The translations under genes were made by a program, and so were the position numbers. From contig NZ_SGXC01000002.1 of assembly GCF_004216695.1 (NCBI RefSeq), positions 1,736,001 through 1,800,000 on the forward strand: DNA of 64,000 bases. Reading direction: 5' to 3'. Shown here in pieces: positions 1 through 64,000 of this stretch (its first letter is position 1; every line of letters starts with the position of its first letter). The notes below the pieces were generated by a model, which made no database searches, was not told the DNA's origin, and worked only from the letters and a program-made list of their open reading frames with translations. Source of the DNA: Pigmentiphaga kullae. Lineage in GTDB: Bacteria > Pseudomonadota > Gammaproteobacteria > Burkholderiales > Burkholderiaceae_B.

Positions 1-34
1 GCTGCCCGTCCCTCCTCGCCGAGCGGTGAAATCC

Positions 35-700
35 ATGCCACACATTCCAGAAAAGAAGCCTGAATCGCTAGGCCAGGCCGCCTATCGGCAATTGCAGGAA
101 GCCATCGAAACCGGCGTCCTCAAGCCGGGCGACCGCGTCAGCGTGAACGCGCTGGCCGACCGGCTCGCCATCAGCCGCACGCCGGTCCGCGAAGCCATCG
201 CCTGGCTCGAGACCGACGGCCTGATCGTGCACCAGCCCTATCTGGGCCGCGTGATCGCCGAACTCGACCACCAGATGGTGAACGAGCTTTATGCGCTGCG
301 CTTCGTGATCGAGCCCGCGGCGGTCGGCATGGCGGCCAAGAACGCCACCGATGCCGAGATCGACGTCCTGCGCGAGATGCTCGAGTTCGAACGCTCGGTC
401 CTGAACGATCCCATCGAGCGCGAGCGCCACAACCGGCGCTTCCACAACGCGCTGTACCGCACCGCGCACAACCGCTATGTGATCAGCACGCTGCGCGCGC
501 TGCAGACGCCCATGATCCTGCTGGGGCCGGCCACCGCCACCAACCCCAAGCGCCTGCAGGACGCGTATGCCGAACATGCCGAGCTGGTCGAATGCATCGC
601 CGCGCACGACGCCGACGGCGCCCGCGCGGCCATGGTCCGGCACCTGACCGGCGGGCAGCGCGCCCACGTCAGCTACCTGCTCAACCGGCAGTCCGACTAG
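35..700 (+). CDS. GntR-family (FadR/FCD) transcriptional regulator
   Basis: Predicted cytoplasmic DNA-binding repressor or activator. Residues about 10-75 form the GntR winged helix, with the typical SRTPVREAI recognition segment. The C-terminal FCD domain keeps metal-binding-type histidines (in RRFHNALY and near VRHL). Family members usually sense organic acids. ATG 35 is chosen because GGTGA lies just upstream; an in-frame GTG at 26 is the alternative. Its stop is only 12 bp from the stop of the convergent Bug gene, so it does not share a promoter with the Bug/FAH operon but may still regulate it. The upstream region is cut by the window edge. Confidence 0.88.
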   Translation: MPHIPEKKPESLGQAAYRQLQEAIETGVLKPGDRVSVNALADRLAISRTPVREAIAWLETDGLIVHQPYLGRVIAELDHQMVNELYALRFVIEPAAVGMAAKNATDAEIDVLREMLEFERSVLNDPIERERHNRRFHNALYRTAHNRYVISTLRALQTPMILLGPATATNPKRLQDAYAEHAELVECIAAHDADGARAAMVRHLTGGQRAHVSYLLNRQSD

Positions 701-712
701 GGCCCCCGGCGT

Positions 713-1681
713 TCAGCCGCCCACGACGATACCCAGCTTGTCGATCAGGCGGGTCCACTGCTCCAGCTCCGCACGGATGAAGGTCCCGAACTCGGCCGGC
801 GTCGTCAGCGAGGGCTCGGCGCCATGTTCCATCATCTGCTTGACGATCTCGGGCTCGCGCAGCGCGGCGTTCACGTCCTTGTTCAGCTTGTCGACCACGG
901 CGGCGGGCGTGCCCACCGGAGCGAGCAGGCCGAACCAGCCCACCGCCGCGTAACCCGGCACCCCCGCCTCGGCCACCGTGGGCAGGTTGGGCAAGGCCTT
1001 CGAGCGTTCGGCGCTCGTCACGGCAAGCGCTTTCAAGCGGCCCGTATCGACGTAGCCCATCACCGTCTGCGCGGGCGCGAACATCAGACTCAGCGTCCCA
1101 CCCAGGAGATCCGTCACGGCCTGGCCCGTGCCCTTGTAGGGCACATGCATCATCTCGATCCCGGCCACTTCCTTGAACAGTTCCACGGACAGATGCGAAG
1201 CCGCGCCGACTCCCGACGAACCAAAGGTCAGCTTGCCCGGCTCGGCCTTGGCCTTGGCGACCAATTCCTTGAGATTGCCGATGCCCAATTTGGGATTGAC
1301 CACCACCACATAGGCCGAGGCCGACACCAGCGAGATGGGCGCGAACTGCCCGACGTTCTTCTTGTCGAGCGACGCGGTCGAACTCATCATCAACGTATAG
1401 CCGTCGGCCGGCGCCCGCGCCACGAAGTTGGCCCCGATATGTCCGCTGGCACCCGGCCGGTTGTCCACGATCACCTGGGTCTTCCAGACCTTGGTCAGGT
1501 GCGCGCCGAGTATGCGCGCCAGGGTATCCGCGCCGCCGCCCGGCGGGAACGGCACCACGATGGTCACCGGCCGCGACGGAAAGGCTTGCGCCTGGGCCTG
1601 CGCCGGCAGCACCAGGGCCAACGGCAGCAAGGCCGCCGCCGCGCAGACCGTGCGGCGCGCCGTATCGATTGCACATTTCAT
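713..1681 (-). CDS. Bug/TctC-family periplasmic solute-binding receptor
   Basis: 322-residue extracytoplasmic binding protein with a Sec signal peptide (about residues 1-29, ending AQAQA) and the Bug landmarks: PFPPGGGADTLAR near the N-terminus, VDNRPGASG, ADGYTLMM and HVPYKGTGQA. Bug proteins bind carboxylates or small amphipathic solutes. No TctA/TctB membrane partners are encoded here, so this is an orphan receptor. A good ribosome site (GGAGGAGA-like) precedes the ATG. It lies 61 bp downstream of the FAH-family gene on the same strand, so the pair is probably one operon, with the receptor binding the substrate or a related acid. Confidence 0.93.
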   Translation of the reverse strand: MKCAIDTARRTVCAAAALLPLALVLPAQAQAQAFPSRPVTIVVPFPPGGGADTLARILGAHLTKVWKTQVIVDNRPGASGHIGANFVARAPADGYTLMMSSTASLDKKNVGQFAPISLVSASAYVVVVNPKLGIGNLKELVAKAKAEPGKLTFGSSGVGAASHLSVELFKEVAGIEMMHVPYKGTGQAVTDLLGGTLSLMFAPAQTVMGYVDTGRLKALAVTSAERSKALPNLPTVAEAGVPGYAAVGWFGLLAPVGTPAAVVDKLNKDVNAALREPEIVKQMMEHGAEPSLTTPAEFGTFIRAELEQWTRLIDKLGIVVGG

Positions 1682-1742
1682 GATTTATCTCCTCCAGTGA
1701 AAACAGTCGCCAGGGGTTGTTATTGATCGTTCCCGGCAAGGT

Positions 1743-2690
1743 TCAACGCGCCGCCACGATGCGCGTGCGCAAGGCCATGGCGGGCTCTTCGAACGCGCAC
1801 TCGACCACGTCCCCCGGCTTCAGGAACAACTCGTCGGCATTGGGCTTGCCCACCGCCACGCCGCCGGGCGCGCCGGTGGAGAACATGTCGCCGGGCTTGA
1901 GCGGCAGCAGCCTGGAGAAATGCTCGATGATGTCCGGCAGCTTCCAGATCTGGTCCGAGGTATTGACGCGCATGCGCTCTTCGCCGTTGACGCGGCAGGT
2001 CACCCAGATGTCGTAGGCGTCGCGCACCTCGTCCATGGTGATGATGTACGGCCCCAGCGGCCCGAAGCCCGGAGCGTTCTTGGCCGTCCAGAAGCGCGAT
2101 CCCGACGCGACCTCGCGCTTCTGGGTATCGCGGCAGGTCAGGTCGTTCAGAATGGTGATGCCGGCCACGTAGTCGAAGGCATCCTCGCGGCGCGCGCGAT
2201 AGGCGGGCTTGCCGATCACGAACACCAGTTCGGGTTCGTAGTCCAGATGCGGCACGTCCACCGGCCGCTCCACCTCGGCATCCTGGCCGACCAGGCAGGC
2301 GTTGAGCTTGATGAAACCGGTCGGCTCCTCGGGCAGTTCCTTGATGAGATCGGTGCGCTTGAGTTCTTCCAGATGGGTGCGGTAGTTCTTGCCCACGCAC
2401 AGGAATTTCTCGGCATCGGGTACGGGCGGCAGCAGCCGGACATCGTCAAGCGCATAGGCCTGGCGCTCGCGCAGCGCGGTGTCGCCCGAGGCCGCCTCCA
2501 GCAGCCGCCGCGCGCGAGCCAGGCCGGCGTCCCCCTCTTCCAGCAACGCCCGCATGGAATGCGGGAAGGCGCCTTCCCCCGGCTCCACGGCGGCCGCGCA
2601 GCGCGCCAGGTCGAGCATGCGGTCCTTGCACAGCACGCCGACGCGGGCGGCGGACGATTCGGCAGGAACGGTAAAGGTGGCGAGTCTCAT
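1743..2690 (-). CDS. fumarylacetoacetate hydrolase (FAH)-family protein
   Basis: 315-residue cytoplasmic enzyme of the FAH fold. This fold covers acylpyruvate hydrolases, 2-hydroxyhepta-2,4-diene-1,7-dioate isomerases and oxaloacetate decarboxylases. The metal-ligand region LDYEPELVFVIG and the GDMFSTGAPGGV loop are intact. The reading frame extends 21 codons further upstream, but MRLATF at 2690 is preferred: it has GAGG at the right distance and removes an implausible N-terminus lying inside the operator-like palindromes. It probably leads an operon with the Bug receptor. The exact substrate cannot be told from sequence. Confidence 0.88.
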   Translation of the reverse strand: MRLATFTVPAESSAARVGVLCKDRMLDLARCAAAVEPGEGAFPHSMRALLEEGDAGLARARRLLEAASGDTALRERQAYALDDVRLLPPVPDAEKFLCVGKNYRTHLEELKRTDLIKELPEEPTGFIKLNACLVGQDAEVERPVDVPHLDYEPELVFVIGKPAYRARREDAFDYVAGITILNDLTCRDTQKREVASGSRFWTAKNAPGFGPLGPYIITMDEVRDAYDIWVTCRVNGEERMRVNTSDQIWKLPDIIEHFSRLLPLKPGDMFSTGAPGGVAVGKPNADELFLKPGDVVECAFEEPAMALRTRIVAAR

Positions 2691-2734
2691 GCGGGGGGCC
2701 TCAATCAGCGTATCGAAGTGGGCGATGCTATTCC

Positions 2735-2772
2735 TGAATTCAATTAAATTCAACTGAATTCAATTGAATTCA
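2735..2772. promoter_or_regulatory. tandem AT-rich palindromes, probable operator of the FAH-Bug operon
   Basis: Two 20-bp units in direct repeat (starting 2735 and 2755). The second contains an uninterrupted 18-bp palindrome, TGAATTCAATTGAATTCA (2755-2772), and the first differs by one base in the core. It stands out in otherwise GC-rich DNA and sits 45 bp upstream of the FAH-family start. A dimeric repressor site is inferred; the adjacent GntR protein is one candidate. Confidence 0.6.
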
Positions 2773-2777
2773 CTCAT

Positions 2778-2812
2778 AAAAAACGCCGGGTTCTCCGAAG
2801 AGAACCCGGCGT
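2778..2812 (-). terminator. intrinsic terminator of rlmJ
   Basis: A perfect 13-bp stem (2783-2795 with 2800-2812, loop CGAA) is followed on the minus strand by six Ts. It lies 20 bp after the rlmJ stop and insulates rlmJ from the FAH-family promoter region. Confidence 0.9.
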
Positions 2813-2832
2813 GGCGGGTGGGCCGGCCGCGT

Positions 2833-3708
2833 CTACCTGGGCGCGGCGGCCTGGCCTTCCCGGCTTTCCAGCGTGAACGTGGCGCCGGCGTCCTGGGCCA
2901 GGACTTCGGTCAGCCAGGGCATGATTTCCTTCAGGGCCGACTCCAGCACCCACGGCGGATTGACGATGAACATGCCGCTGCCGTACAGGCCCAGGCCGTC
3001 GCTGGAAGGCTTGCGCACGGTCAGGCTGACGTGCAGCCACGAGCGCGCGGGCACGCGCGCCAGCCGTCCCGCCAGTTGCTGCGACTCCAGCCGCTGCACC
3101 TGCGGGTACCACACCGCGAAACAGCCGGTGGCGAAACGCTTCAAGCCCTCTTCCAGGCAGTGGAGGACGCGGGCGTAGTCGCGCTTGTCCTCGTACGACG
3201 GATCGATCAGCACGATGCCGCGCCGCGTGGGGGGCGGCAGCAGGGCCTTCACGCCGTCGAAACCATCCGCGGCGTAGATCATGGTGTGGCGTTCGATCTC
3301 CCTGCCCAGGTGGCGGCAGTTGCGCCGCAGGACGTCGATCTCGGTGGGATGCAGCTCGAACAGGCGCAGGCGGTCCCGCTCGCGCAGCGCCTGCGCCGCG
3401 ATGAAGGGCGACCCGGGATAGTGGCGCAGCAGGTCGTCCTCGTTGAAGGCGGCGATCTCGTCCACGTATTCGGCCACGACGCCCGGCAGGTCGTCGCGCG
3501 TCCACAGGCGCGCGATGCCGGTCTCGAACTCGGCGTTCTTGCCCGCCCAGTCCCCTTCCAGCGCGTAGATCCCGGCGCCCGCGTGGGTATCGATGTACCA
3601 GTACGGCGCGTCCTTCTGGGCGAAATAGCGCAGCAGTTGCACGAGGACGAGGTGTTTGAGCACGTCGGCATGGTTGCCGGCGTGGAAGGCATGGCGATAG
3701 CTGAACAT
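2833..3708 (-). CDS. rlmJ: 23S rRNA (adenine2030-N6)-methyltransferase RlmJ
   Basis: 291 residues, close to the ~280 of E. coli RlmJ (DUF519). It methylates A2030 of 23S rRNA using S-adenosylmethionine. The N-terminus MFSYRHAFHAGNHADVLKH is characteristic of the family, IDTHAGAG is the SAM-binding loop, and IDPSYE replaces the usual DPPYE catalytic motif. The frame runs upstream, but the family N-terminus fixes the start at 3708. Monocistronic, with its own terminator. Confidence 0.94.
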   Translation of the reverse strand: MFSYRHAFHAGNHADVLKHLVLVQLLRYFAQKDAPYWYIDTHAGAGIYALEGDWAGKNAEFETGIARLWTRDDLPGVVAEYVDEIAAFNEDDLLRHYPGSPFIAAQALRERDRLRLFELHPTEIDVLRRNCRHLGREIERHTMIYAADGFDGVKALLPPPTRRGIVLIDPSYEDKRDYARVLHCLEEGLKRFATGCFAVWYPQVQRLESQQLAGRLARVPARSWLHVSLTVRKPSSDGLGLYGSGMFIVNPPWVLESALKEIMPWLTEVLAQDAGATFTLESREGQAAAPR

Positions 3709-3869
3709 GGTATTTCCAGAAGAGCGCCCATTGTAGGCGTCCCGGCGCTCAGGACGCCCCGCGGCGTTACATGTGCCACGCATCCCTTGCAATCGTGACG
3801 GCATGCACCGGGATCCGCGTGAAACCGGCCTGGGGCGGCATCGCGCCTTACAAATGCACACAGCCTGCT

Positions 3870-3899
3870 TTGACACCCGATCGACCACCCCCGTATGTT
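3870..3899 (+). promoter_or_regulatory. sigma70-type promoter for the BON-domain gene
   Basis: Perfect -35 TTGACA at 3870-3875, an 18-bp spacer and -10 TATGTT at 3894-3899. This predicts a transcript start near 3906, about 47 nt before the ATG. Confidence 0.6.
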
Positions 3900-3952
3900 G
3901 AAAGCATCGGCCACCTCCACCCGCTGGAACGGCCGCTTTCAAGGAGAGATCG

Positions 3953-4291
3953 ATGAGGACACGCAACCTGATGATCGCCGCCATGATTGCAGCCTTCTCA
4001 GCCGCCGCGCCGATGGCCATGGCCCAGGGCGATGGCCAGGGTACCAAGGAATCGGCGAGCAGCTTCGCCGGCGACACGGTGATCACCACCAAGGTCAAGG
4101 CCGCGCTGCTGAAGGAACAGGCGACGCAGTCGCTCAGCATCAAGGTCAAGACGGTCAAGGGCGTCGTGCAATTGTCCGGCTCGGCGGACGACTCGGCGCA
4201 GATCGATTCGGCCGTGCGGGTGGCGCGCGGCATCGACGGCGTCCAGGACGTCAGGAACGACATCCAGCTCAAGAAGACGGGCGACCGCTGA
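3953..4291 (+). CDS. exported BON-domain protein
   Basis: 112-residue secreted protein with a clear Sec signal (about residues 1-24, ending AMAQG). One BON domain follows (about 40-108), with the GVVQLSG and GVQDVRNDI signatures. BON proteins of the OsmY/DolP type associate with envelope membranes or peptidoglycan and are often stress-induced. AAGGAGAG precedes the ATG at good spacing. It is monocistronic behind a consensus -35 element. Confidence 0.88.
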   Translation: MRTRNLMIAAMIAAFSAAAPMAMAQGDGQGTKESASSFAGDTVITTKVKAALLKEQATQSLSIKVKTVKGVVQLSGSADDSAQIDSAVRVARGIDGVQDVRNDIQLKKTGDR

Positions 4292-4497
4292 TCGGCACAC
4301 GGGCGGCGCCGTCGACCGCCGCCCGGAGTCCTGCCATACCTGGCTTTTCATTTTGATGAACCGCCCCTAATATGCGCCTGGGGGGGCTGGCCGTCGACGG
4401 GGCCAGGACCGGCACGCGCCAGGCCGCAACGGCGGCGCGCGCCGCAACGGGCGCTGCGCATGGCTTCCCACTATCGTCCACGCACCTGGAAGCCACC

Positions 4498-5787
4498 ATG
4501 CTAGAGCGCCTATTCAAACTCCACGAACACGGCACCAATGCTCGCACCGAGCTGCTGGCGGGAATCACCACGTTCCTGACCATGTCCTACATCATCTTCG
4601 TCAACCCGCAGATCCTGTCCACCACCGGCATGGACAAGGGCGCCGTCTTCGCCGCCACCTGCATCGCGGCGGCGATCGGCTCGCTGATGATGGCCTTCGT
4701 CGCCAACTACCCCATCGGCATGGCGCCCGGCATGGGACTGAACGCGTTCTTCGCGTTCACCGTCGTGGCCACCCTGGGCTTCACCTGGCAACAGGCACTG
4801 GGCGCGGTCTTCATCTCGGGCGTGATCTTCATCGTGCTGACCGTTACGGGCGTGCGAAGCTGGCTGATCGCCGGCATCGCGCCATCCCTGCGCAGCGCGA
4901 TCGCTGCCGGTATCGGCCTGTTCCTGGCCATCATCGCGCTCAGCAGCTCGGGCATCGTGGTCGCCAGTCCCGCCACGCTGATCACCATGGGCGACCTGCA
5001 CAAGCCCGCTCCGCTGCTGGCGATACTCGGTTTCTTCATCATCGCCATCCTGGACGCGCTGAAGGTCCGCGGCGCCATCCTGCTGGGCATCCTGATCATC
5101 ACCGTGCTCAGCATGGTGCTGGGCATCAACGAATTCCACGGCGTCTTCTCCACGCCGCCCAGCCTGGCGCCCACCTTCCTGCAACTGGACATCCTGGGCG
5201 CGCTGCACATGGGCTTCGTGCACGTGGTGCTGGTGTTCGTGCTGGTCGAAGTGTTCGACGCCACCGGCACGCTGATGGGCGTGGCGAAGCGCGCCGGCCT
5301 GCTGGCCGAGGGCAAGAACCGCATCGGCCGCGCCCTGCTGGCCGACAGCACCGCCATCACCGCGGGCTCGCTGCTGGGCACCAGCAGCACCACGGCCTAC
5401 GTCGAAAGCGCCTCGGGCGTCCAGGCCGGCGGCCGTACCGGCCTGACTGCCCTGGTGGTGGGCGCGCTGTTCCTGGCCGCGCTGTTCATCTCGCCGCTGG
5501 CCGGCTCGGTGCCCGCCTACGCCACCGCGCCCGCGCTGCTGTACGTGGCCGGCCTGATGATGCGCGAACTGATCGACGTCAAGTGGGACGACATCACCGA
5601 AGCCATCCCCGCCGCGCTGACCGCGCTGGCCATGCCCTTCACGTACTCGATCGCCACCGGCCTCGCGTTCGGCTTCATCAGCTACGTCGTACTCAAGGCA
5701 TGCACCGGCCGCGTCCGTGAAATCCATCCCGCGGCCTGGCTGATCGCCATCCTGTTCCTGGTCCGCTTCGCCTTCTTCGCGGCCTGA
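4498..5787 (+). CDS. NCS2-family purine (guanine/hypoxanthine/adenine) permease
   Basis: 429-residue inner-membrane proton symporter of the AzgA-like branch of NCS2, with about 12-14 hydrophobic segments. Diagnostic stretches are GMAPGMGLNAFFAF and the TSSTTAYVESASGV helix. The frame could begin 42 codons earlier, but the family N-terminus (MLERLFKLHEHGTNARTE) puts the start at 4498. It likely imports purine bases for salvage; which base cannot be decided. It converges on edd with a 15-bp gap. Confidence 0.9.
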   Translation: MLERLFKLHEHGTNARTELLAGITTFLTMSYIIFVNPQILSTTGMDKGAVFAATCIAAAIGSLMMAFVANYPIGMAPGMGLNAFFAFTVVATLGFTWQQALGAVFISGVIFIVLTVTGVRSWLIAGIAPSLRSAIAAGIGLFLAIIALSSSGIVVASPATLITMGDLHKPAPLLAILGFFIIAILDALKVRGAILLGILIITVLSMVLGINEFHGVFSTPPSLAPTFLQLDILGALHMGFVHVVLVFVLVEVFDATGTLMGVAKRAGLLAEGKNRIGRALLADSTAITAGSLLGTSSTTAYVESASGVQAGGRTGLTALVVGALFLAALFISPLAGSVPAYATAPALLYVAGLMMRELIDVKWDDITEAIPAALTALAMPFTYSIATGLAFGFISYVVLKACTGRVREIHPAAWLIAILFLVRFAFFAA

Positions 5788-5802
5788 TCCGCGAACGGGG
5801 GT

Positions 5803-7623
5803 CTAATCCTCGTCGACGAACAAGGTGCAAGCCCCCTCTTCCGCCGCGCTGGCCGCCCGCCGCATGTGACCGAACAGGTCGCGCCCCACGCCGCGGCGAT
5901 GCGGCCGCAGGTCGGGCGCGGCGCCGGCCGGGCGGGCATCCAGGTCCGCCAGCACCTCCAGCACGCCGCGCCCCGCATCCAGCCGCACGCGGTCTCCGGT
6001 TCGCACCCTGCCGATGGCGCCGCCCTTCAAGGCTTCCGGCGTGACGTGGATGGCCGCGGGCACCTTGCCCGACGCCCCCGACATGCGTCCGTCGGTGACC
6101 AGCGCGACGTGGAATCCCCTTCCCTGCAAGACCGACAGCGTGGGGGTGAGCTTGTGCAGTTCCGGCATGCCGTTGGCGGCCGGCCCCTGCCAGCGCACGA
6201 CCGCGACGAAATCGCGCTCCAGTTCGCCCCGCTGGAAGGCGGCCAGCACCTCGTCCTGGTCGTCGAACACGATGGCGGGGGCCTCCACCACCTGGTGCTC
6301 GGGCGCCACCGCCGATATCTTGATGATGGAGCGGCCCAGGTTGCCTTCCAGCACGCGCAGCCCGCCATTGGGCGAGAACGGACGGTCCAGCGGACGCACG
6401 ATGGTCTCGTCGCCCGGCACCTCGGCGCCGTCCCGCCAGGCGAGCCGGCCGTCCTGCAGACAGGGCTCGCGGCAATAGGCGTCCAGCCCCTTGCCCACGA
6501 TGGTGGTGACGTCCTCGTGCAGCAACCCTCCCATCCGCAGTTGGCGAATGACGAATTGCAGCCCGCCCGCGGCCTGGAATCCGTTCACGTCTGCCTTGCC
6601 GTTCGGGTAGACGCGCGCCAGCAGCGGCACCACCTCGGACAAGGCATGGAAATCGTCCCAGTTCAGCGCTATGCCCGCGGCCCGCGCCATGGCCACCAGG
6701 TGCAGGGTGTGGTTGGTCGAACCGCCGGTGGCCATCAGCCCGACAATGCCGTTGACGAAGGCTTTCTCGTCCAGGACATCGCACAGCGGCGTGTACCGCC
6801 CGCCGCCGTGCCACAGCGATACGGCCTGCATGGCCGCCTCGCGGGTCAGCGCCTCGCGCAGCGGAGTATGGGGATTGACGAAGGACGTGCCGGGCAGGTG
6901 CAGGCCCATGAACTCCATCAGCATCTGGTTGGAATTGGCAGTGCCGTAGAAGGTACAGGTGCCCGGCCCATGGTAGGCCAGGCTCTCGGCTTCGAGCAGT
7001 TCGGCGCGGCCGACCTTGCCTTCGGCGTACAGTTGCCGGGTCCTGGCCTTCTCGTCGTTGCCCACGCCGGTGGTCATGGGCCCGGCCGGAATGAAGACGG
7101 CGGGCAGGTGGCCGAAGGACAACGCACCGATGACCAGGCCCGGCACGATCTTGTCGCACACGCCCAGGTACACCCCGGCGTCGAACATCTGGTGCGACAA
7201 GGCCACGGCCGTGGCCATCGCGATGACGTCGCGCGAGAACAGCGACAGTTCCATGCCTGCCTGGCCCTGGGTGACGCCGTCGCACATGGCTGGCACGCCG
7301 CCGGCGAACTGCGCCGTGGCGCCGGCCGCCAGCGCGGCTTCCTTGATCCATGCGGGGAAATCGGCCAGCGGCTGATGGGCCGACAGCATGTCGTTGTAGG
7401 CCGACACGATGGCCAGGTTGGGCTGCTCCTGCACCTTGAGCATGAGCTTGGCGCGATCGGGCATGGCCGCGAAGCCGTGCGCCAGATTGGTACACGACAG
7501 ATGGCTGCGCTCGACCTTCGTGCCGGCCCTTGCCCGGGTTTCCTCCAGCCACCGCGCACGGCGGTCCCCGCCTCGGGCGATGATGCGGTCGGTAACTTCC
7601 TGCAGGACGGGATGCAAAGACAT
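5803..7623 (-). CDS. edd: 6-phosphogluconate dehydratase (Entner-Doudoroff)
   Basis: 606 residues, the normal Edd length. It dehydrates 6-phosphogluconate to 2-keto-3-deoxy-6-phosphogluconate. [12 protein letters not shown] separates Edd from the related dihydroxyacid dehydratase IlvD. Candidate iron-sulfur ligands are visible in [22 protein letters not shown] and [19 protein letters not shown] at 7623 is the family N-terminus; the longer frame is ignored. No eda aldolase gene is adjacent. The MFS gene lies 47 bp upstream on the same strand. Confidence 0.94.
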
Positions 7624-7670
7624 GGCGGACGACCTCCGGGATCCTGGCGCGCCCGCAAATATCGGGCCCG

Positions 7671-8900
7671 CTAGCCTTCCAGCGACTTCAAGCGGCGCAA
7701 CTGGGGAAACAATACCATCCACAGCAGGGCCACCGCGATCGTGCCCGCGCCGCCGATCAGCACCGCCGGCACGACGCCGAACAGCGCGGCCGTCACGCCC
7801 GACTCGAACTCGCCCAGTTGATTGGAGGTGCCGACGAACAAGGAGTTCACCGCGCTGACGCGGCCCAGCATTTCCGGCGGCGTCTGCAACTGGACCAGGG
7901 TGAAGCGGATCACCACGCTGACCACGTCGGACGCCCCCAGCACGAACAGCGCCGCCATGGAGACGGCCAGGTGCGTGGACAGGCCGAACACGACCGTGGC
8001 CAGCCCGAAGACCACCAGCGACGAGAACAGCATGCGGCCGACGTTGCGATGGATGGGATGGTGGGCCAGGAAGACCGACATGGCCAGCGCCCCCAGGGCG
8101 GGCGCCGTGCGCAGCAGCCCCAGCCCCCATGGGCCGGTGTGCAGGATGTCGCGCGCATAGATGGGCAGCAGCGCGGTGGCGCCGCCCAGAAGGACCGCGA
8201 ACAGGTCCAGCGACAGCGTTCCCAGGATGACCGGACGACTGCGGATGAAGGCGATGCCCGAGAACACGGACTTGAGCGTGACCGGCTCGCGGATGGACGC
8301 GGTGCGTTCCGCCCGTATCAGCGCCACCAGCCCCCCGCCGACGAAGAAGAATACGCAGGCCACCACGTAGGCGACCATGGAGCCGAACCCGTACAGCAGC
8401 CCGCCCATCGCGGGCCCGAGGATCTGCGCGGTCTGGGTGGCGGAGGTGGACCAGGCCGCCGCCTGGGGAATGAGGCTGCGCGGCACCACGCCCTGCACCA
8501 GCGCCGCCATGGTGGGCGACTCGAAGGCGCGCGCGGCGCCGCCCAGCGCCACCAGCCCCAGGATGGCGTCGCGCGTCAGCCAGCCTTCCCAGGTGCCGAA
8601 GGCCAGCAGGCCCGCCGCGACCGACTCCACCGCCATGCAGACGCTGGCGATGGCCCGCCGGTCGTAGCGATCGGCCACCTGCCCCACGACGAAGGTCAGC
8701 AGTACCATGGGCAGGAACTGCGCCAGCCCGACCAGGCCCAGGTCGAAGGCACTGCCGGTGATCTCGTAGACCTGCCAGCCCACGGCCACCGACAGCATCT
8801 GGAACGACAGGGTCGACATGACCCGGCTGAACCAGAACAGGACGAATGGCGGATGGCGCGCGACCGACGGGATGTCGGCGGGATTATCTTCCGAACTCAT
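7671..8900 (-). CDS. MFS transporter (EntS-like exporter family)
   Basis: 409 residues with about 12 transmembrane helices and the MFS motif A-like loop [10 protein letters not shown] after helix 2. The overall pattern ([23 protein letters not shown]) resembles the EntS/MFS_3 exporter group, which exports siderophores or drugs. The substrate is unknown. The start is ATG 8900 (GTG 8903 is also possible), overlapping the proC stop by 17 bp, so it is translationally linked to proC. Confidence 0.85.
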
Positions 8901-9714
8901 CACCCATCTCTTGCGCGCGATGGGCGGCGGCCTGCATGGCCCGCACGACGGCCTGGCGGAAATTCGCCTGGGCCAGGACGTCCAGGGCCGCGGCCGTGGT
9001 GCCGCCCTTGGAGGTCACGCGCTCGCGCAGCACCGACGGCGGTTCGGAGGACGCGGCCGCCAGGCTGGCGGCGCCGGACAGCGTGGCCAGCGCCAGCGCG
9101 CGCGACTGCTCGTCGTCCAGCCCCACGGCCTTGCCGCCTTCGATCAGGGCCTCGATGAACAGGAACACATAGGCCGGCCCGCTGCCCGACAACGCGGTCA
9201 CGCCGTCCAGGTCGGCCTCGCGCGAGACCCAGACGGTGCTGCCGACGGCTTCGAGCACGGCCTGGGCCAGCGCCCGGTCGGCCTCGCTCACGCCGTCGAG
9301 CGCGGCCAGGCCGGTTGCGCCCTGCCCGATCAGCGCGGGCGTGTTGGGCATGCAGCGCACCACGCGCGGCCACGGCTGCGCGTCGGACCCCAGCCAGCGC
9401 GCCAGGTCGGCGGCCCGGATGCCCGCGGCGATGCTGATCACCAGGCTGTCCTTGAGCCAGGGCCGGCCGGCCGCGGCCACCTCCTTCATGACTTGCGGCT
9501 TGACCGCGTAGACCCAGATGGCGCAGCGGGACAGTACCTCGTCCGGCGCCGCCGCCACCGTGGCCCCGCGCGCCGCCCAGGCCTGCCGGGTGGACTCGTT
9601 CGGATCCACGACGTGGACGTTCTCCATGGGGCAGAACTTGCCGGCCAGGCCGGAGATCAGCGCGGCGGCCATGTTGCCGCCGCCGATGAATGCGATGGAA
9701 AGCGCTTGGGTCAT
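8884..9714 (-). CDS. proC: pyrroline-5-carboxylate reductase
   Basis: 276 residues. It makes the last step of proline synthesis, NAD(P)H-dependent reduction of 1-pyrroline-5-carboxylate. The N-terminal Rossmann motif is IAFIGGGNMAAALISG. The C-terminal dimerization and active-site region has SGSGPAYVFLFIEAL and TSKGGTTAAALDVL. The start MTQALS at 9714 has AAGGA seven bases upstream, and a frame extension of seven codons is discarded. It follows yggS, the usual arrangement. Confidence 0.96.
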   Translation of the reverse strand: MTQALSIAFIGGGNMAAALISGLAGKFCPMENVHVVDPNESTRQAWAARGATVAAAPDEVLSRCAIWVYAVKPQVMKEVAAAGRPWLKDSLVISIAAGIRAADLARWLGSDAQPWPRVVRCMPNTPALIGQGATGLAALDGVSEADRALAQAVLEAVGSTVWVSREADLDGVTALSGSGPAYVFLFIEALIEGGKAVGLDDEQSRALALATLSGAASLAAASSEPPSVLRERVTSKGGTTAAALDVLAQANFRQAVVRAMQAAAHRAQEMGDEFGR

Positions 9715-9748
9715 TGAAATTTCCTTGGATGGCATGGCGGTCGCGCGG

Positions 9749-10447
9749 TCAGGACGAATAATCCCGGGCGCCGAAGATGGCGGTGCCCACCCGGACGATG
9801 GACGCCCCGGCCGCCACCGCGGCCTCCAGGTCGTCCGACATGCCCATGGACAGGGTATCGAGCCCGAAGCCTTCCCGGTTCAGGTCGCGCATGAGCGCCG
9901 CCAGGCTGGCGAAGACCGCCTGCTGGCGGACGGGGTCCTGCTGGGGGGCGGGGATGCACATCAGGCCGCGCAGGCGCACGCGCGGCAGCGCGGCGATTTC
10001 CCGCGCCAGCCCGAGCGCTTCGGCGGGCGCCACGCCGCTCTTGGTGGGCTGGTCGTCGATGTTGACCTGCATGCACAGCTGGAGGTCGGCCATGCCGGGC
10101 GGCCGCAGGTCGGACAGGCGCTGGGCGATCTTCAGGCGATCGATGCTGTGGACCCAGTCGAAATGGGCTGCGACCAGGCGGGCCTTGTTGCTTTGCAGGG
10201 GGCCGATGAAATGCCATTCGGTGCCGGCCCGCAGATCGTCCAGCGCGGCCAGCTTGTCGACGGCCTCCTGGACGTAGCTTTCGCCGAAGGCCCGCTGCCC
10301 GGCCCCGTGGGCCTCGCGCACCGCCTGGGCGGAAAAGGTCTTGGACACCGCCAGCAGCGCCACCTCGCCCGGCGCGCGGCCGCAGGCCTGGGCGGCATGG
10401 TCGATGCGCCGGTGGACGGCGCGCAGGTTGTCGGCGATGAGCGACAT
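9749..10447 (-). CDS. yggS: YggS/PLPBP-family pyridoxal-phosphate homeostasis protein
   Basis: 232 residues forming one TIM barrel that binds PLP on Lys36 (LLAVSKTF), the same number as in E. coli. The family has no known catalysis; it controls PLP supply and affects amino- and keto-acid pools. HFIGPLQSNKA, GLMCIPAP and SMGMSDDLEAA are conserved family blocks. The start MSLIADNLR is chosen over a 13-codon extension. The ORF is 34 bp upstream of proC. Confidence 0.94.
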   Translation of the reverse strand: MSLIADNLRAVHRRIDHAAQACGRAPGEVALLAVSKTFSAQAVREAHGAGQRAFGESYVQEAVDKLAALDDLRAGTEWHFIGPLQSNKARLVAAHFDWVHSIDRLKIAQRLSDLRPPGMADLQLCMQVNIDDQPTKSGVAPAEALGLAREIAALPRVRLRGLMCIPAPQQDPVRQQAVFASLAALMRDLNREGFGLDTLSMGMSDDLEAAVAAGASIVRVGTAIFGARDYSS

Positions 10448-10504
10448 GGCTTCAGGGGAAAAGCGACGATTATATAGGCCGCCCACCCCGCCGAACCGTC
10501 CGCG

Positions 10505-11389
10505 CTAGCCCAGCAGCGTGGTCTGCACGAAGATGCCGGCGAACACCGAGAAACCGAACCAGGTATTGTGCAGGAAGGCGCGAAAGCACGCCGCGCGGTC
10601 GCGATGGCGGATCCACCACAGGTGGCGCACGGCGATGGCGGCGGCGCCCGCCAGCCCCGCCGCGTAGGCCCATCCGTAGTCCAGCATGGCGCCGACCACG
10701 CCCAGCAGCGCCAGGGTCGCCGCATAGCATACGCCCACGGCGGCCACGTCCCACTTGCCGAAGGTGACGGCGGAGGTGCGCAGGCCGAGTTTGAGGTCGT
10801 CGGGCCGGTCCACCATGGCGTACTCGGTGTCGTAGGCGATCGCCCAGAAGATGTTGGCCGCCAGCATGATCCAGCCTTCCAGCGGCACGGTCTCGAGCAC
10901 GGCCGCGTAGGCCATGGGGATGCCGAAGCCGAAGGCGATGCCCAGGTAGGCCTGGGGGATGGCGAAGAAACGCTTGAACTTGGGATAGGTGACGGACAGG
11001 AACACGGCCACCACGGACAGGGCCCAGACCAGGTGGTTCATGGGCAGGATCAGGAGCAGCGCCAGCAGCGTCAGCGCCAGCGTCACGCCCAGCGCCTCGC
11101 GGCCCGAGATCAGTCCCGACGTCAGCACCCGGTCGCGCGTGCGCTCGACGTGCAGGTCGACGTCGCGGTCGAAATAATCATTGATGCCGCAGCCGGCCGA
11201 GCGCATCAGCACCGTACCCATCACGAAGGCGAACACAAAATACAGCGACGGCCCGCCCTTGCTGGCGGCCCACAGGGCCCACAGCGTGGGCCAGACCAGC
11301 AGCAGGATGCCGATCGGCTTGTCCAGGCGCACCAGGCGCATGTACAGGCCCAGGCGGTGGGAAAGGGAGACGGGAAACGTAGGGTCCAT
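10505..11389 (-). CDS. ubiA: 4-hydroxybenzoate octaprenyltransferase
   Basis: 294-residue membrane prenyltransferase of ubiquinone synthesis. It attaches the polyprenyl chain to 4-hydroxybenzoate. Both aspartate-rich Mg-diphosphate motifs are present: NDYFDRDVD near residue 77 and [12 protein letters not shown] near residue 195. About eight or nine hydrophobic helices are visible. It ends 57 bp upstream of yggS on the same strand and may be cotranscribed with it. Confidence 0.96.
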
Positions 11390-11449
11390 GGCGTTATGGT
11401 AACAGCGCCTCTCACAGGATCGGGTGATGCGTGCCCACCCTTCGATTCC

Positions 11450-11462
11450 TAGAATGCGCGCA
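11450..11462 (+). promoter_or_regulatory. possible leaderless promoter (-10 TAGAAT)
   Basis: TAGAAT at 11450-11455 is seven bases before the ATG at 11462, so the predicted transcript start coincides with the start codon. There is no convincing -35 and no ribosome site. Confidence 0.35.
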
Positions 11463-13336
11463 TGAGAAAACTCCTGCTCGCACCCGCGCTGCTATGCGCA
11501 GCCCTCGCCGGCTGCGCCACGACAGACCCGGCGGATACCGCCCGTTCGCCCGAAGCCATCGCGGCGGCCCAGGCCGCCTTCCAACAGATCCAATGGGGTT
11601 TTTTGCAGCCTTACATCGGCCACTTGTACGTCAATGACGACGGCGACCAGTTGCGGGTAGCGGCAGAACCGGACAAGAGAGCGCTGGCCATCAGCCTTTA
11701 CTCGGCCAACCGCCTGGTACATGCCAACTCGGTCCGGCTCCTGGTTCGCACCACGGCGACCCAGGACACCTACCATGTGCTGATCGAAAACTCCGGCATG
11801 TTCAGCGACGACGAGGCGACCATCCGCTTCGACCAGAGTGGCCGCATGCAGGTATTGAACGGCTCTCTCAACGATCTGCAATTGACCCTGACCGAGTCTG
11901 CCGCGCATTTTTCCTACGCGGCGTCGATCGGCCCGTTCAGCATGACGCCCAAGCCGCTGCGCCGCGACGTCTACACCCTGCCCGACGGCAGCACCGTTCC
12001 CGTCAGCCTCGATCCGGGCTCTCCCTACCAGCAGTTGCGCGCCGCCGGACCGTTCGGCATCTGGGAACACAGTGTGGGCCAGACCTTCGTCAGCCGCACC
12101 ATCCTGCTCAAGGTCGACAAAGACGAGGCAGGCAACCTGGTTCTCGAATTCAGGCTGCCCGACGGATCGAACCCCGGCCGGGAGGTCTTCCGCGCGCCCT
12201 CCAGGACGGACCCCAGGGCATTCCGCGTACTGAGCATGCCGAACCGGCCCGCGGGTTCCTTCGAAAGCAGGCAACTGACGCTGTCGGCGGACGACCGTCT
12301 GACCCACCGCTACACGGGAACGGAAAACATCTTTACCTACAACGGCGACTATCTCGACACCTACGTCAACCGCGGCAACTCCATCCGGATGATGGGACGA
12401 TCCCAGGACCCAGACGACGACGAGTATTCGACCTGGAACAATATCTACCTTCCCGTGACACGCGAACGCCTGGCCGCGGCCATGGAAAACCGGGAAAAGG
12501 ATCAGGTCGAGCGCGAACGCGCCCGGGAATATGCCCAGCGTCGCGCCGCCGAACGGGCGGCCGAATCACAGGCCACGATGAACGCGATCATGAGCGGCCT
12601 GGCCAGCGGCTTCCAACAGGCCAACCAGACCAACATGCGCATGGCGCAGCAATCGCAGGACTTCGAACGCAACCTGAACCAGAAGCTGCGGCAGATCGGG
12701 CAGCAGAAACAGCAGCGCGAGCGCGAAGCCGCCGAGCGCGCCGACCGGATCATGGCGGCGAACGCCGCGGCGGCGCAGGCCCGCGCGGCCTCGTCCCCGA
12801 CGTCCCCCGCCTCGTCCGCGCCGCAACGGACCGCGGCCGCGACGCCGGCGGCAAGCCCCCAGGAGGCCCGGCGTCTGCAAGAAGCCCAGCGCAAGCAGGA
12901 AGAACAGCGCAAGGCCGAGGAAGCCCGCGCCGCGGAACAGGCCAGGCTGGCCAAGGAAAAACAGCGCGAGGAAGAAACCCGCAGGAAGGCGGAGCTCGCC
13001 CGCCAGGAACAGGAACGCCGGACCCAGGCGCTGCTGGATCATCTCGCCGCCGAGCGGCGCGCCATACGCCTGCAGGCGGCCCAATGCCCCGCCAAGGGGG
13101 GACTGCCCTCGGTGATCGGCATCCGGCCCCGCGTGCAGCCCAAGGTCGCCAACTGCATCACGGTGCATTTCGAAGCCCGCTGCCCCGCCGACCGTCCCGG
13201 CACGGGAATGACCGGGTCGATCTGGGCCTACAACGGCATGGGCAATTGCACCGAAACCGGCGACCTGCCGCGCAAGCTGGCCTGCGACGTGCGGGAAGCG
13301 GTGGTCGAGGTCACGAACGTGACCACCTGCCAATAA
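11462..13336 (+). CDS. large lipoprotein with coiled-coil and cysteine-rich C-terminus, unknown function
   Basis: Unrecognised 624-residue protein. A lipobox (LAGC, Cys18) predicts lipidation. Residues about 30-330 look globular and beta-rich. Residues about 335-430 and 465-535 are charged coiled coil rich in Arg, Glu, Gln and Ala, separated by an Ala/Ser/Pro linker. The last 85 residues carry six cysteines, enough for three disulfides if periplasmic. No Shine-Dalgarno sequence is evident, and a -10-like TAGAAT at 11450-11455 would place the transcript start at the ATG. Monocistronic, convergent with the CoA ligase. Confidence 0.85.
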
Positions 13337-13342
13337 CAGCGG

Positions 13343-13362
13343 CGGGGCCCTGCCGGGCCCCG
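13343..13362. terminator. GC hairpin between convergent genes
   Basis: Perfect 8-bp stem CGGGGCCC/GGGCCCCG with loop TGCC, in the 33-bp gap between two converging stop codons. There is no T tract on either strand. Confidence 0.45.
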
Positions 13363-13369
13363 GACACCG

Positions 13370-15007
13370 CTAGTTCAGCCCGCGCAGCGCGAAGCGCTTG
13401 AGCTTGCCCGTTTCGGTACGGGGCAAGGCGTCGACGAAGCGGATGACGCGCGGGTACTTGTAGGGAGCGATGGTGCGCTTGACGTGCTCCTGCAGGGTCT
13501 TGGCCAGATCGTCTCCAGGCGCGAAGCCGGGGCGCGGCACGACGAAGGCGGTGACGACCTGGCCGCGCTCTTCGTCGGCGACGCCGATCACGCCGCATTC
13601 GGCCACGGCCTCGTGCTGGAGCAAGGCGCTTTCGACCTCGGGGCCGGCGATGTTGTAGCCGGCCGAGATGATCATGTCGTCGGTGCGGGCCTGGTAGTAC
13701 AGGTAGCCGTCCTCGTCCATCATGAAGGAATCGCCGGTCAGGTTCCAACCCTGGCGCACGGCGTTGGCCTGGCGGTCGTCGGCCAGGTATTTGCAGCCGG
13801 TGGGGCCGCGCACGGCCAGGCGGCCGACGGTGCGGGGCGGCAACGGCTGCATGGATTCGTCGACGATGCAGGCCTGGTAGCCGGGCACCACCTTGCCGAT
13901 GGCGCCGCGGCGCACGTCCTGGCCGGCGCTGGAGATGAAGATGTGGATCATCTCGGTGCTGCCGATCCCATCGGTCATCTCCACGCCGGTCGCCTGCTTC
14001 CAGCTCTGGCGCGTGGCGTCGGGCAGGGCCTCGCCGGCCGAGACGCAATGGCGCAGGCTGGAGATGTCGTAGCCCGGGGCCAGGGCCGCCATCTGGCGGT
14101 AGAAGGTGGGCGCGGTAAAGACGACGGTGGCGCGGGTGGCCTGGATGGTTTCCAGCAGCGAGGCCGGGGTCAGCTTCTCGGACAGCACGGTGGAGGCGCC
14201 GGCGCGCAGCGGGAAGCACAGCATGCCGCCCAGGCCGAAGGTGAACGCCAGGGGCGGCGTGCCGCAGAAGATGTCGTCGGGCGTGGCCTGCAATATCGAG
14301 CGCGGGAACAGGTCGCACATCGCCAGCACGTCGCGGTGGAAATGGATACAGCCCTTGGGACTGCCCGTGGTGCCGCTGGTGAAGGCGATCAGGCAGACGT
14401 CGTCGCCTGCCGTATCGCACGCCGGAAAGGACGAGGGCTTGGCGCGTGCCAGGGTTTCCAGCGATTCGGGGCCGTCGTCGTTGAAGTAGCGGGCCTGAGC
14501 CAGCGTGGGGCAATGGGTGGGGCCGGGCCGCATGCAGGCGTCGATCTCGTCGCGCAGGCGCGCGTCGCACAGCACCGCGCTGACCTGCGCCTTGTCGATG
14601 ACGGGCTTGAGTTCCACCGCGCGCAGCAGCGGCATGGTGGGCACCGCCACCAACCCGGCCTTGATCGTGGCCAGCAGGGCGACCGCCATGGCCGGGTTGT
14701 TCGGACCGCGCAGCAGGACGCGATTGCCGGGCACGAGCCCCATGTCCTCGATCAGGACATGGGCCAGGCGGTCCACCCTCTGCCGCAGTTCGAGATAGGT
14801 GATGGCGGACGGCTTGCCGTCGGTCACCGTCCAGAGGGCCGGACGCTGTCCGTGTCCCGCCGCCACCGCGCCGTCGACCAGCTCGGCCGCGCAATTGAAG
14901 CGGGCGGGATAGCGGACGGCGGGATGATCGAGCAGGAATGCCGGCCAGGCCTCGGGCGGCGGAAGATGATCGCGCGCAAAGGTATCGAGATGCCCCGAGC
15001 GTTCCAT
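13370..15007 (-). CDS. benzoate/2-aminobenzoate-type CoA ligase (AMP-forming)
   Basis: 545-residue acyl-adenylate-forming enzyme that activates a carboxylic acid to its CoA thioester with ATP. The P-loop is FTSGTTGSPKG, the adenine region is TDGIGSTEM, the ATP/hinge segment is TGDSFMMDEDGYLYY, and the C-terminal catalytic lysine lies in RTETGKLKR. The RGPNNPAMAVALLATIKAG and TDGIGSTEMIHIF context is most like benzoate or anthranilate CoA ligases. No pathway partners flank it, so the substrate is unproven. It has its own AT-rich promoter region at 15060-15110. Confidence 0.87.
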   Translation of the reverse strand: MERSGHLDTFARDHLPPPEAWPAFLLDHPAVRYPARFNCAAELVDGAVAAGHGQRPALWTVTDGKPSAITYLELRQRVDRLAHVLIEDMGLVPGNRVLLRGPNNPAMAVALLATIKAGLVAVPTMPLLRAVELKPVIDKAQVSAVLCDARLRDEIDACMRPGPTHCPTLAQARYFNDDGPESLETLARAKPSSFPACDTAGDDVCLIAFTSGTTGSPKGCIHFHRDVLAMCDLFPRSILQATPDDIFCGTPPLAFTFGLGGMLCFPLRAGASTVLSEKLTPASLLETIQATRATVVFTAPTFYRQMAALAPGYDISSLRHCVSAGEALPDATRQSWKQATGVEMTDGIGSTEMIHIFISSAGQDVRRGAIGKVVPGYQACIVDESMQPLPPRTVGRLAVRGPTGCKYLADDRQANAVRQGWNLTGDSFMMDEDGYLYYQARTDDMIISAGYNIAGPEVESALLQHEAVAECGVIGVADEERGQVVTAFVVPRPGFAPGDDLAKTLQEHVKRTIAPYKYPRVIRFVDALPRTETGKLKRFALRGLN

Positions 15008-15059
15008 GAGTGGTCTCCAGCGGTATGCGCGGCCTCGCGGCCGGGCAGTGATGGGTCGA

Positions 15060-15110
15060 AGATTAATTTAACTTAAAATTTTTAAACCTCAAATAATTTT
15101 CCGCATCCAG
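15060..15110 (-). promoter_or_regulatory. AT-rich promoter/operator region of the CoA ligase gene
   Basis: A short, almost GC-free block between the dps terminator and the ligase. It includes the palindrome TTTAACTTAAA (15067-15077) and adjoining TTTTTAAA/AAAATTTT runs. It is probably where the promoter and an unidentified regulator sit. Confidence 0.4.
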
Positions 15111-15127
15111 GCGGAGAAAAAACATAG

Positions 15128-15167
15128 AAAAAATCCCTGCATCGCGTCGCCCGCGAGGCAGGGATTT
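15128..15167 (-). terminator. intrinsic terminator of dps
   Basis: Stem AAATCCCTGC/GCAGGGATTT (15131-15140 with 15158-15167) with an inner TCGCG/CGCGA pair, followed on the minus strand by a T run. It lies about 40 bp after the dps stop. Confidence 0.85.
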
Positions 15168-15206
15168 CCATGACACGGCGCCAGGGACGGCGCCCGGGCC
15201 TCGGGG

Positions 15207-15743
15207 TTATTGCAGCAGGCTGCGCAGCATCCAGGCGGTCTTCTCGTGGAATTCCAGGCGCTGGGTCAGCAGGTCGGCGGTCGGCTCGTCGCTGGCGGCG
15301 TCGGCCACCTTGAGGATGTTGCGGGCGGTCTTGGCCACCGCCTCGTGCCCCACCACCAGCTGGCGCACCATTTCCAGCGCCTCGGGCACGTCGGTCGGTT
15401 CGCTGATCGTGGTGAGCTTGGCGAATTCGCGGTAGGTGCCCGGCGCGACGTGTCCCAGCGCGCGGATGCGCTCGGCCACGTCGTCGATGGAGTTCCACAG
15501 GTCGGTGTACTGGGTCATGAACATGGCATGCAGGGTGTTGAACATCGGCCCCGTCACGTTCCAGTGGAAGTTGTGCGTCATCAGGTAGAGCGTATAGGTA
15601 TCGGCCAGCAGCTTGGACAAGCCCCCGGCCACCGCGGCGCGGTCCTTGTCCGAGATGCCGATGTCGATGCGCAGCGCACCGGCGGCCGAGCGGGCCGCGC
15701 CACCATTGCTTGCGGGTTTCTTGGCAGTTGCTTTCTTCACCAT
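15207..15743 (-). CDS. dps: Dps-family ferritin-like DNA-protection protein
   Basis: 178 residues. It forms a dodecamer that oxidises Fe(II) with peroxide and shields DNA. Ferroxidase residues are visible: the His in NFHWNVTG and the Asp/Glu in [13 protein letters not shown]. The Lys/Ala-rich N-terminal tail (about 1-25) could contact DNA. AAGGAG lies just before the ATG. The gene sits 82 bp downstream of oxyR on the same strand, which fits OxyR control, though a clear OxyR box was not identified. Confidence 0.93.
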
Positions 15744-15825
15744 AGCTGACTCCTTGTCAAAGTCGAAACCGACGTCACAGGATACTAGATTGGGATGAAT
15801 CGCGACATGACAAGCGCCGCGCGCC

Positions 15826-16770
15826 TCAGGCCGTCTGCGCGCTGGCCTCCAGCATGGTCACGCCGTTCAGCCGGCAGTCGTGGATGGCGGCGATCAGGGT
15901 GTCGATGGCGGCCGTGCGCGGGAAGCTCTTGCGCCATGCCAGCACCACGCGCCGGTCGGGAACCGGCGCCTCGAAGGGGATGTAGCGCAGCAGGTCGCGA
16001 TCGTCGGGCTGGGCCGGGATCGACGACATGGGCAGCACCGTGATGCCTATGCCCGATGCCACCATGTGGCGGATGGTCTCCAGCGACGACCCTTCGAAGG
16101 TCCGCTGGATGCCTTCGGTCGTCGCCGAAAAGCGCGACAGCTCCGGGCACACCTCCAGCACCTGGTCGCGGAAGCAATGGCCGGTGCCCAGCAGCAGCAT
16201 GGTCTCGCTCTTGAGCTCCTCGGCCTTGACGTGGCTGCGGCTGGCCAGCGGATGGCCCTTGGGCACCGCCACCACGAAGGGTTCGTCGTACAGCGGCTGG
16301 ATCGTCAGCCCGGCGTCGGGCAGCGGCAGGGCCATGATGGCGCAATCGATCTCGCCCTGGCGCAGCAGCTCCAGCAGCCGCGTGGTGAAGTATTCCTGCA
16401 GCAGCAGCGGCATCTGCGGCGCGCTCTCGATCAGGCGCGGCACCAGTTGCGGCAGCAGGTAGGGACCGATGGTGTAGATGACGCCCACCCGCAGCGCGCC
16501 GGACAAGGGATCGTGCCCCTGCTTGGCGATCTCCTTCAGGTTGGCGCTTTCCTCCAGCACCTTCTGGGCCTGGGCCACGATGCGCTCGCCGATGGGCGTC
16601 ACGCCCACCTCGGTGCCGCCCCGCTCGAACAGCGTCACGCCCAGTTCGTCCTCCAGCTTGCGGATGGCCACCGAAAGCGTGGGCTGGCTGACGAAACAGG
16701 CTTCGGCGGCACGGCCGAAATGCCGCTCCCGCGCCACCGCCACGATGTACTTCAGTTCAGTCAGGGTCAT
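15826..16770 (-). CDS. oxyR: hydrogen peroxide-sensing LysR regulator OxyR
   Basis: 314-residue redox-switch regulator. An N-terminal LysR helix-turn-helix (about 1-60) is followed by the sensor domain. Counting gives Cys199 and Cys208 in [16 protein letters not shown], the exact positions and spacing of the E. coli OxyR disulfide switch. Its start is 13 bp from the recG stop, so recG and oxyR are likely cotranscribed. The downstream dps is the obvious local target. Confidence 0.97.
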
Positions 16771-16783
16771 CTCTCGCCTCTTT

Positions 16784-18847
16784 TCAAGCCTTGAGGAAAT
16801 CTTCGCGCCCGCGCATCCATCGCGCCAGGTGGGCGGACACCACGTCCTGCGCGCGCGCCTGCAACTCGGCGGCGGCTTCGTGCGCCTGCTCGGCGATCTC
16901 CAGGTCGGCGTCCAGGTCGGCGAACCGCATCAGCGCCAGGCCCGATTGCCGCACGCCCAGGAACTCGCCGGGCCCGCGCAGTTCGAGGTCGCGCCGCGCG
17001 ATCTCGAAGCCGTCGGTGGTTTCATGCATGGTGCGCAGCCGCGCCTTGGCCACCTGCGACAGCGGCGCCTGGTACAGCAGCACGCACACCGACTCGGCCG
17101 CGCCCCGCCCTACCCGGCCGCGCAACTGGTGCAGCTGCGCCAGGCCGAAGCGTTCGGCGTGCTCGATCACCATCAGCGAGGCGTTGGGCACGTCGACGCC
17201 GACCTCGATCACGGTGGTGGCCACCAGCAGGTCGAGATCGCCATCCTTGAAGGCCTGCATGACCGCCGCCTTCTCGGCGGTCGGCAGCCGGCCGTGCACC
17301 AGTCCCACGCGCAGTTCCGGCAATGCCTGCCGCAGCGTCTCGAAGGTGTCGACGGCGGTCTGCAGCTCCAGCGTCTCGCTTTCCTCGACCAGCGGGCACA
17401 CCCAATACACCTGGCGGCCCGAGCGGGCGGCGTCGTGGATGCGCGCCACCACCTCGTCGCGGCGCGTGTCCGACAGCAGCTTGGTGATGACCGGCACCCG
17501 GCCCGGCGGCAACTCGTCGATGACCGAAACGTCCAGGTCGGCGAAGAAGGTCATCGCCAGCGTGCGCGGGATGGGCGTGGCCGACATCATCAACTGGTGG
17601 GGAAAGACCTCGTCCTCGCCGCCCTTGTTGCGCAGGGCCAGCCGCTGGCCCACGCCGAAGCGGTGCTGTTCGTCGACGATGGACAGGCCCAGCCGCGCGA
17701 ACTGCACGTGCTGCTGGATCAGGGCCTGCGTGCCCACCGCCAGCGGCGCCTCGCCGCTTTCTATCAGCGCGGCCGCCTCGCGCCGGCCCTTGGGCGTCAG
17801 GCTGCCGGTCAGCCAGGCCACCTTCACGCCCAGCGGCTCGAGCCAGCCCACCAGCTTGCGGAAATGCTGTTCGGCCAGGATCTCGGTGGGCGCCATCAGC
17901 GCCGCCTGGTAGCCGTTGTCGATGGCCTGCGCGGCGGCCAGCGCCGCCACCACCGTCTTGCCGCTGCCCACGTCGCCTTGCAGCAGCCGCTGCATGGGGT
18001 GCGGCCGGGTCAGGTCGGCGGCGATCTCGTCGCGCACCCGCTGCTGGGCGCCGGTCAACTCGAACGGCAGCGCGCGCAGCAGCCGCGCCACCAGTCCATC
18101 CGCCGCGGTCGAACGCGCCAGCGGCGGCGCCCGCTTGTCCAGCCGGGCGGCGCGCGCCCGCGCCAGCGACAACTGCTGGGCCAGCAGCTCATCGAACTTG
18201 ATACGCAGCCAGGCCGGATGCGCGCGATCGACCAGGGGCTGCGTGGCCACGTCGGGCGGCGGCGCATGCAGCAGGCGCACAGCCTCGCCGAAGGGCATCA
18301 GGCCATAGCGCTGCAGCAGCGCCTCCGGCAGCGTGTCGCGCAGGTCCGCCCGCTCCAGCGCCGCGGCGATGGCCTTGCGCAGCGTGGCCTGGGGCAGCCC
18401 CTCGGTGGTGGGATAGACCGGCGTCAGGCGGTCGGGCAGCGGCGTATCCCCATCGGCGACCGTGGTGCGCGGATGCACCATTTCCATGCCGAAGAAACCG
18501 CCGCGCGCCTCGCCCCGCGCGCGGATGCGGCGCCCCACCGCCAGTTGTTTCTGCTGGCTGGGATAGAAATTCAGGTAGCGCAGCGTGAGTTCGCCGGTGT
18601 CGTCCTCGATCGCGGCCACCAGTTGGCGCCGCGGGCGGTAGGCGACCTCGCAGCGCGTCACCACGCCCTCGACCTGCGCCCACATGCCCGGCAGCAGCCG
18701 CTTGATGGGCGTCAGCTGCGTCTCGTCCTCGTAGCGGATGGGCAGGTGCAGGACAAAGTCGTCCGCGATGCGCAGCCCGAGCTTGCGCATCTTGCGCTGC
18801 TGCGGCGTCAGCTCGCTTTCGTCCTGGGCGGCGGGGCGCGCGCTCAT
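16784..18847 (-). CDS. recG: ATP-dependent DNA helicase RecG
   Basis: 687-residue branch-migrating helicase for stalled forks and Holliday junctions. An N-terminal wedge OB-fold (about 50-150) precedes the helicase core. It has Walker A GDVGSGKTVVA, motif II DEQHRFGVGQR, motif III MSATPIPRTLAMT and motif VI QLRGRVGRG. The end matches full-length family members. Upstream ridA ends 11 bp away on the same strand, and oxyR follows. Confidence 0.97.
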   Translation of the reverse strand: MSARPAAQDESELTPQQRKMRKLGLRIADDFVLHLPIRYEDETQLTPIKRLLPGMWAQVEGVVTRCEVAYRPRRQLVAAIEDDTGELTLRYLNFYPSQQKQLAVGRRIRARGEARGGFFGMEMVHPRTTVADGDTPLPDRLTPVYPTTEGLPQATLRKAIAAALERADLRDTLPEALLQRYGLMPFGEAVRLLHAPPPDVATQPLVDRAHPAWLRIKFDELLAQQLSLARARAARLDKRAPPLARSTAADGLVARLLRALPFELTGAQQRVRDEIAADLTRPHPMQRLLQGDVGSGKTVVAALAAAQAIDNGYQAALMAPTEILAEQHFRKLVGWLEPLGVKVAWLTGSLTPKGRREAAALIESGEAPLAVGTQALIQQHVQFARLGLSIVDEQHRFGVGQRLALRNKGGEDEVFPHQLMMSATPIPRTLAMTFFADLDVSVIDELPPGRVPVITKLLSDTRRDEVVARIHDAARSGRQVYWVCPLVEESETLELQTAVDTFETLRQALPELRVGLVHGRLPTAEKAAVMQAFKDGDLDLLVATTVIEVGVDVPNASLMVIEHAERFGLAQLHQLRGRVGRGAAESVCVLLYQAPLSQVAKARLRTMHETTDGFEIARRDLELRGPGEFLGVRQSGLALMRFADLDADLEIAEQAHEAAAELQARAQDVVSAHLARWMRGREDFLKA

Positions 18848-18858
18848 GTCGGCCGGGA

Positions 18859-19248
18859 TCAGATGACCAGGATCGCCTCGACCTCGAACTCGGCGCCCTT
18901 GGGCAGGGCGGCCACGCCCACCGTGGAGCGGGCGGGGAAAGGCTGGGGAATCAACTGCGCCATGATGTCGTTGGCCGTGCCGAACTTGGACAGGTCGGTC
19001 AGGAACAGGGTCAGCTTGACGACCTGGTCCAGCGTGCCGCCCGCCTGGCGCACCACCGCTTCCATGTTGGCGAAGGCCTGGCGCACCTGGGCCTCGAAAC
19101 TGCCCGTCTCCAGTTGGCCGGTCGCGGGAATCAGTCCGATCTGGCCCGACAGATAGACGGTCTTGCCTGAAGCGGGCACGGCCACGGCCTGGGAATACGG
19201 GCCGACGGCCGCCGGCGCGGCGTCGGTGTGGATGATCTGCTTGCTCAT
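18859..19248 (-). CDS. ridA: RidA-family enamine/imine deaminase
   Basis: 129 residues, the usual RidA size. It hydrolyses reactive 2-aminoacrylate and related enamines to keto acids and ammonia. Signature VYLSGQIGLIPATG lies near residue 35; the substrate-binding Arg (PFPARSTVGV) and Glu (EFEVEAILVI) are present. The start at MSKQIIHT is preferred over a 16-codon extension. It probably heads the ridA-recG-oxyR transcript. Confidence 0.94.
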   Translation of the reverse strand: MSKQIIHTDAAPAAVGPYSQAVAVPASGKTVYLSGQIGLIPATGQLETGSFEAQVRQAFANMEAVVRQAGGTLDQVVKLTLFLTDLSKFGTANDIMAQLIPQPFPARSTVGVAALPKGAEFEVEAILVI

Positions 19249-19458
19249 GCTTGCCTCGAGGAATGGGGAAATCCGCGCCCGTGGGCGTCTATGCATAAAG
19301 CTATCAGAAATTCGTTTGCCATAGTGCCGACCCCGCCACGGGGTAACAATTTCCCTGTTGCTAGAATGGCCTTCAAAGCGCGATTCCTTCCAAAAGCGTA
19401 CGCTGCGCGCCGCGCGATCAAGAAGCCACCCGACACCAGGCAGCAGGAACCCCTTCGT

Positions 19459-21429
19459 ATGAAAGCAACCTCATGGCGCGAGCGTCTGCTGGGCAAGGCC
19501 CGGGACCCGCTGTCCCCGGACACCCGGCATTCCCTCGCGCTGGCGGCCTTCCTGGCCTGGGTGGGGCTGGGGGCGGACGGCCTGTCCTCCTCGTCCTACG
19601 GCCCCGAGGAAGCGTTCCGCGCGCTGGGCACCCATACCCACCTCGCGCTATTCCTGGCCATCGCCACCGCCATCACGGTATTCGTCGTCGCGCTGGCCTA
19701 CAACCAGGTCATCGAGCTGTTCCCCACCGGCGGCGGCGGCTACCGGGTTTCGACCGCGCTGCTCGGCCCGACGGCCGGGCTGGTATCCGGTTCGGCGCTG
19801 ATCGTGGACTACGTGCTGACCATCGCCATTTCCGTGGCCAGCGGCACCGACGCGCTGTTCTCGCTGCTGCCGGCAAGCTGGCAGACGTTCAAGCTGTGGA
19901 CCGCCTGTGTGATGGTGCTCCTGCTGATCTGGCTGAACCTGCGGGGCGCCAAGGAAAGCATCAAGGTCCTCCTGCCCATCTTCGCCGGCTTCGTGGTCAC
20001 GCATGCCGTCCTGATTGCCTGGGGCATCTTCGCCCACGCCGAGGGCCTGCCGCTGCTGATTCCCGACACGATCCGGGAAGTGCGCGAGTTCTCGCAGGAA
20101 GCCGGCTGGTTCTTCGTGCTGGCGGTGTTCCTGAAGGCCTATTCGCTGGGCGGCGGCACCTATACCGGGATCGAGGCGGTCTCCAACAACGTCGACCGCC
20201 TGGCCGAGCCCGTGGTCCATACCGGCAAGGCCACCATGCTGCTGATGGCCATCAGCCTGGCCTTCACCGCCGGCGGCATCATCCTGCTGTACCTGCTGTG
20301 GAACGCGACGCCGGTGGAAGGCCAGACGCTGAACGCCGTGGTGTTCGGCAACGTGCTGGGCGAGATGGGCTTCGGCGGCGGCAACCTGGTCGTGGCGCTG
20401 ACCGTGGTGCTGGCCTTCGAGGCCGGCCTGTTGTTCGTGGCCGCCAACACCGGCTTCCTGGGCGGCCCCTCGGTGCTGTCCAACATGGCTTCCGACTCCT
20501 GGATGCCGCACCGTTTCCGCTACCTGTCGAACCGGCTGGTGACCGAGAACGGCATCCTGCTGATGGGCATCTCCGCCTTCGCCATCCTGCTGCTGACGGG
20601 CGGCAAGGTGTCCGTCCTGGTGGTGCTGTATTCGATCAACGTGTTCCTGACCTTCACGCTGTCGCTGGCGGGGTTGTCGCTGTTCTGGATACGCAACCGC
20701 CACAAGCCCCTGCACAAGAAGCACTGGCGGCAGCGGCTGGCACTGTCGCTGGTGGCCGTCACCATCACCAGCTCCATCCTGGTCGTGACCATCGTCGAGA
20801 AATTCTTCGAAGGCGGCTGGGCCACGCTGCTCATCACCAGCGTGCTGATCTTCATCTGCCTGGGGATACGGGCCCACTACCGGGAAACGCGGCGCCGCAT
20901 CGCCGCGATCGACGACATCTTCGCCGACCAGTCCTTCGGCTCGGACTGCTCGCCGCCCGCGCTCGACCCCTACGCGCCCACGGCCGCCTTCCTGGTCGGC
21001 TCCAGCCGCGGCGGAGGCCTGCATGCGCTGCTGTGGGTGCAGCGCATGTTCCCCGACCACTTCAAGAACTTCATCTTCATCAACGCACGGACGGTGGACG
21101 CGCAGGTCTACGGCGGCCCGGAAGCGATGGAGGCGATGAAGCTGCAGGCGACGACCTCCCTGAAGTTCTTCGAGCGGTTCTGCAACAGCTACGGCATGGC
21201 CGCGACCAGCCGCCTGGGCTTCGGCACCGACGCCGTGCAGACCCTGGAAAAGCAGATCACCGAGGTCTTGCAGGAATATCCCAACACCATCGTCTTCGCC
21301 AGCAAGCTGGTGTTCAAGCGCGAGAATTTCGTCACCCGCCTGCTGCACAACCAGGCGATCAACTCGCTGCAGCGGCGCATGCACGTCAACGGCCAGCAGT
21401 TGATGGTGCTGCCCATGCTGATCGACTAG
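19459..21429 (+). CDS. APC-superfamily amino acid permease with C-terminal cytosolic domain
   Basis: 656 residues. The first ~450 hold about 12 transmembrane helices of the APC fold, with SSSSYGPEEAF and FPTGGGGYRVSTALLGP marking helix 1 and the following loop. Residues about 460-656 are a soluble tail without recognised domain, containing LVGSSRGGGLHALLWVQ. The tail resembles large APC permeases of unknown substrate. The reading frame opens much further upstream, but MKATSW at 19459 is preferred because the earlier part lies in the ridA divergent region. Confidence 0.85.
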   Translation: MKATSWRERLLGKARDPLSPDTRHSLALAAFLAWVGLGADGLSSSSYGPEEAFRALGTHTHLALFLAIATAITVFVVALAYNQVIELFPTGGGGYRVSTALLGPTAGLVSGSALIVDYVLTIAISVASGTDALFSLLPASWQTFKLWTACVMVLLLIWLNLRGAKESIKVLLPIFAGFVVTHAVLIAWGIFAHAEGLPLLIPDTIREVREFSQEAGWFFVLAVFLKAYSLGGGTYTGIEAVSNNVDRLAEPVVHTGKATMLLMAISLAFTAGGIILLYLLWNATPVEGQTLNAVVFGNVLGEMGFGGGNLVVALTVVLAFEAGLLFVAANTGFLGGPSVLSNMASDSWMPHRFRYLSNRLVTENGILLMGISAFAILLLTGGKVSVLVVLYSINVFLTFTLSLAGLSLFWIRNRHKPLHKKHWRQRLALSLVAVTITSSILVVTIVEKFFEGGWATLLITSVLIFICLGIRAHYRETRRRIAAIDDIFADQSFGSDCSPPALDPYAPTAAFLVGSSRGGGLHALLWVQRMFPDHFKNFIFINARTVDAQVYGGPEAMEAMKLQATTSLKFFERFCNSYGMAATSRLGFGTDAVQTLEKQITEVLQEYPNTIVFASKLVFKRENFVTRLLHNQAINSLQRRMHVNGQQLMVLPMLID

Positions 21430-21444
21430 CGCCCGGGCGCGCCG

Positions 21445-21485
21445 GAGCGCGGTATCCTTAGGGGAACACTCCGGGAACCGCGCTC
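21445..21485 (+). promoter_or_regulatory. leader hairpin abutting the DUF1857 start codon
   Basis: Perfect 9-bp inverted repeat GAGCGCGGT (21445-21453) and ACCGCGCTC (21477-21485) with a 23-nt loop. The stem ends three bases before ATG 21489, where a ribosome site would lie, and no Shine-Dalgarno is visible in the stem. Confidence 0.4.
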
Positions 21486-21488
21486 TCC

Positions 21489-21977
21489 ATGCTTCGCTTC
21501 GAACACCTCATCCAGATCAACGATCCGCTCGTGCCCCTGCTCACGCCGCTGACGCGCGAGCAGATCTGGCGCGGGCTGTTCATCCGGGCCCACGAACCCA
21601 CGGAATTCGTCATGGGACTGGAAAGCTGCACCATCGAGGCGGAAGCGGTCGGGCAGGAGCACACCGTGCTCAAGCGCGTGCTCGACTTCGGGCCCTTCCA
21701 GGTCCACGACGAGGTCACGCTGACGCCCATGCGCCAGGTCAAGGTGCTGGCCACCGCCACCGAGCTGTGGCCGCGCAGCGAAGCCACGGTCCGCATCGAG
21801 GAACCCGAGCCCGACGTGCTGTTCCTGCGCTTCATCTACGAACTGGACCTGCAGGACGGCCACAGCGAACTGGACGATACCGTGGTGGCCCTGCGCAAGC
21901 AGGCCTACATCGCAGCCGACATGGACACGGTCCAGCGCATCCGGGAGCTGGCCGAGTCGGGCCGGCTCGTGCACTGA
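21489..21977 (+). CDS. DUF1857 (AtaL-like SRPBCC) protein
   Basis: 162-residue cytoplasmic protein of the START/SRPBCC-like DUF1857 family (LRFEHLIQINDP start, LTREQIWRGLFIRA, a late FIYELDL strand). The fold forms a hydrophobic cavity, but no reaction is established. It sits between the APC permease and the convergent fpr with a 6-bp gap at its end. Its start is fixed by the family N-terminus despite the missing ribosome site. Confidence 0.83.
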   Translation: MLRFEHLIQINDPLVPLLTPLTREQIWRGLFIRAHEPTEFVMGLESCTIEAEAVGQEHTVLKRVLDFGPFQVHDEVTLTPMRQVKVLATATELWPRSEATVRIEEPEPDVLFLRFIYELDLQDGHSELDDTVVALRKQAYIAADMDTVQRIRELAESGRLVH

Positions 21978-21983
21978 CCCGGC

Positions 21984-22760
21984 TTACTTTTCGACGAAAG
22001 CGCGCTCGACCACGTAGTCGCCGGCATGGCCGGTATGCTCGGACGCCTTGAAGCCCAGGCCGTCGAGGATGGCGGTGACGTCGGCCAGCATGTGCGGGCT
22101 GCCGCACAGCATGGCGCGGTCGTGCTCGGGATTGATGGGAGGCAGGCCGATGTCCGCTGCCAGCTTGCCGCTGGTCAGGAGATCGGTGATGCGGCCCTGG
22201 TTGCGGAACGGCTCGCGCGTGACCGTGGGGTAATAGATCAGCTTGTCGCGCACCATTTCGCCGAAATATTCGTTGCCCGGCAGTTCGCTGCCGATGTAGT
22301 CCGAATAGGCCAGTTCGCTGACCCAGCGCACGCCATGCACCAGCACCACTTTCTCGAAGCGTTCGTAGACGTCGGGATCCTTGATGATGCTCATGAACGG
22401 GGCCAGGCCCGTGCCCGTGCCGAACAGGTACAGGTTCTTGCCGGGCAGCAGGTCGTCCACCACCAGGGTGCCGACGGGCTTGCGGCTGACCAGGATGGAA
22501 TCGCCTTCCTTCAGGTGCTGCAGGCGCGACGTGAGCGGGCCGTTGGGCACCTTGATGCTCAGGAACTCGAGGTGTTCCTCGTAGTTGGCGCTGGCGATGC
22601 TATAGGCGCGCATCAGCGGCTTGCCTTCGACTTCCAGGCCGATCATGACGAAATGGCCGTTGTGGAAACGCAGCGCGGGATCGCGCGTGGTCTTGAAGCT
22701 GAAAAGCGTCTCGTTCCAGTGGTGAACGCTCGTGACGCGTTCGGTATTGAAAGCGGCCAT
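21984..22760 (-). CDS. fpr: ferredoxin-NADP(+) reductase
   Basis: 258 residues, the standard subclass I bacterial FNR reductase. It shuttles electrons between NADPH and ferredoxin or flavodoxin. FAD motif RAYSIASANYEE, NADP-binding GTGTGLAPFMSII, and the C-terminal YVVERAFVEK typical of this subclass. MAAFNTERVTS at 22760 is the conserved N-terminus; a 14-codon extension is discarded. It is divergent from the zinc alcohol dehydrogenase across a 266-bp region. Confidence 0.95.
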   Translation of the reverse strand: MAAFNTERVTSVHHWNETLFSFKTTRDPALRFHNGHFVMIGLEVEGKPLMRAYSIASANYEEHLEFLSIKVPNGPLTSRLQHLKEGDSILVSRKPVGTLVVDDLLPGKNLYLFGTGTGLAPFMSIIKDPDVYERFEKVVLVHGVRWVSELAYSDYIGSELPGNEYFGEMVRDKLIYYPTVTREPFRNQGRITDLLTSGKLAADIGLPPINPEHDRAMLCGSPHMLADVTAILDGLGFKASEHTGHAGDYVVERAFVEK

Positions 22761-22950
22761 GGCCTGTCGGATCCCATCTAGATAGTCGGGCCAGTTTACC
22801 AAACCATGACTGGCCGTCGGACGTAAACCTTAGATTTTATGCGGATTAGCGGGCAGTAAGGCGAAATTGGCCGCATCTTATGAACATGGGTTCTAAGCAT
22901 ATTGCCAATGGCCCGGGTAACCCACTATTTCCTTCAAATCATGGCCGCGA

Positions 22951-22964
22951 CTGATCTGTATCAA
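22951..22964 (+). promoter_or_regulatory. FNR/Anr box (class II position)
   Basis: CTGAT-CTGT-ATCAA, one mismatch from the TTGAT-N4-ATCAA consensus. The centre is at 22957.5. A -10 element TGTAAT at 22987-22992 predicts the transcript start at about 22999, putting the box at -41.5, the textbook class II activator position. Confidence 0.7.
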
Positions 22965-23026
22965 TCAGACTGTCGAAGATCTCCTGTGTAATGTTTCCTC
23001 CCCCCTTACCTTCCGGAGGCCTGACG

Positions 23027-24127
23027 ATGACTGCCATGATGAAAGCCGCCGTGTTCGTTGCACCCGGGCGCATCGAGATCGCGGACAAGCCCATCCCCGA
23101 CGTGGGCCCGAACGACGCCCTGGTCCGCATCACCACCACCACCATCTGCGGGACCGACATCCACATCCTGAAGGGCGAATACCCCGTCGCGCCGGGCCTG
23201 ACCGTGGGCCACGAGCCGGTGGGCGTGATCGAGAAGCTCGGCAGCGCCGTGGCCGGCTACCGGGAAGGCCAGCGCGTCATCGCCGGCGCGATCTGCCCCA
23301 ACTTCAATTCCTACGCCGCCCAGGACGGCGCGCCCTCGCAGGACGGCAGCTACCTGGTGCCGCAGGGCCTGTGCGGCTGCCACGGCTACAAGGCCACCGC
23401 CGGCTGGCGCTTCGGCAACCTCATCGACGGCACCCAGGCCGAATACGTGCTGGTGCCCGACGCCCAGGCCAACCTCGCCCCCATCCCGGACGGCCTGACC
23501 GACGAACAGGTGCTGATGTGCCCGGACATCATGTCCACCGGCTTCAAGGGCGCCGAGAACGCCAACATCCGCATCGGCGACGTCGTGGCCGTGTTCGCCC
23601 AGGGCCCCATCGGCCTGTGCGCCACCGCCGGCGCCCGGCTGTCGGGCGCGACGACCATCATCGCCATCGACGGCAACCCGCACCGCCTGGACATCGCCCG
23701 CAAGCTGGGAGCGGACGTCGCCCTGAACTTCCGCGAATGCGACGTGGTGGACGAGATCATGAAGCTGACCGGCGGCCGCGGCGTGGACGCCTCGATCGAG
23801 GCCCTGGGCACCCAGTCGACCTTCGCGTCCGCGCTGCGCGTGCTCAAGCCGGGCGGCACCCTGTCCAGCCTGGGCGTCTATTCCGAGGACCTGACCCTGC
23901 CGCTGTCGGCCTTCGCCGCCGGGCTGGGCGACCACAAGATCAATACCGCGCTGTGCCCGGGCGGCAAGGAACGGATGCGGCGGCTGATCAACGTGCTGGA
24001 ATCCGGACGCCTGGACCTGGGGCTGCTGGTGACCCACCAGTTCAAGCTGGACGACATCGTGGCGGCCTACGAGCTGTTCGCCAACCAGCGGGACAATGTG
24101 CTGAAGGTGGCGGTCAAGCCGCACTAA
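23027..24127 (+). CDS. zinc-dependent alcohol dehydrogenase (tetrameric secondary-ADH type)
   Basis: 366 residues of the medium-chain dehydrogenase family. Catalytic zinc ligands appear as Cys in TTICGTDIH, His in VGHEPVG and Asp in CPDIMSTGFKG. That Cys-His-Asp set is typical of Clostridium beijerinckii/Thermoanaerobacter-type secondary alcohol dehydrogenases. The four-cysteine structural zinc lobe is absent. The nucleotide site is VAVFAQGPIGLCAT. The start is ATG 23027 with GGAGG eight bases upstream (ATG 23036 is also possible). An FNR-type promoter implies low-oxygen expression. Confidence 0.88.
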   Translation: MTAMMKAAVFVAPGRIEIADKPIPDVGPNDALVRITTTTICGTDIHILKGEYPVAPGLTVGHEPVGVIEKLGSAVAGYREGQRVIAGAICPNFNSYAAQDGAPSQDGSYLVPQGLCGCHGYKATAGWRFGNLIDGTQAEYVLVPDAQANLAPIPDGLTDEQVLMCPDIMSTGFKGAENANIRIGDVVAVFAQGPIGLCATAGARLSGATTIIAIDGNPHRLDIARKLGADVALNFRECDVVDEIMKLTGGRGVDASIEALGTQSTFASALRVLKPGGTLSSLGVYSEDLTLPLSAFAAGLGDHKINTALCPGGKERMRRLINVLESGRLDLGLLVTHQFKLDDIVAAYELFANQRDNVLKVAVKPH

Positions 24128-25340
24128 CGGGAACGCGCTTTCCGGGCTTGGCGCGGGGTCCTATGTCCGCCAGCCCGGCCCCCCACGCGGCCAGCATGTT
24201 CTGCGCAACATCGCGAAAACCCGGGTAACGCGCGGCATGACCAGCTATCATCGGCGCGATCTTGTGCACGGCTTGCGTGATCCGTTCGCGCGCCTCGTCC
24301 ATGTCCGCCTTGCTCAGGCCCAGCCGCGTGGCCCCATAGATCGCAAGCATGCTGCCCGACGCCCACACGCGCTTGCCTTGCACGGGCAGCGCGGGCAGGT
24401 TCGTCGCAAACCTCGGATAGACGGTGCTGCTCAGGACGTCGTAGACCGGCGCCAGCCGGACGTCGTCGACGTCGGTATAGACCAGCGCGAAGTTTTTCAG
24501 ATGCGCATCGGCATTGCGAACGGCGTAGTTCAGCAATATCAACGCATAGAGGCGGCGTGCCGCCTCCTTGAATGCCGCGCGCGGCACGTAGGCGCGGGTG
24601 AGCTTGGCCAGGTCCTCCAGCGTCCCCTTGTATTTATTGACGGCGTCATTGGGCTTGAGCGCGCAGTAGTCCTCGACCGCAAGCATCCGGCCGTCGGCGG
24701 TACGGTCGAAGCGTCGTACCGCCAGTACCTGCCCGTCGTCGGACAGCCTGGTCTCGGGTACCTCGAGACCGGCCTCTCGGGCGACCTCGAGGCAAAGGAA
24801 CTCGTTGATCGCCAGTCCCGGCAGATCATCGAAACCCGTCTTCAGGATGAACTCGTCCGTCCAGACCGTCGCCCTATCCTCGGGCCGCACGAGCGCCTTG
24901 GGCATGACGCCGGACACCCCTTCCGCCACCCCGCCCTCCAGCAGCCGCAGCAGGTTTTCCCGCGAATTGGCCGACGCGAGCAGTCCCGCCATGTCAGCCT
25001 TGCTGGAGGCCGCGGCAAGCGTGGCGCCTCGCGGCACCACCTGGACGCGTCCGATCGTGTTGGCGCCCGTCAGCGCAAGCAGGCCGAAATCGCTGACGTC
25101 GGCATGCGGGCCCAGGCGGCGAATCATCAGGTCTTTCTTGAAGCCCTCCGGCAGATTCATCTGGAAGAAGGGGTGCAGCGTTTTCCAGTCGTACGATGCC
25201 GCCCGCACCGGCATGAGCAGCGAAACGAAGCGATCCGGCGGCGTATCGGGCAAATAGCTGAAGACATACCTGGCCGCTTCCTCGGCAAGCGTCCCCACCA
25301 GCTCGCCGCTCACATGGACATCGAGCGTCGCGCGGCTCAT
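24114..25340 (-). CDS. HipA-like serine/threonine kinase toxin
   Basis: 408 residues. An N-terminal HipA_N subdomain (about 1-110) is fused to the kinase core, unlike tripartite HipS-HipT systems. GVSGVMPKAL matches the Ser-containing loop that is autophosphorylated in HipA. RNADAHLKNFAL holds the catalytic Asp and Asn, and LAPVYDVLS is the metal-binding Asp. All key residues look intact, so it is probably active; targets are unknown (aminoacyl-tRNA synthetases in known HipA proteins). It overlaps its antitoxin gene by 4 bp, and its 3' end overlaps the zinc ADH gene tail-to-tail by 14 bp. Confidence 0.9.
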   Translation of the reverse strand: MSRATLDVHVSGELVGTLAEEAARYVFSYLPDTPPDRFVSLLMPVRAASYDWKTLHPFFQMNLPEGFKKDLMIRRLGPHADVSDFGLLALTGANTIGRVQVVPRGATLAAASSKADMAGLLASANSRENLLRLLEGGVAEGVSGVMPKALVRPEDRATVWTDEFILKTGFDDLPGLAINEFLCLEVAREAGLEVPETRLSDDGQVLAVRRFDRTADGRMLAVEDYCALKPNDAVNKYKGTLEDLAKLTRAYVPRAAFKEAARRLYALILLNYAVRNADAHLKNFALVYTDVDDVRLAPVYDVLSSTVYPRFATNLPALPVQGKRVWASGSMLAIYGATRLGLSKADMDEARERITQAVHKIAPMIAGHAARYPGFRDVAQNMLAAWGAGLADIGPRAKPGKRVPVSAA

Positions 25341-25660
25341 GGCTGGCGCTTCGTGGTTTTCGGGCCGCGCGCGGAGCGCTTGCGCACCCGCTGGCGCATG
25401 GAGGTATCGCCCGCCTCGGCAGGCTCGGCCAGAACGTCGTCGAGCGTGCGCTGATGCCCCGGCGGACGGACGATCAACTCCAGCCCCACGGCGTCGAAAA
25501 GGCTCAGCATTTTGACGGCGCCGATTTCAGGTAACGCCCCCGTCTCGAACATGCTGATGCGGCCGCGCGCCACGCCGCTCATCTCGGCGACCTGCTGTTG
25601 AGTCAGATCGGCCGCCATGCGGGCGCTACGGAAGGCTTCCCCCAGCTCGGCAAGGTTCAT
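25337..25660 (-). CDS. HipB-like XRE-family antitoxin
   Basis: 107 residues. An XRE helix-turn-helix (about 5-60, LTQQQVAEMSGVARGRISMFE) is followed by a strand region and a basic, flexible tail (RQRVRKRSARGPKTTKR). It should neutralise the HipA-like kinase and repress the operon. It overlaps the toxin start by 4 bp (ATGA), so the two are translationally coupled. Operator-like repeats lie immediately upstream. Confidence 0.9.
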   Translation of the reverse strand: MNLAELGEAFRSARMAADLTQQQVAEMSGVARGRISMFETGALPEIGAVKMLSLFDAVGLELIVRPPGHQRTLDDVLAEPAEAGDTSMRQRVRKRSARGPKTTKRQP

Positions 25661-25720
25661 GTTCTATATCCGGAACACTATTGGCAAAATCCGAGATAAT
25701 GAATCGTATATGGAACACTA
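25660..25720 (-). promoter_or_regulatory. hipBA-type promoter and operator repeats
   Basis: TGTTC-N8-GAACA forms an inverted repeat at 25660-25677, touching the antitoxin start. The half-site GGAACACTA occurs at 25672-25680 and again exactly 40 bp away at 25712-25720, i.e. about four helical turns. On the minus strand, TTGCGA, a 17-bp spacer and TACGAT form a weak promoter overlapping the distal copy. Autoregulation by HipB is inferred. Confidence 0.6.
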
Positions 25721-25747
25721 CACTATCGCAAGCCATGTCCCTTATTC

Positions 25748-25781
25748 GAGACATTAGAAGGAAAAACTCATTTAATGTCTC
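25748..25781. repeat. inverted repeat in AT-rich hipBA upstream region
   Basis: GAGACATTA (25748-25756) and TAATGTCTC (25773-25781), a perfect 9-bp inverted repeat with a 16-bp spacer. It is not followed by a T tract, so it is not an obvious terminator; a second regulator site is possible. Confidence 0.5.
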
Positions 25782-25817
25782 ATAGGCATTACATTGAATC
25801 GGAGGCTTGCCCAAAAC

Positions 25818-25858
25818 AAAAACGACGTCCGCATCGCAAGATGCAGTACGTCGTTTTT
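25818..25858. terminator. bidirectional intrinsic terminator after tRNA-Ala
   Basis: Stem AAAAACGACGT (25818-25828) with ACGTCGTTTTT (25848-25858) and an inner GCATC/GATGC pair. T runs lie on both strands. It ends tRNA-Ala transcription on the minus strand. Confidence 0.88.
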
Positions 25859-25869
25859 GAATGAAACCT

Positions 25870-25945
<76 letters not shown>

Positions 25946-25959
25946 ACGTGCAGACCGCA

Positions 25960-25965
25960 ACTATA
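25960..25965 (-). promoter_or_regulatory. -10 element of tRNA-Ala
   Basis: TATAGT on the minus strand predicts a transcript start about eight bases before the mature tRNA. It overlaps the stop codon of the FMN dehydrogenase gene. A run of As lies just upstream; no strong -35 is visible. Confidence 0.45.
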
Positions 25966-27136
25966 CCGTATTTTTTTGCGACGTGCGTGGCGCCCCGAAC
26001 AGCAGGTCCGGACCGATCTCCGCCACCCGGCGGGCGCCGCAAAGCTGCATGCCGCGCTGGAACTCTTCGCGCAGGATGTCCAGCGCCCGAACGGCGCCCG
26101 CCTCGCCCGCGGCGATCGCCCCCCACAGCGTGGCCCGCCCCACCAGCACGGCGCTGGCGCCCATCGCCAGCGCCTTCAGGATGTCGCCGCCGCGCCGCAC
26201 CCCGCCATCCACCAGCACTTCCATGCGGCCGGCGGCGGCCTGCGCCACGCCGGGCAGCGCGTCCAGCGTGGCTGCCGCGCCGTCCAACTGCCGGCCGCCG
26301 TGGTTGGACACGACCACGGCGTCGCAGCCCAGGCGCGCCAGCCTGTCGGCATCGTCCGGACGCAGCACGCCCTTCACGATCAGCTTGCGCGGCCACAGGT
26401 CGCGCAGGGCCTCCAGGCGTGCCCAGTCGAACGAGGGATCGTAGCTGCGGCCCACCGACGAGGCGAGGCGGGTGGCGTCGGCGCCGGGCGCCTCCAGGCC
26501 TTTCAGGCTTTCCATCACGGGCAGGCCGCGGCACAGCATGTCCAGCGCCCAGGCCGGCTGGCTGGCGAAGTCGCGCAGGTTGCGCGCGGTGTAGTGGAAC
26601 GGGAAGGACAGGCCGTTGCGCAAGTCGCGCTCGCGCTTGCCGCCCACGGGCAGGTCGACGGTGATCATCAGGCCTTCGTAGTCCGCCGCCCGCGCGCGGG
26701 CGATCAGCGACTCCAGCAGCGGCCGGTGGCGCAGGATGTAGGCCTGGAACCACAGGCGCCCCGGCGCGGCATCGGCGATCTGCTCGATCGAGGCGGTGGC
26801 CGAGGTCGACAGCGTATAGGGCACGCCCGCCCGGGCGGCGGCGCGGGCGATGGCGATGTCGCCGCCGCGGCGGCCGAACCCGACCGCACCGGTGGGCGCG
26901 ACGGCGAGCGGCAGGCTGGACGGGGCGCCCAATACTTGCGCGCCCGTATCCACCGCCGAAACGTCGACCAGCGCGCGCGGTGCCAGCCGCACGCTCCGGA
27001 AGGCCGCGCAATTGTCGGCCAGCGTCAGTTCGTCCTCGGCGCCGCCGTCGAAGAAATCGAAAATGGCGCGAGGCAGGCGGCGCCGCGACGCACGGCGCAG
27101 GTCTTCGATGCTGTAGGCACGTGGCAATCCGGTCAT
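25961..27136 (-). CDS. FMN-dependent 2-hydroxyacid dehydrogenase/oxidase (lactate/mandelate type)
   Basis: 391-residue TIM-barrel flavoenzyme oxidising an L-2-hydroxy acid to the 2-oxo acid. PTGAVGF and STSATASIEQIA bind FMN, and SNHGGRQLDGA carries the catalytic His and substrate Arg. VDGGVRRGGDILKALAMGA is the phosphate loop. It ends an operon of maleylacetate-reductase-like enzyme, dioxygenase, Bug receptor and this enzyme; its start is 10 bp after the Bug stop. This suggests processing of an imported hydroxy acid. Oxidase versus dehydrogenase cannot be decided. Confidence 0.9.
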   Translation of the reverse strand: MTGLPRAYSIEDLRRASRRRLPRAIFDFFDGGAEDELTLADNCAAFRSVRLAPRALVDVSAVDTGAQVLGAPSSLPLAVAPTGAVGFGRRGGDIAIARAAARAGVPYTLSTSATASIEQIADAAPGRLWFQAYILRHRPLLESLIARARAADYEGLMITVDLPVGGKRERDLRNGLSFPFHYTARNLRDFASQPAWALDMLCRGLPVMESLKGLEAPGADATRLASSVGRSYDPSFDWARLEALRDLWPRKLIVKGVLRPDDADRLARLGCDAVVVSNHGGRQLDGAAATLDALPGVAQAAAGRMEVLVDGGVRRGGDILKALAMGASAVLVGRATLWGAIAAGEAGAVRALDILREEFQRGMQLCGARRVAEIGPDLLFGAPRTSQKNTV

Positions 27137-27146
27137 GGCCCCGCGC

Positions 27147-28115
27147 CTATTCCGCCGTGATGCCGGCGGCCTTGATCACCTCGGCCCAGCGCTTCTGGTC
27201 CTGGACCAGGAACGTGCCGAACGCCTCGGGCGTATCGCCGATGACCTCGGCGCCCAGCTCCTTCAGCCGCTTCTGCACCTCGGGCTGGCGCAGCGCCTCG
27301 ACCATGGACTGGTTCAGCTTCTGCACCACCGGCCGCGGCGTGCCGGCCGGCGCCAGCAGCCCCACCCATGGCGCGGTGTCCTGGAAATCGGGGAAGCCGA
27401 CGTCGGCCATGCTGGGCACGCCGGGAAATTCGGCGCCTGCCTGGGGCGTTCCCACCGCCAGCACTTTCAGGCGCTTTTCCTGGACATTGGCAGCCACGCC
27501 TATGATGGGATAGAACATGAAGGAGACGCGCCCCGCCATGACCTCGGTCAGCGCCGGGCCGTTGCCGCGGAACGGCACGTGGATCATGCGCGCCTTGGCC
27601 ATGGTCGACAGCATCGCGCCCGCCAGGTGGGCCGACCCGCCGTTGCCCGCCGAACCGTAGCTGATGGTGTCCGGCTTGGCGCGCGCCTGCTCGATCAACT
27701 GCTTCATGGACTGGATCGGCGACTGGTAGGCGGTGACCGCGACCATGGGTAGCGACGCCGCGTTGGAAACCGGCGCGAAGTCCTTCAGCGGATCGTAGCC
27801 CGCCTTGGCGCCCAGCAGGAGCCAGTTGACGTTGTGCGAAAGCGAGGCGAACAGCACGGTGTACCCGTCCGCCGCCGCCGCGGCGACCTCGCGCGTGGCG
27901 ATCAGCGAGTTGGCGCCCGCCTTGTTCTCCACCACCACGGGGTGCCCCAGCGATCGCGTCATTTCCTGCGCCAGCACCCGGGCGATCACGTCGGTGGGTC
28001 CGCCGGCCGCGAAGCCGACGATCATGCGTATGGGCCGGTCGGGATAGGCACCGGCGGCCGGTCCCGCGGCGGCGGCCAGCGTGGCCGCCAGCAGCAGGGT
28101 CGATGTCTTTTTCAT
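27147..28115 (-). CDS. Bug/TctC-family periplasmic solute-binding receptor
   Basis: 322 residues with a Sec signal (about 1-22, ending AGPAAGA). Bug motifs are MIVGFAAGGPTDVIAR, VENKAGANS, ADGYTVLFA and HVPFRGNGPAL. A strong GAGGAGGAGA ribosome site precedes the ATG. It lies between the TauD-like dioxygenase gene and the FMN dehydrogenase gene, so it probably binds the compound these enzymes degrade. Confidence 0.93.
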   Translation of the reverse strand: MKKTSTLLLAATLAAAAGPAAGAYPDRPIRMIVGFAAGGPTDVIARVLAQEMTRSLGHPVVVENKAGANSLIATREVAAAAADGYTVLFASLSHNVNWLLLGAKAGYDPLKDFAPVSNAASLPMVAVTAYQSPIQSMKQLIEQARAKPDTISYGSAGNGGSAHLAGAMLSTMAKARMIHVPFRGNGPALTEVMAGRVSFMFYPIIGVAANVQEKRLKVLAVGTPQAGAEFPGVPSMADVGFPDFQDTAPWVGLLAPAGTPRPVVQKLNQSMVEALRQPEVQKRLKELGAEVIGDTPEAFGTFLVQDQKRWAEVIKAAGITAE

Positions 28116-28172
28116 GGGTGTCTCCTCCTCGTTGTCAGGCGACGGCGTGCTCGCCGCGATAGCTGGCCAGCC

Positions 28173-29075
28173 TCATGCCGCCGCCCCGAAATAGCGGTCG
28201 GCCATGACCTGGCAGCGCTTGATCAGGCGGGGCTCGTCCGGGCCATAATCGGCCACGGCATTGTGGATGGTGCCCATGTTGTCCCACATCAGCACGTCGT
28301 TCACCGCCCAGCGGTGGCGATAGCGGAAAGCCGGCTGCAACTGGTGGGCGAACAGGAAGGCCAGGATCTCGTCGCTTTCGTGCTCGGGCAGCTCGTTGAT
28401 GCGCACCGCGTACCCGGGGTTGGCGTACAGCACCTTGCGCCCGGTGATGGGATGGGTCAGGAAGACGGGATGCGAGACCGGAGGCTTGGCGCGGCGCTGC
28501 GCCTCGGTCAGCGGCGGACGCTGGCTGCCTTTTTCCCGCCGCATCATTTCCCAGAACTTGTTGAAGTCGTGCAGCACGGTCATGCCGTCCAGCCGCTGCC
28601 TGAGCCCTTCGGGCAGCGTGTCGTAGGCGGCGTGCATGTTGCTGAACTCGGTGCAGCCCAGCGGCTCGCCGTCGCGCACAGGTATGCGGATGCCATACAG
28701 GATGTTGGCGAAGGCGATCATCCTGCTGTAGGACATGTCGGTGTGCCAGTCCTGCCCGGCATCGGCCAGCCCCACGGGCTTGCCGTCCTCCACCATGTTG
28801 GACAGGATCATGACCTCGGGCATGCCCGGCTCCTGGTAGCTGTTGGCCACGTTGACCTCCAGCGTGCCGAAGCGCGCAGCGAAGGACCGCAAGTGCGCGG
28901 GGGTCAGGTCCTGCCCGGGAAAACTCAACACGCCATGGCGCCCCAGCAACTGCTCGACCTGCCGGAACTGCGCGTCGTCCAACGGACGGGACAGGTCCAG
29001 GTTGTCGATGCGCGCGCCCAGGCTCTGGCCGCTTTCCACCACCTTGATCATTCCTTTCTCCATGAGTGCGATCAT
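28173..29075 (-). CDS. TauD/TfdA-family Fe(II)/2-oxoglutarate dioxygenase
   Basis: 300 residues. The family hydroxylates substrates such as taurine, 2,4-D or alkylsulfates using 2-oxoglutarate and O2. The iron facial triad is HTD (DWHTDMSYS) and the distal His in DNMGTIHNA, with the 2-oxoglutarate Arg in EPRLIKR. Several in-frame ATGs crowd the start (29075, 29063, 29051); 29075 is kept because no alternative has a clearly better ribosome site. It starts 9 bp after the preceding gene in the operon. Confidence 0.88.
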   Translation of the reverse strand: MIALMEKGMIKVVESGQSLGARIDNLDLSRPLDDAQFRQVEQLLGRHGVLSFPGQDLTPAHLRSFAARFGTLEVNVANSYQEPGMPEVMILSNMVEDGKPVGLADAGQDWHTDMSYSRMIAFANILYGIRIPVRDGEPLGCTEFSNMHAAYDTLPEGLRQRLDGMTVLHDFNKFWEMMRREKGSQRPPLTEAQRRAKPPVSHPVFLTHPITGRKVLYANPGYAVRINELPEHESDEILAFLFAHQLQPAFRYRHRWAVNDVLMWDNMGTIHNAVADYGPDEPRLIKRCQVMADRYFGAAA

Positions 29076-29084
29076 CCGTCGCCG

Positions 29085-30260
29085 CTACCAGGCGGCCTCC
29101 AGCAACTGCCGCAATTCGTCCCCGCCGGCCACCCGGCGCGGATTCAATGCCAGCCCTCTTTCGCCCAGCGCGTGCCGCGCCACCTCGGGCAGCGCCTCGG
29201 CCGCCACGCCCAGGTCGCGCAGCCGCGATGGCGCGCCCACCGCTTGCCGCAAGGCCCGCAGGCAACGGGCCACCGCTTCGGGCCGGGTCTCGCTTCCCGC
29301 GCTCAGCGCCGCGGCCGCCATGGCCAGTTCGGCGCCGGCCGCCGGCAGGTTGTAGTCCGCCACGTGCGGCAGCATCACCGCGTTGGCCGCGCCGTGGGCG
29401 ACACCGCAGCGGCTGCCCAGCACATGGCAGAGGGCGTGGTGCAGGCAGCTGCGCGCCGAGGCCAGCACGAGGCCCGCCAGGTTGGCGGCCACCAGCAGCT
29501 CGCCGCGCGCCGCGACGTCGCCAGGCCGCTCGGCCACGGCCGGCAGCGCCGCCGCGAAACGCGCCAGGCCGTCCAGCGCCAGCGCCGTCGCATAGGGCGA
29601 CCGCTGGCGGGAATACAGGCCCTCCAGGCAATGCGCGAGACCATTCATGCCGGTATCCAGCACGATCCGCGCGGGCACCTCCGCATTCAAGGCCGGGTCC
29701 AGCAGCACCACGCGGCAGGCGCAGCGCTCGTCCCGGAACAAAAGCTTGCCGGGACCGTGCGCGATGCCGAACGACGGCGTCATTTCCGCCCCCGAGGCGG
29801 TCAGCGGCACGGCCAGGATGGGCAGCTTCGCGCGCCGCAGCGCCGGCACATGCACCGCGTCCGGCGGCGTGAAGCGCGTGGCGTGCCGCGCCAGGTCCCC
29901 TCCCTCGGCCAGCAGCAGCGCGGCGGCCTTCGCCGTGTCGATGACGCTGCCGCCGCCGAAGGCGACCAGGCAATCGGCCCCATGCGCCGCGATGTCGCGC
30001 GCCACGCGCTCGACGGTATCGACCGAGGAATGCGACGGCACGTCGACGCTTTGCGCGGCGCGGTCGCCCAGCGCATCTACCAGCCGGCCGTATGGCGACA
30101 TGGTTCGCGACCGGCGGCTGGCCAGCAGCAGCGGACGGCGCGCGCCCAACCGCTCCAGTTCGGCCCCGGCCTCGTCCACCGCGCCCGGCCGGAACACCAC
30201 GCGCGTCAGCGAGGAATGCGCCTGGAACGCTGCGGGAAACGAAGAGGGGCCTGGGGTCAT
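29085..30260 (-). CDS. iron-containing alcohol dehydrogenase / maleylacetate-reductase-like enzyme
   Basis: 391 residues of the group III (iron) dehydrogenases. VAFGGGSVIDTAKA binds the nucleotide. The metal ligands are Asp and His in DTGMNGLAHCLEG, His in CLHHALCHVLG and His in GVAHGAANAVMLP. LTASGAEMTP resembles maleylacetate reductases, which complete chlorocatechol or resorcinol degradation. It heads the operon and is divergent from the LysR gene, the classical LysR-target layout. Confidence 0.85.
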   Translation of the reverse strand: MTPGPSSFPAAFQAHSSLTRVVFRPGAVDEAGAELERLGARRPLLLASRRSRTMSPYGRLVDALGDRAAQSVDVPSHSSVDTVERVARDIAAHGADCLVAFGGGSVIDTAKAAALLLAEGGDLARHATRFTPPDAVHVPALRRAKLPILAVPLTASGAEMTPSFGIAHGPGKLLFRDERCACRVVLLDPALNAEVPARIVLDTGMNGLAHCLEGLYSRQRSPYATALALDGLARFAAALPAVAERPGDVAARGELLVAANLAGLVLASARSCLHHALCHVLGSRCGVAHGAANAVMLPHVADYNLPAAGAELAMAAAALSAGSETRPEAVARCLRALRQAVGAPSRLRDLGVAAEALPEVARHALGERGLALNPRRVAGGDELRQLLEAAW

Positions 30261-30334
30261 GCTCGTGAACCATGGGCGTCGGCGATGCGGTCGCAGTGTA
30301 TCGACGCGACCGGGGGCGCGATAGAATCCAACAG

Positions 30335-30363
30335 GGAAATCATCGTTTCCATAACGAAAACAG
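30335..30363. promoter_or_regulatory. putative LysR-binding region, divergent promoter
   Basis: Inverted repeat GGAAA-N6-TTTCC (30335-30350), followed by TAACGAAAACAGAC. A close match (TTACCAAAACAGAA) recurs at about 31300 upstream of the next Bug gene, suggesting one regulator acts at both places. Confidence 0.5.
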
Positions 30364-30387
30364 ACTCATGCCCGACCAGGAGGCAAG

Positions 30388-31299
30388 TTGGACAAGCTGC
30401 GCTGCATCGAGGTGTTCATCGAGGTCGCCCAGGGCCTGAGCTTTTCCGGCGCCGCCCAGCGGCTGGGCATGGCCAAGGGCAACGTCACCAAGCACATCGC
30501 CTGGCTCGAACGGGAACTGGGCGTGCAACTGCTCCAGCGCACCACCAAGAGCGTGAGCCTGACCGAGTCCGGCCTGGCGCTGCTGGAGAACGGCCGCGAC
30601 CTGCTCGAACACATGGAAGGCGTGGAGAACGCCGTGCGCCGCTCGGTCAAGGAACCCAAGGGCATGCTGCGCGTGGGCACGCCACCCTCGTTCGGCGCCT
30701 TCCATCTGGTGCCGGTGATCACCGCGTTCTCGGCCGCGCATCCCGACATCCGCGTGGTGATGTACCTGGACGACGGCCGCACCGACCTGGTCGGCGAAGG
30801 GCTGGACATGTCGGTGCGCATCGCCTCCTCGCTGAAGGACACGAGCCAGGTCTCGCACCGGCTGGCCCGGGTGCCGCAGGTGCTGGTGGCATCGCCCGCC
30901 TACCTGGCCCGGCGCGGCCGCCCGGCGTCGGTCGAGGACCTCGCGCGCCACGACTGCATGGTGCACGCGCTGAAGTCGCCCACCAACGTCTGGTCCTTCC
31001 AGGGTCCCGGCGGCAAGGTAACGGTCAGGGTGGGCGGCACCATACGCGCCAATTTCGGCGAGCCCCTGCGGCATGCCGCGTTGCTGGGCCACGGCATCTC
31101 CATGCACCCGACCTACATGGTGTCCGAGGACCTGCGCCAGGGCCGGCTCGAAGCCGTGCTGGCGGACTACCGGCCGACCGAACTGGAGATCCACGCGGTC
31201 TTCCCCAGCCGGCGCAACCTGCCGCTGCGCGTGCGCACCTTCCTGGATTTCCTGAAAGGCTGGTTCAGCCAGCCGCGCTGGGAAGACGCCGCCCCATAG
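30388..31299 (+). CDS. LysR-family transcriptional regulator
   Basis: 303 residues. An N-terminal helix-turn-helix (about 1-60, LSFSGAAQRLGMAKGNVTKHI) is followed by a periplasmic-binding-protein-like effector domain. The initiation codon is TTG at 30388: it is preceded by AGGAGG at ideal spacing, and the ATG at 30368 is out of frame. It is divergent from the dehydrogenase-dioxygenase-Bug operon and upstream of a second Bug-OYE operon, so it likely controls both. Confidence 0.9.
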   Translation: MDKLRCIEVFIEVAQGLSFSGAAQRLGMAKGNVTKHIAWLERELGVQLLQRTTKSVSLTESGLALLENGRDLLEHMEGVENAVRRSVKEPKGMLRVGTPPSFGAFHLVPVITAFSAAHPDIRVVMYLDDGRTDLVGEGLDMSVRIASSLKDTSQVSHRLARVPQVLVASPAYLARRGRPASVEDLARHDCMVHALKSPTNVWSFQGPGGKVTVRVGGTIRANFGEPLRHAALLGHGISMHPTYMVSEDLRQGRLEAVLADYRPTELEIHAVFPSRRNLPLRVRTFLDFLKGWFSQPRWEDAAP

Positions 31300-31304
31300 T
31301 TACC

Positions 31305-31323
31305 AAAACAGAAACACTGTTTT
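31305..31323. promoter_or_regulatory. perfect palindrome upstream of Bug-OYE operon
   Basis: AAAACAG-AAACA-CTGTTTT, a 7-5-7 perfect inverted repeat just after the LysR stop. It could be a regulator site (it shares AAAACAGA with the other LysR intergenic region) or, given the trailing Ts, a weak terminator. Confidence 0.5.
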
Positions 31324-31441
31324 CTCCCGACGCCGCTGGCCCGCGCGCCGGGGCGCTGCCTATACTGCCGCCTCGCGCCATCCCACACCGCGCCCGCCAC
31401 GAGGCGCGCCGCGCTCCGCCGCGGCCCAGAGGAGACCCACC

Positions 31442-32407
31442 ATGCCGAAGTTGCCGCAAACACTGCTGGGCGGCCTGCTGCTGGCCGCGGCCCTGCCCGC
31501 CGCCGGCGCCTACCCGGAACGCGCCGTGCGCATCATCGTGCCGTTCGCGGCCGGTGCGACGCTGGACCTGATGACCCGCGCGGTGGCCGAGGAACTGGCC
31601 CACCAGCTCGGCCAGCCGGTGGTGGTGGAAAACCGTGCGGGCGCCAGCGGCATCATCGGCGCCGACGCGGTGGCCAAGGCGCCCGCCGACGGCTACACCC
31701 TGATGATGGCGCCGTTCAGCGTGCTGGCCGTCAATGCCAGCCTGCACAAGAACCTGCCCTACGACAACCTGCGCGATCTCGCCCCCGTGGCCCTGGTCGC
31801 GGTGGCGCCGCACGTGCTGCTGGCCAGCGCCCAGCTGCCCTACCGGACGCTGGGCGAACTGCTGGCCGCCGCCAAGGCGCGGCCGGGGCAGATCGCCTAT
31901 GCCTCGGCCGGCGCGGGCAGCTCGGCGCACCTGGCGACCGAGGTCCTGCTGTACAAGGCGGGCGTGAAAATGGCGCACGTACCCTACAAGGGAACGGCAC
32001 CGGCGTACAACGACCTGATACCCGGCCGCGTGGCCGTGATGATAGACGGCGTGGGCGCGGCCCTGCCGCGCATCCAGTCCGGCCAGGTACGCGCGCTGGG
32101 CGTGACCAGCCCCGAGCCGGTGGACGTGCTGCCCGGCGTACCCACCCTGGCCCAGGCCGGGGTGCCGGGCTACGACGTCACGCCGTGGTATGGCATGGTC
32201 GCCCCGCGTGGCACGCCGGAGGCGGTCGTCGCGACGCTCAACGGCGCCGTCAACCGCGCCCTGGCCACCGAGGGCCTGCGCCGCCGGTTCGCCGAGATGG
32301 GCCTGCAGCCGCGCGGCGGCAAGCCCGCCGACTTCGGCGCCTACATGGCGAGCGAGACCGCCAAGTGGCGCGAGGTGGTACAAGAAGCCCACGTCAGCAT
32401 CGAATAG
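31442..32407 (+). CDS. Bug/TctC-family periplasmic solute-binding receptor
   Basis: 321 residues with a Sec signal (about 1-22, ending AAGA). Bug landmarks are IIVPFAAGATLDLMTR, VENRAGASG, ADGYTLMMAP and HVPYKGTAPAYNDL. AGGAGA precedes the ATG. It is nine bases upstream of the OYE-family gene, so receptor and reductase are cotranscribed. The LysR regulator gene precedes it on the same strand. Confidence 0.93.
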   Translation: MPKLPQTLLGGLLLAAALPAAGAYPERAVRIIVPFAAGATLDLMTRAVAEELAHQLGQPVVVENRAGASGIIGADAVAKAPADGYTLMMAPFSVLAVNASLHKNLPYDNLRDLAPVALVAVAPHVLLASAQLPYRTLGELLAAAKARPGQIAYASAGAGSSAHLATEVLLYKAGVKMAHVPYKGTAPAYNDLIPGRVAVMIDGVGAALPRIQSGQVRALGVTSPEPVDVLPGVPTLAQAGVPGYDVTPWYGMVAPRGTPEAVVATLNGAVNRALATEGLRRRFAEMGLQPRGGKPADFGAYMASETAKWREVVQEAHVSIE

Positions 32408-32416
32408 AAGGGCCGC

Positions 32417-33499
32417 ATGAGCCATCGCCTGTTCTCCCCGCTGCCGCTGCGCGGCGTCACCCTGCCCAACCGCATCGGCGTCGCGCCCATGTGCCAGTAC
32501 TCGTGCGTGGACGGCCTGGCCAGCGCGTGGCACATGGTGCACCTGGGCAGCCGCGCGGTGGGAGGCGCCGGCCTGGTGCTGCTGGAGGCCGCCGCGGTCA
32601 CCGCCGACGGGCGCATCAGCCCGGGCGATCTCGGCATCTGGAACGAAGCCCAGGCACAGGCGCTGGCCCCCATCGCGCGCTTCATCGCCGAACAGGGCGC
32701 GGTTCCGGGCATCCAGCTCGCGCATGCGGGCCGCAAGGGCTCGACCAGCCGCCCCTGGGAAGGCAAGGCAGGCATCCCGCCGGAACGCGGCGGCTGGCCG
32801 GTCATGGCCCCCAGCGCCCTGCCCTTCGCCGACGGCTATCCGCTGCCGCGCGAGATGTCCGAGGCCGACATGGACGGCGTCGTGGAGGCGTTCGCCAACG
32901 CTGCGCGCCGCGCGGCCGCGATCGGCATGCAAGTGATCGAACTGCACATGGGCCACGGCTACCTCATGCACCAGTTCCTGTCTCCCCTGGCCAACCTGCG
33001 CCGCGACGCCCATGGCGGCGGCTTCGAAGGCCGCATCCGCATGCCCCTGCGGGTCGCCGCCGCGGTCCGCGACAGCCTGCCGTCCGAGCTGCCCCTGTTC
33101 GTCCGGCTGTCCGCCACCGACTGGGTCGACGGCGGCTGGGACCTGCCCCAGTCCATCGCCCTCTCGCAGCGGCTCAAGGCGCAGGGCGTGGACCTGGTCG
33201 ACTGCTCCAGCGGTTCCATCCGGCCCGGCTCGCAGGGCAGCGGAGAACCGGGCTTCCAGGTCCCCCTGGCCGCCGCGATACGCCGGGATGCCGGCATCGC
33301 CACGGCGGCGGTGGGCGGCATCACCGAGGCCCGCCAGGCCGAGGCCATCCTGCAGCGCGGCGACGCCGACCTGATCCTGCTGGCGCGCGCGCTGCTGCGC
33401 GATCCTTATTGGCCGCTGCGCGCCGCCGCCGAGCTGGAGGCCACGGCGCCGGACTGGCCGGTGCAATACCAGCGCGCCGTGACCCGCATGCGCGGCTAG
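32417..33499 (+). CDS. Old Yellow Enzyme-family NADH:flavin oxidoreductase (YqjM/XenA class)
   Basis: 360-residue FMN ene-reductase that reduces activated C=C bonds or nitro groups. Cys25 in PMCQYSC is the redox-tuning residue of the YqjM/XenA class. HAGRKGS binds FMN, and the substrate-binding His pair lies in ELHMGHGYLMHQFLSPLANLR. Next to a Bug receptor and the LysR gene, it fits reduction of an unsaturated carboxylic acid. Confidence 0.9.
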   Translation: MSHRLFSPLPLRGVTLPNRIGVAPMCQYSCVDGLASAWHMVHLGSRAVGGAGLVLLEAAAVTADGRISPGDLGIWNEAQAQALAPIARFIAEQGAVPGIQLAHAGRKGSTSRPWEGKAGIPPERGGWPVMAPSALPFADGYPLPREMSEADMDGVVEAFANAARRAAAIGMQVIELHMGHGYLMHQFLSPLANLRRDAHGGGFEGRIRMPLRVAAAVRDSLPSELPLFVRLSATDWVDGGWDLPQSIALSQRLKAQGVDLVDCSSGSIRPGSQGSGEPGFQVPLAAAIRRDAGIATAAVGGITEARQAEAILQRGDADLILLARALLRDPYWPLRAAAELEATAPDWPVQYQRAVTRMRG

Positions 33500-33556
33500 C
33501 CCGCCCGCGCCGCCGGCGCGATTTGAGTTACGCCTCGTCTTGCCCAACAATGCGGC

Positions 33557-35158
33557 ATGGACAGACGGATCTCGAACCCTGGCGGCGGCATGGCACGAAC
33601 CACCCTGGGACTGGGCGCGCGGGGCGCGAAGCTGGCGGCTTCGTCGCTGGCCGTGGCCTGGCTGGCGGGCTGCTCGCTGCCGCCGCTGGCCGACCGCTCC
33701 GTGTCGTCGGCCCTGGACCCGGACGCCTCGCGCCAGACCGCGCTGGGCCGGGTGATCGCGCCACAGGCCGACGCCCATCCGGGCAAGACGGGCTTGCACC
33801 CGCTGGCCGACGCGCGCGACGCCTTCGCGGCGCGCATGCTGCTGGCCCACGCCGCCGAACGCACGCTGGACATCCAGTACTACATCTGGCGCGGCGACAT
33901 GACCGGCACCATGATGCTCGAGGCGCTGCATGCCGCGGCGGACCGCGGTGTGCGGGTGCGGCTGCTGCTGGACGACAACGGCATCGCCGGCCTGGACGAG
34001 ACCCTGGCCGCGCTGGACGCCCATCCCAACATCGAGGTCCGGCTGTTCAATCCGTTCGCCATCCGGCGTCCCAAGATGGTGGGCTACCTGTTCGAGTTCT
34101 CGCGCCTGAACCGGCGCATGCACAACAAGTCCTTCACGGCGGACAACCAGGCGACCATCGTGGGCGGCCGCAACGTCGGCGACGAATACTTCGGCGCCAC
34201 CGACGGCGTACTGTTCGCCGACCTGGACGTGCTGGCGGTAGGCAGCATCGTGAACGATGTCTCGACAGATTTCGACCGCTACTGGGCCAGCGTCTCGGCC
34301 TATCCGGTGGACCAGTTGCTGCCGCCCGTCCCCGCCGCCAGGCTGGACGAACTGGCGGCCGACTCCGCCTCCATCGAGGCCAATCCGGCCGCGGCCGCCT
34401 ATGTCAGCGCCATGCGCGAGCAGCCCTTCGTGCGCGACCTGCTTGCGGGCACGCTGCCGCTGACCTGGGCGCCCGTGCGCATGGTCAGCGACGACCCGGC
34501 CAAGGCGCAGGGCCAGGCCGGGCCAGATGGGCTGCTGGCCCACCAGTTGGCCGCCATCATCGGCACGCCGGAAAAGGAACTGGACCTGGTGTCGCCCTAC
34601 TTCGTGCCGGGCAGCCAGGGAACCGCCACCTTCGCGGCCATGGCGCGGCAAGGCGTGAAGCTGCGGGTGCTGACCAATGCGCTCGAGGCCACCGACGTCC
34701 CCGTCGTGCATTCGGGCTATGCCCGCCGGCGCAAGGACCTGCTGGAGGCGGGCGTACGCCTGTACGAAATGCGCAGCGCCTCGCACCACAGCGGCAAGCC
34801 CGAAGGCAAGCCGCTGTTCGGCAGCTCGGGCTCCAGCCTGCACGCCAAGACCTTCGGCGTGGACCGTACCCGGGCCTTCATCGGATCCTTCAATTTCGAT
34901 CCGCGCTCGGCCAACCTGAACACCGAACTGGGGTTCGTCATCGACAGCCCCGAACTGGCCGGCCGCATATCGGAAGCCTTCGACACCAGCATTCCCGACA
35001 GCGCCTACGAGGTCCGCCTGGCGCCCGGCGGCAGCCTGTACTGGCTGGAGCGGCGGGACGGCCGCACCATCCGGCACGACACCGAACCGGGCACCGGCCT
35101 GCTCAAGCGGCTGGCGATCCGGCTGATGTCGTGGCTGCCCATCGAACCCCTGCTGTGA
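33557..35158 (+). CDS. phospholipase D-family cardiolipin synthase-like lipoprotein (ClsC-type)
   Basis: 533 residues with two HKD motifs: H-N-K-S-F-T-A-D near residue 194 and H-A-K-T-F-G-V-D near residue 428, each with the later conserved Gly/Asn. ClsC-type enzymes join phosphatidylglycerol and phosphatidylethanolamine to make cardiolipin. A lipobox-like LAGC near residue 39 suggests membrane anchoring. M1 to M12 leave two possible starts, and the later ATG (33590) gives a more normal signal peptide. No YmdB partner is adjacent. Confidence 0.87.
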   Translation: MDRRISNPGGGMARTTLGLGARGAKLAASSLAVAWLAGCSLPPLADRSVSSALDPDASRQTALGRVIAPQADAHPGKTGLHPLADARDAFAARMLLAHAAERTLDIQYYIWRGDMTGTMMLEALHAAADRGVRVRLLLDDNGIAGLDETLAALDAHPNIEVRLFNPFAIRRPKMVGYLFEFSRLNRRMHNKSFTADNQATIVGGRNVGDEYFGATDGVLFADLDVLAVGSIVNDVSTDFDRYWASVSAYPVDQLLPPVPAARLDELAADSASIEANPAAAAYVSAMREQPFVRDLLAGTLPLTWAPVRMVSDDPAKAQGQAGPDGLLAHQLAAIIGTPEKELDLVSPYFVPGSQGTATFAAMARQGVKLRVLTNALEATDVPVVHSGYARRRKDLLEAGVRLYEMRSASHHSGKPEGKPLFGSSGSSLHAKTFGVDRTRAFIGSFNFDPRSANLNTELGFVIDSPELAGRISEAFDTSIPDSAYEVRLAPGGSLYWLERRDGRTIRHDTEPGTGLLKRLAIRLMSWLPIEPLL

Positions 35159-35176
35159 CGCGGCCCGGTCCCGCCG

Positions 35177-35725
35177 TCAATGCCCGGTGCCGTCGGAATT
35201 GCGGCTGGCCTCGAACAGGAACCACGTGCGCCGCTCGGCCTCGTCTATCCAGTTCTCGATCAGGCTGGCGGTGGCGATGTCGCGATGGGTGTCGCAGATG
35301 TCGTGCGCCTCGCGCAGGTGGCTGGCCAGGGTCTTGTTGTCCTCGCGCAGCTCGGCCAGCATGTCCAGCGGCTGGACGTAGTCCGCGTCGTTGTCGAGGA
35401 TGCGCTGGAGCCTGGCGATGTGGCCGATGGACTTGATGGTGGGCCCGCCTATCTTGCGCACGCGTTCGGCGATGACGTCGGTCATGGCGAAGATCTCGAC
35501 CCCCTGCTCGTCCAGCAGCACGTGGTAGTCGCGGAAATGCGGGCCGCTCATGTGCCAGTGGAAATTCTTGGTCTTCAGGTACAGGGCGAAGACGTCGGCC
35601 AGGATACCGTTGAGCACGCCGCTGAGTTCCCGCGTCGCCTCCGCGCCCAGGTCGGTGGGGGTGGCCAGCGGGGCCGCGCGGCGCTTCTTCAACTTGCCTT
35701 GACGTTCGGTGTCCATTCGCTTCAT
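35177..35725 (-). CDS. second Dps-family ferritin-like protein
   Basis: 182 residues, clearly Dps-like but distinct from the oxyR-linked copy. Ferroxidase residues are visible in NFHWHMSGPHF and TDVIAERVRKIGG. The basic N-terminal tail (KLKKRRA) could bind DNA. Start MKRMDTER at 35725, or MDTER at 35716. It converges on the cardiolipin synthase-like gene with an 18-bp gap and is divergent from an MFS gene. Confidence 0.92.
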   Translation of the reverse strand: MKRMDTERQGKLKKRRAAPLATPTDLGAEATRELSGVLNGILADVFALYLKTKNFHWHMSGPHFRDYHVLLDEQGVEIFAMTDVIAERVRKIGGPTIKSIGHIARLQRILDNDADYVQPLDMLAELREDNKTLASHLREAHDICDTHRDIATASLIENWIDEAERRTWFLFEASRNSDGTGH

Positions 35726-35948
35726 GGCATGCTCCAGGGGAGAGGTGAGGCGGGCGGCGCGGGGCGCAGGCTTGCGGCGGCCGTGCCCGCCGTCCGATTA
35801 TGAAAGGCGCGGACCGCCAGATCAACCGAGGGTCGGCCTAATGGTAAACCCGTAGCTCATCCATGAATGGGTGTAGACTAATGCGCTCTCGTCTTCCGGC
35901 CCGCGACAAGCACTCCACCGCCGGCCGCCTCTTCCTGAGCCCTGCCGC

Positions 35949-37178
35949 TTGAACTCCGACTCCCCTTCGCTTCCGGCCTCGACGCGCTCGCTCTGGAAAG
36001 CCCGCGCGCTCGTGACCGTCTCGCTCATGACCGGCGTCATGGGCAGCAGCGTCCCCACGCCGCTCTATCCCCTCTACCAGGCGCAGTTGAACCTGCCCTC
36101 GTTCACCACCACGGCCATCTTCTTCGCCTACGTGGTCGGCGTGCTGAGCGCGCTGCTCGTCGGCGGGCGGCTGGCGGACCGGGTCGCGGACCGCCGCCGG
36201 CTGCTGCTGCCGGCGCTGGCCATGGTGGCGACCGGCGCGATCCTGCTGGCCCTCGCCCAGAACCTGGGCATGCTGCTGGCGGGCCGCCTGCTGGCGGGGC
36301 TGGGCACCGGCACGCTGACCGGGGCGGCCAACGCCGCGCTGCTCGACCTCGAGCCGCCGCAACACAAACAGCGCGCCGCGCTGTTCGGCACGGCGGCCTT
36401 CACGCTGGGATCCATCCTGGGGCCGATCCTGAGCGGCGTGGCGTTGCAGGCGGGGTTCCATCCCACCGTCGCCCCTTTCCTGGTGATCGTCTCGATCGTC
36501 CTCGCCGTCGGCCATGGGCTGTGGCGCCTGCCGCTGCGACGGACCGCCGCGCCCGCCCCGGCCCCGCATTCTCCGCAGGCCGTGCACGCATCCGCCCGCG
36601 CGCTGCCGGCCCGGCGCGTCACCCAGCTGATGCTGCTCTGCTGCATCACGCTGTCCATCGTCTGGGGCGTCGGTTCGTCGCTGATGGCGATGGGGCCGTC
36701 GCTGGGCGAGAAACTGCTGGGCATCCACGACTACGCGCTCAGCGGCTACGCCAGCTCGCTGCTGGCGGCCTGCGCCGGCACGGCGCAGTTCCTCAGCCAG
36801 CGAACCTCCAGCACCTCGGCCTTCCGCTACGGCAACATGGTCTTCGCCAGCGGACTGGCCTGTGCCATCGCCTCGCTGCTGGTCACGCAGGCGTGGCTGA
36901 TGGGCGTGGCGGTGCTGATCACCGGCCTGGGCTTCGGCGCGGCGTTCATCGGCGCCGCCGGCATCGTCAACCAGATCGCGCCGCCCCAGCGGCGCGGCCT
37001 CATGGTCTCGCTGTTCTACATCGCGGGCTACATCGGCAACGCGTGGCCCATGCTGCTGGGCTTCATCACCGACCACGCCGGCCCCATGGCCGCCGCGATG
37101 ACGCTGCTCCTTACCGCCATCGCCGCCTCGGCGGGTTTCGTGGCCCTGTCCCGCCGGCTGCTGCCCATCCGCTCCTGA
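35949..37178 (+). CDS. MFS transporter
   Basis: 409 residues with about 12 transmembrane helices. SSVPTPLYPLYQ in the first helix and GGRLADRVADRRR (motif A) are typical of drug or metabolite exporters of the DHA1-like group. The substrate is unknown. A short proline-rich loop (about 195-215) marks the central cytoplasmic linker. It is followed by OpgD in the same direction after 145 bp containing DnaA-box-like sequences. Confidence 0.83.
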   Translation: MNSDSPSLPASTRSLWKARALVTVSLMTGVMGSSVPTPLYPLYQAQLNLPSFTTTAIFFAYVVGVLSALLVGGRLADRVADRRRLLLPALAMVATGAILLALAQNLGMLLAGRLLAGLGTGTLTGAANAALLDLEPPQHKQRAALFGTAAFTLGSILGPILSGVALQAGFHPTVAPFLVIVSIVLAVGHGLWRLPLRRTAAPAPAPHSPQAVHASARALPARRVTQLMLLCCITLSIVWGVGSSLMAMGPSLGEKLLGIHDYALSGYASSLLAACAGTAQFLSQRTSSTSAFRYGNMVFASGLACAIASLLVTQAWLMGVAVLITGLGFGAAFIGAAGIVNQIAPPQRRGLMVSLFYIAGYIGNAWPMLLGFITDHAGPMAAAMTLLLTAIAASAGFVALSRRLLPIRS

Positions 37179-37193
37179 TCCCCGGTCCCGAAG

Positions 37194-37216
37194 TTACCCA
37201 CCCCCGATGTGGACAA
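37194..37216. other. DnaA-box-like pair in a short intergenic region
   Basis: TTACCCACC (37194-37202) and TGTGGACAA (37208-37216, the complement of TTGTCCACA) match the TTATCCACA box at 7/9 and 8/9. They are followed by an A-run/T-run at 37242-37257. No replication genes are nearby. Confidence 0.35.
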
Positions 37217-37323
37217 CTTTGGGGACAGCCATGGGACTACACAAAAAAACCTTTTTTCACCAACGACTTACCCGACGTGATGAAAAAATGGGCACGCCGA
37301 TGAAACCGGATGGTTCTCCCGCC

Positions 37324-38922
37324 ATGACCGACCGACGTACCTTTCTTGCCACCACGAGCGCCCTGGCCCTGGCCGCGCTGGGCTACGCGCCGGCCGGCGC
37401 GGCGGCGCCGCTCAAGCTGGGCGCGCGCTCGCCCTTCTCGTTCGACCGCCTGGTGCGCGACGCGCGCGAGGCCGCCACGCGCCCGTTCCAGGCCACCCCC
37501 ATGCCGAACTGGCCCATCCTGGAACGCCTGGACTATGCCGCCGTGGGAGAAATCCGTTTCAAGCCGGACCATGCCTTGTTCGCCGATGGCCCGGGCAGCT
37601 TTCCGGTCACCTTCTTCCACCTGGGCCGCTTCTCGCCCACACCGGTGCGCATGTACGTCCTGGACGGCAGGGACGGCGGCCAGGCGCGCGAGATCCTGTA
37701 CGACGAAAGCTATTTCGACATGCCGGCCGACAGCCCCGCCCACGCGCTGCCGCCCGGCATCGGCTTCGCCGGCTTCCGCTTCCAGGAAAGCCGCCTGGCC
37801 GGGCCGCCCGCGCCCGACTGGCGCACGAACGACTGGGTGGCCTTCCTGAGCGCCTCGTATTTCCGCGCGATCGGGGAACTCTATCAATACGGCCTGTCCG
37901 CGCGCGGCATCGCGATCGACATCGCCGTCCCCGACCGCGCCGAGGAATTCCCCGCCTTCACGCACATCTATTTCGTGCCGCCGGCGGCCGGCGGCGACAC
38001 CGTCACGGTCTATGCCCGGCTGGACGGCCCCGGCATCACCGGCGCCTTCCGCTTCGACATGACGCGCGGCAAGGCCGTGCTGATGGACATCGACGCGGCC
38101 CTGTTCCTGCGCCGGGACATCGAACGCCTGGGGATCGCCCCGCTGACCTCCATGTACTGGTTCTCGGAGGCCGCCAAGCCCACCGCCGTCGACTGGCGGC
38201 CCGAAGTGCACGACTCGGACGGACTGGCGATGTGGACGCGCGGCGGCGAGTACATCTGGCGGCCCCTGAACAATCCGCCGCGCATCATGGCCTCGGCCTT
38301 TGGCGACGACAACCCGCGCGGCTTCGGCCTGCTCCAGCGGGACCGCGACTTCGATCACTACCTGGACGGCGTCCACTACGAGCGCCGCCCCTCGCTGTGG
38401 GTCGAACCGCTGGGCGACTGGGGCGCGGGCGCGGTGCACCTGGTCGAGATCCCCACCGACGACGAGATCCACGACAACATCGTCGCGATGTGGGTGCCCG
38501 CCGCCCCGGCGACGAAAGGCAGCGAGTACCGGCTGAAATACCGCCTGCACTGGACCGACCGCGAGCCCTATCCGCCAGCCAACGCCCGCTGCGTGGCGAC
38601 CCGCCTGGGCAACGGCGGCCAGCCCGGCCAGCCACGCCCCCAGGGCGTGCGCAAGTTCATGGTGGAATTCCTGGGCGGTCCGCTGGCAGTCCTGCCCTAC
38701 GGCGTCACGCCGGAGGCCGTGCTGTGGGCCTCGCGCGGCAGTTTCTCGTATGTGTATGTCGAGGCGGTGCCCGACGACGTCCCCGGCCATTGGCGCGCGC
38801 AGTTCGATCTGACCGTGGACGGCGCCGATCCCGTGGAGATGCGCCTGTACCTGAAGAGCGGCGGGCAGACGCTGTCCGAGACGTGGCTGTACCAATACCA
38901 TCCGCCGGGCGGCGGCGCCTGA
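37324..38922 (+). CDS. opgD: periplasmic glucan biosynthesis protein OpgD/MdoD
   Basis: 532 residues of the MdoG/OpgD family, which acts on osmoregulated periplasmic glucans. The N-terminus has a twin-arginine signal (TDRRTFLATTSALALAALG), a feature of OpgD rather than Sec-exported OpgG. Family blocks include HFFHLG-like FFHLGRFSPTPVRMY, FLSASYFRAIG, LTSMYWF and NNPPRIMASAF. In-frame ATGs at 37288 and 37300 are alternatives without better ribosome sites. No opgH glucosyltransferase is adjacent. Confidence 0.88.
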   Translation: MTDRRTFLATTSALALAALGYAPAGAAAPLKLGARSPFSFDRLVRDAREAATRPFQATPMPNWPILERLDYAAVGEIRFKPDHALFADGPGSFPVTFFHLGRFSPTPVRMYVLDGRDGGQAREILYDESYFDMPADSPAHALPPGIGFAGFRFQESRLAGPPAPDWRTNDWVAFLSASYFRAIGELYQYGLSARGIAIDIAVPDRAEEFPAFTHIYFVPPAAGGDTVTVYARLDGPGITGAFRFDMTRGKAVLMDIDAALFLRRDIERLGIAPLTSMYWFSEAAKPTAVDWRPEVHDSDGLAMWTRGGEYIWRPLNNPPRIMASAFGDDNPRGFGLLQRDRDFDHYLDGVHYERRPSLWVEPLGDWGAGAVHLVEIPTDDEIHDNIVAMWVPAAPATKGSEYRLKYRLHWTDREPYPPANARCVATRLGNGGQPGQPRPQGVRKFMVEFLGGPLAVLPYGVTPEAVLWASRGSFSYVYVEAVPDDVPGHWRAQFDLTVDGADPVEMRLYLKSGGQTLSETWLYQYHPPGGGA

Positions 38923-38939
38923 CCCCGCCGGGGACCTCC

Positions 38940-38956
38940 CCCGGCCGCCGGGTTTT
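38940..38956 (+). terminator. weak hairpin terminator after opgD
   Basis: CCCGG-CCG-CCGGG followed by TTTT, 18 bp beyond the opgD stop. Confidence 0.4.
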
Positions 38957-38994
38957 CCAATAGACTCGCAGGACACCGCCCGGAATCCGCTTCG

Positions 38995-41214
38995 ATGGAT
39001 TACTCCACCAAGAACATCAAGAAATTCATCTACAGCCAGTACTTCTACATGGGTATCCGCCAGGCGCTGGGCGTGCTCATGCCGGCGCTGGTGCTGCTGG
39101 GGCTGTTCCATCATGCGGCCCTGGGACTGGCGGCCACGTTCGGCGCCATGTGCGTGGCCATCGTCGACCAGCCCGGCCCCTTCCGGCACCGGCGCAACGA
39201 GATGCTGGGCTGCGCCCTGCTGGGCACGCTGGCGGCCGCCATCACCGCGCTCGCCTCGCCGTATCCGCTGGTGCTGTGGGTGGCCGTCATCGTGCAATGC
39301 TTCGGGTTCTCGCTGCTGGCGGTGTACGGCCGCAAGGGCGGGCTGATCGGCTTCGGCTGCCTGCTGCTGATGACGTTGACCATGCACGACGTCCTGGACG
39401 CGCGCACCGCCGCCCTGCACACCGCCGCGGTCCTGGTCGGCGGCCTGTGGTACACCGCGTTCAGCCTGGCGGTCAACCGCCTGCTCTGGTACCGGCAGGC
39501 GCAGCAGGCGATCGCCGTCTGCATCTTCGCCTCGGCCGAATACCTGGAAGCCAAGGCCCGCTTCTACGATCCGGACATCGACATCGAGGACAACTACCGG
39601 CAACTGATCGCCCGCCAGGCGGCCGTGGCCGAACAGCAGGAAGCCGCGCGCGACGTGGTGCTGCGCGAGCTGCCGCGCCGGTCCGACCGCAAGCGCGACC
39701 AGTACCGGACCATGCTGTTCAACCTGTTCATCGACATCGTCGACCTGCACGAGACCATGGTCGCGGTCCACACCGACTACCTGCTGCTGCGCCGGGTGTT
39801 CAAGGACTCCGACCTGCTGGTCTTCTTCCGCGACCTGCTGCACAAACTCTCGCAGGACACCGAGGCCGTGGGACTGGCCGTGACGCAGGGCATGCCCAGC
39901 AAGAGCAAGTTCACCGTCAAGGCCGAGGTCCGCGCCATCGAATACGAGATCGAACTGCTCAAGCAGCGCGGCTTCCCCGAGGTCGAACCGGAAGCCTACG
40001 CCGCGTTGATCTCGACCTTCCGCCGCGCCCGCAACGCCGCCTACATCGTCGACAGGCTGCACCGCCATACCGGCGTCGCCCACCTGGACGAACCCAGTTC
40101 GCTGCAGGTCGATGCCTCGCTGCAGCGCTTCCTGTCCCGCCAGGACTTCAAGCTGGGCCGCCTGAGCAGCAACCTCAGGCTGAGTTCGCCTTATCTGCGG
40201 CACGCGCTGCGGGTCACGCTGGCGGCGGCGATAGGCATGACCATCTCCAGCGAGTGGCTGATGCCGCACCATGCCATCCACGGCTACTGGGTGGTGCTGA
40301 CCATACTCGTCATCATGAAGCCGGGCTTCGCCCTGTCCAAGCAGCGCAACCTGCAGCGCCTGGCCGGCACGCTGATAGGCTGCGCCCTGGTCCTGGCCCT
40401 GCTGTTCTTCGTGCACAACAAGTTCGTGCTGCTGGCGGCGATGTTCGTGGCGGTGGTCATGGCCAACAGCCTGGTGCTGCTTTACTACGTCGGCAGTTCG
40501 GCCTTCAACACCGCCTTCGTGCTGCTGAGCTTCCACTTCCTGGCGCCGGGCTCGCTCATGGTGGTGGGCGAACGGGCCATCGACACGCTGGTCGGCTCGG
40601 CCATCGCGCTGGCCTGCAGCTACGTCTTCCCCTATTGGGAATACCGGATGCTCCGGCCGCTGCTGCGGCGCGCGATCGAGGCCAACCGCCACTACCTGAC
40701 GGCCAGCCTGGGGCTGGTCGGCACCTCGGTCGACAACGTCGAGGTGCACCAGGAGAACGTCGACTACCGCCTGGCGCGCAAGAACGTGCACATCGCCTTC
40801 GGCAACTTCACCAATTCGTTCTACCGGATGATGCTGGAACCCAAGTCCAAGCAGCGTTCGCCGGCGCAGTTGAACGGTCTGGTCATCCAGTTGCACGACA
40901 TGGCCGCGCAGGTGGGCGCGGCGGCGCCGCTGATCGCCGCCCTGCCCGCGCTGCCGCCGCCGATGACCGAGACGGTGGAAGCGGTGGACCGCCTGCTGCG
41001 CGACGCCAACGCCGGCAAGCCGGTCCCGCCGGACGAGGACGAGCGGCTCAAGCAACTGATCCGGGACATGGACGGCGCCGTGGCGGCGGCCCAGGCAGGC
41101 ACGGTGCCGGCCGACGCCGAGCGCGTGCTGGTCTTGCAGCAACTGGCCTATCAGGTCAAGCAGATGGTCAAGACCGCGCTGCTGATACGCGCCACGGTCC
41201 CGCAGGTGCACTGA
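38995..41214 (+). CDS. FUSC-family (YccS/YhfK-like) inner-membrane protein
   Basis: 739 residues with two membrane blocks (about 25-165 and 400-550), each of about six helices. They alternate with soluble helical regions, the layout of FUSC/aromatic acid exporter-like proteins. YRLARKNVHIAFGN in the late cytosolic part is typical of the YccS group. The transport substrate is unknown; aromatic acid or envelope-stress efflux roles are proposed for relatives. It follows opgD in the same direction after 72 bp. Confidence 0.85.
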   Translation: MDYSTKNIKKFIYSQYFYMGIRQALGVLMPALVLLGLFHHAALGLAATFGAMCVAIVDQPGPFRHRRNEMLGCALLGTLAAAITALASPYPLVLWVAVIVQCFGFSLLAVYGRKGGLIGFGCLLLMTLTMHDVLDARTAALHTAAVLVGGLWYTAFSLAVNRLLWYRQAQQAIAVCIFASAEYLEAKARFYDPDIDIEDNYRQLIARQAAVAEQQEAARDVVLRELPRRSDRKRDQYRTMLFNLFIDIVDLHETMVAVHTDYLLLRRVFKDSDLLVFFRDLLHKLSQDTEAVGLAVTQGMPSKSKFTVKAEVRAIEYEIELLKQRGFPEVEPEAYAALISTFRRARNAAYIVDRLHRHTGVAHLDEPSSLQVDASLQRFLSRQDFKLGRLSSNLRLSSPYLRHALRVTLAAAIGMTISSEWLMPHHAIHGYWVVLTILVIMKPGFALSKQRNLQRLAGTLIGCALVLALLFFVHNKFVLLAAMFVAVVMANSLVLLYYVGSSAFNTAFVLLSFHFLAPGSLMVVGERAIDTLVGSAIALACSYVFPYWEYRMLRPLLRRAIEANRHYLTASLGLVGTSVDNVEVHQENVDYRLARKNVHIAFGNFTNSFYRMMLEPKSKQRSPAQLNGLVIQLHDMAAQVGAAAPLIAALPALPPPMTETVEAVDRLLRDANAGKPVPPDEDERLKQLIRDMDGAVAAAQAGTVPADAERVLVLQQLAYQVKQMVKTALLIRATVPQVH

Positions 41215-41229
41215 CCGGGCGGGGTTGGC

Positions 41230-41682
41230 CTAGCCGTGGGTCGGCCCCAGCAGCCCGTGCTTGTGCTCGGCATCGCGGCGCGCCGGCTCCGGCCCCGCCG
41301 CCAGCCCCTGCAGGATGCCGCAATCGCGTGCCGCCCGTTCCTCGGAACATTGGCTGCGCAAGGCCTTCAGCGTTTTTTCCAGGGTCTTCAGTTCGGCGAT
41401 GCGGGTGGCGACGTGGCCGATGTGTTCGTCCAGCAAGGCGTTGATCTCGCCGCAGTTGTCCGCCGGATCGTCGCAGAACCGCAGCAGCCGCCGGATCTCG
41501 TCCAGCGTCATGTCCAGCGCGCGGCAGTTGCGCACCAGCAGCAGCCGCTCGACGTGCGGCTCGCCATAGATACGGTAATTGGCGGCGGTACGGGCCGGCG
41601 GCGGCAGCAGGCCCTCGCGCTCGTAGTAACGAATCGTTTCGACCGGCGTGCCGGTGCGCGTGGACAGTTCGCCTATCTTCAT
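41230..41682 (-). CDS. cadR: MerR-family Cd(II)/Pb(II)-responsive regulator (CadR/PbrR)
   Basis: 150 residues. The N-terminal MerR helix-turn-helix has TRTGTPVETIRYYEREGLL; a dimerization helix follows. Metal-site cysteines appear in NCGEINALLDEHIGHV and in the RSQCSEERAARDCGIL loop, the pattern of CadR/PbrR rather than ZntR or CueR. The C-terminal HKHGLLGPTHG is histidine-containing, as in CadR. It is divergent from the P-type ATPase and the shared 111-bp region holds a MerR promoter. Confidence 0.92.
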   Translation of the reverse strand: MKIGELSTRTGTPVETIRYYEREGLLPPPARTAANYRIYGEPHVERLLLVRNCRALDMTLDEIRRLLRFCDDPADNCGEINALLDEHIGHVATRIAELKTLEKTLKALRSQCSEERAARDCGILQGLAAGPEPARRDAEHKHGLLGPTHG

Positions 41683-41733
41683 GGTGTTCCCCGCGGGGCT
41701 GTGTCCTTGTCCTAGGATACGCCAATGTTCCCG

Positions 41734-41764
41734 CTTGACTCTATACCGGCTACAGGGTTTCCAA
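41734..41764 (+). promoter_or_regulatory. MerR-type metal-responsive promoter with 19-bp spacer
   Basis: -35 TTGACT (41734-41739), a 19-bp spacer and -10 TCCAAT (41759-41764). The spacer holds the dyad ACTCTATA-N5-TACAGGGT (41737-41757), closely resembling cad boxes. The over-long spacer is the hallmark of MerR activation by DNA untwisting. Confidence 0.88.
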
Positions 41765-41793
41765 TGGATTCATGACGCTTATGGAGCAGACGG

Positions 41794-44058
41794 ATGTCCG
41801 ATTCCTGCCAACACTGCCACTGCGGCGGCCCCGAGGCCGCGCCTGACACCACCCGCCCCCGCGACGCCTCGCCGGCCGCGGACGAAGGGCTGCGCACGTC
41901 CCTGTTCAAGATCGAACAGATGGACTGCCCGACCGAGGAACGGCTGCTGCGCAAGGCGCTCGAGTCCCTGGAGGGCGTGCGCACGCTGTCGTTCGACCTG
42001 ATCGGCCGCACGCTGAAAGTCGGCCACGTGCTGGACGACCCGCAGCCCATCATGGCGGCCATCGCCGGCCTGAACATGTCGCCGGTGCCGATCGACACAT
42101 CCGCCCCGCCCGCCGACCAGCCGGCCGAGGCCGCGCCGCGACAGCCATGGGTCCGCATGGGCCTGGCCGGCGCCTTCGCGATCGGCTCGGAAGTGCTGGC
42201 CTACGCCACCGGCGCCGATACCTCGCTGCCCGTGGCCGTGCTGGCGCTGGCGGCCATCCTGCTGGGCGGCCTGGGCACGCTGCGCAAGGGATGGCTGGCG
42301 CTGCGCCATTTCACCCTGAACATCAACCTGCTGATGACCGTGGCGGTGATCGGCGCGGCGCTGATCGGCCAGTGGCCCGAAGCCGCCATGGTGATCTGGC
42401 TGTTCGGCGTGGCCGAGATGATCGAGGCGCTGAGCCTGACCCGCGCCCGCAACGCCATACGCAGCCTGACCGCGCTGGCGCCCGAGCAAGGCCTGGTCCG
42501 CCAGGGCGACGGCTCGTGGCGGGAGATGCCCGCGCGGCTGATCGGCGTGGATGCCGTGGTGCGCGTGCGGCCGGGCGAGCGCATCGTGCTGGACGGCATC
42601 GTCGTGGGCGGTTCGTCCAGCGTGGACCAGGCCCCCATCACCGGGGAAAGCATGCCGGTGGGCAAGCAGGAAGGCGATGCGCTGTATGCCGGCACCGTCA
42701 ACCAGCAGGGCGTGCTCGAATACCGCGTCACGGCGACCGCGGGACACACCATGCTGGACCGCATCGCGCAGACGGTGCAGGACGCCCAGGGCAAGCGCGC
42801 GCCCACGCAGCGCTTCATCGACCGCTTCGCCCAGGTCTACACGCCCGCCGTGTTCGCGGTGGCGATCATCGTCGCGCTGGCCGGACCGCTGGTCCTGGGC
42901 ATGTCGTGGTTCGACTCGGTCTACCGCGCGCTGGTCCTGCTCGTCATCGCCTGCCCGTGCGCGCTGGTCATATCGACGCCGGTCACCATCGTCAGCGGCC
43001 TGGCCTCCGCCGCGCGGCGCGGCATCCTGATCAAGGGCGGACTGTACCTGGAGCAAGGCCGCCGCCTGCGCCGCCTCGCGCTGGACAAGACGGGCACGCT
43101 CACCCACGGCAAGCCGGCCCTGACCGACGTGGTGCCGCTGGGCGCCTCGCCCCTGCCGCGCGACCGCGCGCTGCAACTGGCCGCCAGCCTGGACGCGCTG
43201 TCGTCCCACCCGGTGGCGCACGCCATCGTCTCGGCCCACGGCGGCGCCGCGCTGCCGGTCGCGGACTTCGCCTCGCTGGCCGGACGCGGCGTCACGGGCC
43301 GGATCGAAGGCAGGACCTACGCGCTGGGCAGCCTGCGCCTGGCGCGCGAACTGGGCGCGGCGGATGGCGCGCTGGAAAGCGGACTGGAAGCGTTGGAGCG
43401 CCAGGGCAAGACGGCCGTCATCCTGTGCGAGGACAAGGTGGCCGTGGCCATCCTGGCGGTGGCCGACACGATCCGGGATTCCAGCCGGACTGCCGTGGCC
43501 GACCTGCGCCGGCTGGGCGTGGAACCGGTGATCCTGTCCGGCGACAACGCCGCCACGGTGCGCGCGGTGGCCGCGGAACTGGGCATCGAGGATGCGCGCG
43601 GCAACCTGCTGCCCGATGACAAGCTGGCCGCCGTGGAGGCGATGGGCCAGATGGCACCGGTGGGCATGGTGGGAGACGGCGTCAACGACGCCCCCGCGCT
43701 GGCCCGTGCCGACATCGGCTTCGCGATGGGCGCGGCGGGCACGGATACCGCCATCGAGACGGCCGACGTCGCCCTGATGCAGGACGACCTGCGCAAGCTG
43801 CCCGAGTTCATCCGCCTGTCGCACCGGACCTCGCGGGTGCTGTGGCAGAACATCGTGTTCGCGCTGGCCATCAAGCTGGTCTTCTTCGTGCTGACCTTCA
43901 CCGGCGAGGCCACCCTGTGGATGGCGGTGTTCGCCGACGCCGGCGCCAGCCTGCTGGTGGTGTTCAACGGGCTGCGGCTGCTGCGCCAGCCGCGTCCGGA
44001 TCAGGCCGCCTTGCGGCGGAACACCAGCCGGTCGGGGCTGGATGCCGAGGCGTCGTAG
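41794..44058 (+). CDS. cadA: heavy-metal P1B-type ATPase (Cd/Zn/Pb efflux, CadA/ZntA)
   Basis: 754 residues. The N-terminus is Cys/His-rich (SCQHCHCGG), then a metal-binding ferredoxin-like domain with [11 protein letters not shown]. The core has the transmembrane CPC motif ([10 protein letters not shown]), the phosphorylated Asp in [13 protein letters not shown] in [11 protein letters not shown], and [15 protein letters not shown] and [16 protein letters not shown] late in the protein match ZntA metal-binding helices. It pumps Cd, Zn or Pb out of the cytoplasm and is controlled by the divergent cadR. Its last 58 bp overlap the 3' end of yaaA. Confidence 0.94.
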
Positions 44059-44774
44059 CCGTAGCCTTCGGCATCGAAGCCCTGCAGGCCCTCGGGCTTG
44101 GCGATGCGCTTCTCGATGGCGTGGCGGGCCATCAGGCCCCGCGCGCGCTTGGCGTGGAAGCTGATCACCTTGTAGGCCCCGCCCTTCCAGTCCTCGAACA
44201 CGCACTGGATCACGCGGGCCTTCAGCGCCTTGCGGTCGACGGCCTTGAAGTATTCCTCGGAAGCCAGGTTCACCACGACCGGATGCCGGTCGGCCTCCTG
44301 GCGCTGGTTCAGATAGTCGGACAGTTCGCTGCCCCAGTATTCGTACAGGTTCTTGCCCTTGGGGGTCGCCAGCCGCGTCCCCATCTCGAGCCGGTACGGC
44401 TGCATCAGATCCAGCGGCCGCAGCGCGCCGTACAGGCCGCTCAGGATGACCACGTGCTCCTGCGCCCAATCCAGTTGGCGGGCCGTCAGGCTGCCGGCAT
44501 CCAGTCCCTCGTAGACGTCGCCGTTGAAGGCCAGTACCGCCTGCTTGGCGTTTTCCGCCGTAAACTTCGGCGTCCACTTGGCGTAGCGGGCCACGTTCAG
44601 TTCGGCCAGCGCCGGGCTCAGGCTCATGAGGCCCGCGACGTCGTCCGCGGACTTGGTTTTCAGCACCGAGATGAGCTTCCTGGCGCGATCCACGAACAAG
44701 GGCTGGGTGGACGTCTCGACGTGCGCGGGCGTGTCGTAATCCAGTTTCTTGGCGGGGGAAAGAAGAAACAGCAT
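44001..44774 (-). CDS. yaaA: peroxide stress protein YaaA (DUF328)
   Basis: 257 residues, the full family length. YaaA lowers free iron and protects DNA during peroxide stress. Signatures: [11 protein letters not shown] at the start, [22 protein letters not shown] in the middle, and [15 protein letters not shown]. The final codons overlap the convergent cadA coding region by 58 bp, so both proteins' C-termini share DNA. It is divergent from the YchJ-like gene with a 17-bp gap. Confidence 0.94.
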
Positions 44775-44791
44775 GGCGGATACCGGAGCAA

Positions 44792-45193
44792 ATGAAGTCA
44801 GGCGTTAATGTAGACCAATTGTGCCCCTGCGGGCTGCCGCGCCCCTATGCGCAATGCTGCGGCCGCTGGCACCAGGGACCCGGCCACTTGCAGGCGCCCG
44901 ACGCCCCGGCGCTGATGCGGTCGCGCTATAGCGCCTACGTGCTGGGCAGACACGACTATGTGCTGGCGACCTGGCATCCCTCCACCCGGCCGGCCGCCCT
45001 GGAACCCGATCCGCCCGGCCTGAAATGGCTGGGCCTGGAGCTGCGGGTTTCGGCGCAGTCCGACGCCGACCATGCCACGGTGGAATTCGTGGCCCGCAGC
45101 AGGCTGGCGGGGCGTGCCCAGCGGATGCACGAGATCAGCCGCTTCGTCCGCGAGGACGGGCGCTGGTACTACCTGGACGGGACCTTCCCCTGA
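44792..45193 (+). CDS. YchJ-family SEC-C zinc-binding protein
   Basis: 133 residues. An N-terminal SEC-C type zinc knuckle ([14 protein letters not shown]) is followed by a small NTF2-like domain ([20 protein letters not shown], ending [13 protein letters not shown]), the standard YchJ/UPF0225 layout. The function is unknown. It is divergent from yaaA and just upstream of the arylformamidase-like gene. Confidence 0.9.
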
Positions 45194-45269
45194 CGGAGTG
45201 GTTAAACTGGCGGGCGGCGCCCCAGCGCGCCGCTTCCGGCCCACGCGGCCCCGACCCGACTTACACGCC

Positions 45270-46139
45270 ATGCCCGTTCATCCCCTGCACGACCATCCGG
45301 CCTTCACGTCCGAATTCTGCGAACGCGAATACAACAACCTCGCCCGCATTCCCGACCATCCCACCTATACCGCCCGCTGGGCCGCCGACGGCGTGCTGGC
45401 CCGCCGCACGCAAGCCGCGCAGCTGGGACTGCCCTACGGCGAAGCGCCGGCCGAGACCCTGGACTATTTCCCGCCCCGCAGGCCGGGCGCCCCGCTGCTG
45501 GTATTCATCCACGGCGGTTACTGGCGCGCGCTGAACAAGTCCGACTTTTCCTGGATCGCGCCCGCCTACGTGGCGCGCGGCGCCGCCGTGGCCATCGTGG
45601 ACTACGGACTGGCGCCCGCCACGCCTCTTGAGGAAATCGTGCGGCAAATGCTGCGCGCCCACGCCTGGCTGCACCGCCACGCCGCCGAACTGGGTTTCGA
45701 TGCCCACCGCATCGTGACCAGCGGACACTCCGCCGGCGGCCAGTTGACCGCGATGATGCTGGCCGCGCGCTGGCGGGAATGGTCCGCCGACCTGCCGCCC
45801 GACCTGGTCAGCGGCGGGCTGGCGTTAAGCGGCCTGTACGACCTCGAACCAGTCGGCAAGGCACCGTTCCTGGCCAACCTCGAACTGACGCCGGCGCGCG
45901 TGGGTGCACTGTCGCCCGCCTACATCGAGCCTGACCGCCGCGTGCCGCTGATCGCCGCGGTCGGGGCGTCGGAAACGGACGAGTTCCGCCGCCAGAGCAG
46001 GCTGATCGCCGCCTGCTGGCCCCGCAACGTCAAGCGCACGCTGGAGGTGCCCGACTGCCACCATCTGGACATCTGCGACCGGCTGGCCGACCCGGGGCAG
46101 GAATTGTTCGCGGCCGCCTGCGAGCTGCTGGGCCTGTAG
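45270..46139 (+). CDS. arylformamidase-like alpha/beta hydrolase
   Basis: 289 residues. Oxyanion loop HGGYW, nucleophile elbow GHSAGGQ and a late catalytic His in CHHLDICD show an active serine hydrolase. The HGGYW and EREYNNLARIP features resemble bacterial arylformamidases/BAH-type esterases that open N-formylkynurenine. No other kynurenine genes are adjacent. ATG 45270 is preferred over a much longer frame overlapping the YchJ-like gene; a -10-like TAAACT lies at 45203-45208. Confidence 0.85.
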   Translation: MPVHPLHDHPAFTSEFCEREYNNLARIPDHPTYTARWAADGVLARRTQAAQLGLPYGEAPAETLDYFPPRRPGAPLLVFIHGGYWRALNKSDFSWIAPAYVARGAAVAIVDYGLAPATPLEEIVRQMLRAHAWLHRHAAELGFDAHRIVTSGHSAGGQLTAMMLAARWREWSADLPPDLVSGGLALSGLYDLEPVGKAPFLANLELTPARVGALSPAYIEPDRRVPLIAAVGASETDEFRRQSRLIAACWPRNVKRTLEVPDCHHLDICDRLADPGQELFAAACELLGL

Positions 46140-46145
46140 CCCTCC

Positions 46146-46163
46146 GGGGCGGTCTGCCGCCCC
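46146..46163 (+). terminator. GC hairpin after the hydrolase gene
   Basis: GGGGCGG-TCTG-CCGCCCC, 7 bp after the stop codon, without a T tract. Confidence 0.45.
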
Positions 46164-46189
46164 GCCGCAGCCATGGATGGCGTCCGGCC

Positions 46190-46235
46190 ATAAAGTTGAC
46201 GAAATTAACTACATAGTTTACTTTCTCAACTATAT
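46190..46235 (+). promoter_or_regulatory. MarR-type promoter/operator A (of three)
   Basis: Arms ATAAAGTTGA (46190-46199) and TCAACTATAT (46226-46235) are 26 bp apart. They enclose -35 TTGACG (46196-46201), a 17-bp spacer and a weak -10 TACTTT. Inner dyads are AGTTGACGAAATTAACT over the -35 and ATAGTT-N9-AACTAT over the -10. The predicted transcript starts near 46231, 22 nt before the GTG start. Confidence 0.75.
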
Positions 46236-46252
46236 TTCAAGGAAACGCCACC

Positions 46253-46984
46253 GTGGTCGAGGAAAACGAACTGCTGGCCGAGCGACACGGCCATGTCCTG
46301 CTGCTGACGCTGAACCGCCATCCCAAGCGCAACGCGCTCGGCCTGGCGATGCTGCAAGGCCTGGTCGATGCCCTGAATGGCGCCGATGCCGATCCCGACA
46401 CGCGATGCGTGGTCATCGCCGCCCGGGGTAGCTGTTTCTGCGCCGGCGCCGACCTGGAGGAAGCCCGCCGCCTGGCGCGCGAGCAGCCGGAGCTGGCCAG
46501 CCGGCGCAGCGATCTGCTGATCGACATCAATACCATCGTGGCGCGACTGGGCACGCCCGTCATCGCCGCCGTCAACGGCCCCGCCATCGGCGCGGGCGCC
46601 GGCCTGGCGCTGGGCAGCGACCTGGTCCTGGCCGCGCCCGCCGCCCGTTTCGGCTATCCCGAGGTCAAGCACGGCATCTCGGCCGGCATGCTGATTCCCA
46701 ACCTGATCCGGCAGGTCGGCCCCAAGGCCGCCTTCGAACTGGTGGCCACCGGCGACCCCATCGACGCCGAACGCGCCTACGCGCTGGGCATGATCAACCG
46801 CGTCGTGCCCGAGGCGGAACTGCTGCCCGCCGCGCTGGCGCTGGCCGAGCGCCTGGCGCAATTCGCGCCGGCCGGCCTCGCGGCCTCCAAGCGCGCGTTC
46901 CAGCAGGCCTACGAGCTGTCGCTGGAAGACGCGGTGCGCGCCGCGCGCGACGTCAACGACCAGATCCGCGCCTCGGCCGGCTGA
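46253..46984 (+). CDS. enoyl-CoA hydratase/isomerase-family protein (non-canonical crotonase)
   Basis: 243-residue crotonase-fold enzyme acting on a CoA thioester. The oxyanion-hole loops are CFCAGADL and IGAGAGLALG. The first catalytic Glu of hydratases (normally in GGGCEL) is absent (GAGAGL), while the second is kept in FGYPEVKHGI, so simple hydration is doubtful. It is closely similar to the product at 51349-52086. The start is GTG 46253 with AAGGAAAC before it. It leads a two-gene operon with the nitronate-monooxygenase-like gene. Confidence 0.88.
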   Translation: MVEENELLAERHGHVLLLTLNRHPKRNALGLAMLQGLVDALNGADADPDTRCVVIAARGSCFCAGADLEEARRLAREQPELASRRSDLLIDINTIVARLGTPVIAAVNGPAIGAGAGLALGSDLVLAAPAARFGYPEVKHGISAGMLIPNLIRQVGPKAAFELVATGDPIDAERAYALGMINRVVPEAELLPAALALAERLAQFAPAGLAASKRAFQQAYELSLEDAVRAARDVNDQIRASAG

Positions 46985-47021
46985 GCATTCCCACGAATCC
47001 CCAACACTGCCCCCCTCCATC

Positions 47022-47975
47022 ATGCTTGCTACCCGACTGACCTCCCTTCTTGGCATCCGCCACCCCATCGTCCAGGGAGGGATGAGCTGGGCCTCGTCCA
47101 ACGCGGAACTGGCCCTGGCCGTATCCGAGGCCGGCGGCCTGGGCGTGATCGCCGCCGGCCCCATGTATCCCGACGACCTGCGCGCCGCCATCGCCCGCGT
47201 GCGCGCCGGCACGCGCCAGCCCTTCGCCGTCAACGTGCCGCTGTACAACAAGCGCGCGGCGGAATTCCTGGACATCGTGCTGGAGACCGAAGTGCCGGTG
47301 ATCATCGCCTCGCAGGGCGGCCCCAAGGCCCACATCGGCCGCTTCAAGGACGCCGGCGTGACGTGGATACAGGTCACGGCCAATCCGCTGCACGCGCGCA
47401 AGGCCGAGGACGCCGGGGTGGACGCCGTGATCGCGGTGGGCGGCGAAGCCGGCGGCCATCCCGGCCCGGACGAGGTCGGCACGCTGGTACTGGTGCGGGC
47501 GACGGTCAACGCGGTGACGGTGCCGGTGATCGGTGCCGGCGGCATCGCCGACGGCGCGGGCATCGCGGCGATGCTGGCGCTGGGCGCGAGCGGCGCGCAA
47601 CTGGGCACGCGCTTCCTGCTGACCCCCGAATCGGGCCTGCACGCCGCCTACAAGGATCTGGTGCTGAACGCGGGCATCGGCGACACCGCCATCGTCGGCC
47701 GTGGCCGCTCGCCCATCCGCATGGTCAAGAATGCGTTCTCGGCCGAGTACGAGGCGGCCGCCAACCGCGGTGCCGACGATGCGGAACTGGATGCCCTCTT
47801 CGCCCGCAGTTCGCTGCGGCAAGCCGCCAAGGACGGCGACGTGGCACTGGGCAAGGTGGAAGCCGGCCAGAGCGCCGGCCTGATCGACAAGCTGGAGCCT
47901 GCCGGCGAACTGGTCGAGCGGCTGGCGCGCGAAGCGGAAGCGGCCCTGGCCGGCGCCGCCTCCTGCATACGCTGA
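47022..47975 (+). CDS. nitronate monooxygenase-like (2-nitropropane dioxygenase-family) flavoprotein
   Basis: 317-residue FMN TIM-barrel enzyme. PIVQGGMSW at the start, VGGEAGGHPG with the catalytic His, IGAGGIADGAGIAAMLALGA and LGTRFLLTPES are family blocks. Family members oxidise nitronates, but close relatives reduce enoyl thioesters or act on quinones, and the CoA-catabolic context makes a role on an acyl intermediate plausible. It is 37 bp after the crotonase gene. Its stop is one base from the stop of the convergent cycloisomerase gene. Confidence 0.87.
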   Translation: MLATRLTSLLGIRHPIVQGGMSWASSNAELALAVSEAGGLGVIAAGPMYPDDLRAAIARVRAGTRQPFAVNVPLYNKRAAEFLDIVLETEVPVIIASQGGPKAHIGRFKDAGVTWIQVTANPLHARKAEDAGVDAVIAVGGEAGGHPGPDEVGTLVLVRATVNAVTVPVIGAGGIADGAGIAAMLALGASGAQLGTRFLLTPESGLHAAYKDLVLNAGIGDTAIVGRGRSPIRMVKNAFSAEYEAAANRGADDAELDALFARSSLRQAAKDGDVALGKVEAGQSAGLIDKLEPAGELVERLAREAEAALAGAASCIR

Positions 47976-47976
47976 A

Positions 47977-49113
47977 TCAGGCCTGTCCGACGCCGGCGGG
48001 CCGGTAGTCCACGCCCGACCCCAGGCCCTCGGGTACCGCCAGCTCGCCCGACTCGACCTCCAGGCCGACGAACGGGTCGTCCAGCAGGTGGTCGAACTCG
48101 GCCAGCTCGGCGCCGGCATGGATGCTGCCGGCGACGCTGGCCACGTGCACGCCCTGGGCCGCCAACAGGCGCGGCCCGAAGATCGCGCCGAACCGGTAGC
48201 CCACGCCAGCCGCCTCGCACAGGCGGACCGCGATCAGCGTGTTGCGTATCCCGCCCAGGTAGTGCACCTTGAGGTTGTAGGAGTCGGCGGCGCCCATGCC
48301 GATCAGGCGCACCAGCCCTGGCAGCCCGGCGATGGCCTCGTCCGCTTCGATGGGCAGCGCGCCCGCGGCGTGCACACGGCACAATCCTTCGATGTCCGCC
48401 GCCGGCACCGGCTGCTCCATCATCTCCACGCCCATCGGCCGCAGTGCCTCGCACACACGGATCGCCTCGTCGGCCTGGTAGGCCTGGTTGGCATCCACGG
48501 TCAGCGTGACGGCCTCGCCCAGCCGCTCGCGCACGGTGCGCACGCGGGCGACGTCGAGCTCGGACTCGCCGCTCAGCTTCAGCTTCAGATAACGATAGCC
48601 CTGCCGCGCCAGCCTGGCGGCCTGTTCGGCCATGTCACCGGGGGACTTGATCGAGACGATGCGCGAGGCCTCGACGGTATCGCGCACCTTGCCGCCCAGC
48701 AGCACGTGCAGGGGAACGCCCAGCATCCGGGCCTGCAGGTCGTAGACCGCGCAGACGAAGCCCGACAGCGCGCAGACCTCCGCTCCTGCCACGGCCTCCA
48801 GCCGGCGATGCAGGGCTTCGAGCGCGAACGCGTCCCGGCCCAGCGCCTCGCGCCGCAGCGTCTCCAGGACCGGTTCGATGCGGGCGGTGTCTGGCTTGAA
48901 GATGGGCGTGCCCAGCACATGCCCATATCCCACCTGGCCATTGCGCGCGGTCAGCACCACGATCCAGCCGTCCACGTGGGTGATGATGCCGCGCGCGAAA
49001 CGCCAGCTGGGATCGTCCTGGCGCTGCGAGCAGGCGATGATGTCCACGCGGTCTATCGTGGACGCCGCCCCGGCCGAAGCCGGGATGCGCGGGGTGATGG
49101 CGGTCATGGTCAT
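47977..49113 (-). CDS. enolase-superfamily cycloisomerase (muconate lactonizing type)
   Basis: 378 residues. The general bases are Lys in LKLKLSGE and Lys in YNLKVHYLGG. The Mg ligands are Asp in TVDANQAY, Glu in MEQPVP and Asp in IEADEAIAG. This is the muconate cycloisomerase/dipeptide epimerase subgroup, but the substrate cannot be assigned. The ATG at 49113 overlaps the Bug stop (ATGA), which fixes the start and rejects a 73-codon extension. It is last in the crotonase-CoA transferase-Bug operon. Confidence 0.87.
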   Translation of the reverse strand: MTMTAITPRIPASAGAASTIDRVDIIACSQRQDDPSWRFARGIITHVDGWIVVLTARNGQVGYGHVLGTPIFKPDTARIEPVLETLRREALGRDAFALEALHRRLEAVAGAEVCALSGFVCAVYDLQARMLGVPLHVLLGGKVRDTVEASRIVSIKSPGDMAEQAARLARQGYRYLKLKLSGESELDVARVRTVRERLGEAVTLTVDANQAYQADEAIRVCEALRPMGVEMMEQPVPAADIEGLCRVHAAGALPIEADEAIAGLPGLVRLIGMGAADSYNLKVHYLGGIRNTLIAVRLCEAAGVGYRFGAIFGPRLLAAQGVHVASVAGSIHAGAELAEFDHLLDDPFVGLEVESGELAVPEGLGSGVDYRPAGVGQA

Positions 49114-50075
49114 TCGAGCTTGAGGTTGGCCGACTTGATGAGATCCTTGGTGCGCTGGGCGTCGTCCACGACGAAACGCGTGGTCTCCTCGGGCGAAAGC
49201 GTGGCCAGCTCGGTACCCTGGGCCTCCATCAGCTTGCGATATTCCGCCTTCCTGGCAACCGCGTTCAGCGCGGCGTTGAGCTTGTTCACCACCGCCACGG
49301 GCGTACCCTTGGGCGCCGCCACCGTGTACCACGAGGCGGACTCCGCGCCACCCAGGCCCGCCTCGGCGAACGTGGGCACGTCGGGCAACAGCGGCGAGCG
49401 GGTCTTGGACGCGTAGGCCAGGGCACGCAGCTTGCCGGCCTTCACGAAGGGCAGTTCGCCCGACAGGTTCATCACGCCCACCTGCAGGCGCCCGGCCACC
49501 AGGTCGGTGATCGCGGGCGCGGCACCGCCGTAGGGGATGTGCGCCATCTCGATCCTGGCCTGCTGCTTGATCAGCTCGCCACCCAGATGGGGCGAGGTGC
49601 CGGTGCCGGACGAACCGTAGTTCAGCTTGCCGGGATTGCTGCGCGCGAGCTCGATCAGTTCCTTCGCGGTATTGGCCTTGACCGAGGGGTTCACCACCAG
49701 CAGGTTGGGCTGGTTGGCCGCCAGCGCGATGAAGGTGAAATCCTTGATGCCATCGTAGGGCGTGGGCTGGATCAGCGGCGTGACGATATGGGCCGCCGCG
49801 GTGCCGAACAGCAGCGTATAGCCATCGGCCTCCGCCCGCGCCACGTAGGCCGCGCCTATGGTCGCGCCCCCGCCCGCCTTGTTCTCGACCACCACCTGCT
49901 GCCCCAGTTCGGTGCCCAGCTCCTTGGCCAGGCTGCGCGCCACGAGATCGGCCGGGCCGCCCGCGGCATAGGGGTTGACCAGCACGATGGGCTTGGCCGG
50001 ATAGGACTGGGCCTGCGCCCCCGAGGCGGCCAGCACAAGCGCCGCCGCCGACAACGATTGCTTGAACAGCTTCAT
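49110..50075 (-). CDS. Bug/TctC-family periplasmic solute-binding receptor
   Basis: 321 residues with a Sec signal (about 1-23, ending GAQAQ). Bug motifs are VLVNPYAAGGPADLVAR, VENKAGGGATIG, ADGYTLLFGTA and HIPYGGAAPA. AGGAGA precedes the ATG. It is between the CoA-transferase gene (77-bp gap) and the cycloisomerase gene (4-bp overlap), so it very likely captures the acid used by this pathway. Confidence 0.94.
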   Translation of the reverse strand: MKLFKQSLSAAALVLAASGAQAQSYPAKPIVLVNPYAAGGPADLVARSLAKELGTELGQQVVVENKAGGGATIGAAYVARAEADGYTLLFGTAAAHIVTPLIQPTPYDGIKDFTFIALAANQPNLLVVNPSVKANTAKELIELARSNPGKLNYGSSGTGTSPHLGGELIKQQARIEMAHIPYGGAAPAITDLVAGRLQVGVMNLSGELPFVKAGKLRALAYASKTRSPLLPDVPTFAEAGLGGAESASWYTVAAPKGTPVAVVNKLNAALNAVARKAEYRKLMEAQGTELATLSPEETTRFVVDDAQRTKDLIKSANLKLE

Positions 50076-50152
50076 GTGAGTCTCCTGGTATTTATCTTCC
50101 CGCGGCTTCGTAGCGCCGAAGGAAGCGGGATCCGGCTGTCGCCGGCACGGCC

Positions 50153-51352
50153 TTAGATGACCTTTCTTTCGCGCAGCGCCTGGATGTCCTCCTTGCCCAG
50201 GCCCAGCCTGTCCCCCAGCACCTGGTCGGTGTGCTCGCCCAGCAGCGGCGGCCGCCCCAGGCTGGGGTCGTCGAAACCGTCGAACTTGAACGGCACCGGC
50301 AGCGCCTTGAACGAACCGAGCTGGGGATGCGCGAACTCGCGCACCATGCCGCGCGCCAGCACGTGCTCGTTGCTCAGCACCTCGTCCACGCTCAGGATGG
50401 GTCCGGCCGGCACCTTGGCCTCGTCGCACAGCCGGCAGAACTCGTCGCGGTCCAGGCGCGCGACGGCCGCCGACAGGCCGGCCATCACTTCCTCGCGCCG
50501 GTTGACCCGGTCGATGTTGCGCACCAGGGTCGGATCCTCCGCCCACTCGTGCAGGCCGAGCAGGTCGCACAACGGCTTCCAGTGCTGGTCGCTGCCCGTG
50601 ACCTGCACCCACTTGTCGTCGCGGCAGCGGAACGCCGCCGACGGCACGCGGCCCGGATGCTCGGTGCCCAGCCGGGGCGGCACTTCGCCCAGCGCGAAGA
50701 AACGCGCCGCGGCCAGCGACAGCAGGCCGACCTGGCCATCCAGCATGGAAAAATCCACGTGGCAGCCCTTGCCCGTGGCCTGCCGCCCCATCAGGGACGA
50801 CAGGATGGCGATCGCGACCCACAGGCCCGAGGTCAGGTCGGCCACCGGCAGTCCGGGCTTGACCGGACCGCCGCCCCGCTCGCCCGTCAGGCTCATGATG
50901 CCGCCCATGGCCTGGAACACCGTGTCGTAGCCCTTGCGGGGCGCGTACGGACCGGTCATGCCGAAGCCCGTGCACGACACGTAGACCAGCGCGGGGTTGT
51001 CCTGCGACAGCCGGGCGTAGTCCAGCCCGTAGCGCTGCAGCGTGCCGACCGGGAAGTTCTCCAGCACGACGTCGGCCTGGGCGCTGAGCTTGCGGATGAG
51101 ATCCTGCCCTTCGGCGCTGCGCAGGTTGACGGTAATGGACTGCTTGCTGCGGTTGAAAGCCATGTAATAGGCCGATTCGGAACCGCCCTCGCCTTCGACC
51201 CTGGGTTCGAAACCGCGCGTCTCGTCGCCGGTGCCGGGCTGCTCGACCTTGATCACCGTGGCGCCCAGCTCGGCCAGGATCATCGTGGCGAAGGGGCACG
51301 CCAGGACCCGCGACAGGTCCAGGATGGTGACGTTTTCCAGCGGACGCGTCAT
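50153..51352 (-). CDS. class III (CaiB/BaiF) CoA-transferase
   Basis: 399 residues. The family transfers CoA from an acyl-CoA donor to a carboxylic acid through an Asp-bound anhydride. ILDLSRVLACPFATMILAELGA, NLRSAEGQ, YVSCTGFGMTGPYA and the catalytic Asp region VADLTSGLWVAIAI are conserved. Its ATG overlaps the stop of the upstream crotonase gene (ATGA), which defines the start. It probably activates the imported acid. Confidence 0.92.
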   Translation of the reverse strand: MTRPLENVTILDLSRVLACPFATMILAELGATVIKVEQPGTGDETRGFEPRVEGEGGSESAYYMAFNRSKQSITVNLRSAEGQDLIRKLSAQADVVLENFPVGTLQRYGLDYARLSQDNPALVYVSCTGFGMTGPYAPRKGYDTVFQAMGGIMSLTGERGGGPVKPGLPVADLTSGLWVAIAILSSLMGRQATGKGCHVDFSMLDGQVGLLSLAAARFFALGEVPPRLGTEHPGRVPSAAFRCRDDKWVQVTGSDQHWKPLCDLLGLHEWAEDPTLVRNIDRVNRREEVMAGLSAAVARLDRDEFCRLCDEAKVPAGPILSVDEVLSNEHVLARGMVREFAHPQLGSFKALPVPFKFDGFDDPSLGRPPLLGEHTDQVLGDRLGLGKEDIQALRERKVI

Positions 51353-52086
51353 TTCGCCGCCTTGCGGAAGCCCCGCATGATGACGTTGGTGTCGCGTCCG
51401 GCGGCCAGTCCTTCCTCCAGCGTCAACTCGGCCACGCGGTGGAACAGCCGCTTGGTCGTGCCCATCGCGATGGGGCTCCAGCTCGCCAGCTTGGCGGCGA
51501 CTTCCAGCGCGGCCTCCAGCACCCGGTCGTCGGGTTCGACCCGGTTGGCCAGGCCCAGCGCCAGCGCACGCGCGCCGTTGACGGGCTCGCCCATGGCCAG
51601 CAGTTCGAAGGCATGCTTGCGGCCCAGTTGGCGGACCAGATTGGACATGACCACGGCGGCCACGATGCCGTGCTTGAGTTCGGGATAGCCGAAACGGACG
51701 TTCTCGGCCATGACGGCCAGATCGCAGGCGATGGCCAGCCCGGCGCCCCCACCCAGCGCATTGCCCCGCACGGCGGCCACGACGGGCTTGGACATGCGCG
51801 AGAAGGCCAGATGCAGCCCGGTGGTCAGGTCGGCGCGCGCGTTGACGGCCTGGGGATCCTCGGGCACCAGCGCGCTGAACTCCGACGTGTCGGCACCCGC
51901 ACAGAACGACTTGCCCGCCCCCGTCAGCACGACGGCATGGACCTCGGCATCGTGCTCGGCCTGCCACAGCGCATCCACCAGCGCCTGCGTCAGCGCCGTA
52001 TTCAACGCGTTGTGCTTCTCCGGCCGGTTCATCGTCAGGATGCGGACGGCCCCTTGGTTCTCAATCAGGAGTTCGGACATGCTCAT
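51349..52086 (-). CDS. enoyl-CoA hydratase/isomerase-family protein (non-canonical crotonase)
   Basis: 245 residues, paralogous to the 46253 product. CAGADTSEF and ALGGGAGLAIA form the oxyanion hole. The first hydratase Glu is missing (GGGAGL), while FGYPELKHGI keeps the second. ATG 52086 is chosen: the predicted transcript begins about 52105, making an upstream TTG at 52101 unlikely, and GGAAAC serves as ribosome site. It leads the crotonase-CoA-transferase-Bug-cycloisomerase operon from MarR-type promoter B. Confidence 0.88.
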   Translation of the reverse strand: MSMSELLIENQGAVRILTMNRPEKHNALNTALTQALVDALWQAEHDAEVHAVVLTGAGKSFCAGADTSEFSALVPEDPQAVNARADLTTGLHLAFSRMSKPVVAAVRGNALGGGAGLAIACDLAVMAENVRFGYPELKHGIVAAVVMSNLVRQLGRKHAFELLAMGEPVNGARALALGLANRVEPDDRVLEAALEVAAKLASWSPIAMGTTKRLFHRVAELTLEEGLAAGRDTNVIMRGFRKAAK

Positions 52087-52100
52087 GCTCGTGGTTTCCA

Positions 52101-52146
52101 ATATAGTTGATTTTATATACTATTTAATTGATAAATTCAACTATAT
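52101..52146 (-). promoter_or_regulatory. MarR-type promoter/operator B (of three)
   Basis: Perfect inverted arms ATATAGTTGA (52101-52110) and TCAACTATAT (52137-52146), 26 bp apart. On the minus strand the region contains -35 TTGAAT (52140-52135), a 17-bp spacer and -10 TATAAA (52117-52112). Inner dyads overlap both promoter elements, as at sites A and C. Confidence 0.85.
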
Positions 52147-52210
52147 GGACGGAAAACTCCCCCACAGCCCCGTTGCCCCCCCCCTGAGAAAATCGCCCCA
52201 GACCAGGGCA

Positions 52211-52262
52211 CGGGGGATCCGGCTCCGCCGGTCCCCCGCCGCCCGCCCCCTGGGGGGCGCGC
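52211..52262. repeat. compound GC palindromes downstream of marR (REP-like)
   Basis: A 12-bp stem with one bulged base (52211-52223 with 52227-52238, loop TCC) is followed by a second GCCCCC/GGGGGC hairpin (52245-52258). It separates the marR stop from promoter B. It resembles dispersed GC-rich palindromes seen between genes in this bacterial group; it may also terminate marR transcription, although there is no T tract. Confidence 0.45.
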
Positions 52263-52263
52263 G

Positions 52264-52740
52264 TCAGCGCGTACGGGGGGGCTTTAGTTCTTCCAGCAAC
52301 CCGATCGTATGCTCGGTCAGCTTGTCGATCGCGCGCTCCAGCACTTCCCGCTCTTCGTCGGTCAGCACGGACAGCATCTTCTCGTTGCGATCGATGGCCT
52401 TGGGGAACACCTTGCGGTATAGCGCGCGGCCCTGCGGGGTCAGGTCGAGCCGCACGCCCCGGCCGTCCGATTCGTCGGCGCCCCGCTTGACCAGGCCGCG
52501 CTCGATCAGCTCGGCCACGCTGCGGCTGGCCTGGCTCTTGTCGATGTTGGCCTCGTGCGCCAGCGCATTGAGCGACAGCGGAGCGAAGGCGCCCAGCAAC
52601 CCGACGATGCGCCAATCGCGCGAGCCCAGTTCGTACTGGCTCTCGTTCACCCGTGCGGCGATGCGGCTGGAGACGAAGGCCAGGCGGTTCAGGCGGTAGG
52701 AAAACAATTCCTTGAGATTCGCGGGAACAGGTCTTGTCAT
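52264..52740 (-). CDS. MarR-family transcriptional regulator
   Basis: 158 residues. A winged helix (about 35-100: LSLNALAHEANIDKSQASRSVAELIERGLVKR and a wing ESDGRGVRLDLT) is flanked by long dimerization helices. MarR proteins in CoA-linked catabolic clusters usually release DNA when an acyl-CoA binds. It is the last gene of the crotonase-ligase-lyase-thioesterase operon driven from promoter C, so it likely autoregulates and also controls promoters A and B, which carry the same operators. Confidence 0.93.
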   Translation of the reverse strand: MTRPVPANLKELFSYRLNRLAFVSSRIAARVNESQYELGSRDWRIVGLLGAFAPLSLNALAHEANIDKSQASRSVAELIERGLVKRGADESDGRGVRLDLTPQGRALYRKVFPKAIDRNEKMLSVLTDEEREVLERAIDKLTEHTIGLLEELKPPRTR

Positions 52741-52775
52741 ACGTCTTTCTCGATAGGTGAACGCAGGAATTTACC

Positions 52776-53240
52776 TCACTCGGGCCCGGCCGGGGACGGC
52801 CTGGGCCGCCTCAGCTTGAAGCTGCTCATGGCCGTGGCGACCAGCGTGCCCGCCTCGTCCCGCACTTCGCACTGACAGAAGGCGATGGATCCGCCCGCAT
52901 GCCTGACCTCGGCGCGGGCCGTCAGGTCGCCCCGGCCCGGCGCGATGAAATGGATGTTCAGGTCCACCGTGCCGGAGGTCTCCAGGCCGGATTCGATCGT
53001 GCGGGTGGCGATGGCCATGCTCGAATCCATCAACGTGGCGATGGCCCCGCCGTGGATGACCCCGCGCCGGTTCGCCAGCCGCGCGCTGGCGGTCATGACG
53101 AGCCGCGAGCGCCCCAGGTCGGCCTCGTGCACGGCAATGCCCAGCCAGGCGGCGAACGGCGCAAGGGCCGAACCCGCCAGCGGGCCGGTGGGGATGACAG
53201 CCTGGGGCTCGAGCACCGCGCAGGACTCGGGACTATCCAT
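52776..53240 (-). CDS. PaaI-type hotdog-fold thioesterase
   Basis: 154 residues. The hotdog signature NRRGVIHGGAIATLMDSSMAIA contains the HGG and active-site Asp typical of PaaI/YbgC-related acyl-CoA thioesterases. It may release dead-end or toxic CoA esters and recycle CoA. It overlaps the lyase-like gene by 8 bp, so it is translationally coupled, and marR follows after 35 bp. Confidence 0.9.
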   Translation of the reverse strand: MDSPESCAVLEPQAVIPTGPLAGSALAPFAAWLGIAVHEADLGRSRLVMTASARLANRRGVIHGGAIATLMDSSMAIATRTIESGLETSGTVDLNIHFIAPGRGDLTARAEVRHAGGSIAFCQCEVRDEAGTLVATAMSSFKLRRPRPSPAGPE

Positions 53241-54171
53241 GCGCGGCCACCCCCAGCAGGGGATTGAGCCCGCTCTGGGCGACGCGGCTGTGCAGCGTGC
53301 GGCCCAGGGCTTCCTCGCACATGGCCGCGGTCTCCATCAGCCCCGCCAGGTCGATGCCGGTGGACACCCCCATGGATTCGAACAGGTTCACCAGGTCCTC
53401 GGTCGAAACGTTGCCGGTATGCCCGCCGCCGTACTTGACCTTGGCCGGATGCCCGCCCACGCCGCCGAAGGCGCAGTCGAAATAGCGGCAACCCGCCTCC
53501 AGCGCGGCCACGTAGTTGACCAGGCCGGTGCCGCGCGTATCGTGGAAGTGCGCAACGGTCGCCACCTCCGGCAGCTCGGCGTGCACCGCCGACATCAGTT
53601 GCCTGACGGTCTGCGGCGAGGCCATGCCCGTCGTATCGCCCAGCGCCACGTGCATGACGCCCAGTTGGGCAAAGCGCCGGACGTCCTCCAGCACGCTGTC
53701 GGCCGATACCTTGCCCTCGAACGGACAGCCCCAGGCGACCGATACCGTGCCGATCATGCGGAAACGCCCCTGCGATGCCGCCACCATGTCGGCCACGTTC
53801 TGCCACTGGTCGGCACGGCTGCGCCGCAGGTTCTTCATCGAATGCGATTCGCTGGCCGACACCAGCAGGCTGATCTCGTTGGCGCCGAAGCCGGCGTCCA
53901 GGTCGGCCACCGCGCGTTCGACGGCACGCACGTTGGCGCAGGTCGCCTTGTACCAGACTCCGTCGCGGCGTGGCAGTGCGCGCAGCAGCTCGCTGGCATC
54001 GCCGAACTGGGGCACGACCTTGGGATTCGAATACGAGGTCGCCTCGACACGCTGGAAACCGATGCCGGCGAAGCGGTCGATCAACGCCACCTTGGTGGCG
54101 GTGGGGATGAAGGTTTCCTCGTGCTGCAGCCCATCGCGGGCAAAGCATTCGCAAAGCGTGACGTCGCTCAT
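53233..54171 (-). CDS. HMG-CoA lyase-family protein with altered active site
   Basis: 312-residue TIM barrel of the HMGL-like family. RDGLQ and HFHDTRG keep the metal and catalytic residues of HMG-CoA lyase, and GNVSTED keeps the later Asn. The loop that normally reads GGCPYA is GGHPAKVK with about four extra residues, so the catalytic Cys is replaced by His. It probably cleaves or condenses a different acyl-CoA. The start at MSDVTLCECF is preferred over a 19-codon extension; the ligase gene ends 4 bp upstream. Confidence 0.87.
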   Translation of the reverse strand: MSDVTLCECFARDGLQHEETFIPTATKVALIDRFAGIGFQRVEATSYSNPKVVPQFGDASELLRALPRRDGVWYKATCANVRAVERAVADLDAGFGANEISLLVSASESHSMKNLRRSRADQWQNVADMVAASQGRFRMIGTVSVAWGCPFEGKVSADSVLEDVRRFAQLGVMHVALGDTTGMASPQTVRQLMSAVHAELPEVATVAHFHDTRGTGLVNYVAALEAGCRYFDCAFGGVGGHPAKVKYGGGHTGNVSTEDLVNLFESMGVSTGIDLAGLMETAAMCEEALGRTLHSRVAQSGLNPLLGVAAHG

Positions 54172-54175
54172 CGGT

Positions 54176-55819
54176 CTAGCCTCCCTTCGCGCCATGGACG
54201 TTGCCCAGCCCGAACAGCTCGATGGCATGGGCCTTGAGCTTGTTCTTCTGGACCTTGGAACTGCCCGTCATGCCGATATTGTCGAACGTATCCACGATCT
54301 CCAGGTAGCGCGGCACCTTGAAGTTCGCGCAGCGCGCCTTGCACCAGTCGATCAGTTCCTGGCGCCCGGCCTGCTTGCCTTCCTTGAGCAGCACGAAGGC
54401 CGCCGTCACCTCGCCCAGGCGGGCGTCGGGCACGCCGATCACCTGGGCCATCTGCACCGCGGGATGCGCGTGCAAGGTCTCCTCGACCTCGGCCGGCGCA
54501 ACGTTCTCGCCGCCCACCCGGTACATGTCCTTGAGCCGGCCGACCATGCGCAGCCGGCCATCGGGCGACATCTCCCCCAGGTCGCCCGTGCGCAGCCAGC
54601 CTTCCGGCGTCAGCGCCTTGGCGGTCGCCTCGGGCATCTTGTAGTAGCCGCGCATCACGTGCCAGCCCCGCACCTGGATCTCGCCCTGGCCGCCGGGGGG
54701 AAGGACCTCGCCGCTGTCCTGGTCGACGATGCGCACCTCGGTGCCCGGATGCGGCAGCCCCCAGCCGTGGGCGCGCAGCTCGAAGGGATCGTCCCGCGAC
54801 GACATGATCACGTTGGGCGAAGCTTCGGACTGTCCATAGGCATTGCAGACGTGGTCCACGCCCATCACGTCGCGGATCTGCTGCATGACCTCGGGTCCGG
54901 CCGCCGCCCAGCCGCCGCGCAGGTGCAGCTTCTTGGGATCGAAGTCGGGATGGCCCATCATCATCAGGAAGATGGTGTCGTTGCCCGAGGTCAGGGTGCA
55001 CTTCTCCTCGTCCATCACGCGCAGCGTCTCGGCCACGTCGAACTTGGGCAGCGTCAGCAGGCAGCAGCCCGCCACCAGGCTGACCAGCACGGACAACGTC
55101 GTGCCCGAGACGTGGAAGAACGGCCGGATGCTGAAGTAGCGGTCGTCGTGGCGCACGCCTATGCGCTGGCCGGCGGCCCAGGCGTTGGTCAGCATGTTGG
55201 CGTGGGTCAGCATCACGCCCTTGGGGAACGACGTGGTGCCCGAGGTGAACTGCATCAGCAGCAGATCGTCGGGGGTGATGCCAGCCGCCACCGCCTCGAT
55301 GGTATCGGGCGCCACCTCCTGGCCGCGGGCCAGGAAATCCGCGTAGCGCTCGGCGCCCTCCGGGCAGGGGCCGTCGCCCACCATGACGGCACGGCGCAGT
55401 TCGGGCAGCGCCTGGCCGGGCAGGCCGGTGTTCAGCGCCGGCTCGACCGCGGTCAGCAACTGCACGAAATCGATGCCCAGGAAGGCGTCGGCGAACACCA
55501 GCAGCTTCACGTCCGCCTGCTTCAGGCAGAACTGCAGTTCGTCGGTCTTGAAGCGGGTGTTGACCGGCACGGTCACCGCGCCCAGGGTCGCGCAGGCGAA
55601 GAAAGTCTGCAGCCAGGTGGCGCCGTTGCCCAGCATGATCCCGACATGGTCGCCCTTGCGCACGCCGCTGGCGTGCAGCGCGGCGGCGATGCGGCGGGTG
55701 CCGGCCAGCACCTCGTCCCAGGTCAGGCGGTCGGCCTGGCAGACGAAGGCCTCGCGCGAGCCGTACTCGCGGGCGGTGTGCTCCAGGGTGCGATAAAGCG
55801 TGGTGGGACGGTCAAGCAT
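54176..55819 (-). CDS. acyl-CoA synthetase (AMP-forming)
   Basis: 547-residue adenylate-forming ligase. P-loop FTSGTTSFPKG, YGQSEASPN at the adenine site, TGDLGEMSPDGRLRMVGR hinge region, and the C-terminal catalytic lysine in GSSKVQKNKLK. It converts a free acid to its CoA thioester, giving the pathway a second activation route beside the CoA-transferase. MLDRPTTLYRT at 55819 overlaps the crotonase stop by 8 bp and fixes the start. The substrate is unknown. Confidence 0.92.
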   Translation of the reverse strand: MLDRPTTLYRTLEHTAREYGSREAFVCQADRLTWDEVLAGTRRIAAALHASGVRKGDHVGIMLGNGATWLQTFFACATLGAVTVPVNTRFKTDELQFCLKQADVKLLVFADAFLGIDFVQLLTAVEPALNTGLPGQALPELRRAVMVGDGPCPEGAERYADFLARGQEVAPDTIEAVAAGITPDDLLLMQFTSGTTSFPKGVMLTHANMLTNAWAAGQRIGVRHDDRYFSIRPFFHVSGTTLSVLVSLVAGCCLLTLPKFDVAETLRVMDEEKCTLTSGNDTIFLMMMGHPDFDPKKLHLRGGWAAAGPEVMQQIRDVMGVDHVCNAYGQSEASPNVIMSSRDDPFELRAHGWGLPHPGTEVRIVDQDSGEVLPPGGQGEIQVRGWHVMRGYYKMPEATAKALTPEGWLRTGDLGEMSPDGRLRMVGRLKDMYRVGGENVAPAEVEETLHAHPAVQMAQVIGVPDARLGEVTAAFVLLKEGKQAGRQELIDWCKARCANFKVPRYLEIVDTFDNIGMTGSSKVQKNKLKAHAIELFGLGNVHGAKGG

Positions 55820-56579
55820 TTTTCTGCGCTCCCGCACCGAAGCCCGAGATCGCCCGCTTCCAGTCGCTGTGGCGCAGGTTCTCTTCGATGGCCAGCAGTT
55901 CCACGGCCATCGCGCCCTCGCGCGTGGTCTCCACGCCCTGGTCCACACAGCGCTTGGTCAGCCGGACCGTCAGCGGCGCGGCGGCGGCGATGTGGCGGGC
56001 CATCTCGAAGGCGCGCGCTTCCAGCTCGGCGGGCTCGTATACGTGGTTCACCAGCCCGATGGCCTTGGCTTCCTGCGCCTCCACGGTTCGGCCGGTGAAC
56101 AGCAGTTCCTTGGCCATGCGCACGCCCACCATGCGCGGCAGCCGCTGGGTTGCGCCTATGGTGCCCCAACCGACCTCCGGGTAGCGGAACTTCGCTTCGG
56201 TGGAGGCCAGGATGAAGTCGCTGGCGCCGGCGATCTCGCAGCCCGACCCGAAGGCCGCGCCGTGCACCACGGCGATGACCGCCTGCGGCAGGCGCTCGAG
56301 GGCGGCATAGGCGGTGAAGCCCTTGACGCGGCGCGCGGTCAGCTCGGCGGTGGACATGTCCTTCCGCTCCTTCAGGTCGGCGCCGGCGCAGAACACCGGC
56401 CCTTCTCCGCGGATCACGACCACGTGCACGGTCTCGTCGGCGGCCAGCGCCTCGGCCGCGGCGATCAGCTCGCCGCACATGGCCGTATTGAGCGCGTTGC
56501 GGCTTTCGGGCCGGTTCAGTGTCAACGTGGCGACGTGGTCCTCGACCTCGACGCGGATGGTGGAATATGCACTGCTCAT
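55812..56579 (-). CDS. enoyl-CoA hydratase (canonical crotonase)
   Basis: 255 residues. Unlike the other two crotonases here, both catalytic glutamates are present: GSGCEIAGASD and FRYPEVGWGTIGATQRLPR. That supports true 2-enoyl-CoA hydration. FCAGADLKERKD gives the other oxyanion-hole loop. It is first in the operon with ligase, lyase-like gene, thioesterase and marR, behind promoter C. Confidence 0.93.
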   Translation of the reverse strand: MSSAYSTIRVEVEDHVATLTLNRPESRNALNTAMCGELIAAAEALAADETVHVVVIRGEGPVFCAGADLKERKDMSTAELTARRVKGFTAYAALERLPQAVIAVVHGAAFGSGCEIAGASDFILASTEAKFRYPEVGWGTIGATQRLPRMVGVRMAKELLFTGRTVEAQEAKAIGLVNHVYEPAELEARAFEMARHIAAAAPLTVRLTKRCVDQGVETTREGAMAVELLAIEENLRHSDWKRAISGFGAGAQKNA

Positions 56580-56606
56580 GCGAACCCCTGGATGTCTGGT
56601 GGCCTA

Positions 56607-56652
56607 CGATAGTTGTTTTTATACACTACTTTGTTGACGATAACAACTATAT
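56607..56652 (-). promoter_or_regulatory. MarR-type promoter/operator C (of three)
   Basis: Arms CGATAGTTGT (56607-56616) and ACAACTATAT (56643-56652) are again 26 bp apart. The minus strand reads -35 TTGTTA (56646-56641), a 17-bp spacer and -10 TATAAA (56623-56618). The outer arm overlaps the last codons of the livF-type gene, so this promoter is embedded at the end of the transporter operon. Confidence 0.83.
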
Positions 56653-57357
56653 GGGCGAGACATCCGGCCCGGGCATGCGGCAATCCGCCTGCCCCGGCGC
56701 TCCGGGCGGCGTCCGCCCCAGCATGCCGTCGTCCATGTACAGGCTGCGGTCCGCCAGCGGCGCGGCCAGGGCCTCGTTCTGCTCGGACAGCAGGATCGCC
56801 AGCCCCTGCCCGCGCAGGACGCGTATCGCCTCCACCAGCCGCTGCACCACGATGGGGGCCACGCCCTCGGAAGGCTCGTCCAGCAGGATCACCCGAGGCT
56901 GGGTCATCAGCGCCCGGCCGATCGCCAGCATCTGTTGTTCCCCCCCGCTCAACGCGCCGCCCGGCCGGTGCGCCAGCGGTTCGAGTTCCGGAAACAGGCG
57001 GCAGACCCGCTCCACGGTCCAGGGTTCGGCGCCGGGACGCGGCCGGCCCATGGCCACCTCCAGGTTCTGCCGCGCCGTGAGCTGGGTGAACACGCGCCGG
57101 TCCTCCGGCACCCAGGCCAGGCCCGCATGCACCCGCCTGTCGGCACGCCAGCCGGCCATGGACCGGCCATCCAGCAACACCTCGCCCGAGGTCTCGACCA
57201 GACCCGCCAGCGCGCGCATCAGCGTGCTCTTGCCGGCCCCGTTGCGTCCGACCAGGGCGACGATCTCTCCCGCCCCGACGTCCAGGTCCACGTCGAACAA
57301 GGCCTGCGCCCGGCCATGGAAGGCGCACAGCGCGCGCGTCTGCAACAGCGCCGTCAT
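56647..57357 (-). CDS. branched-chain-type ABC transporter ATP-binding protein (LivF type)
   Basis: 236 residues. Walker A GRNGAGKST, signature LSGGEQQM and Walker B ILLDEP are intact, as in LivF ATPases. It energises the importer encoded upstream. Its ATG overlaps the livG-type stop (ATGA), which defines the start. The C-terminal 20 residues vary and overlap operator C. It ends the transporter operon. Confidence 0.93.
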   Translation of the reverse strand: MTALLQTRALCAFHGRAQALFDVDLDVGAGEIVALVGRNGAGKSTLMRALAGLVETSGEVLLDGRSMAGWRADRRVHAGLAWVPEDRRVFTQLTARQNLEVAMGRPRPGAEPWTVERVCRLFPELEPLAHRPGGALSGGEQQMLAIGRALMTQPRVILLDEPSEGVAPIVVQRLVEAIRVLRGQGLAILLSEQNEALAAPLADRSLYMDDGMLGRTPPGAPGQADCRMPGPDVSPI

Positions 57358-58109
57358 GCCGGCGCTCCCACTGCGGCCATGCCCAGGTAGGCCGCCCGCA
57401 CCGCCGGATCCTCGGCGATCCGCCTGGGCGCCCCTTCGGCGATCACGCGGCCGCGCACCAGGACCAGGACCTTGTCGGCGAAGCCGAACACCACGTCCAT
57501 GCTGTGTTCGGTGAACAACACCGCCAGGCCACCGGCGGCCTCCTGCTTCACGATGGCCATCAGGCCGCGCCGGTCGGCCCGCGTCATGCCCGCGGTGGGC
57601 TCGTCCATCAGCAACACGCGGGGCTTCAGGGCCAGCGCGCTGGCCAGCTCCACGCGCTTGAGTTCGGGATAAGGCAGTTCCCCGCACAGCCTGCCGGCCA
57701 GCGCCCCCAGGTCGAAACGCTCCAGCCAGGCGTGCAGCTCGGCCGGATCCGCGCCCGCCCCGCGGCCGCGTACGCCATGCCAGACGCCGGGATCGCGGGC
57801 GGCCAGCGCCAGCGCGACGTGCTGGCCCACGCTCAGCGACGCCGCCACCTGGGCGATCTGGAATGTCCGCCCCAGGCCCAGCCGGGCCCGCGCGGCCACG
57901 CTCAGGCGAGTCACGTCGCGCCCGTCGAATGCGATGCGGCCGGCATCGGGCTGGAGCTGGCCGTTGATGCACTGGAAGCAGGTGCTCTTGCCCGCGCCGT
58001 TGGGACCGATCAAGGCCAGCATCTGGCCGCCTTCCAGCGTGAATCCGACGTCCTCCACCGCCCGCACGGCGCCGAACGACTTGGACAAGCCCGTCACGAC
58101 CAGCTTCAT
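57354..58109 (-). CDS. branched-chain-type ABC transporter ATP-binding protein (LivG type)
   Basis: 251 residues. Walker A GPNGAGKST and Walker B LLMDEPTAGM are present. The signature region reads ELPYPELKRVELA, the degenerate form (in place of LSGGQ) common in LivG-like subunits. RTFQIAQV is a family marker. ATGA overlaps join it to the permease gene upstream and the livF-type gene downstream. Confidence 0.93.
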   Translation of the reverse strand: MKLVVTGLSKSFGAVRAVEDVGFTLEGGQMLALIGPNGAGKSTCFQCINGQLQPDAGRIAFDGRDVTRLSVAARARLGLGRTFQIAQVAASLSVGQHVALALAARDPGVWHGVRGRGAGADPAELHAWLERFDLGALAGRLCGELPYPELKRVELASALALKPRVLLMDEPTAGMTRADRRGLMAIVKQEAAGGLAVLFTEHSMDVVFGFADKVLVLVRGRVIAEGAPRRIAEDPAVRAAYLGMAAVGAPA

Positions 58110-60049
58110 CGCCGCGCCCTCCCGCCATCGGACCGTCCCGGGAAAGCCAGGCCGCTCAGCCGCCGGATGCCGGTCAGCCCGCCGGGCGCGAGCAGGATCA
58201 CCGCCAACATGGCCAGGCCGATGGCGGCGCGCCAGTATTCGGTGGCGCGCGCCAGGAAATCCTGCCCCACCGTATAGGCCAGGGCGCCCAGCCAGGGGCC
58301 GGCCAGCGACTGCAGGCCGCCCAGCAGGACCATGACGAGCGCGTCGACCGAGCGGGGAATGGCCAGCAGATCGGGCGCCACCGAGCCCTTGGCGAACACC
58401 GTCAGGACGCCGGCGGCGCCCGCCAGCGCCCCCGCCAGCATGAAGGCCGTCCAGCGCACCGCGAACACGGGCAGGCCCAGGCTCTCGGCGCGCAGCGGCG
58501 CGTCGCGCACCATGCGCAGCGTCAACCCGAAAGGCGCATGCATCAGGTGCCGCAGCAGCAGGCCCCCGGCGCAGGCCACGCCCAGGACGAACCAGTAATA
58601 CCCTTCGCGCGTGGCCAGCCACCCCTGCGGCCAGAAACCGAACAGGCCGTTGCTGCCTCCTGTCACGGCATCCCACTGGAAAGCGATGGACCAGGTGATC
58701 TGGGCGAAGGCCAGGGTCAGCATGGCCGCGTAGACCCCCGCCGCCCGCAGCACGACGAAACCGAACACCGCCGCGCCGGCCAGCGCCAGCAGCATGCCTG
58801 CCGCCAGGCACAGCAGGATGCCGGCGATGCCGCCAGGGCCCGTGCCGGCCAGCCCCGGCAGCACGGCCGCCACCATCGGCGCGGCCAGCGCCCCGCCGTA
58901 GGCGCCCAGCCCCAGGAAGGCCGCATGGCCGAACGAATGGACGCCGCCCGGCCCCATCAGGACATACAGGCTGGCGGCGAAAAGACCGGCGATCAGGACA
59001 TCCACGGCCAGGACCAGCACATAGGCCATGTCGCCGGCCAGCCAGGGCAGCAGCGCCAGCGCCGCCACGCCCGCCGCCAGCAGCAGGCCGCCGCGGCGCG
59101 TGGGCGGCGGCAGCGGATTGAGCTCGGCGCGTGCCGCGCGCGGCGGCGCCACGGGCCGCCCGAACAGGCCCCAGGGGCGCAAGGCCAGCACGATGGCCAT
59201 CAGCAGGAATTCGATCACCAGCGTCAGCTTGGGCAGCACCAGTTCCAGGCCGCCTATCGACACCGTTCCCAGCGCCACGCAGGCCGCCTTGACCACGCCT
59301 ATCATCATCGCCGCCACGAAAGCGCCGATCACGCTGCCCATGCCGCCCACCACCGTCACCACGAAGGCCTCGGCCACGACCTGGAGGTCGTAGGCCAGCG
59401 ATGCCGGCTCGCGCGGCATCTGCAACGCTCCGGCCAGCCCCGCCAGGCCGGCCCCCAGCGCGAACACCTGCGTGAACAGCCGCCGCTCGTCCACGCCCAC
59501 GGCCAGCGCCATCTCGCGGTCCTCGGTGGCGGCGCGCAATTGCAGGCCCCAGCGGGTGGACGTCATGATCCATTGCACGCCGGCCAGCACCAGCAGGCCG
59601 ATGGCCATCAGCACGAAGTCGTACGACGGCAGGTTCAGCGTACCGGGCGCCAGCACGCCCGTCAGCCCCGGCGCCTTGGGCCCGAGCCTGTCGTCCGCGC
59701 CCCAGGCAGCCAGCGTCGCATCGCGGATGATCAGCACCAGCGCGAAGGTCGCGACCAGTTGGAACAGTTCGGGACTGCCGTACAGCCGGCGCAGCACGCC
59801 GCGCTCGATCAGCGCGCCCACCGCGGCCACCGCCAGCGCCGCGCCCGCCACCGCGCCCCAGAACCCCAGGGCGCCCCACAGCGGAATCAGCGCCTGGGCC
59901 AATGTGACGCCCAGGTACAGCCCCAGCATGGCGAGCGAGCCGTGCGCGAAATTGACCACGCGCGACACGCCGAAGATCAGCGTCAACCCCAGCGACAGCA
60001 GGAACAGGCTGCTGGCGCTGGCCAGCCCGTTCAGCAGTTGCGCCAGCAC
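58106..60049 (-). CDS. fused LivH-LivM permease of a branched-chain-type ABC importer
   Basis: 647 residues joining two permeases normally encoded separately. Residues about 1-295 are LivH-like (LIFGVSRVVNFAHGSLAMLG) and about 320-635 are LivM-like (GPGGVHSFGHAAFLGLGAYGG and LRAESLGLPVFAVRWTAFM). The Pro-rich linker PVAPPRAARAELNPLPPPT separates them. One chain can supply the entire membrane channel. The solute-binding protein gene ends 3 bp upstream and the livG-type gene overlaps by 4 bp. Confidence 0.93.
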   Translation of the reverse strand: MLAQLLNGLASASSLFLLSLGLTLIFGVSRVVNFAHGSLAMLGLYLGVTLAQALIPLWGALGFWGAVAGAALAVAAVGALIERGVLRRLYGSPELFQLVATFALVLIIRDATLAAWGADDRLGPKAPGLTGVLAPGTLNLPSYDFVLMAIGLLVLAGVQWIMTSTRWGLQLRAATEDREMALAVGVDERRLFTQVFALGAGLAGLAGALQMPREPASLAYDLQVVAEAFVVTVVGGMGSVIGAFVAAMMIGVVKAACVALGTVSIGGLELVLPKLTLVIEFLLMAIVLALRPWGLFGRPVAPPRAARAELNPLPPPTRRGGLLLAAGVAALALLPWLAGDMAYVLVLAVDVLIAGLFAASLYVLMGPGGVHSFGHAAFLGLGAYGGALAAPMVAAVLPGLAGTGPGGIAGILLCLAAGMLLALAGAAVFGFVVLRAAGVYAAMLTLAFAQITWSIAFQWDAVTGGSNGLFGFWPQGWLATREGYYWFVLGVACAGGLLLRHLMHAPFGLTLRMVRDAPLRAESLGLPVFAVRWTAFMLAGALAGAAGVLTVFAKGSVAPDLLAIPRSVDALVMVLLGGLQSLAGPWLGALAYTVGQDFLARATEYWRAAIGLAMLAVILLAPGGLTGIRRLSGLAFPGRSDGGRARR

Positions 60050-60052
60050 CGC

Positions 60053-61264
60053 TCAGCGCGCCGGCCGCAGCTTCGCCACCTCGGCATCGGTGGGCTGGTA
60101 CCGGGCGCCGTCGGCATAGCGGAAGTCCACCATGACTCCCGTGCGCTGCGCCCCGCTGCCCTGCAGCGCGGTGCGCCCGACGAAAGCGCCCAGCGTCGAT
60201 TGATTGTCCTGCGCGCGAAACACGATGGGGCCCCAGGGCGAGGACAGCGGCATGTTGCGGAACGCCTCCACGATCTTCTCGGGATCGGCGCTGCCCGCGC
60301 GCCGCAGCGCCTCGGCCGCGGCATGGATGGTCACGTAGCCCACGACCGAGCCCTGGCGCGGCGGCTCGCCGTACTTCTTCCGATAGGCATCCAGGAAGCG
60401 CTGGTGCTCGGGCGTCTTGATCGCATACCAGGGATAGCCCGTCACGATCCAGCCCTCGGGCGCCTCGTCCTTCAGCGGCTCCAGGTATTCGGGCTCGCCC
60501 GACAGCAGGCTGACCACTTCGCGGCCCTTGAACAGGCCGCGCGTGGCGCCTTCGCGCACGAACTTGGTCAGGTCCGTGGCGAACAGCACGTTGAAGATCG
60601 CATCCGGCTTGCTGGCCTCGAGCGCCTGCACCACGGGCCCCGCATCGAGCTTGCCCAGCGGCGTGGCCTGCTCGGTCACGAACTCGACGCCGGGCTGCGC
60701 CGCCTGGAGCAGCGTCTTGAAGGTCTGCACCGCCGACTGCCCGTACTCGTAGTTCGGATAGACGATGGCCCAGCGCTTCTTGCCCAGCCTGGCCGCCTCG
60801 GGCACCAGCATCGACACCTGCATCCAGGTCGACGGCCGCAGGCGGAAGGTATAGCGGTTGCCGTTGGCCCAGGTGATCTTGTCGGTCAGCGGCTCGCTGG
60901 CCAGGAACGGCACCTTGCGCTGCCGGGCGTAGTCGCCCAGCGCCAGGCCGACGTTGGACAGAAAGCCGCCGGCCAGCATCGCCACGCGTTCGCGCGAGAC
61001 CAGTTCCTCGGCCGCGCGCACGGCGTCGCCCGGCACGCCATTGTCGTCCCGGATCAGCAGTTCCAGCGGACGCCCGTTCACGCCGCCGGCGGCGTTGACT
61101 TCCTCCAGGGCCAGCAGCATGGCCTTGCGGTAGGGTTCTAGAAAGGCGGGCTGCGCCTTGTAGCTGTTGATCTCGCCGATGCGCAGCGGGTCGGCGGCGT
61201 GCGCGGGCGCGGCCAGCAGGATCGACAGACCGAGGAAACCGGAAGCAAGCGATGTGCGAAGCAT
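60053..61264 (-). CDS. branched-chain-type ABC transporter solute-binding protein
   Basis: 403 residues with a Sec signal (about 1-24, ending APAHA) and a Leu/Ile/Val-binding-like type I fold: IGEINSYKAQPAF, ALEEVNAAGGVNGRPLELLIRDD and YPNYEYGQSAV. Relatives bind aromatic or aliphatic acids as well as amino acids. MLRTSLASG at 61264 is preferred over a 14-codon extension. It heads the transporter operon upstream of the MarR-controlled genes, so it probably imports their substrate. Confidence 0.92.
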   Translation of the reverse strand: MLRTSLASGFLGLSILLAAPAHAADPLRIGEINSYKAQPAFLEPYRKAMLLALEEVNAAGGVNGRPLELLIRDDNGVPGDAVRAAEELVSRERVAMLAGGFLSNVGLALGDYARQRKVPFLASEPLTDKITWANGNRYTFRLRPSTWMQVSMLVPEAARLGKKRWAIVYPNYEYGQSAVQTFKTLLQAAQPGVEFVTEQATPLGKLDAGPVVQALEASKPDAIFNVLFATDLTKFVREGATRGLFKGREVVSLLSGEPEYLEPLKDEAPEGWIVTGYPWYAIKTPEHQRFLDAYRKKYGEPPRQGSVVGYVTIHAAAEALRRAGSADPEKIVEAFRNMPLSSPWGPIVFRAQDNQSTLGAFVGRTALQGSGAQRTGVMVDFRYADGARYQPTDAEVAKLRPAR

Positions 61265-61383
61265 GGACAGACTCGGACTAGGCCCCACGATGAAGATGCC
61301 CGGCATGCGGGGCGGGCGAACGCCGGCACCCCTCCTTTGCGGAGGAGCGCCTATTGTAAGGGGCTAAGGAGCCGCCGGAAGAA

Positions 61384-62358
61384 TCAGGCGGCGGCGTTCA
61401 GGCCCAGCCGCTGCGCGTACTGCCGCAGCGCGTGCACCTTGGGTTCGGCGAAGAATACGGGCTCGGCCCCGTCCAGGCCGGGCGCGGCGCTTCGCTCGGC
61501 GTCCATCGCCAGCAGCGGCAGCACCAGGTCCTGCGAACGCGCCAGTTCGTCCCGGCCAAGCAGGCCCGGATAGACCTTGTCGAGCTGGATCACGTCCAGC
61601 AGGTCCTCGATGATGGCGATGCGGTAGGCATCGCCCCCGCCCAGGCGGGCCCGCATGTAGCTGGGCTTGAGCGCCGTACGCAGCACGGACAGTCCCGTCT
61701 TGCGCCACGCCGCGGCTTCCGCGCCGTCGAAGAAGGCGCCGGCGAAAAGCAGCGCCTTGCCCGCCTTCGTGGGATAGGCTGCCGTCATCGACGTTCCCAG
61801 CCGCTGACGCAGGAAACGCACCTGCACGACCAGGTTGCGCCGCCCCACTTCGTTCAGCCCGCGCTTGTCCAGGTCCCATTTGACCCAGTTCACGATGCGC
61901 CGCGACAAGCTGTGGGGCCGCCAGCCCACGCCCTTGCCGGGCGTATTGGCCACGATCCAGTTGGTGACCAGCTTCTCGTGCCATTCGAAACGGCCTTCCG
62001 CGCCATCGGCCACCAGATCGTCGAAGGCATGGAGGTTGTGCAGCCAGTTCTCGCCCCAGGGCCGCCAGTGCCAGCCGCGGTTGTCGGACAGCACCCTTTC
62101 CACGCCGAAGAAATGGAAAGCCTGCGACCCCACCATGCTCGGTGGCCGCTGGCAGAAGCTCCACCGGCTGGCCGGGTGACGCAGCACGGGCGTCTCGACC
62201 GTGTTGAACCAGGCCAGGTACTCGTCCTTGCGGCCCAGATGGGTACCCAGCAGGGTCATGGGCTGGGCGTAGCGCAGCCCCCACCAGAACCGGTGCAATC
62301 CTTGCGAACGCGCGCTCCAGAAGCCGGACAACTTGGAAGAATCCGTGAGGTAGGGCAT
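61384..62358 (-). CDS. heparinase II/III-like alpha-toroid protein, truncated family member
   Basis: 324 residues. ENWLHNLHAFDDLVADGA, the RWI/AN-type TNWIVANTPGKGVGW and SRRIVNWVKWDL match the N-terminal alpha/alpha-toroid of heparinase II/III-like lyases, and EDLLDVIQL the end of that domain. The usual DGGHFERSPMYH-type segment is replaced by YMRARLGGGDAYR. The C-terminal beta-sandwich domain (family proteins are usually 530-600 residues) is absent, with no remnant in the 119 bp before the next gene. The frame is intact, so it is not an obvious pseudogene. Catalysis is doubtful. Confidence 0.72.
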   Translation of the reverse strand: MPYLTDSSKLSGFWSARSQGLHRFWWGLRYAQPMTLLGTHLGRKDEYLAWFNTVETPVLRHPASRWSFCQRPPSMVGSQAFHFFGVERVLSDNRGWHWRPWGENWLHNLHAFDDLVADGAEGRFEWHEKLVTNWIVANTPGKGVGWRPHSLSRRIVNWVKWDLDKRGLNEVGRRNLVVQVRFLRQRLGTSMTAAYPTKAGKALLFAGAFFDGAEAAAWRKTGLSVLRTALKPSYMRARLGGGDAYRIAIIEDLLDVIQLDKVYPGLLGRDELARSQDLVLPLLAMDAERSAAPGLDGAEPVFFAEPKVHALRQYAQRLGLNAAA

Positions 62359-62950
62359 GGCGGGACAGCTCAGTGACTAAATTGGGTACCAGCGTGCCGG
62401 CTGGCACGCCATGGACAACACAACCAGAATCGAAGCAAGGCCCGCACACGGAAAACGGCGTGATGCGTAGGCGCACGGAGAACGACAAACAAACGCTAAA
62501 GTTTCTTGCGGCGCAGCCGTTAACGTTCCGTATCAGCGTTATTGCATAACTGCGCGCACAATTCAATATGTAAAAAAATACGACGCTCTCCGATTCATAT
62601 CCTGCTTGCGACATCCGCAACTTTCTTATCTTCCACTGACGCCGCCCATCGCCCGCCTGTAAGCACTCGCCAGCATTTCCCGGCAAAACTGCAACATTTG
62701 GTACGGCGTCATCCCCTACCCTTCTACCTAGGGAAATCCCCTAGTTTCGCGATGCCTCCGTCAGGGCGATAGCGCCCCCACCCCGGCTTCCCCCTCTCGC
62801 TTACATCCCGCCAGCATACCGGACCATTTGGTCCAGATTATGAAAATCCACCAACGCAGGGAATGACCTGACTTGCCGCCTCCATTCGTCAAAGTTTAGT
62901 ATTCGAAAACTATTTTTATATACAAAACACAAAGAAAGGAGACGGAAAGC
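62359..62950. other. 592-bp divergent intergenic region, AT-richer
   Basis: No convincing gene. A 76-codon frame at 62542-62772 lacks a ribosome site and family resemblance. The base composition is clearly more AT-rich than the flanks, especially 62500-62640 and 62880-62940. It presumably holds promoters for the heparinase-like gene and the solute-binding protein gene, and contains the palindrome at 62728-62744. Confidence 0.6.
62728..62744. promoter_or_regulatory. CTAGGG palindrome, possible regulator site
   Basis: CTAGGG-AAATC-CCCTAG, a 6-5-6 inverted repeat preceded by TAC. It lies 207 bp upstream of the solute-binding protein start. The shape fits a dimeric activator, for example a LuxR-type response regulator, but that is only a guess. 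Confidence 0.4.
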
Positions 62951-63940
62951 ATGACCTTCCAGCCCACCCGCCGCCGGCTGCTGTCCACCGCCGCCCTGCT
63001 TCCGGCCGCCGCCTGGCTGCCCGCACGGGCCGCCCAGGCAGGGCCGGTCGAATTCACCTTCACCATGGGCGTCAACACCGTGCCGGGCACGGCCCTGATC
63101 AACGCCACCGCCCAGGACCTCGACCTGTGGCGCAAGCACGGCCTGAAGCCCGTCGTACCGCCCCCTCTGGGCGGCGGCGACCGGCGCACCTGGAGCCCGG
63201 AGGAAGAAAACCATTCCGACGTGCGGCTGTACGGCATGGGCGCCACCATCAACTATCTGAGCAAAGGCGTGGACTTCGTCATCGTCGCGGATCTCGGGAC
63301 GCGCGCCGAATGGCACCTGTGGTCCATGGCCGAGCGGCCCGTCGATGCCCGCCAGCTCAAGGGCAAGCGCTTCGCGGTCACGCAGTTGTCGGGCACGGAC
63401 CGGCTGTACGTCGACCTGTTCCTGAAATCGCTGGGCGTCAGCCAGGACGACGTCACCCTGGTCCCCACCGGCGGCGTGCCGCAGAACTACCAGGCGCTGC
63501 GCAACGGCCAGGCCGACATCTGGGTCACCACCGAACACGCCGCCATTTTGATCGACCGCGAGCAGCGCCTGCGCAGCGTCGCCAAGATTTCCGACTTCGT
63601 CGGCAAGGACTGGGATCCCTATGTCATCGTAGCCAAGCGGCGGACGCTGGCCGAACGGCCCGCGCTGGTGAAGGAAGCTGTCGCCACCGTCCTGGAAGCC
63701 GTCCGGCACATCGACAAAGCGCCGCGCCAGGAGAACCTCGACCGCCTGATGAAGCTCTTCAAGGTGGACCAGGCCATGGCCGAAAGACTGTTCGCCACCG
63801 TGTCGCTGAATCCCTCGGGCAAGATCAAGCTGGCGACCATCGAGAAAATGCGCAACCACTACATCGAGAACGGACTGATCACCCCCGAGTCGGCACCGCT
63901 GTCGGCGATCTACGACGCCTCCATCCTGGGCATGCGGTAA
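62951..63940 (+). CDS. ABC transporter solute-binding protein (NMT1/SsuA/TauA-like)
   Basis: 329 residues. The N-terminus TRRRLLSTAALLPAAAWLPARA looks like a twin-arginine signal. The body resembles nitrate/sulfonate/taurine-type binding proteins: KGVDFVIVADLG, LKGKRFAVTQLSGTDRLYVDLFLKSLGV and NYQALRNGQADIWVTTEHAA. AAAGGAGAC precedes the ATG. Permease and ATPase partners, if any, lie beyond the window end. The ligand is unknown. Confidence 0.88.
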   Translation: MTFQPTRRRLLSTAALLPAAAWLPARAAQAGPVEFTFTMGVNTVPGTALINATAQDLDLWRKHGLKPVVPPPLGGGDRRTWSPEEENHSDVRLYGMGATINYLSKGVDFVIVADLGTRAEWHLWSMAERPVDARQLKGKRFAVTQLSGTDRLYVDLFLKSLGVSQDDVTLVPTGGVPQNYQALRNGQADIWVTTEHAAILIDREQRLRSVAKISDFVGKDWDPYVIVAKRRTLAERPALVKEAVATVLEAVRHIDKAPRQENLDRLMKLFKVDQAMAERLFATVSLNPSGKIKLATIEKMRNHYIENGLITPESAPLSAIYDASILGMR

Positions 63941-63956
63941 CACCGCTTTACGGGGT

Positions 63957-63973
63957 GGCCGCGACAAGCGGCC
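63957..63973 (+). terminator. hairpin after the solute-binding protein gene
   Basis: GGCCGC-GACAA-GCGGCC, 17 bp after the stop, with no T tract visible. It may only attenuate an operon that continues past the window. Confidence 0.3.
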
Positions 63974-64000
63974 GCCCTGGAAGGTATGGTTGGGGATCGC

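Follow-up and report, generated by a model that had tools for sequence, protein, structure and literature searches.

Paired probable MarR-type operator sites before three crotonase genes of Pigmentiphaga kullae and the predicted regulon of a MarR protein

The DNA analysed, hereafter the window, is a stretch of 64,000 nt from Pigmentiphaga kullae (assembly GCF_004216695.1, contig NZ_SGXC01000002.1, positions 1,736,001-1,800,000 of the forward strand). It harbours a cluster of three gene groups, operons A, B and C, and the first gene of each belongs to the crotonase family, as a sequence-only reading of the same DNA had claimed. The genes are listed with their Pfam matches; the catalytic Glu positions of the crotonases are taken by us to be those of rat enoyl-CoA hydratase.

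Operon A, gene 1: 46253..46984, + strand, crotonase-family (ECH_1, 1.4e-45), one catalytic Glu kept and the other changed to Gly
Operon A, gene 2: 47022..47975, + strand, nitronate monooxygenase/FabK-like flavoprotein (NMO, 1.3e-62; FabK model below cut-off)
Operon B, gene 1: 51349..52086, - strand, crotonase-family (ECH_1, 7.1e-53), same Glu-to-Gly change as the operon A crotonase
Operon B, gene 2: 50156..51355, - strand, class III CoA transferase (CoA_transf_3, 1.5e-116)
Operon B, gene 3: 49113..50075, - strand, TctC/Bug periplasmic receptor (TctC, 1.6e-70)
Operon B, gene 4: 47977..49113, - strand, enolase-superfamily protein (MR_MLE_C, 1e-44), start probable
Operon C, gene 1: 55812..56579, - strand, crotonase-family (ECH_1, 1.5e-49), both catalytic Glu positions present
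Operon C, gene 2: 54176..55825, - strand, AMP-forming acyl-CoA ligase (AMP-binding, 1.1e-83), start approximate
Operon C, gene 3: 53233..54228, - strand, HMG-CoA lyase-like (HMGL-like, 2e-38)
Operon C, gene 4: 52776..53240, - strand, hotdog thioesterase (4HBT, 4.5e-16)
Operon C, gene 5: 52264..52740, - strand, MarR-type regulator, the proposed repressor (MarR_2, 3e-11)

The crotonases of operons A and B are 46% identical, the closest solved sequence to the operon B CoA transferase is a succinate-hydroxymethylglutarate CoA-transferase (PDB 9br6, E 2.8e-81), and the lyase-like protein of operon C has GGHP where its closest solved relative (PDB 6nds, E 4.2e-65) has GGCP. The genes suggest a pathway in which a branched carboxylic or dicarboxylic acid would be captured by the TctC receptor, activated by the class III CoA transferase and the ligase, hydrated or isomerised by the crotonases and cleaved by the HMG-CoA-lyase-like protein. 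Most of the cluster genes form a single row after one operator site in several relatives from the Bordetella group and the Comamonadaceae; Pigmentiphaga has them in three transcription units with a doubled site at each.

Direct reading of the DNA before the three crotonase genes confirmed the 10-bp arms separated by a gap of exactly 26 bp that had been described there. The sites, which form A+T-rich islands within 69% G+C DNA, read as follows in gene orientation:

Site A: 46190-46235, ATAAAGTTGACGAAATTAACTACATAGTTTACTTTCTCAACTATAT
Site B: 52101-52146, ATATAGTTGAATTTATCAATTAAATAGTATATAAAATCAACTATAT
Site C: 56607-56652, ATATAGTTGTTATCGTCAACAAAGTAGTGTATAAAAACAACTATCG

Two kinds of inner dyad had also been proposed. 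The dyads are present but turned out to be one and the same 21-bp operator, ATAGTTG-N7-CAACTAT, each site reading as two abutting copies (positions 3-23 and 24-44 of the 46-mer) with a centre-to-centre distance of 21 bp, or roughly two turns of the helix. A candidate -35 box lies in the left half-site of operator 1 and a candidate -10 box in the spacer of operator 2. In the following list, scores out of 14 are matches to the consensus and the genomes are aligned Pigmentiphaga genomes.

Operator A1: 46192..46212, + strand, AAAGTTGACGAAATTAACTAC, candidate -35 TTGACG (46196-46201), 11/14, 17/21 columns invariant in 9 genomes
Operator A2: 46213..46233, + strand, ATAGTTTACTTTCTCAACTAT, weak candidate -10 TACTTT (46219-46224), 13/14, 14/21 columns invariant
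Operator B1: 52124..52144, - strand, ATAGTTGAATTTATCAATTAA, candidate -35 TTGAAT (52140-52135), 12/14, 9 genomes aligned
Operator B2: 52103..52123, - strand, ATAGTATATAAAATCAACTAT, candidate -10 TATAAA (52117-52112), 12/14, 7-bp spacer identical in 9/9 genomes
Operator C1: 56630..56650, - strand, ATAGTTGTTATCGTCAACAAA, candidate -35 TTGTTA (56646-56641), 12/14, 10 genomes aligned; the livF stop codon (56647-56649) lies inside it
Operator C2: 56609..56629, - strand, GTAGTGTATAAAAACAACTAT, candidate -10 TATAAA (56623-56618), 11/14, 6/7 spacer columns invariant in 10 genomes

The paired sites A, B and C are real and far above chance. Their arms match at 19/20, 20/20 and 16/20 positions respectively, no other place in the window exceeding 13 and the maxima of 20 Markov-shuffled windows ranging from 11 to 14. 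A genome-wide motif search found the two-operator pattern (16 fixed bases, at most three mismatches) at only six places in 6.22 Mb against one for the reversed control, with no mismatch at A, two each at B, C and a place on contig C4, and three at the two others. By itself the single operator does not exceed chance: the copies at A, B and C score 11-13 of 14, a further place within the window scores 11 and the shuffles 9-12, and genome-wide, with at most three mismatches, it gave 39 matches versus 22 for the reversed control. Nor is it diagnostic, being found with at most one mismatch in 76 of 268 family genomes, many of which lack an orthologue of the operon C marR gene, with the reversed control also matching in many; for Achromobacter the corresponding figures are 3/21 with the orthologue and 0/22 without.

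The MarR protein of operon C lies above the Pfam cut-offs for both MarR_2 (43.8 bits, cut-off 27) and MarR (31 bits, cut-off 24.6), its relatives in a sequence search of solved structures are MarR regulators, and its predicted model has the MarR fold. In the modelled recognition helix (residues 68-80, identified from its place in the MarR fold) 4 of 13 residues are invariant among 22 orthologues. Orthologues are known in Pigmentiphaga (9 of the 10 other genus genomes), Achromobacter, Bordetella, Advenella and Comamonadaceae.

When comparing ten Pigmentiphaga genomes, the 21-bp pair was found in all 28 aligned promoters (A 9, B 9, C 10) with diverging flanks around it, the downstream-flank figure of 0-2% being ungapped and understating the similarity among the closest genomes. 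The one genus genome without the marR orthologue has no doublet. At family level a motif of at least 11/14 was present in the upstream regions of 50/50 loci with the orthologue, a count that, like the others, is not independent since the genomes are related. Composition-matched permuted motifs, which correct for composition only, failed in this test, and the shifted half-site AGTTGAT scored in 20/50 loci. The test comprised 207 upstream regions, partly overlapping because divergent genes share a region, and four regions below 60 bases were dropped; operator C fell outside it owing to the same-strand rule and the livF overlap, so that the window was counted via A and B. At locus L080 the operator is located before a paralogous pair of tctC and CoA transferase genes and not the main cluster. 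Outside the family, with the partial locus L187 left out, the motif was found at the cluster head in 9/11 loci with the orthologue. Doubling is not general, as 0/20 Achromobacter loci carry the 21-bp pair, their operator being single; elsewhere it is often doubled. The earlier choice of the operon C gene as the likely regulator is supported by this comparison, which links motif and marR orthologue. Conservation and co-occurrence lend good support to the prediction that a CoA-dependent catabolic cluster is under a MarR-type repressor that also controls its own gene, the operon C MarR being very probably the binder of A, B and C.

Each arm pair had further been said to enclose a promoter with its -35 box in the outer arm. 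Candidate boxes could be placed, with TTG(A) of operator 1 as candidate -35 at all three sites and TATAAA conserved among the aligned genomes at B and C, but a strict σ70 scan called none of the three (0/3). Invariant columns in the operator 2 spacer, which would hold the -10 box, number 7/7 at B, 6/7 at C and 3/7 at A. The promoters are putative, and their assignment at A, B and C is plausible but weak. Averaged over the 28 Pigmentiphaga promoters, matches at the outer half-sites amount to 6.6 and 6.9 of 7 positions, compared with 5.1 and 4.7 at the inner half-sites; a full 7/7 match occurs in 19/28 and 25/28 promoters for the outer half-sites and in 0/28 at either inner one. With inner half-sites this degenerate, the operators of a pair may not be equal, or the site may be composite.

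We regard it as likely that A, B and C are MarR operator-promoter modules. A homodimer of the operon C MarR would bind each ATAGTTG-N7-CAACTAT palindrome, two dimers lying side by side, 21 bp apart and on almost the same side of the double helix, where they would cover the -35 (operator 1) and -10 (operator 2) boxes and block RNA polymerase. As marR is located in operon C, the protein would repress itself and its partners, with release by a pathway metabolite, perhaps a CoA thioester. Binding, repression and cooperativity we infer here beside the observed sequence, phasing, conservation and co-occurrence with marR. The tight cooperative repression and the release by a pathway acyl-CoA that had been put forward earlier are, like the substrate, predictions.

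The half-site averages would also fit a reading of each 46-bp site as one composite operator. Binding would then depend mostly on the two near-perfect outer half-sites, for instance through two dimers that support one another or through a larger complex, and the inner halves would belong chiefly to the promoter; the 21-bp phasing would permit the dimer-dimer contact. This is unlikely, however: in Achromobacter and other promoters the candidate -35 is covered by a single, almost intact 21-bp palindrome, which shows that the palindrome can stand alone, and doublets like that of L096 (12/14 and 13/14) are strong at both operators. Slightly less probable again is control of the three promoters mainly by another MarR paralogue. 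There are 23 MarR matches in the genome, a MarR gene of G001 (28% identical) has a 13/14 site about 74 bp upstream, 4 of 14 relatives below 40% identity (L181, L182, L183, L192) have 11-12/14 sites about 20-60 bp upstream, and a MarR-GNAT gene on contig C4 is accompanied by a GTTGCG-type doublet; sites of this type may also serve other MarR proteins. The operator nevertheless follows the operon C orthologue through all 50 family loci and 9 of 11 outside, and the one genus genome devoid of this orthologue is also devoid of the doublet. Palindromes arisen by chance, or repeats carried around by a mobile element, which the A+T-rich sites in 69% G+C DNA could bring to mind, can be dismissed as extremely improbable given the shuffled windows, the failure of composition-matched permuted motifs, exact 21-bp doublets in 28/28 promoters with diverged flanks, spacers that differ between the three sites, as those of a recent repeat would not, and the orthologue-less genome without the pair.

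The proposal of a local regulon holds in that the three cluster promoters share one operator type, but the regulon is probably not only local, since a fourth conserved doublet of the same kind belongs to an unlinked tctC gene on contig C4. Control of the liv transport operon by this system was rejected, no operator of at least 12/14 being found within 44001-63000 beyond A, B and C. Single operators with at most one mismatch number 9 in G004 and 13 in G005; a regulon across many promoters in G005 was also rejected, because most of its 13 operators overlap predicted reading frames and were therefore not counted as members. A more tentative idea, possible rather than likely, is that operator and promoter make up a reusable 42-bp module, with the half-site as -35, the operator 2 spacer as -10 and a 21-bp phasing that fits both. 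By inferred direction, an ancestral one-operon cluster would have been broken up, each new unit and the unlinked tctC gene gaining a copy while one MarR still switches all.

Tandem MarR operators are already known. The part of PMC9892617 available describes sites PI and PII of MexR, a MarR-family dimer of Pseudomonas aeruginosa, each site with an inverted GTTGA pair and overlapping promoters, calls two adjacent sites common in MarR-protein operators and names their role among unresolved questions. The PII oligonucleotide given there contains TAGTTGACCTTATCAACC, the same core TAGTTGA-N5-TCAAC, and A, B and C resemble this layout in having two adjacent GTTGA-type inverted repeats each, with degenerate inner half-sites. 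Unlike the present cluster, MexR is described as controlling a drug-efflux operon and not CoA catabolism, and the two proteins are distant relatives (PDB 1lnw, E 7.8e-12). By our analysis the Pigmentiphaga sites are a clean new example.

According to the available part of PMC4737184, CouR of Rhodococcus jostii, a MarR-type protein, represses the several promoters of a CoA catabolic regulon and is released by p-coumaroyl-CoA; its box cATTGA-N5-TCAATg overlaps the -35 in its four promoters. At A, B and C the TTG(A) of operator 1 would likewise coincide with the -35 if the candidate promoters are real. Unlike the doublets there, the CouR boxes are spoken of as single, and the host is Gram-positive. 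No entry named CouR appeared among 20 solved sequences (E ≤1e-8) or the 50 fold matches listed, which excludes nothing. In the excerpted text of PMC3737563 the consensus and spacing for SCO3205 of Streptomyces coelicolor differ from the present operator and no such catabolic cluster is mentioned, and BpsR of Bordetella, in that of PMC6837509, has 6-hydroxynicotinic acid, not a CoA ester, as ligand. A published account of the operon C regulator or the cluster was not found among the matches listed (titles and abstract openings).

The analysis provides a precise candidate operator and a predicted regulon for a MarR regulator with orthologues across several genera. Together the genomes form a natural series, from one operator (Achromobacter) to two at 21 bp (Pigmentiphaga) and from one long gene row to three short ones, that is suited to studying the contribution of a second operator to MarR repression, and the same regulator points toward a CoA-dependent acid-breakdown pathway.

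In the genome harbouring the window (6.22 Mb, the window lying on contig C2) the three sites named in the sequence-only reading were read directly and are present as written, and the inverted arms with their 26-bp gap give the top three places in the window, scoring 20, 19 and 16 of 20 against 13 for the next place and maxima of 11–14 in shuffled windows. The sites, the operons behind them (boundaries inferred from gene order and strand) and the regulator gene are:

46190–46235, site A, ahead of operon A: crotonase; nitronate monooxygenase/FabK-like flavoprotein
52101–52146, site B, ahead of operon B: crotonase; class III CoA transferase; TctC receptor; enolase-superfamily protein
56607–56652, site C, ahead of operon C: crotonase; acyl-CoA ligase; HMG-CoA-lyase-like protein; hotdog thioesterase; MarR
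52264–52740, minus strand, marR, the MarR-type regulator gene, gene 5 of operon C

The exact 26-bp gap stands and is simply accounted for when each site is read as the same 21-bp palindrome twice, ATAGTTG-N7-CAACTAT, in abutting copies at positions 3–23 and 24–44 of the 46-mer (operators 1 and 2 of a doublet); the two inner dyads are then one operator type. In gene order, the matches to the 14 fixed operator bases are 11 and 13 (site A), 12 and 12 (site B) and 12 and 11 (site C). Single operators with such scores are within chance (39 places genome-wide with at most 3 mismatches, 22 with the reversed motif), and a genome-wide search placed the phased pair above chance, with 6 places against 1 reversed. 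The copies are of uneven quality: over 28 Pigmentiphaga promoters the outer half-sites match at a mean of 6.6 and 6.9 of 7 bases and the inner ones at 5.1 and 4.7, and a complete inner half-site occurs in none of them.

Orthologues of marR with 85–99% identity were found in nine of the ten other genomes of the genus, and the exact doublet is present in 28/28 aligned promoters (9 A, 9 B and 10 C, from ten genomes). In the ungapped alignment of these promoters, which omits A and B of genome G010, invariant columns make up 67–90% of the operators, 0–6% of the upstream and 0–2% of the downstream sequence; promoter A of G010 also has the doublet and its promoter B is interrupted by a contig end. 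Across the 11 genomes of the genus the double pattern, with at most 2 mismatches allowed, occurs at 31 places, of which 27 are promoters of the cluster and 4 lie elsewhere, and the reversed control gave 1; promoter B of G004 and G005 falls outside this cut, and G001, the genome lacking a marR orthologue, has no such place. At site C of the window's genome the livF stop codon (56647–56649) lies inside operator 1, and at the seven other loci of the genus with a livF match the alignment stops about 43–91 bp before the operator.

When a 17-bp spacer is assumed, operator 1 supplies the candidate -35, its TTG(A), and the candidate -10 falls in the spacer of operator 2. A strict consensus promoter scan called none of A, B and C. 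Invariant columns in the operator-2 spacer number 7/7 at B and 6/7 at C, compared with 2/7 and 3/7 in the operator-1 spacer, and this conservation speaks for candidate promoters at B and C; at A the figures are 3/7 for operator 2 versus 5/7 for operator 1, which leaves the -10 there uncertain. In the Achromobacter locus L069 two promoters read by eye, those of the flavoprotein and crotonase genes, show TTGA/TGGA of the left half-site in the same position and a -10-like hexamer 17 bp beyond it, a layout suggesting that the core site may be operator 1, to which operator 2 would have been added over the -10. Such a -10 would account for the degeneracy of operator 2 in its inner half.

Beyond the genus, a marR orthologue (E <= 1e-35) was found in 50 of the 268 family genomes searched, at 51 places, of which 50 were examined (G042 was left out). 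An operator upstream of the cluster genes and paralogues was found with at least 12/14 matches in 49 loci and at least 11/14 in all 50; the median of 209 permuted half-sites was 0 and 1 loci at these cuts, and the best of them, AGTTGAT, which is a shifted real half-site, reached 20 and 42. Among 207 upstream regions a spacing of 21 bp between operators occurs in 43, the next commonest being 40 bp (11). Loci with the 21-bp pair number 10/10 in Pigmentiphaga, 0/20 in Achromobacter, 1/6 in Advenella and, in the genera g38, g10, g9, g8 and g12, 0/1, 3/3, 4/6, 3/3 and 1/1. In Achromobacter an operator with at most 1 mismatch is found in 9/21 genomes with the orthologue versus 1/22 without it (reversed control 3 and 0). 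In all six Advenella loci (L102–L107) the interval from marR to the neighbouring gene holds two operators at a distance of 40 bp, or about four turns of the helix in place of two. In three g9 loci (L092 at 5584, L093 at 13228, L094 at 5631) a doublet precedes a divergent tctC–CoA transferase pair adjoining the cluster, and the crotonase promoter of the cluster has one strong operator.

Outside the family, at loci with orthologues of at least 47% identity, an operator of at least 11/14 lies within about 60 bp 5' of the flavoprotein gene in 9/11; L167 has none in that interval and the cluster of L170 is without the flavoprotein end. At 12/14 the count is 6/11, where permuted motifs average 0.41 and reach at most 4; at loci with marR relatives below 40% identity it is 1/14, which 42/209 permuted motifs equal or exceed. 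A single gene row behind one site (flavoprotein, crotonase, CoA transferase, TctC, crotonase, ligase, lyase, marR) was seen in Bordetella and neighbours (L095–L100), Polaromonas jejuensis (L143) and Comamonas and others (L160, L164, L166), and in Pigmentiphaga the same genes form three units with a doublet on each; we infer that the single row is the ancestral arrangement.

The motif itself is not private to the operon-C MarR, and cross-talk among MarR proteins is possible. A single operator with at most 1 mismatch occurs in 76/268 family genomes, many lacking a marR orthologue, and the 28% identical marR of G001 has a 13/14 operator about 74 bp upstream. Of the 14 marR relatives below 40% identity, 4 have an operator of 11–12 of 14 close upstream. 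A 21-bp doublet of the variant GTTGCG...CGCAAC lies in the window's genome at C4:266137-266178 (L047 8138-8179), where a MarR-GNAT gene begins; this gene is flanked by cellulose-synthase genes and by a gene that looks groEL-like by eye.

If the regulon has a fourth member outside the cluster, the strongest candidate is a tctC gene on contig C4, apparently lone, with two operators of 11/14 each at a 21-bp spacing at C4:120796-120837 (L123 6797-6838), about 92 to 51 bp 5' of it; the listed neighbouring frames, inspected by eye over their first 60 residues, showed no evident marR. Its orthologues (E <= 1e-90) occur in 9/11 genus genomes including the window's own, with the exact 21-bp pair in 6 and one weak operator (10/14) each in G004 and G005; the match in G002 is partial and its upstream region was left out of this count. 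Two further tctC genes of the window's genome have a 13/14 operator 5' of them. That at C3:230370-230390 (L124 5371), adjoining a further ATAGTTGAT half-site, precedes a tctC–enolase pair; the orthologous tctC has a 13/14 site ahead in G003, G007, G008 and G009, and G002 and G006 contain operators nearly identical to it. The other, at C2:751269-751289 (L126 6270), has a G+C-rich spacer and a counterpart in G006, with further ones in G002 and G009 judged on sequence only.

The nearest solved sequence to the operon B CoA transferase is succinate-hydroxymethylglutarate CoA-transferase and those to the operon C lyase are HMG-CoA lyases, the lyase having GGHP where its best match has GGCP. Crotonases A and B are 46% identical to each other; of the two catalytic glutamates, numbered after rat enoyl-CoA hydratase, one is kept in A and B and both in C. 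The cluster would break down a putative branched carboxylic or dicarboxylic acid via a hydroxyacyl-CoA, followed by cleavage.

According to PMC9892617, MexR binds at two places, both built as an inverted pair of GTTGA, and the core of its PII site is that of the Pigmentiphaga operator. The CouR boxes, in the account of PMC4737184, overlap the -35 in each of four promoters of catabolic genes, and release is by p-coumaroyl-CoA. Binding, repression, the proposed cooperativity and an inducer of the operon-C MarR would follow from what is known of the family, and by this analogy the Pigmentiphaga case, with its clear geometry and comparative record, would switch like the known MarR systems.
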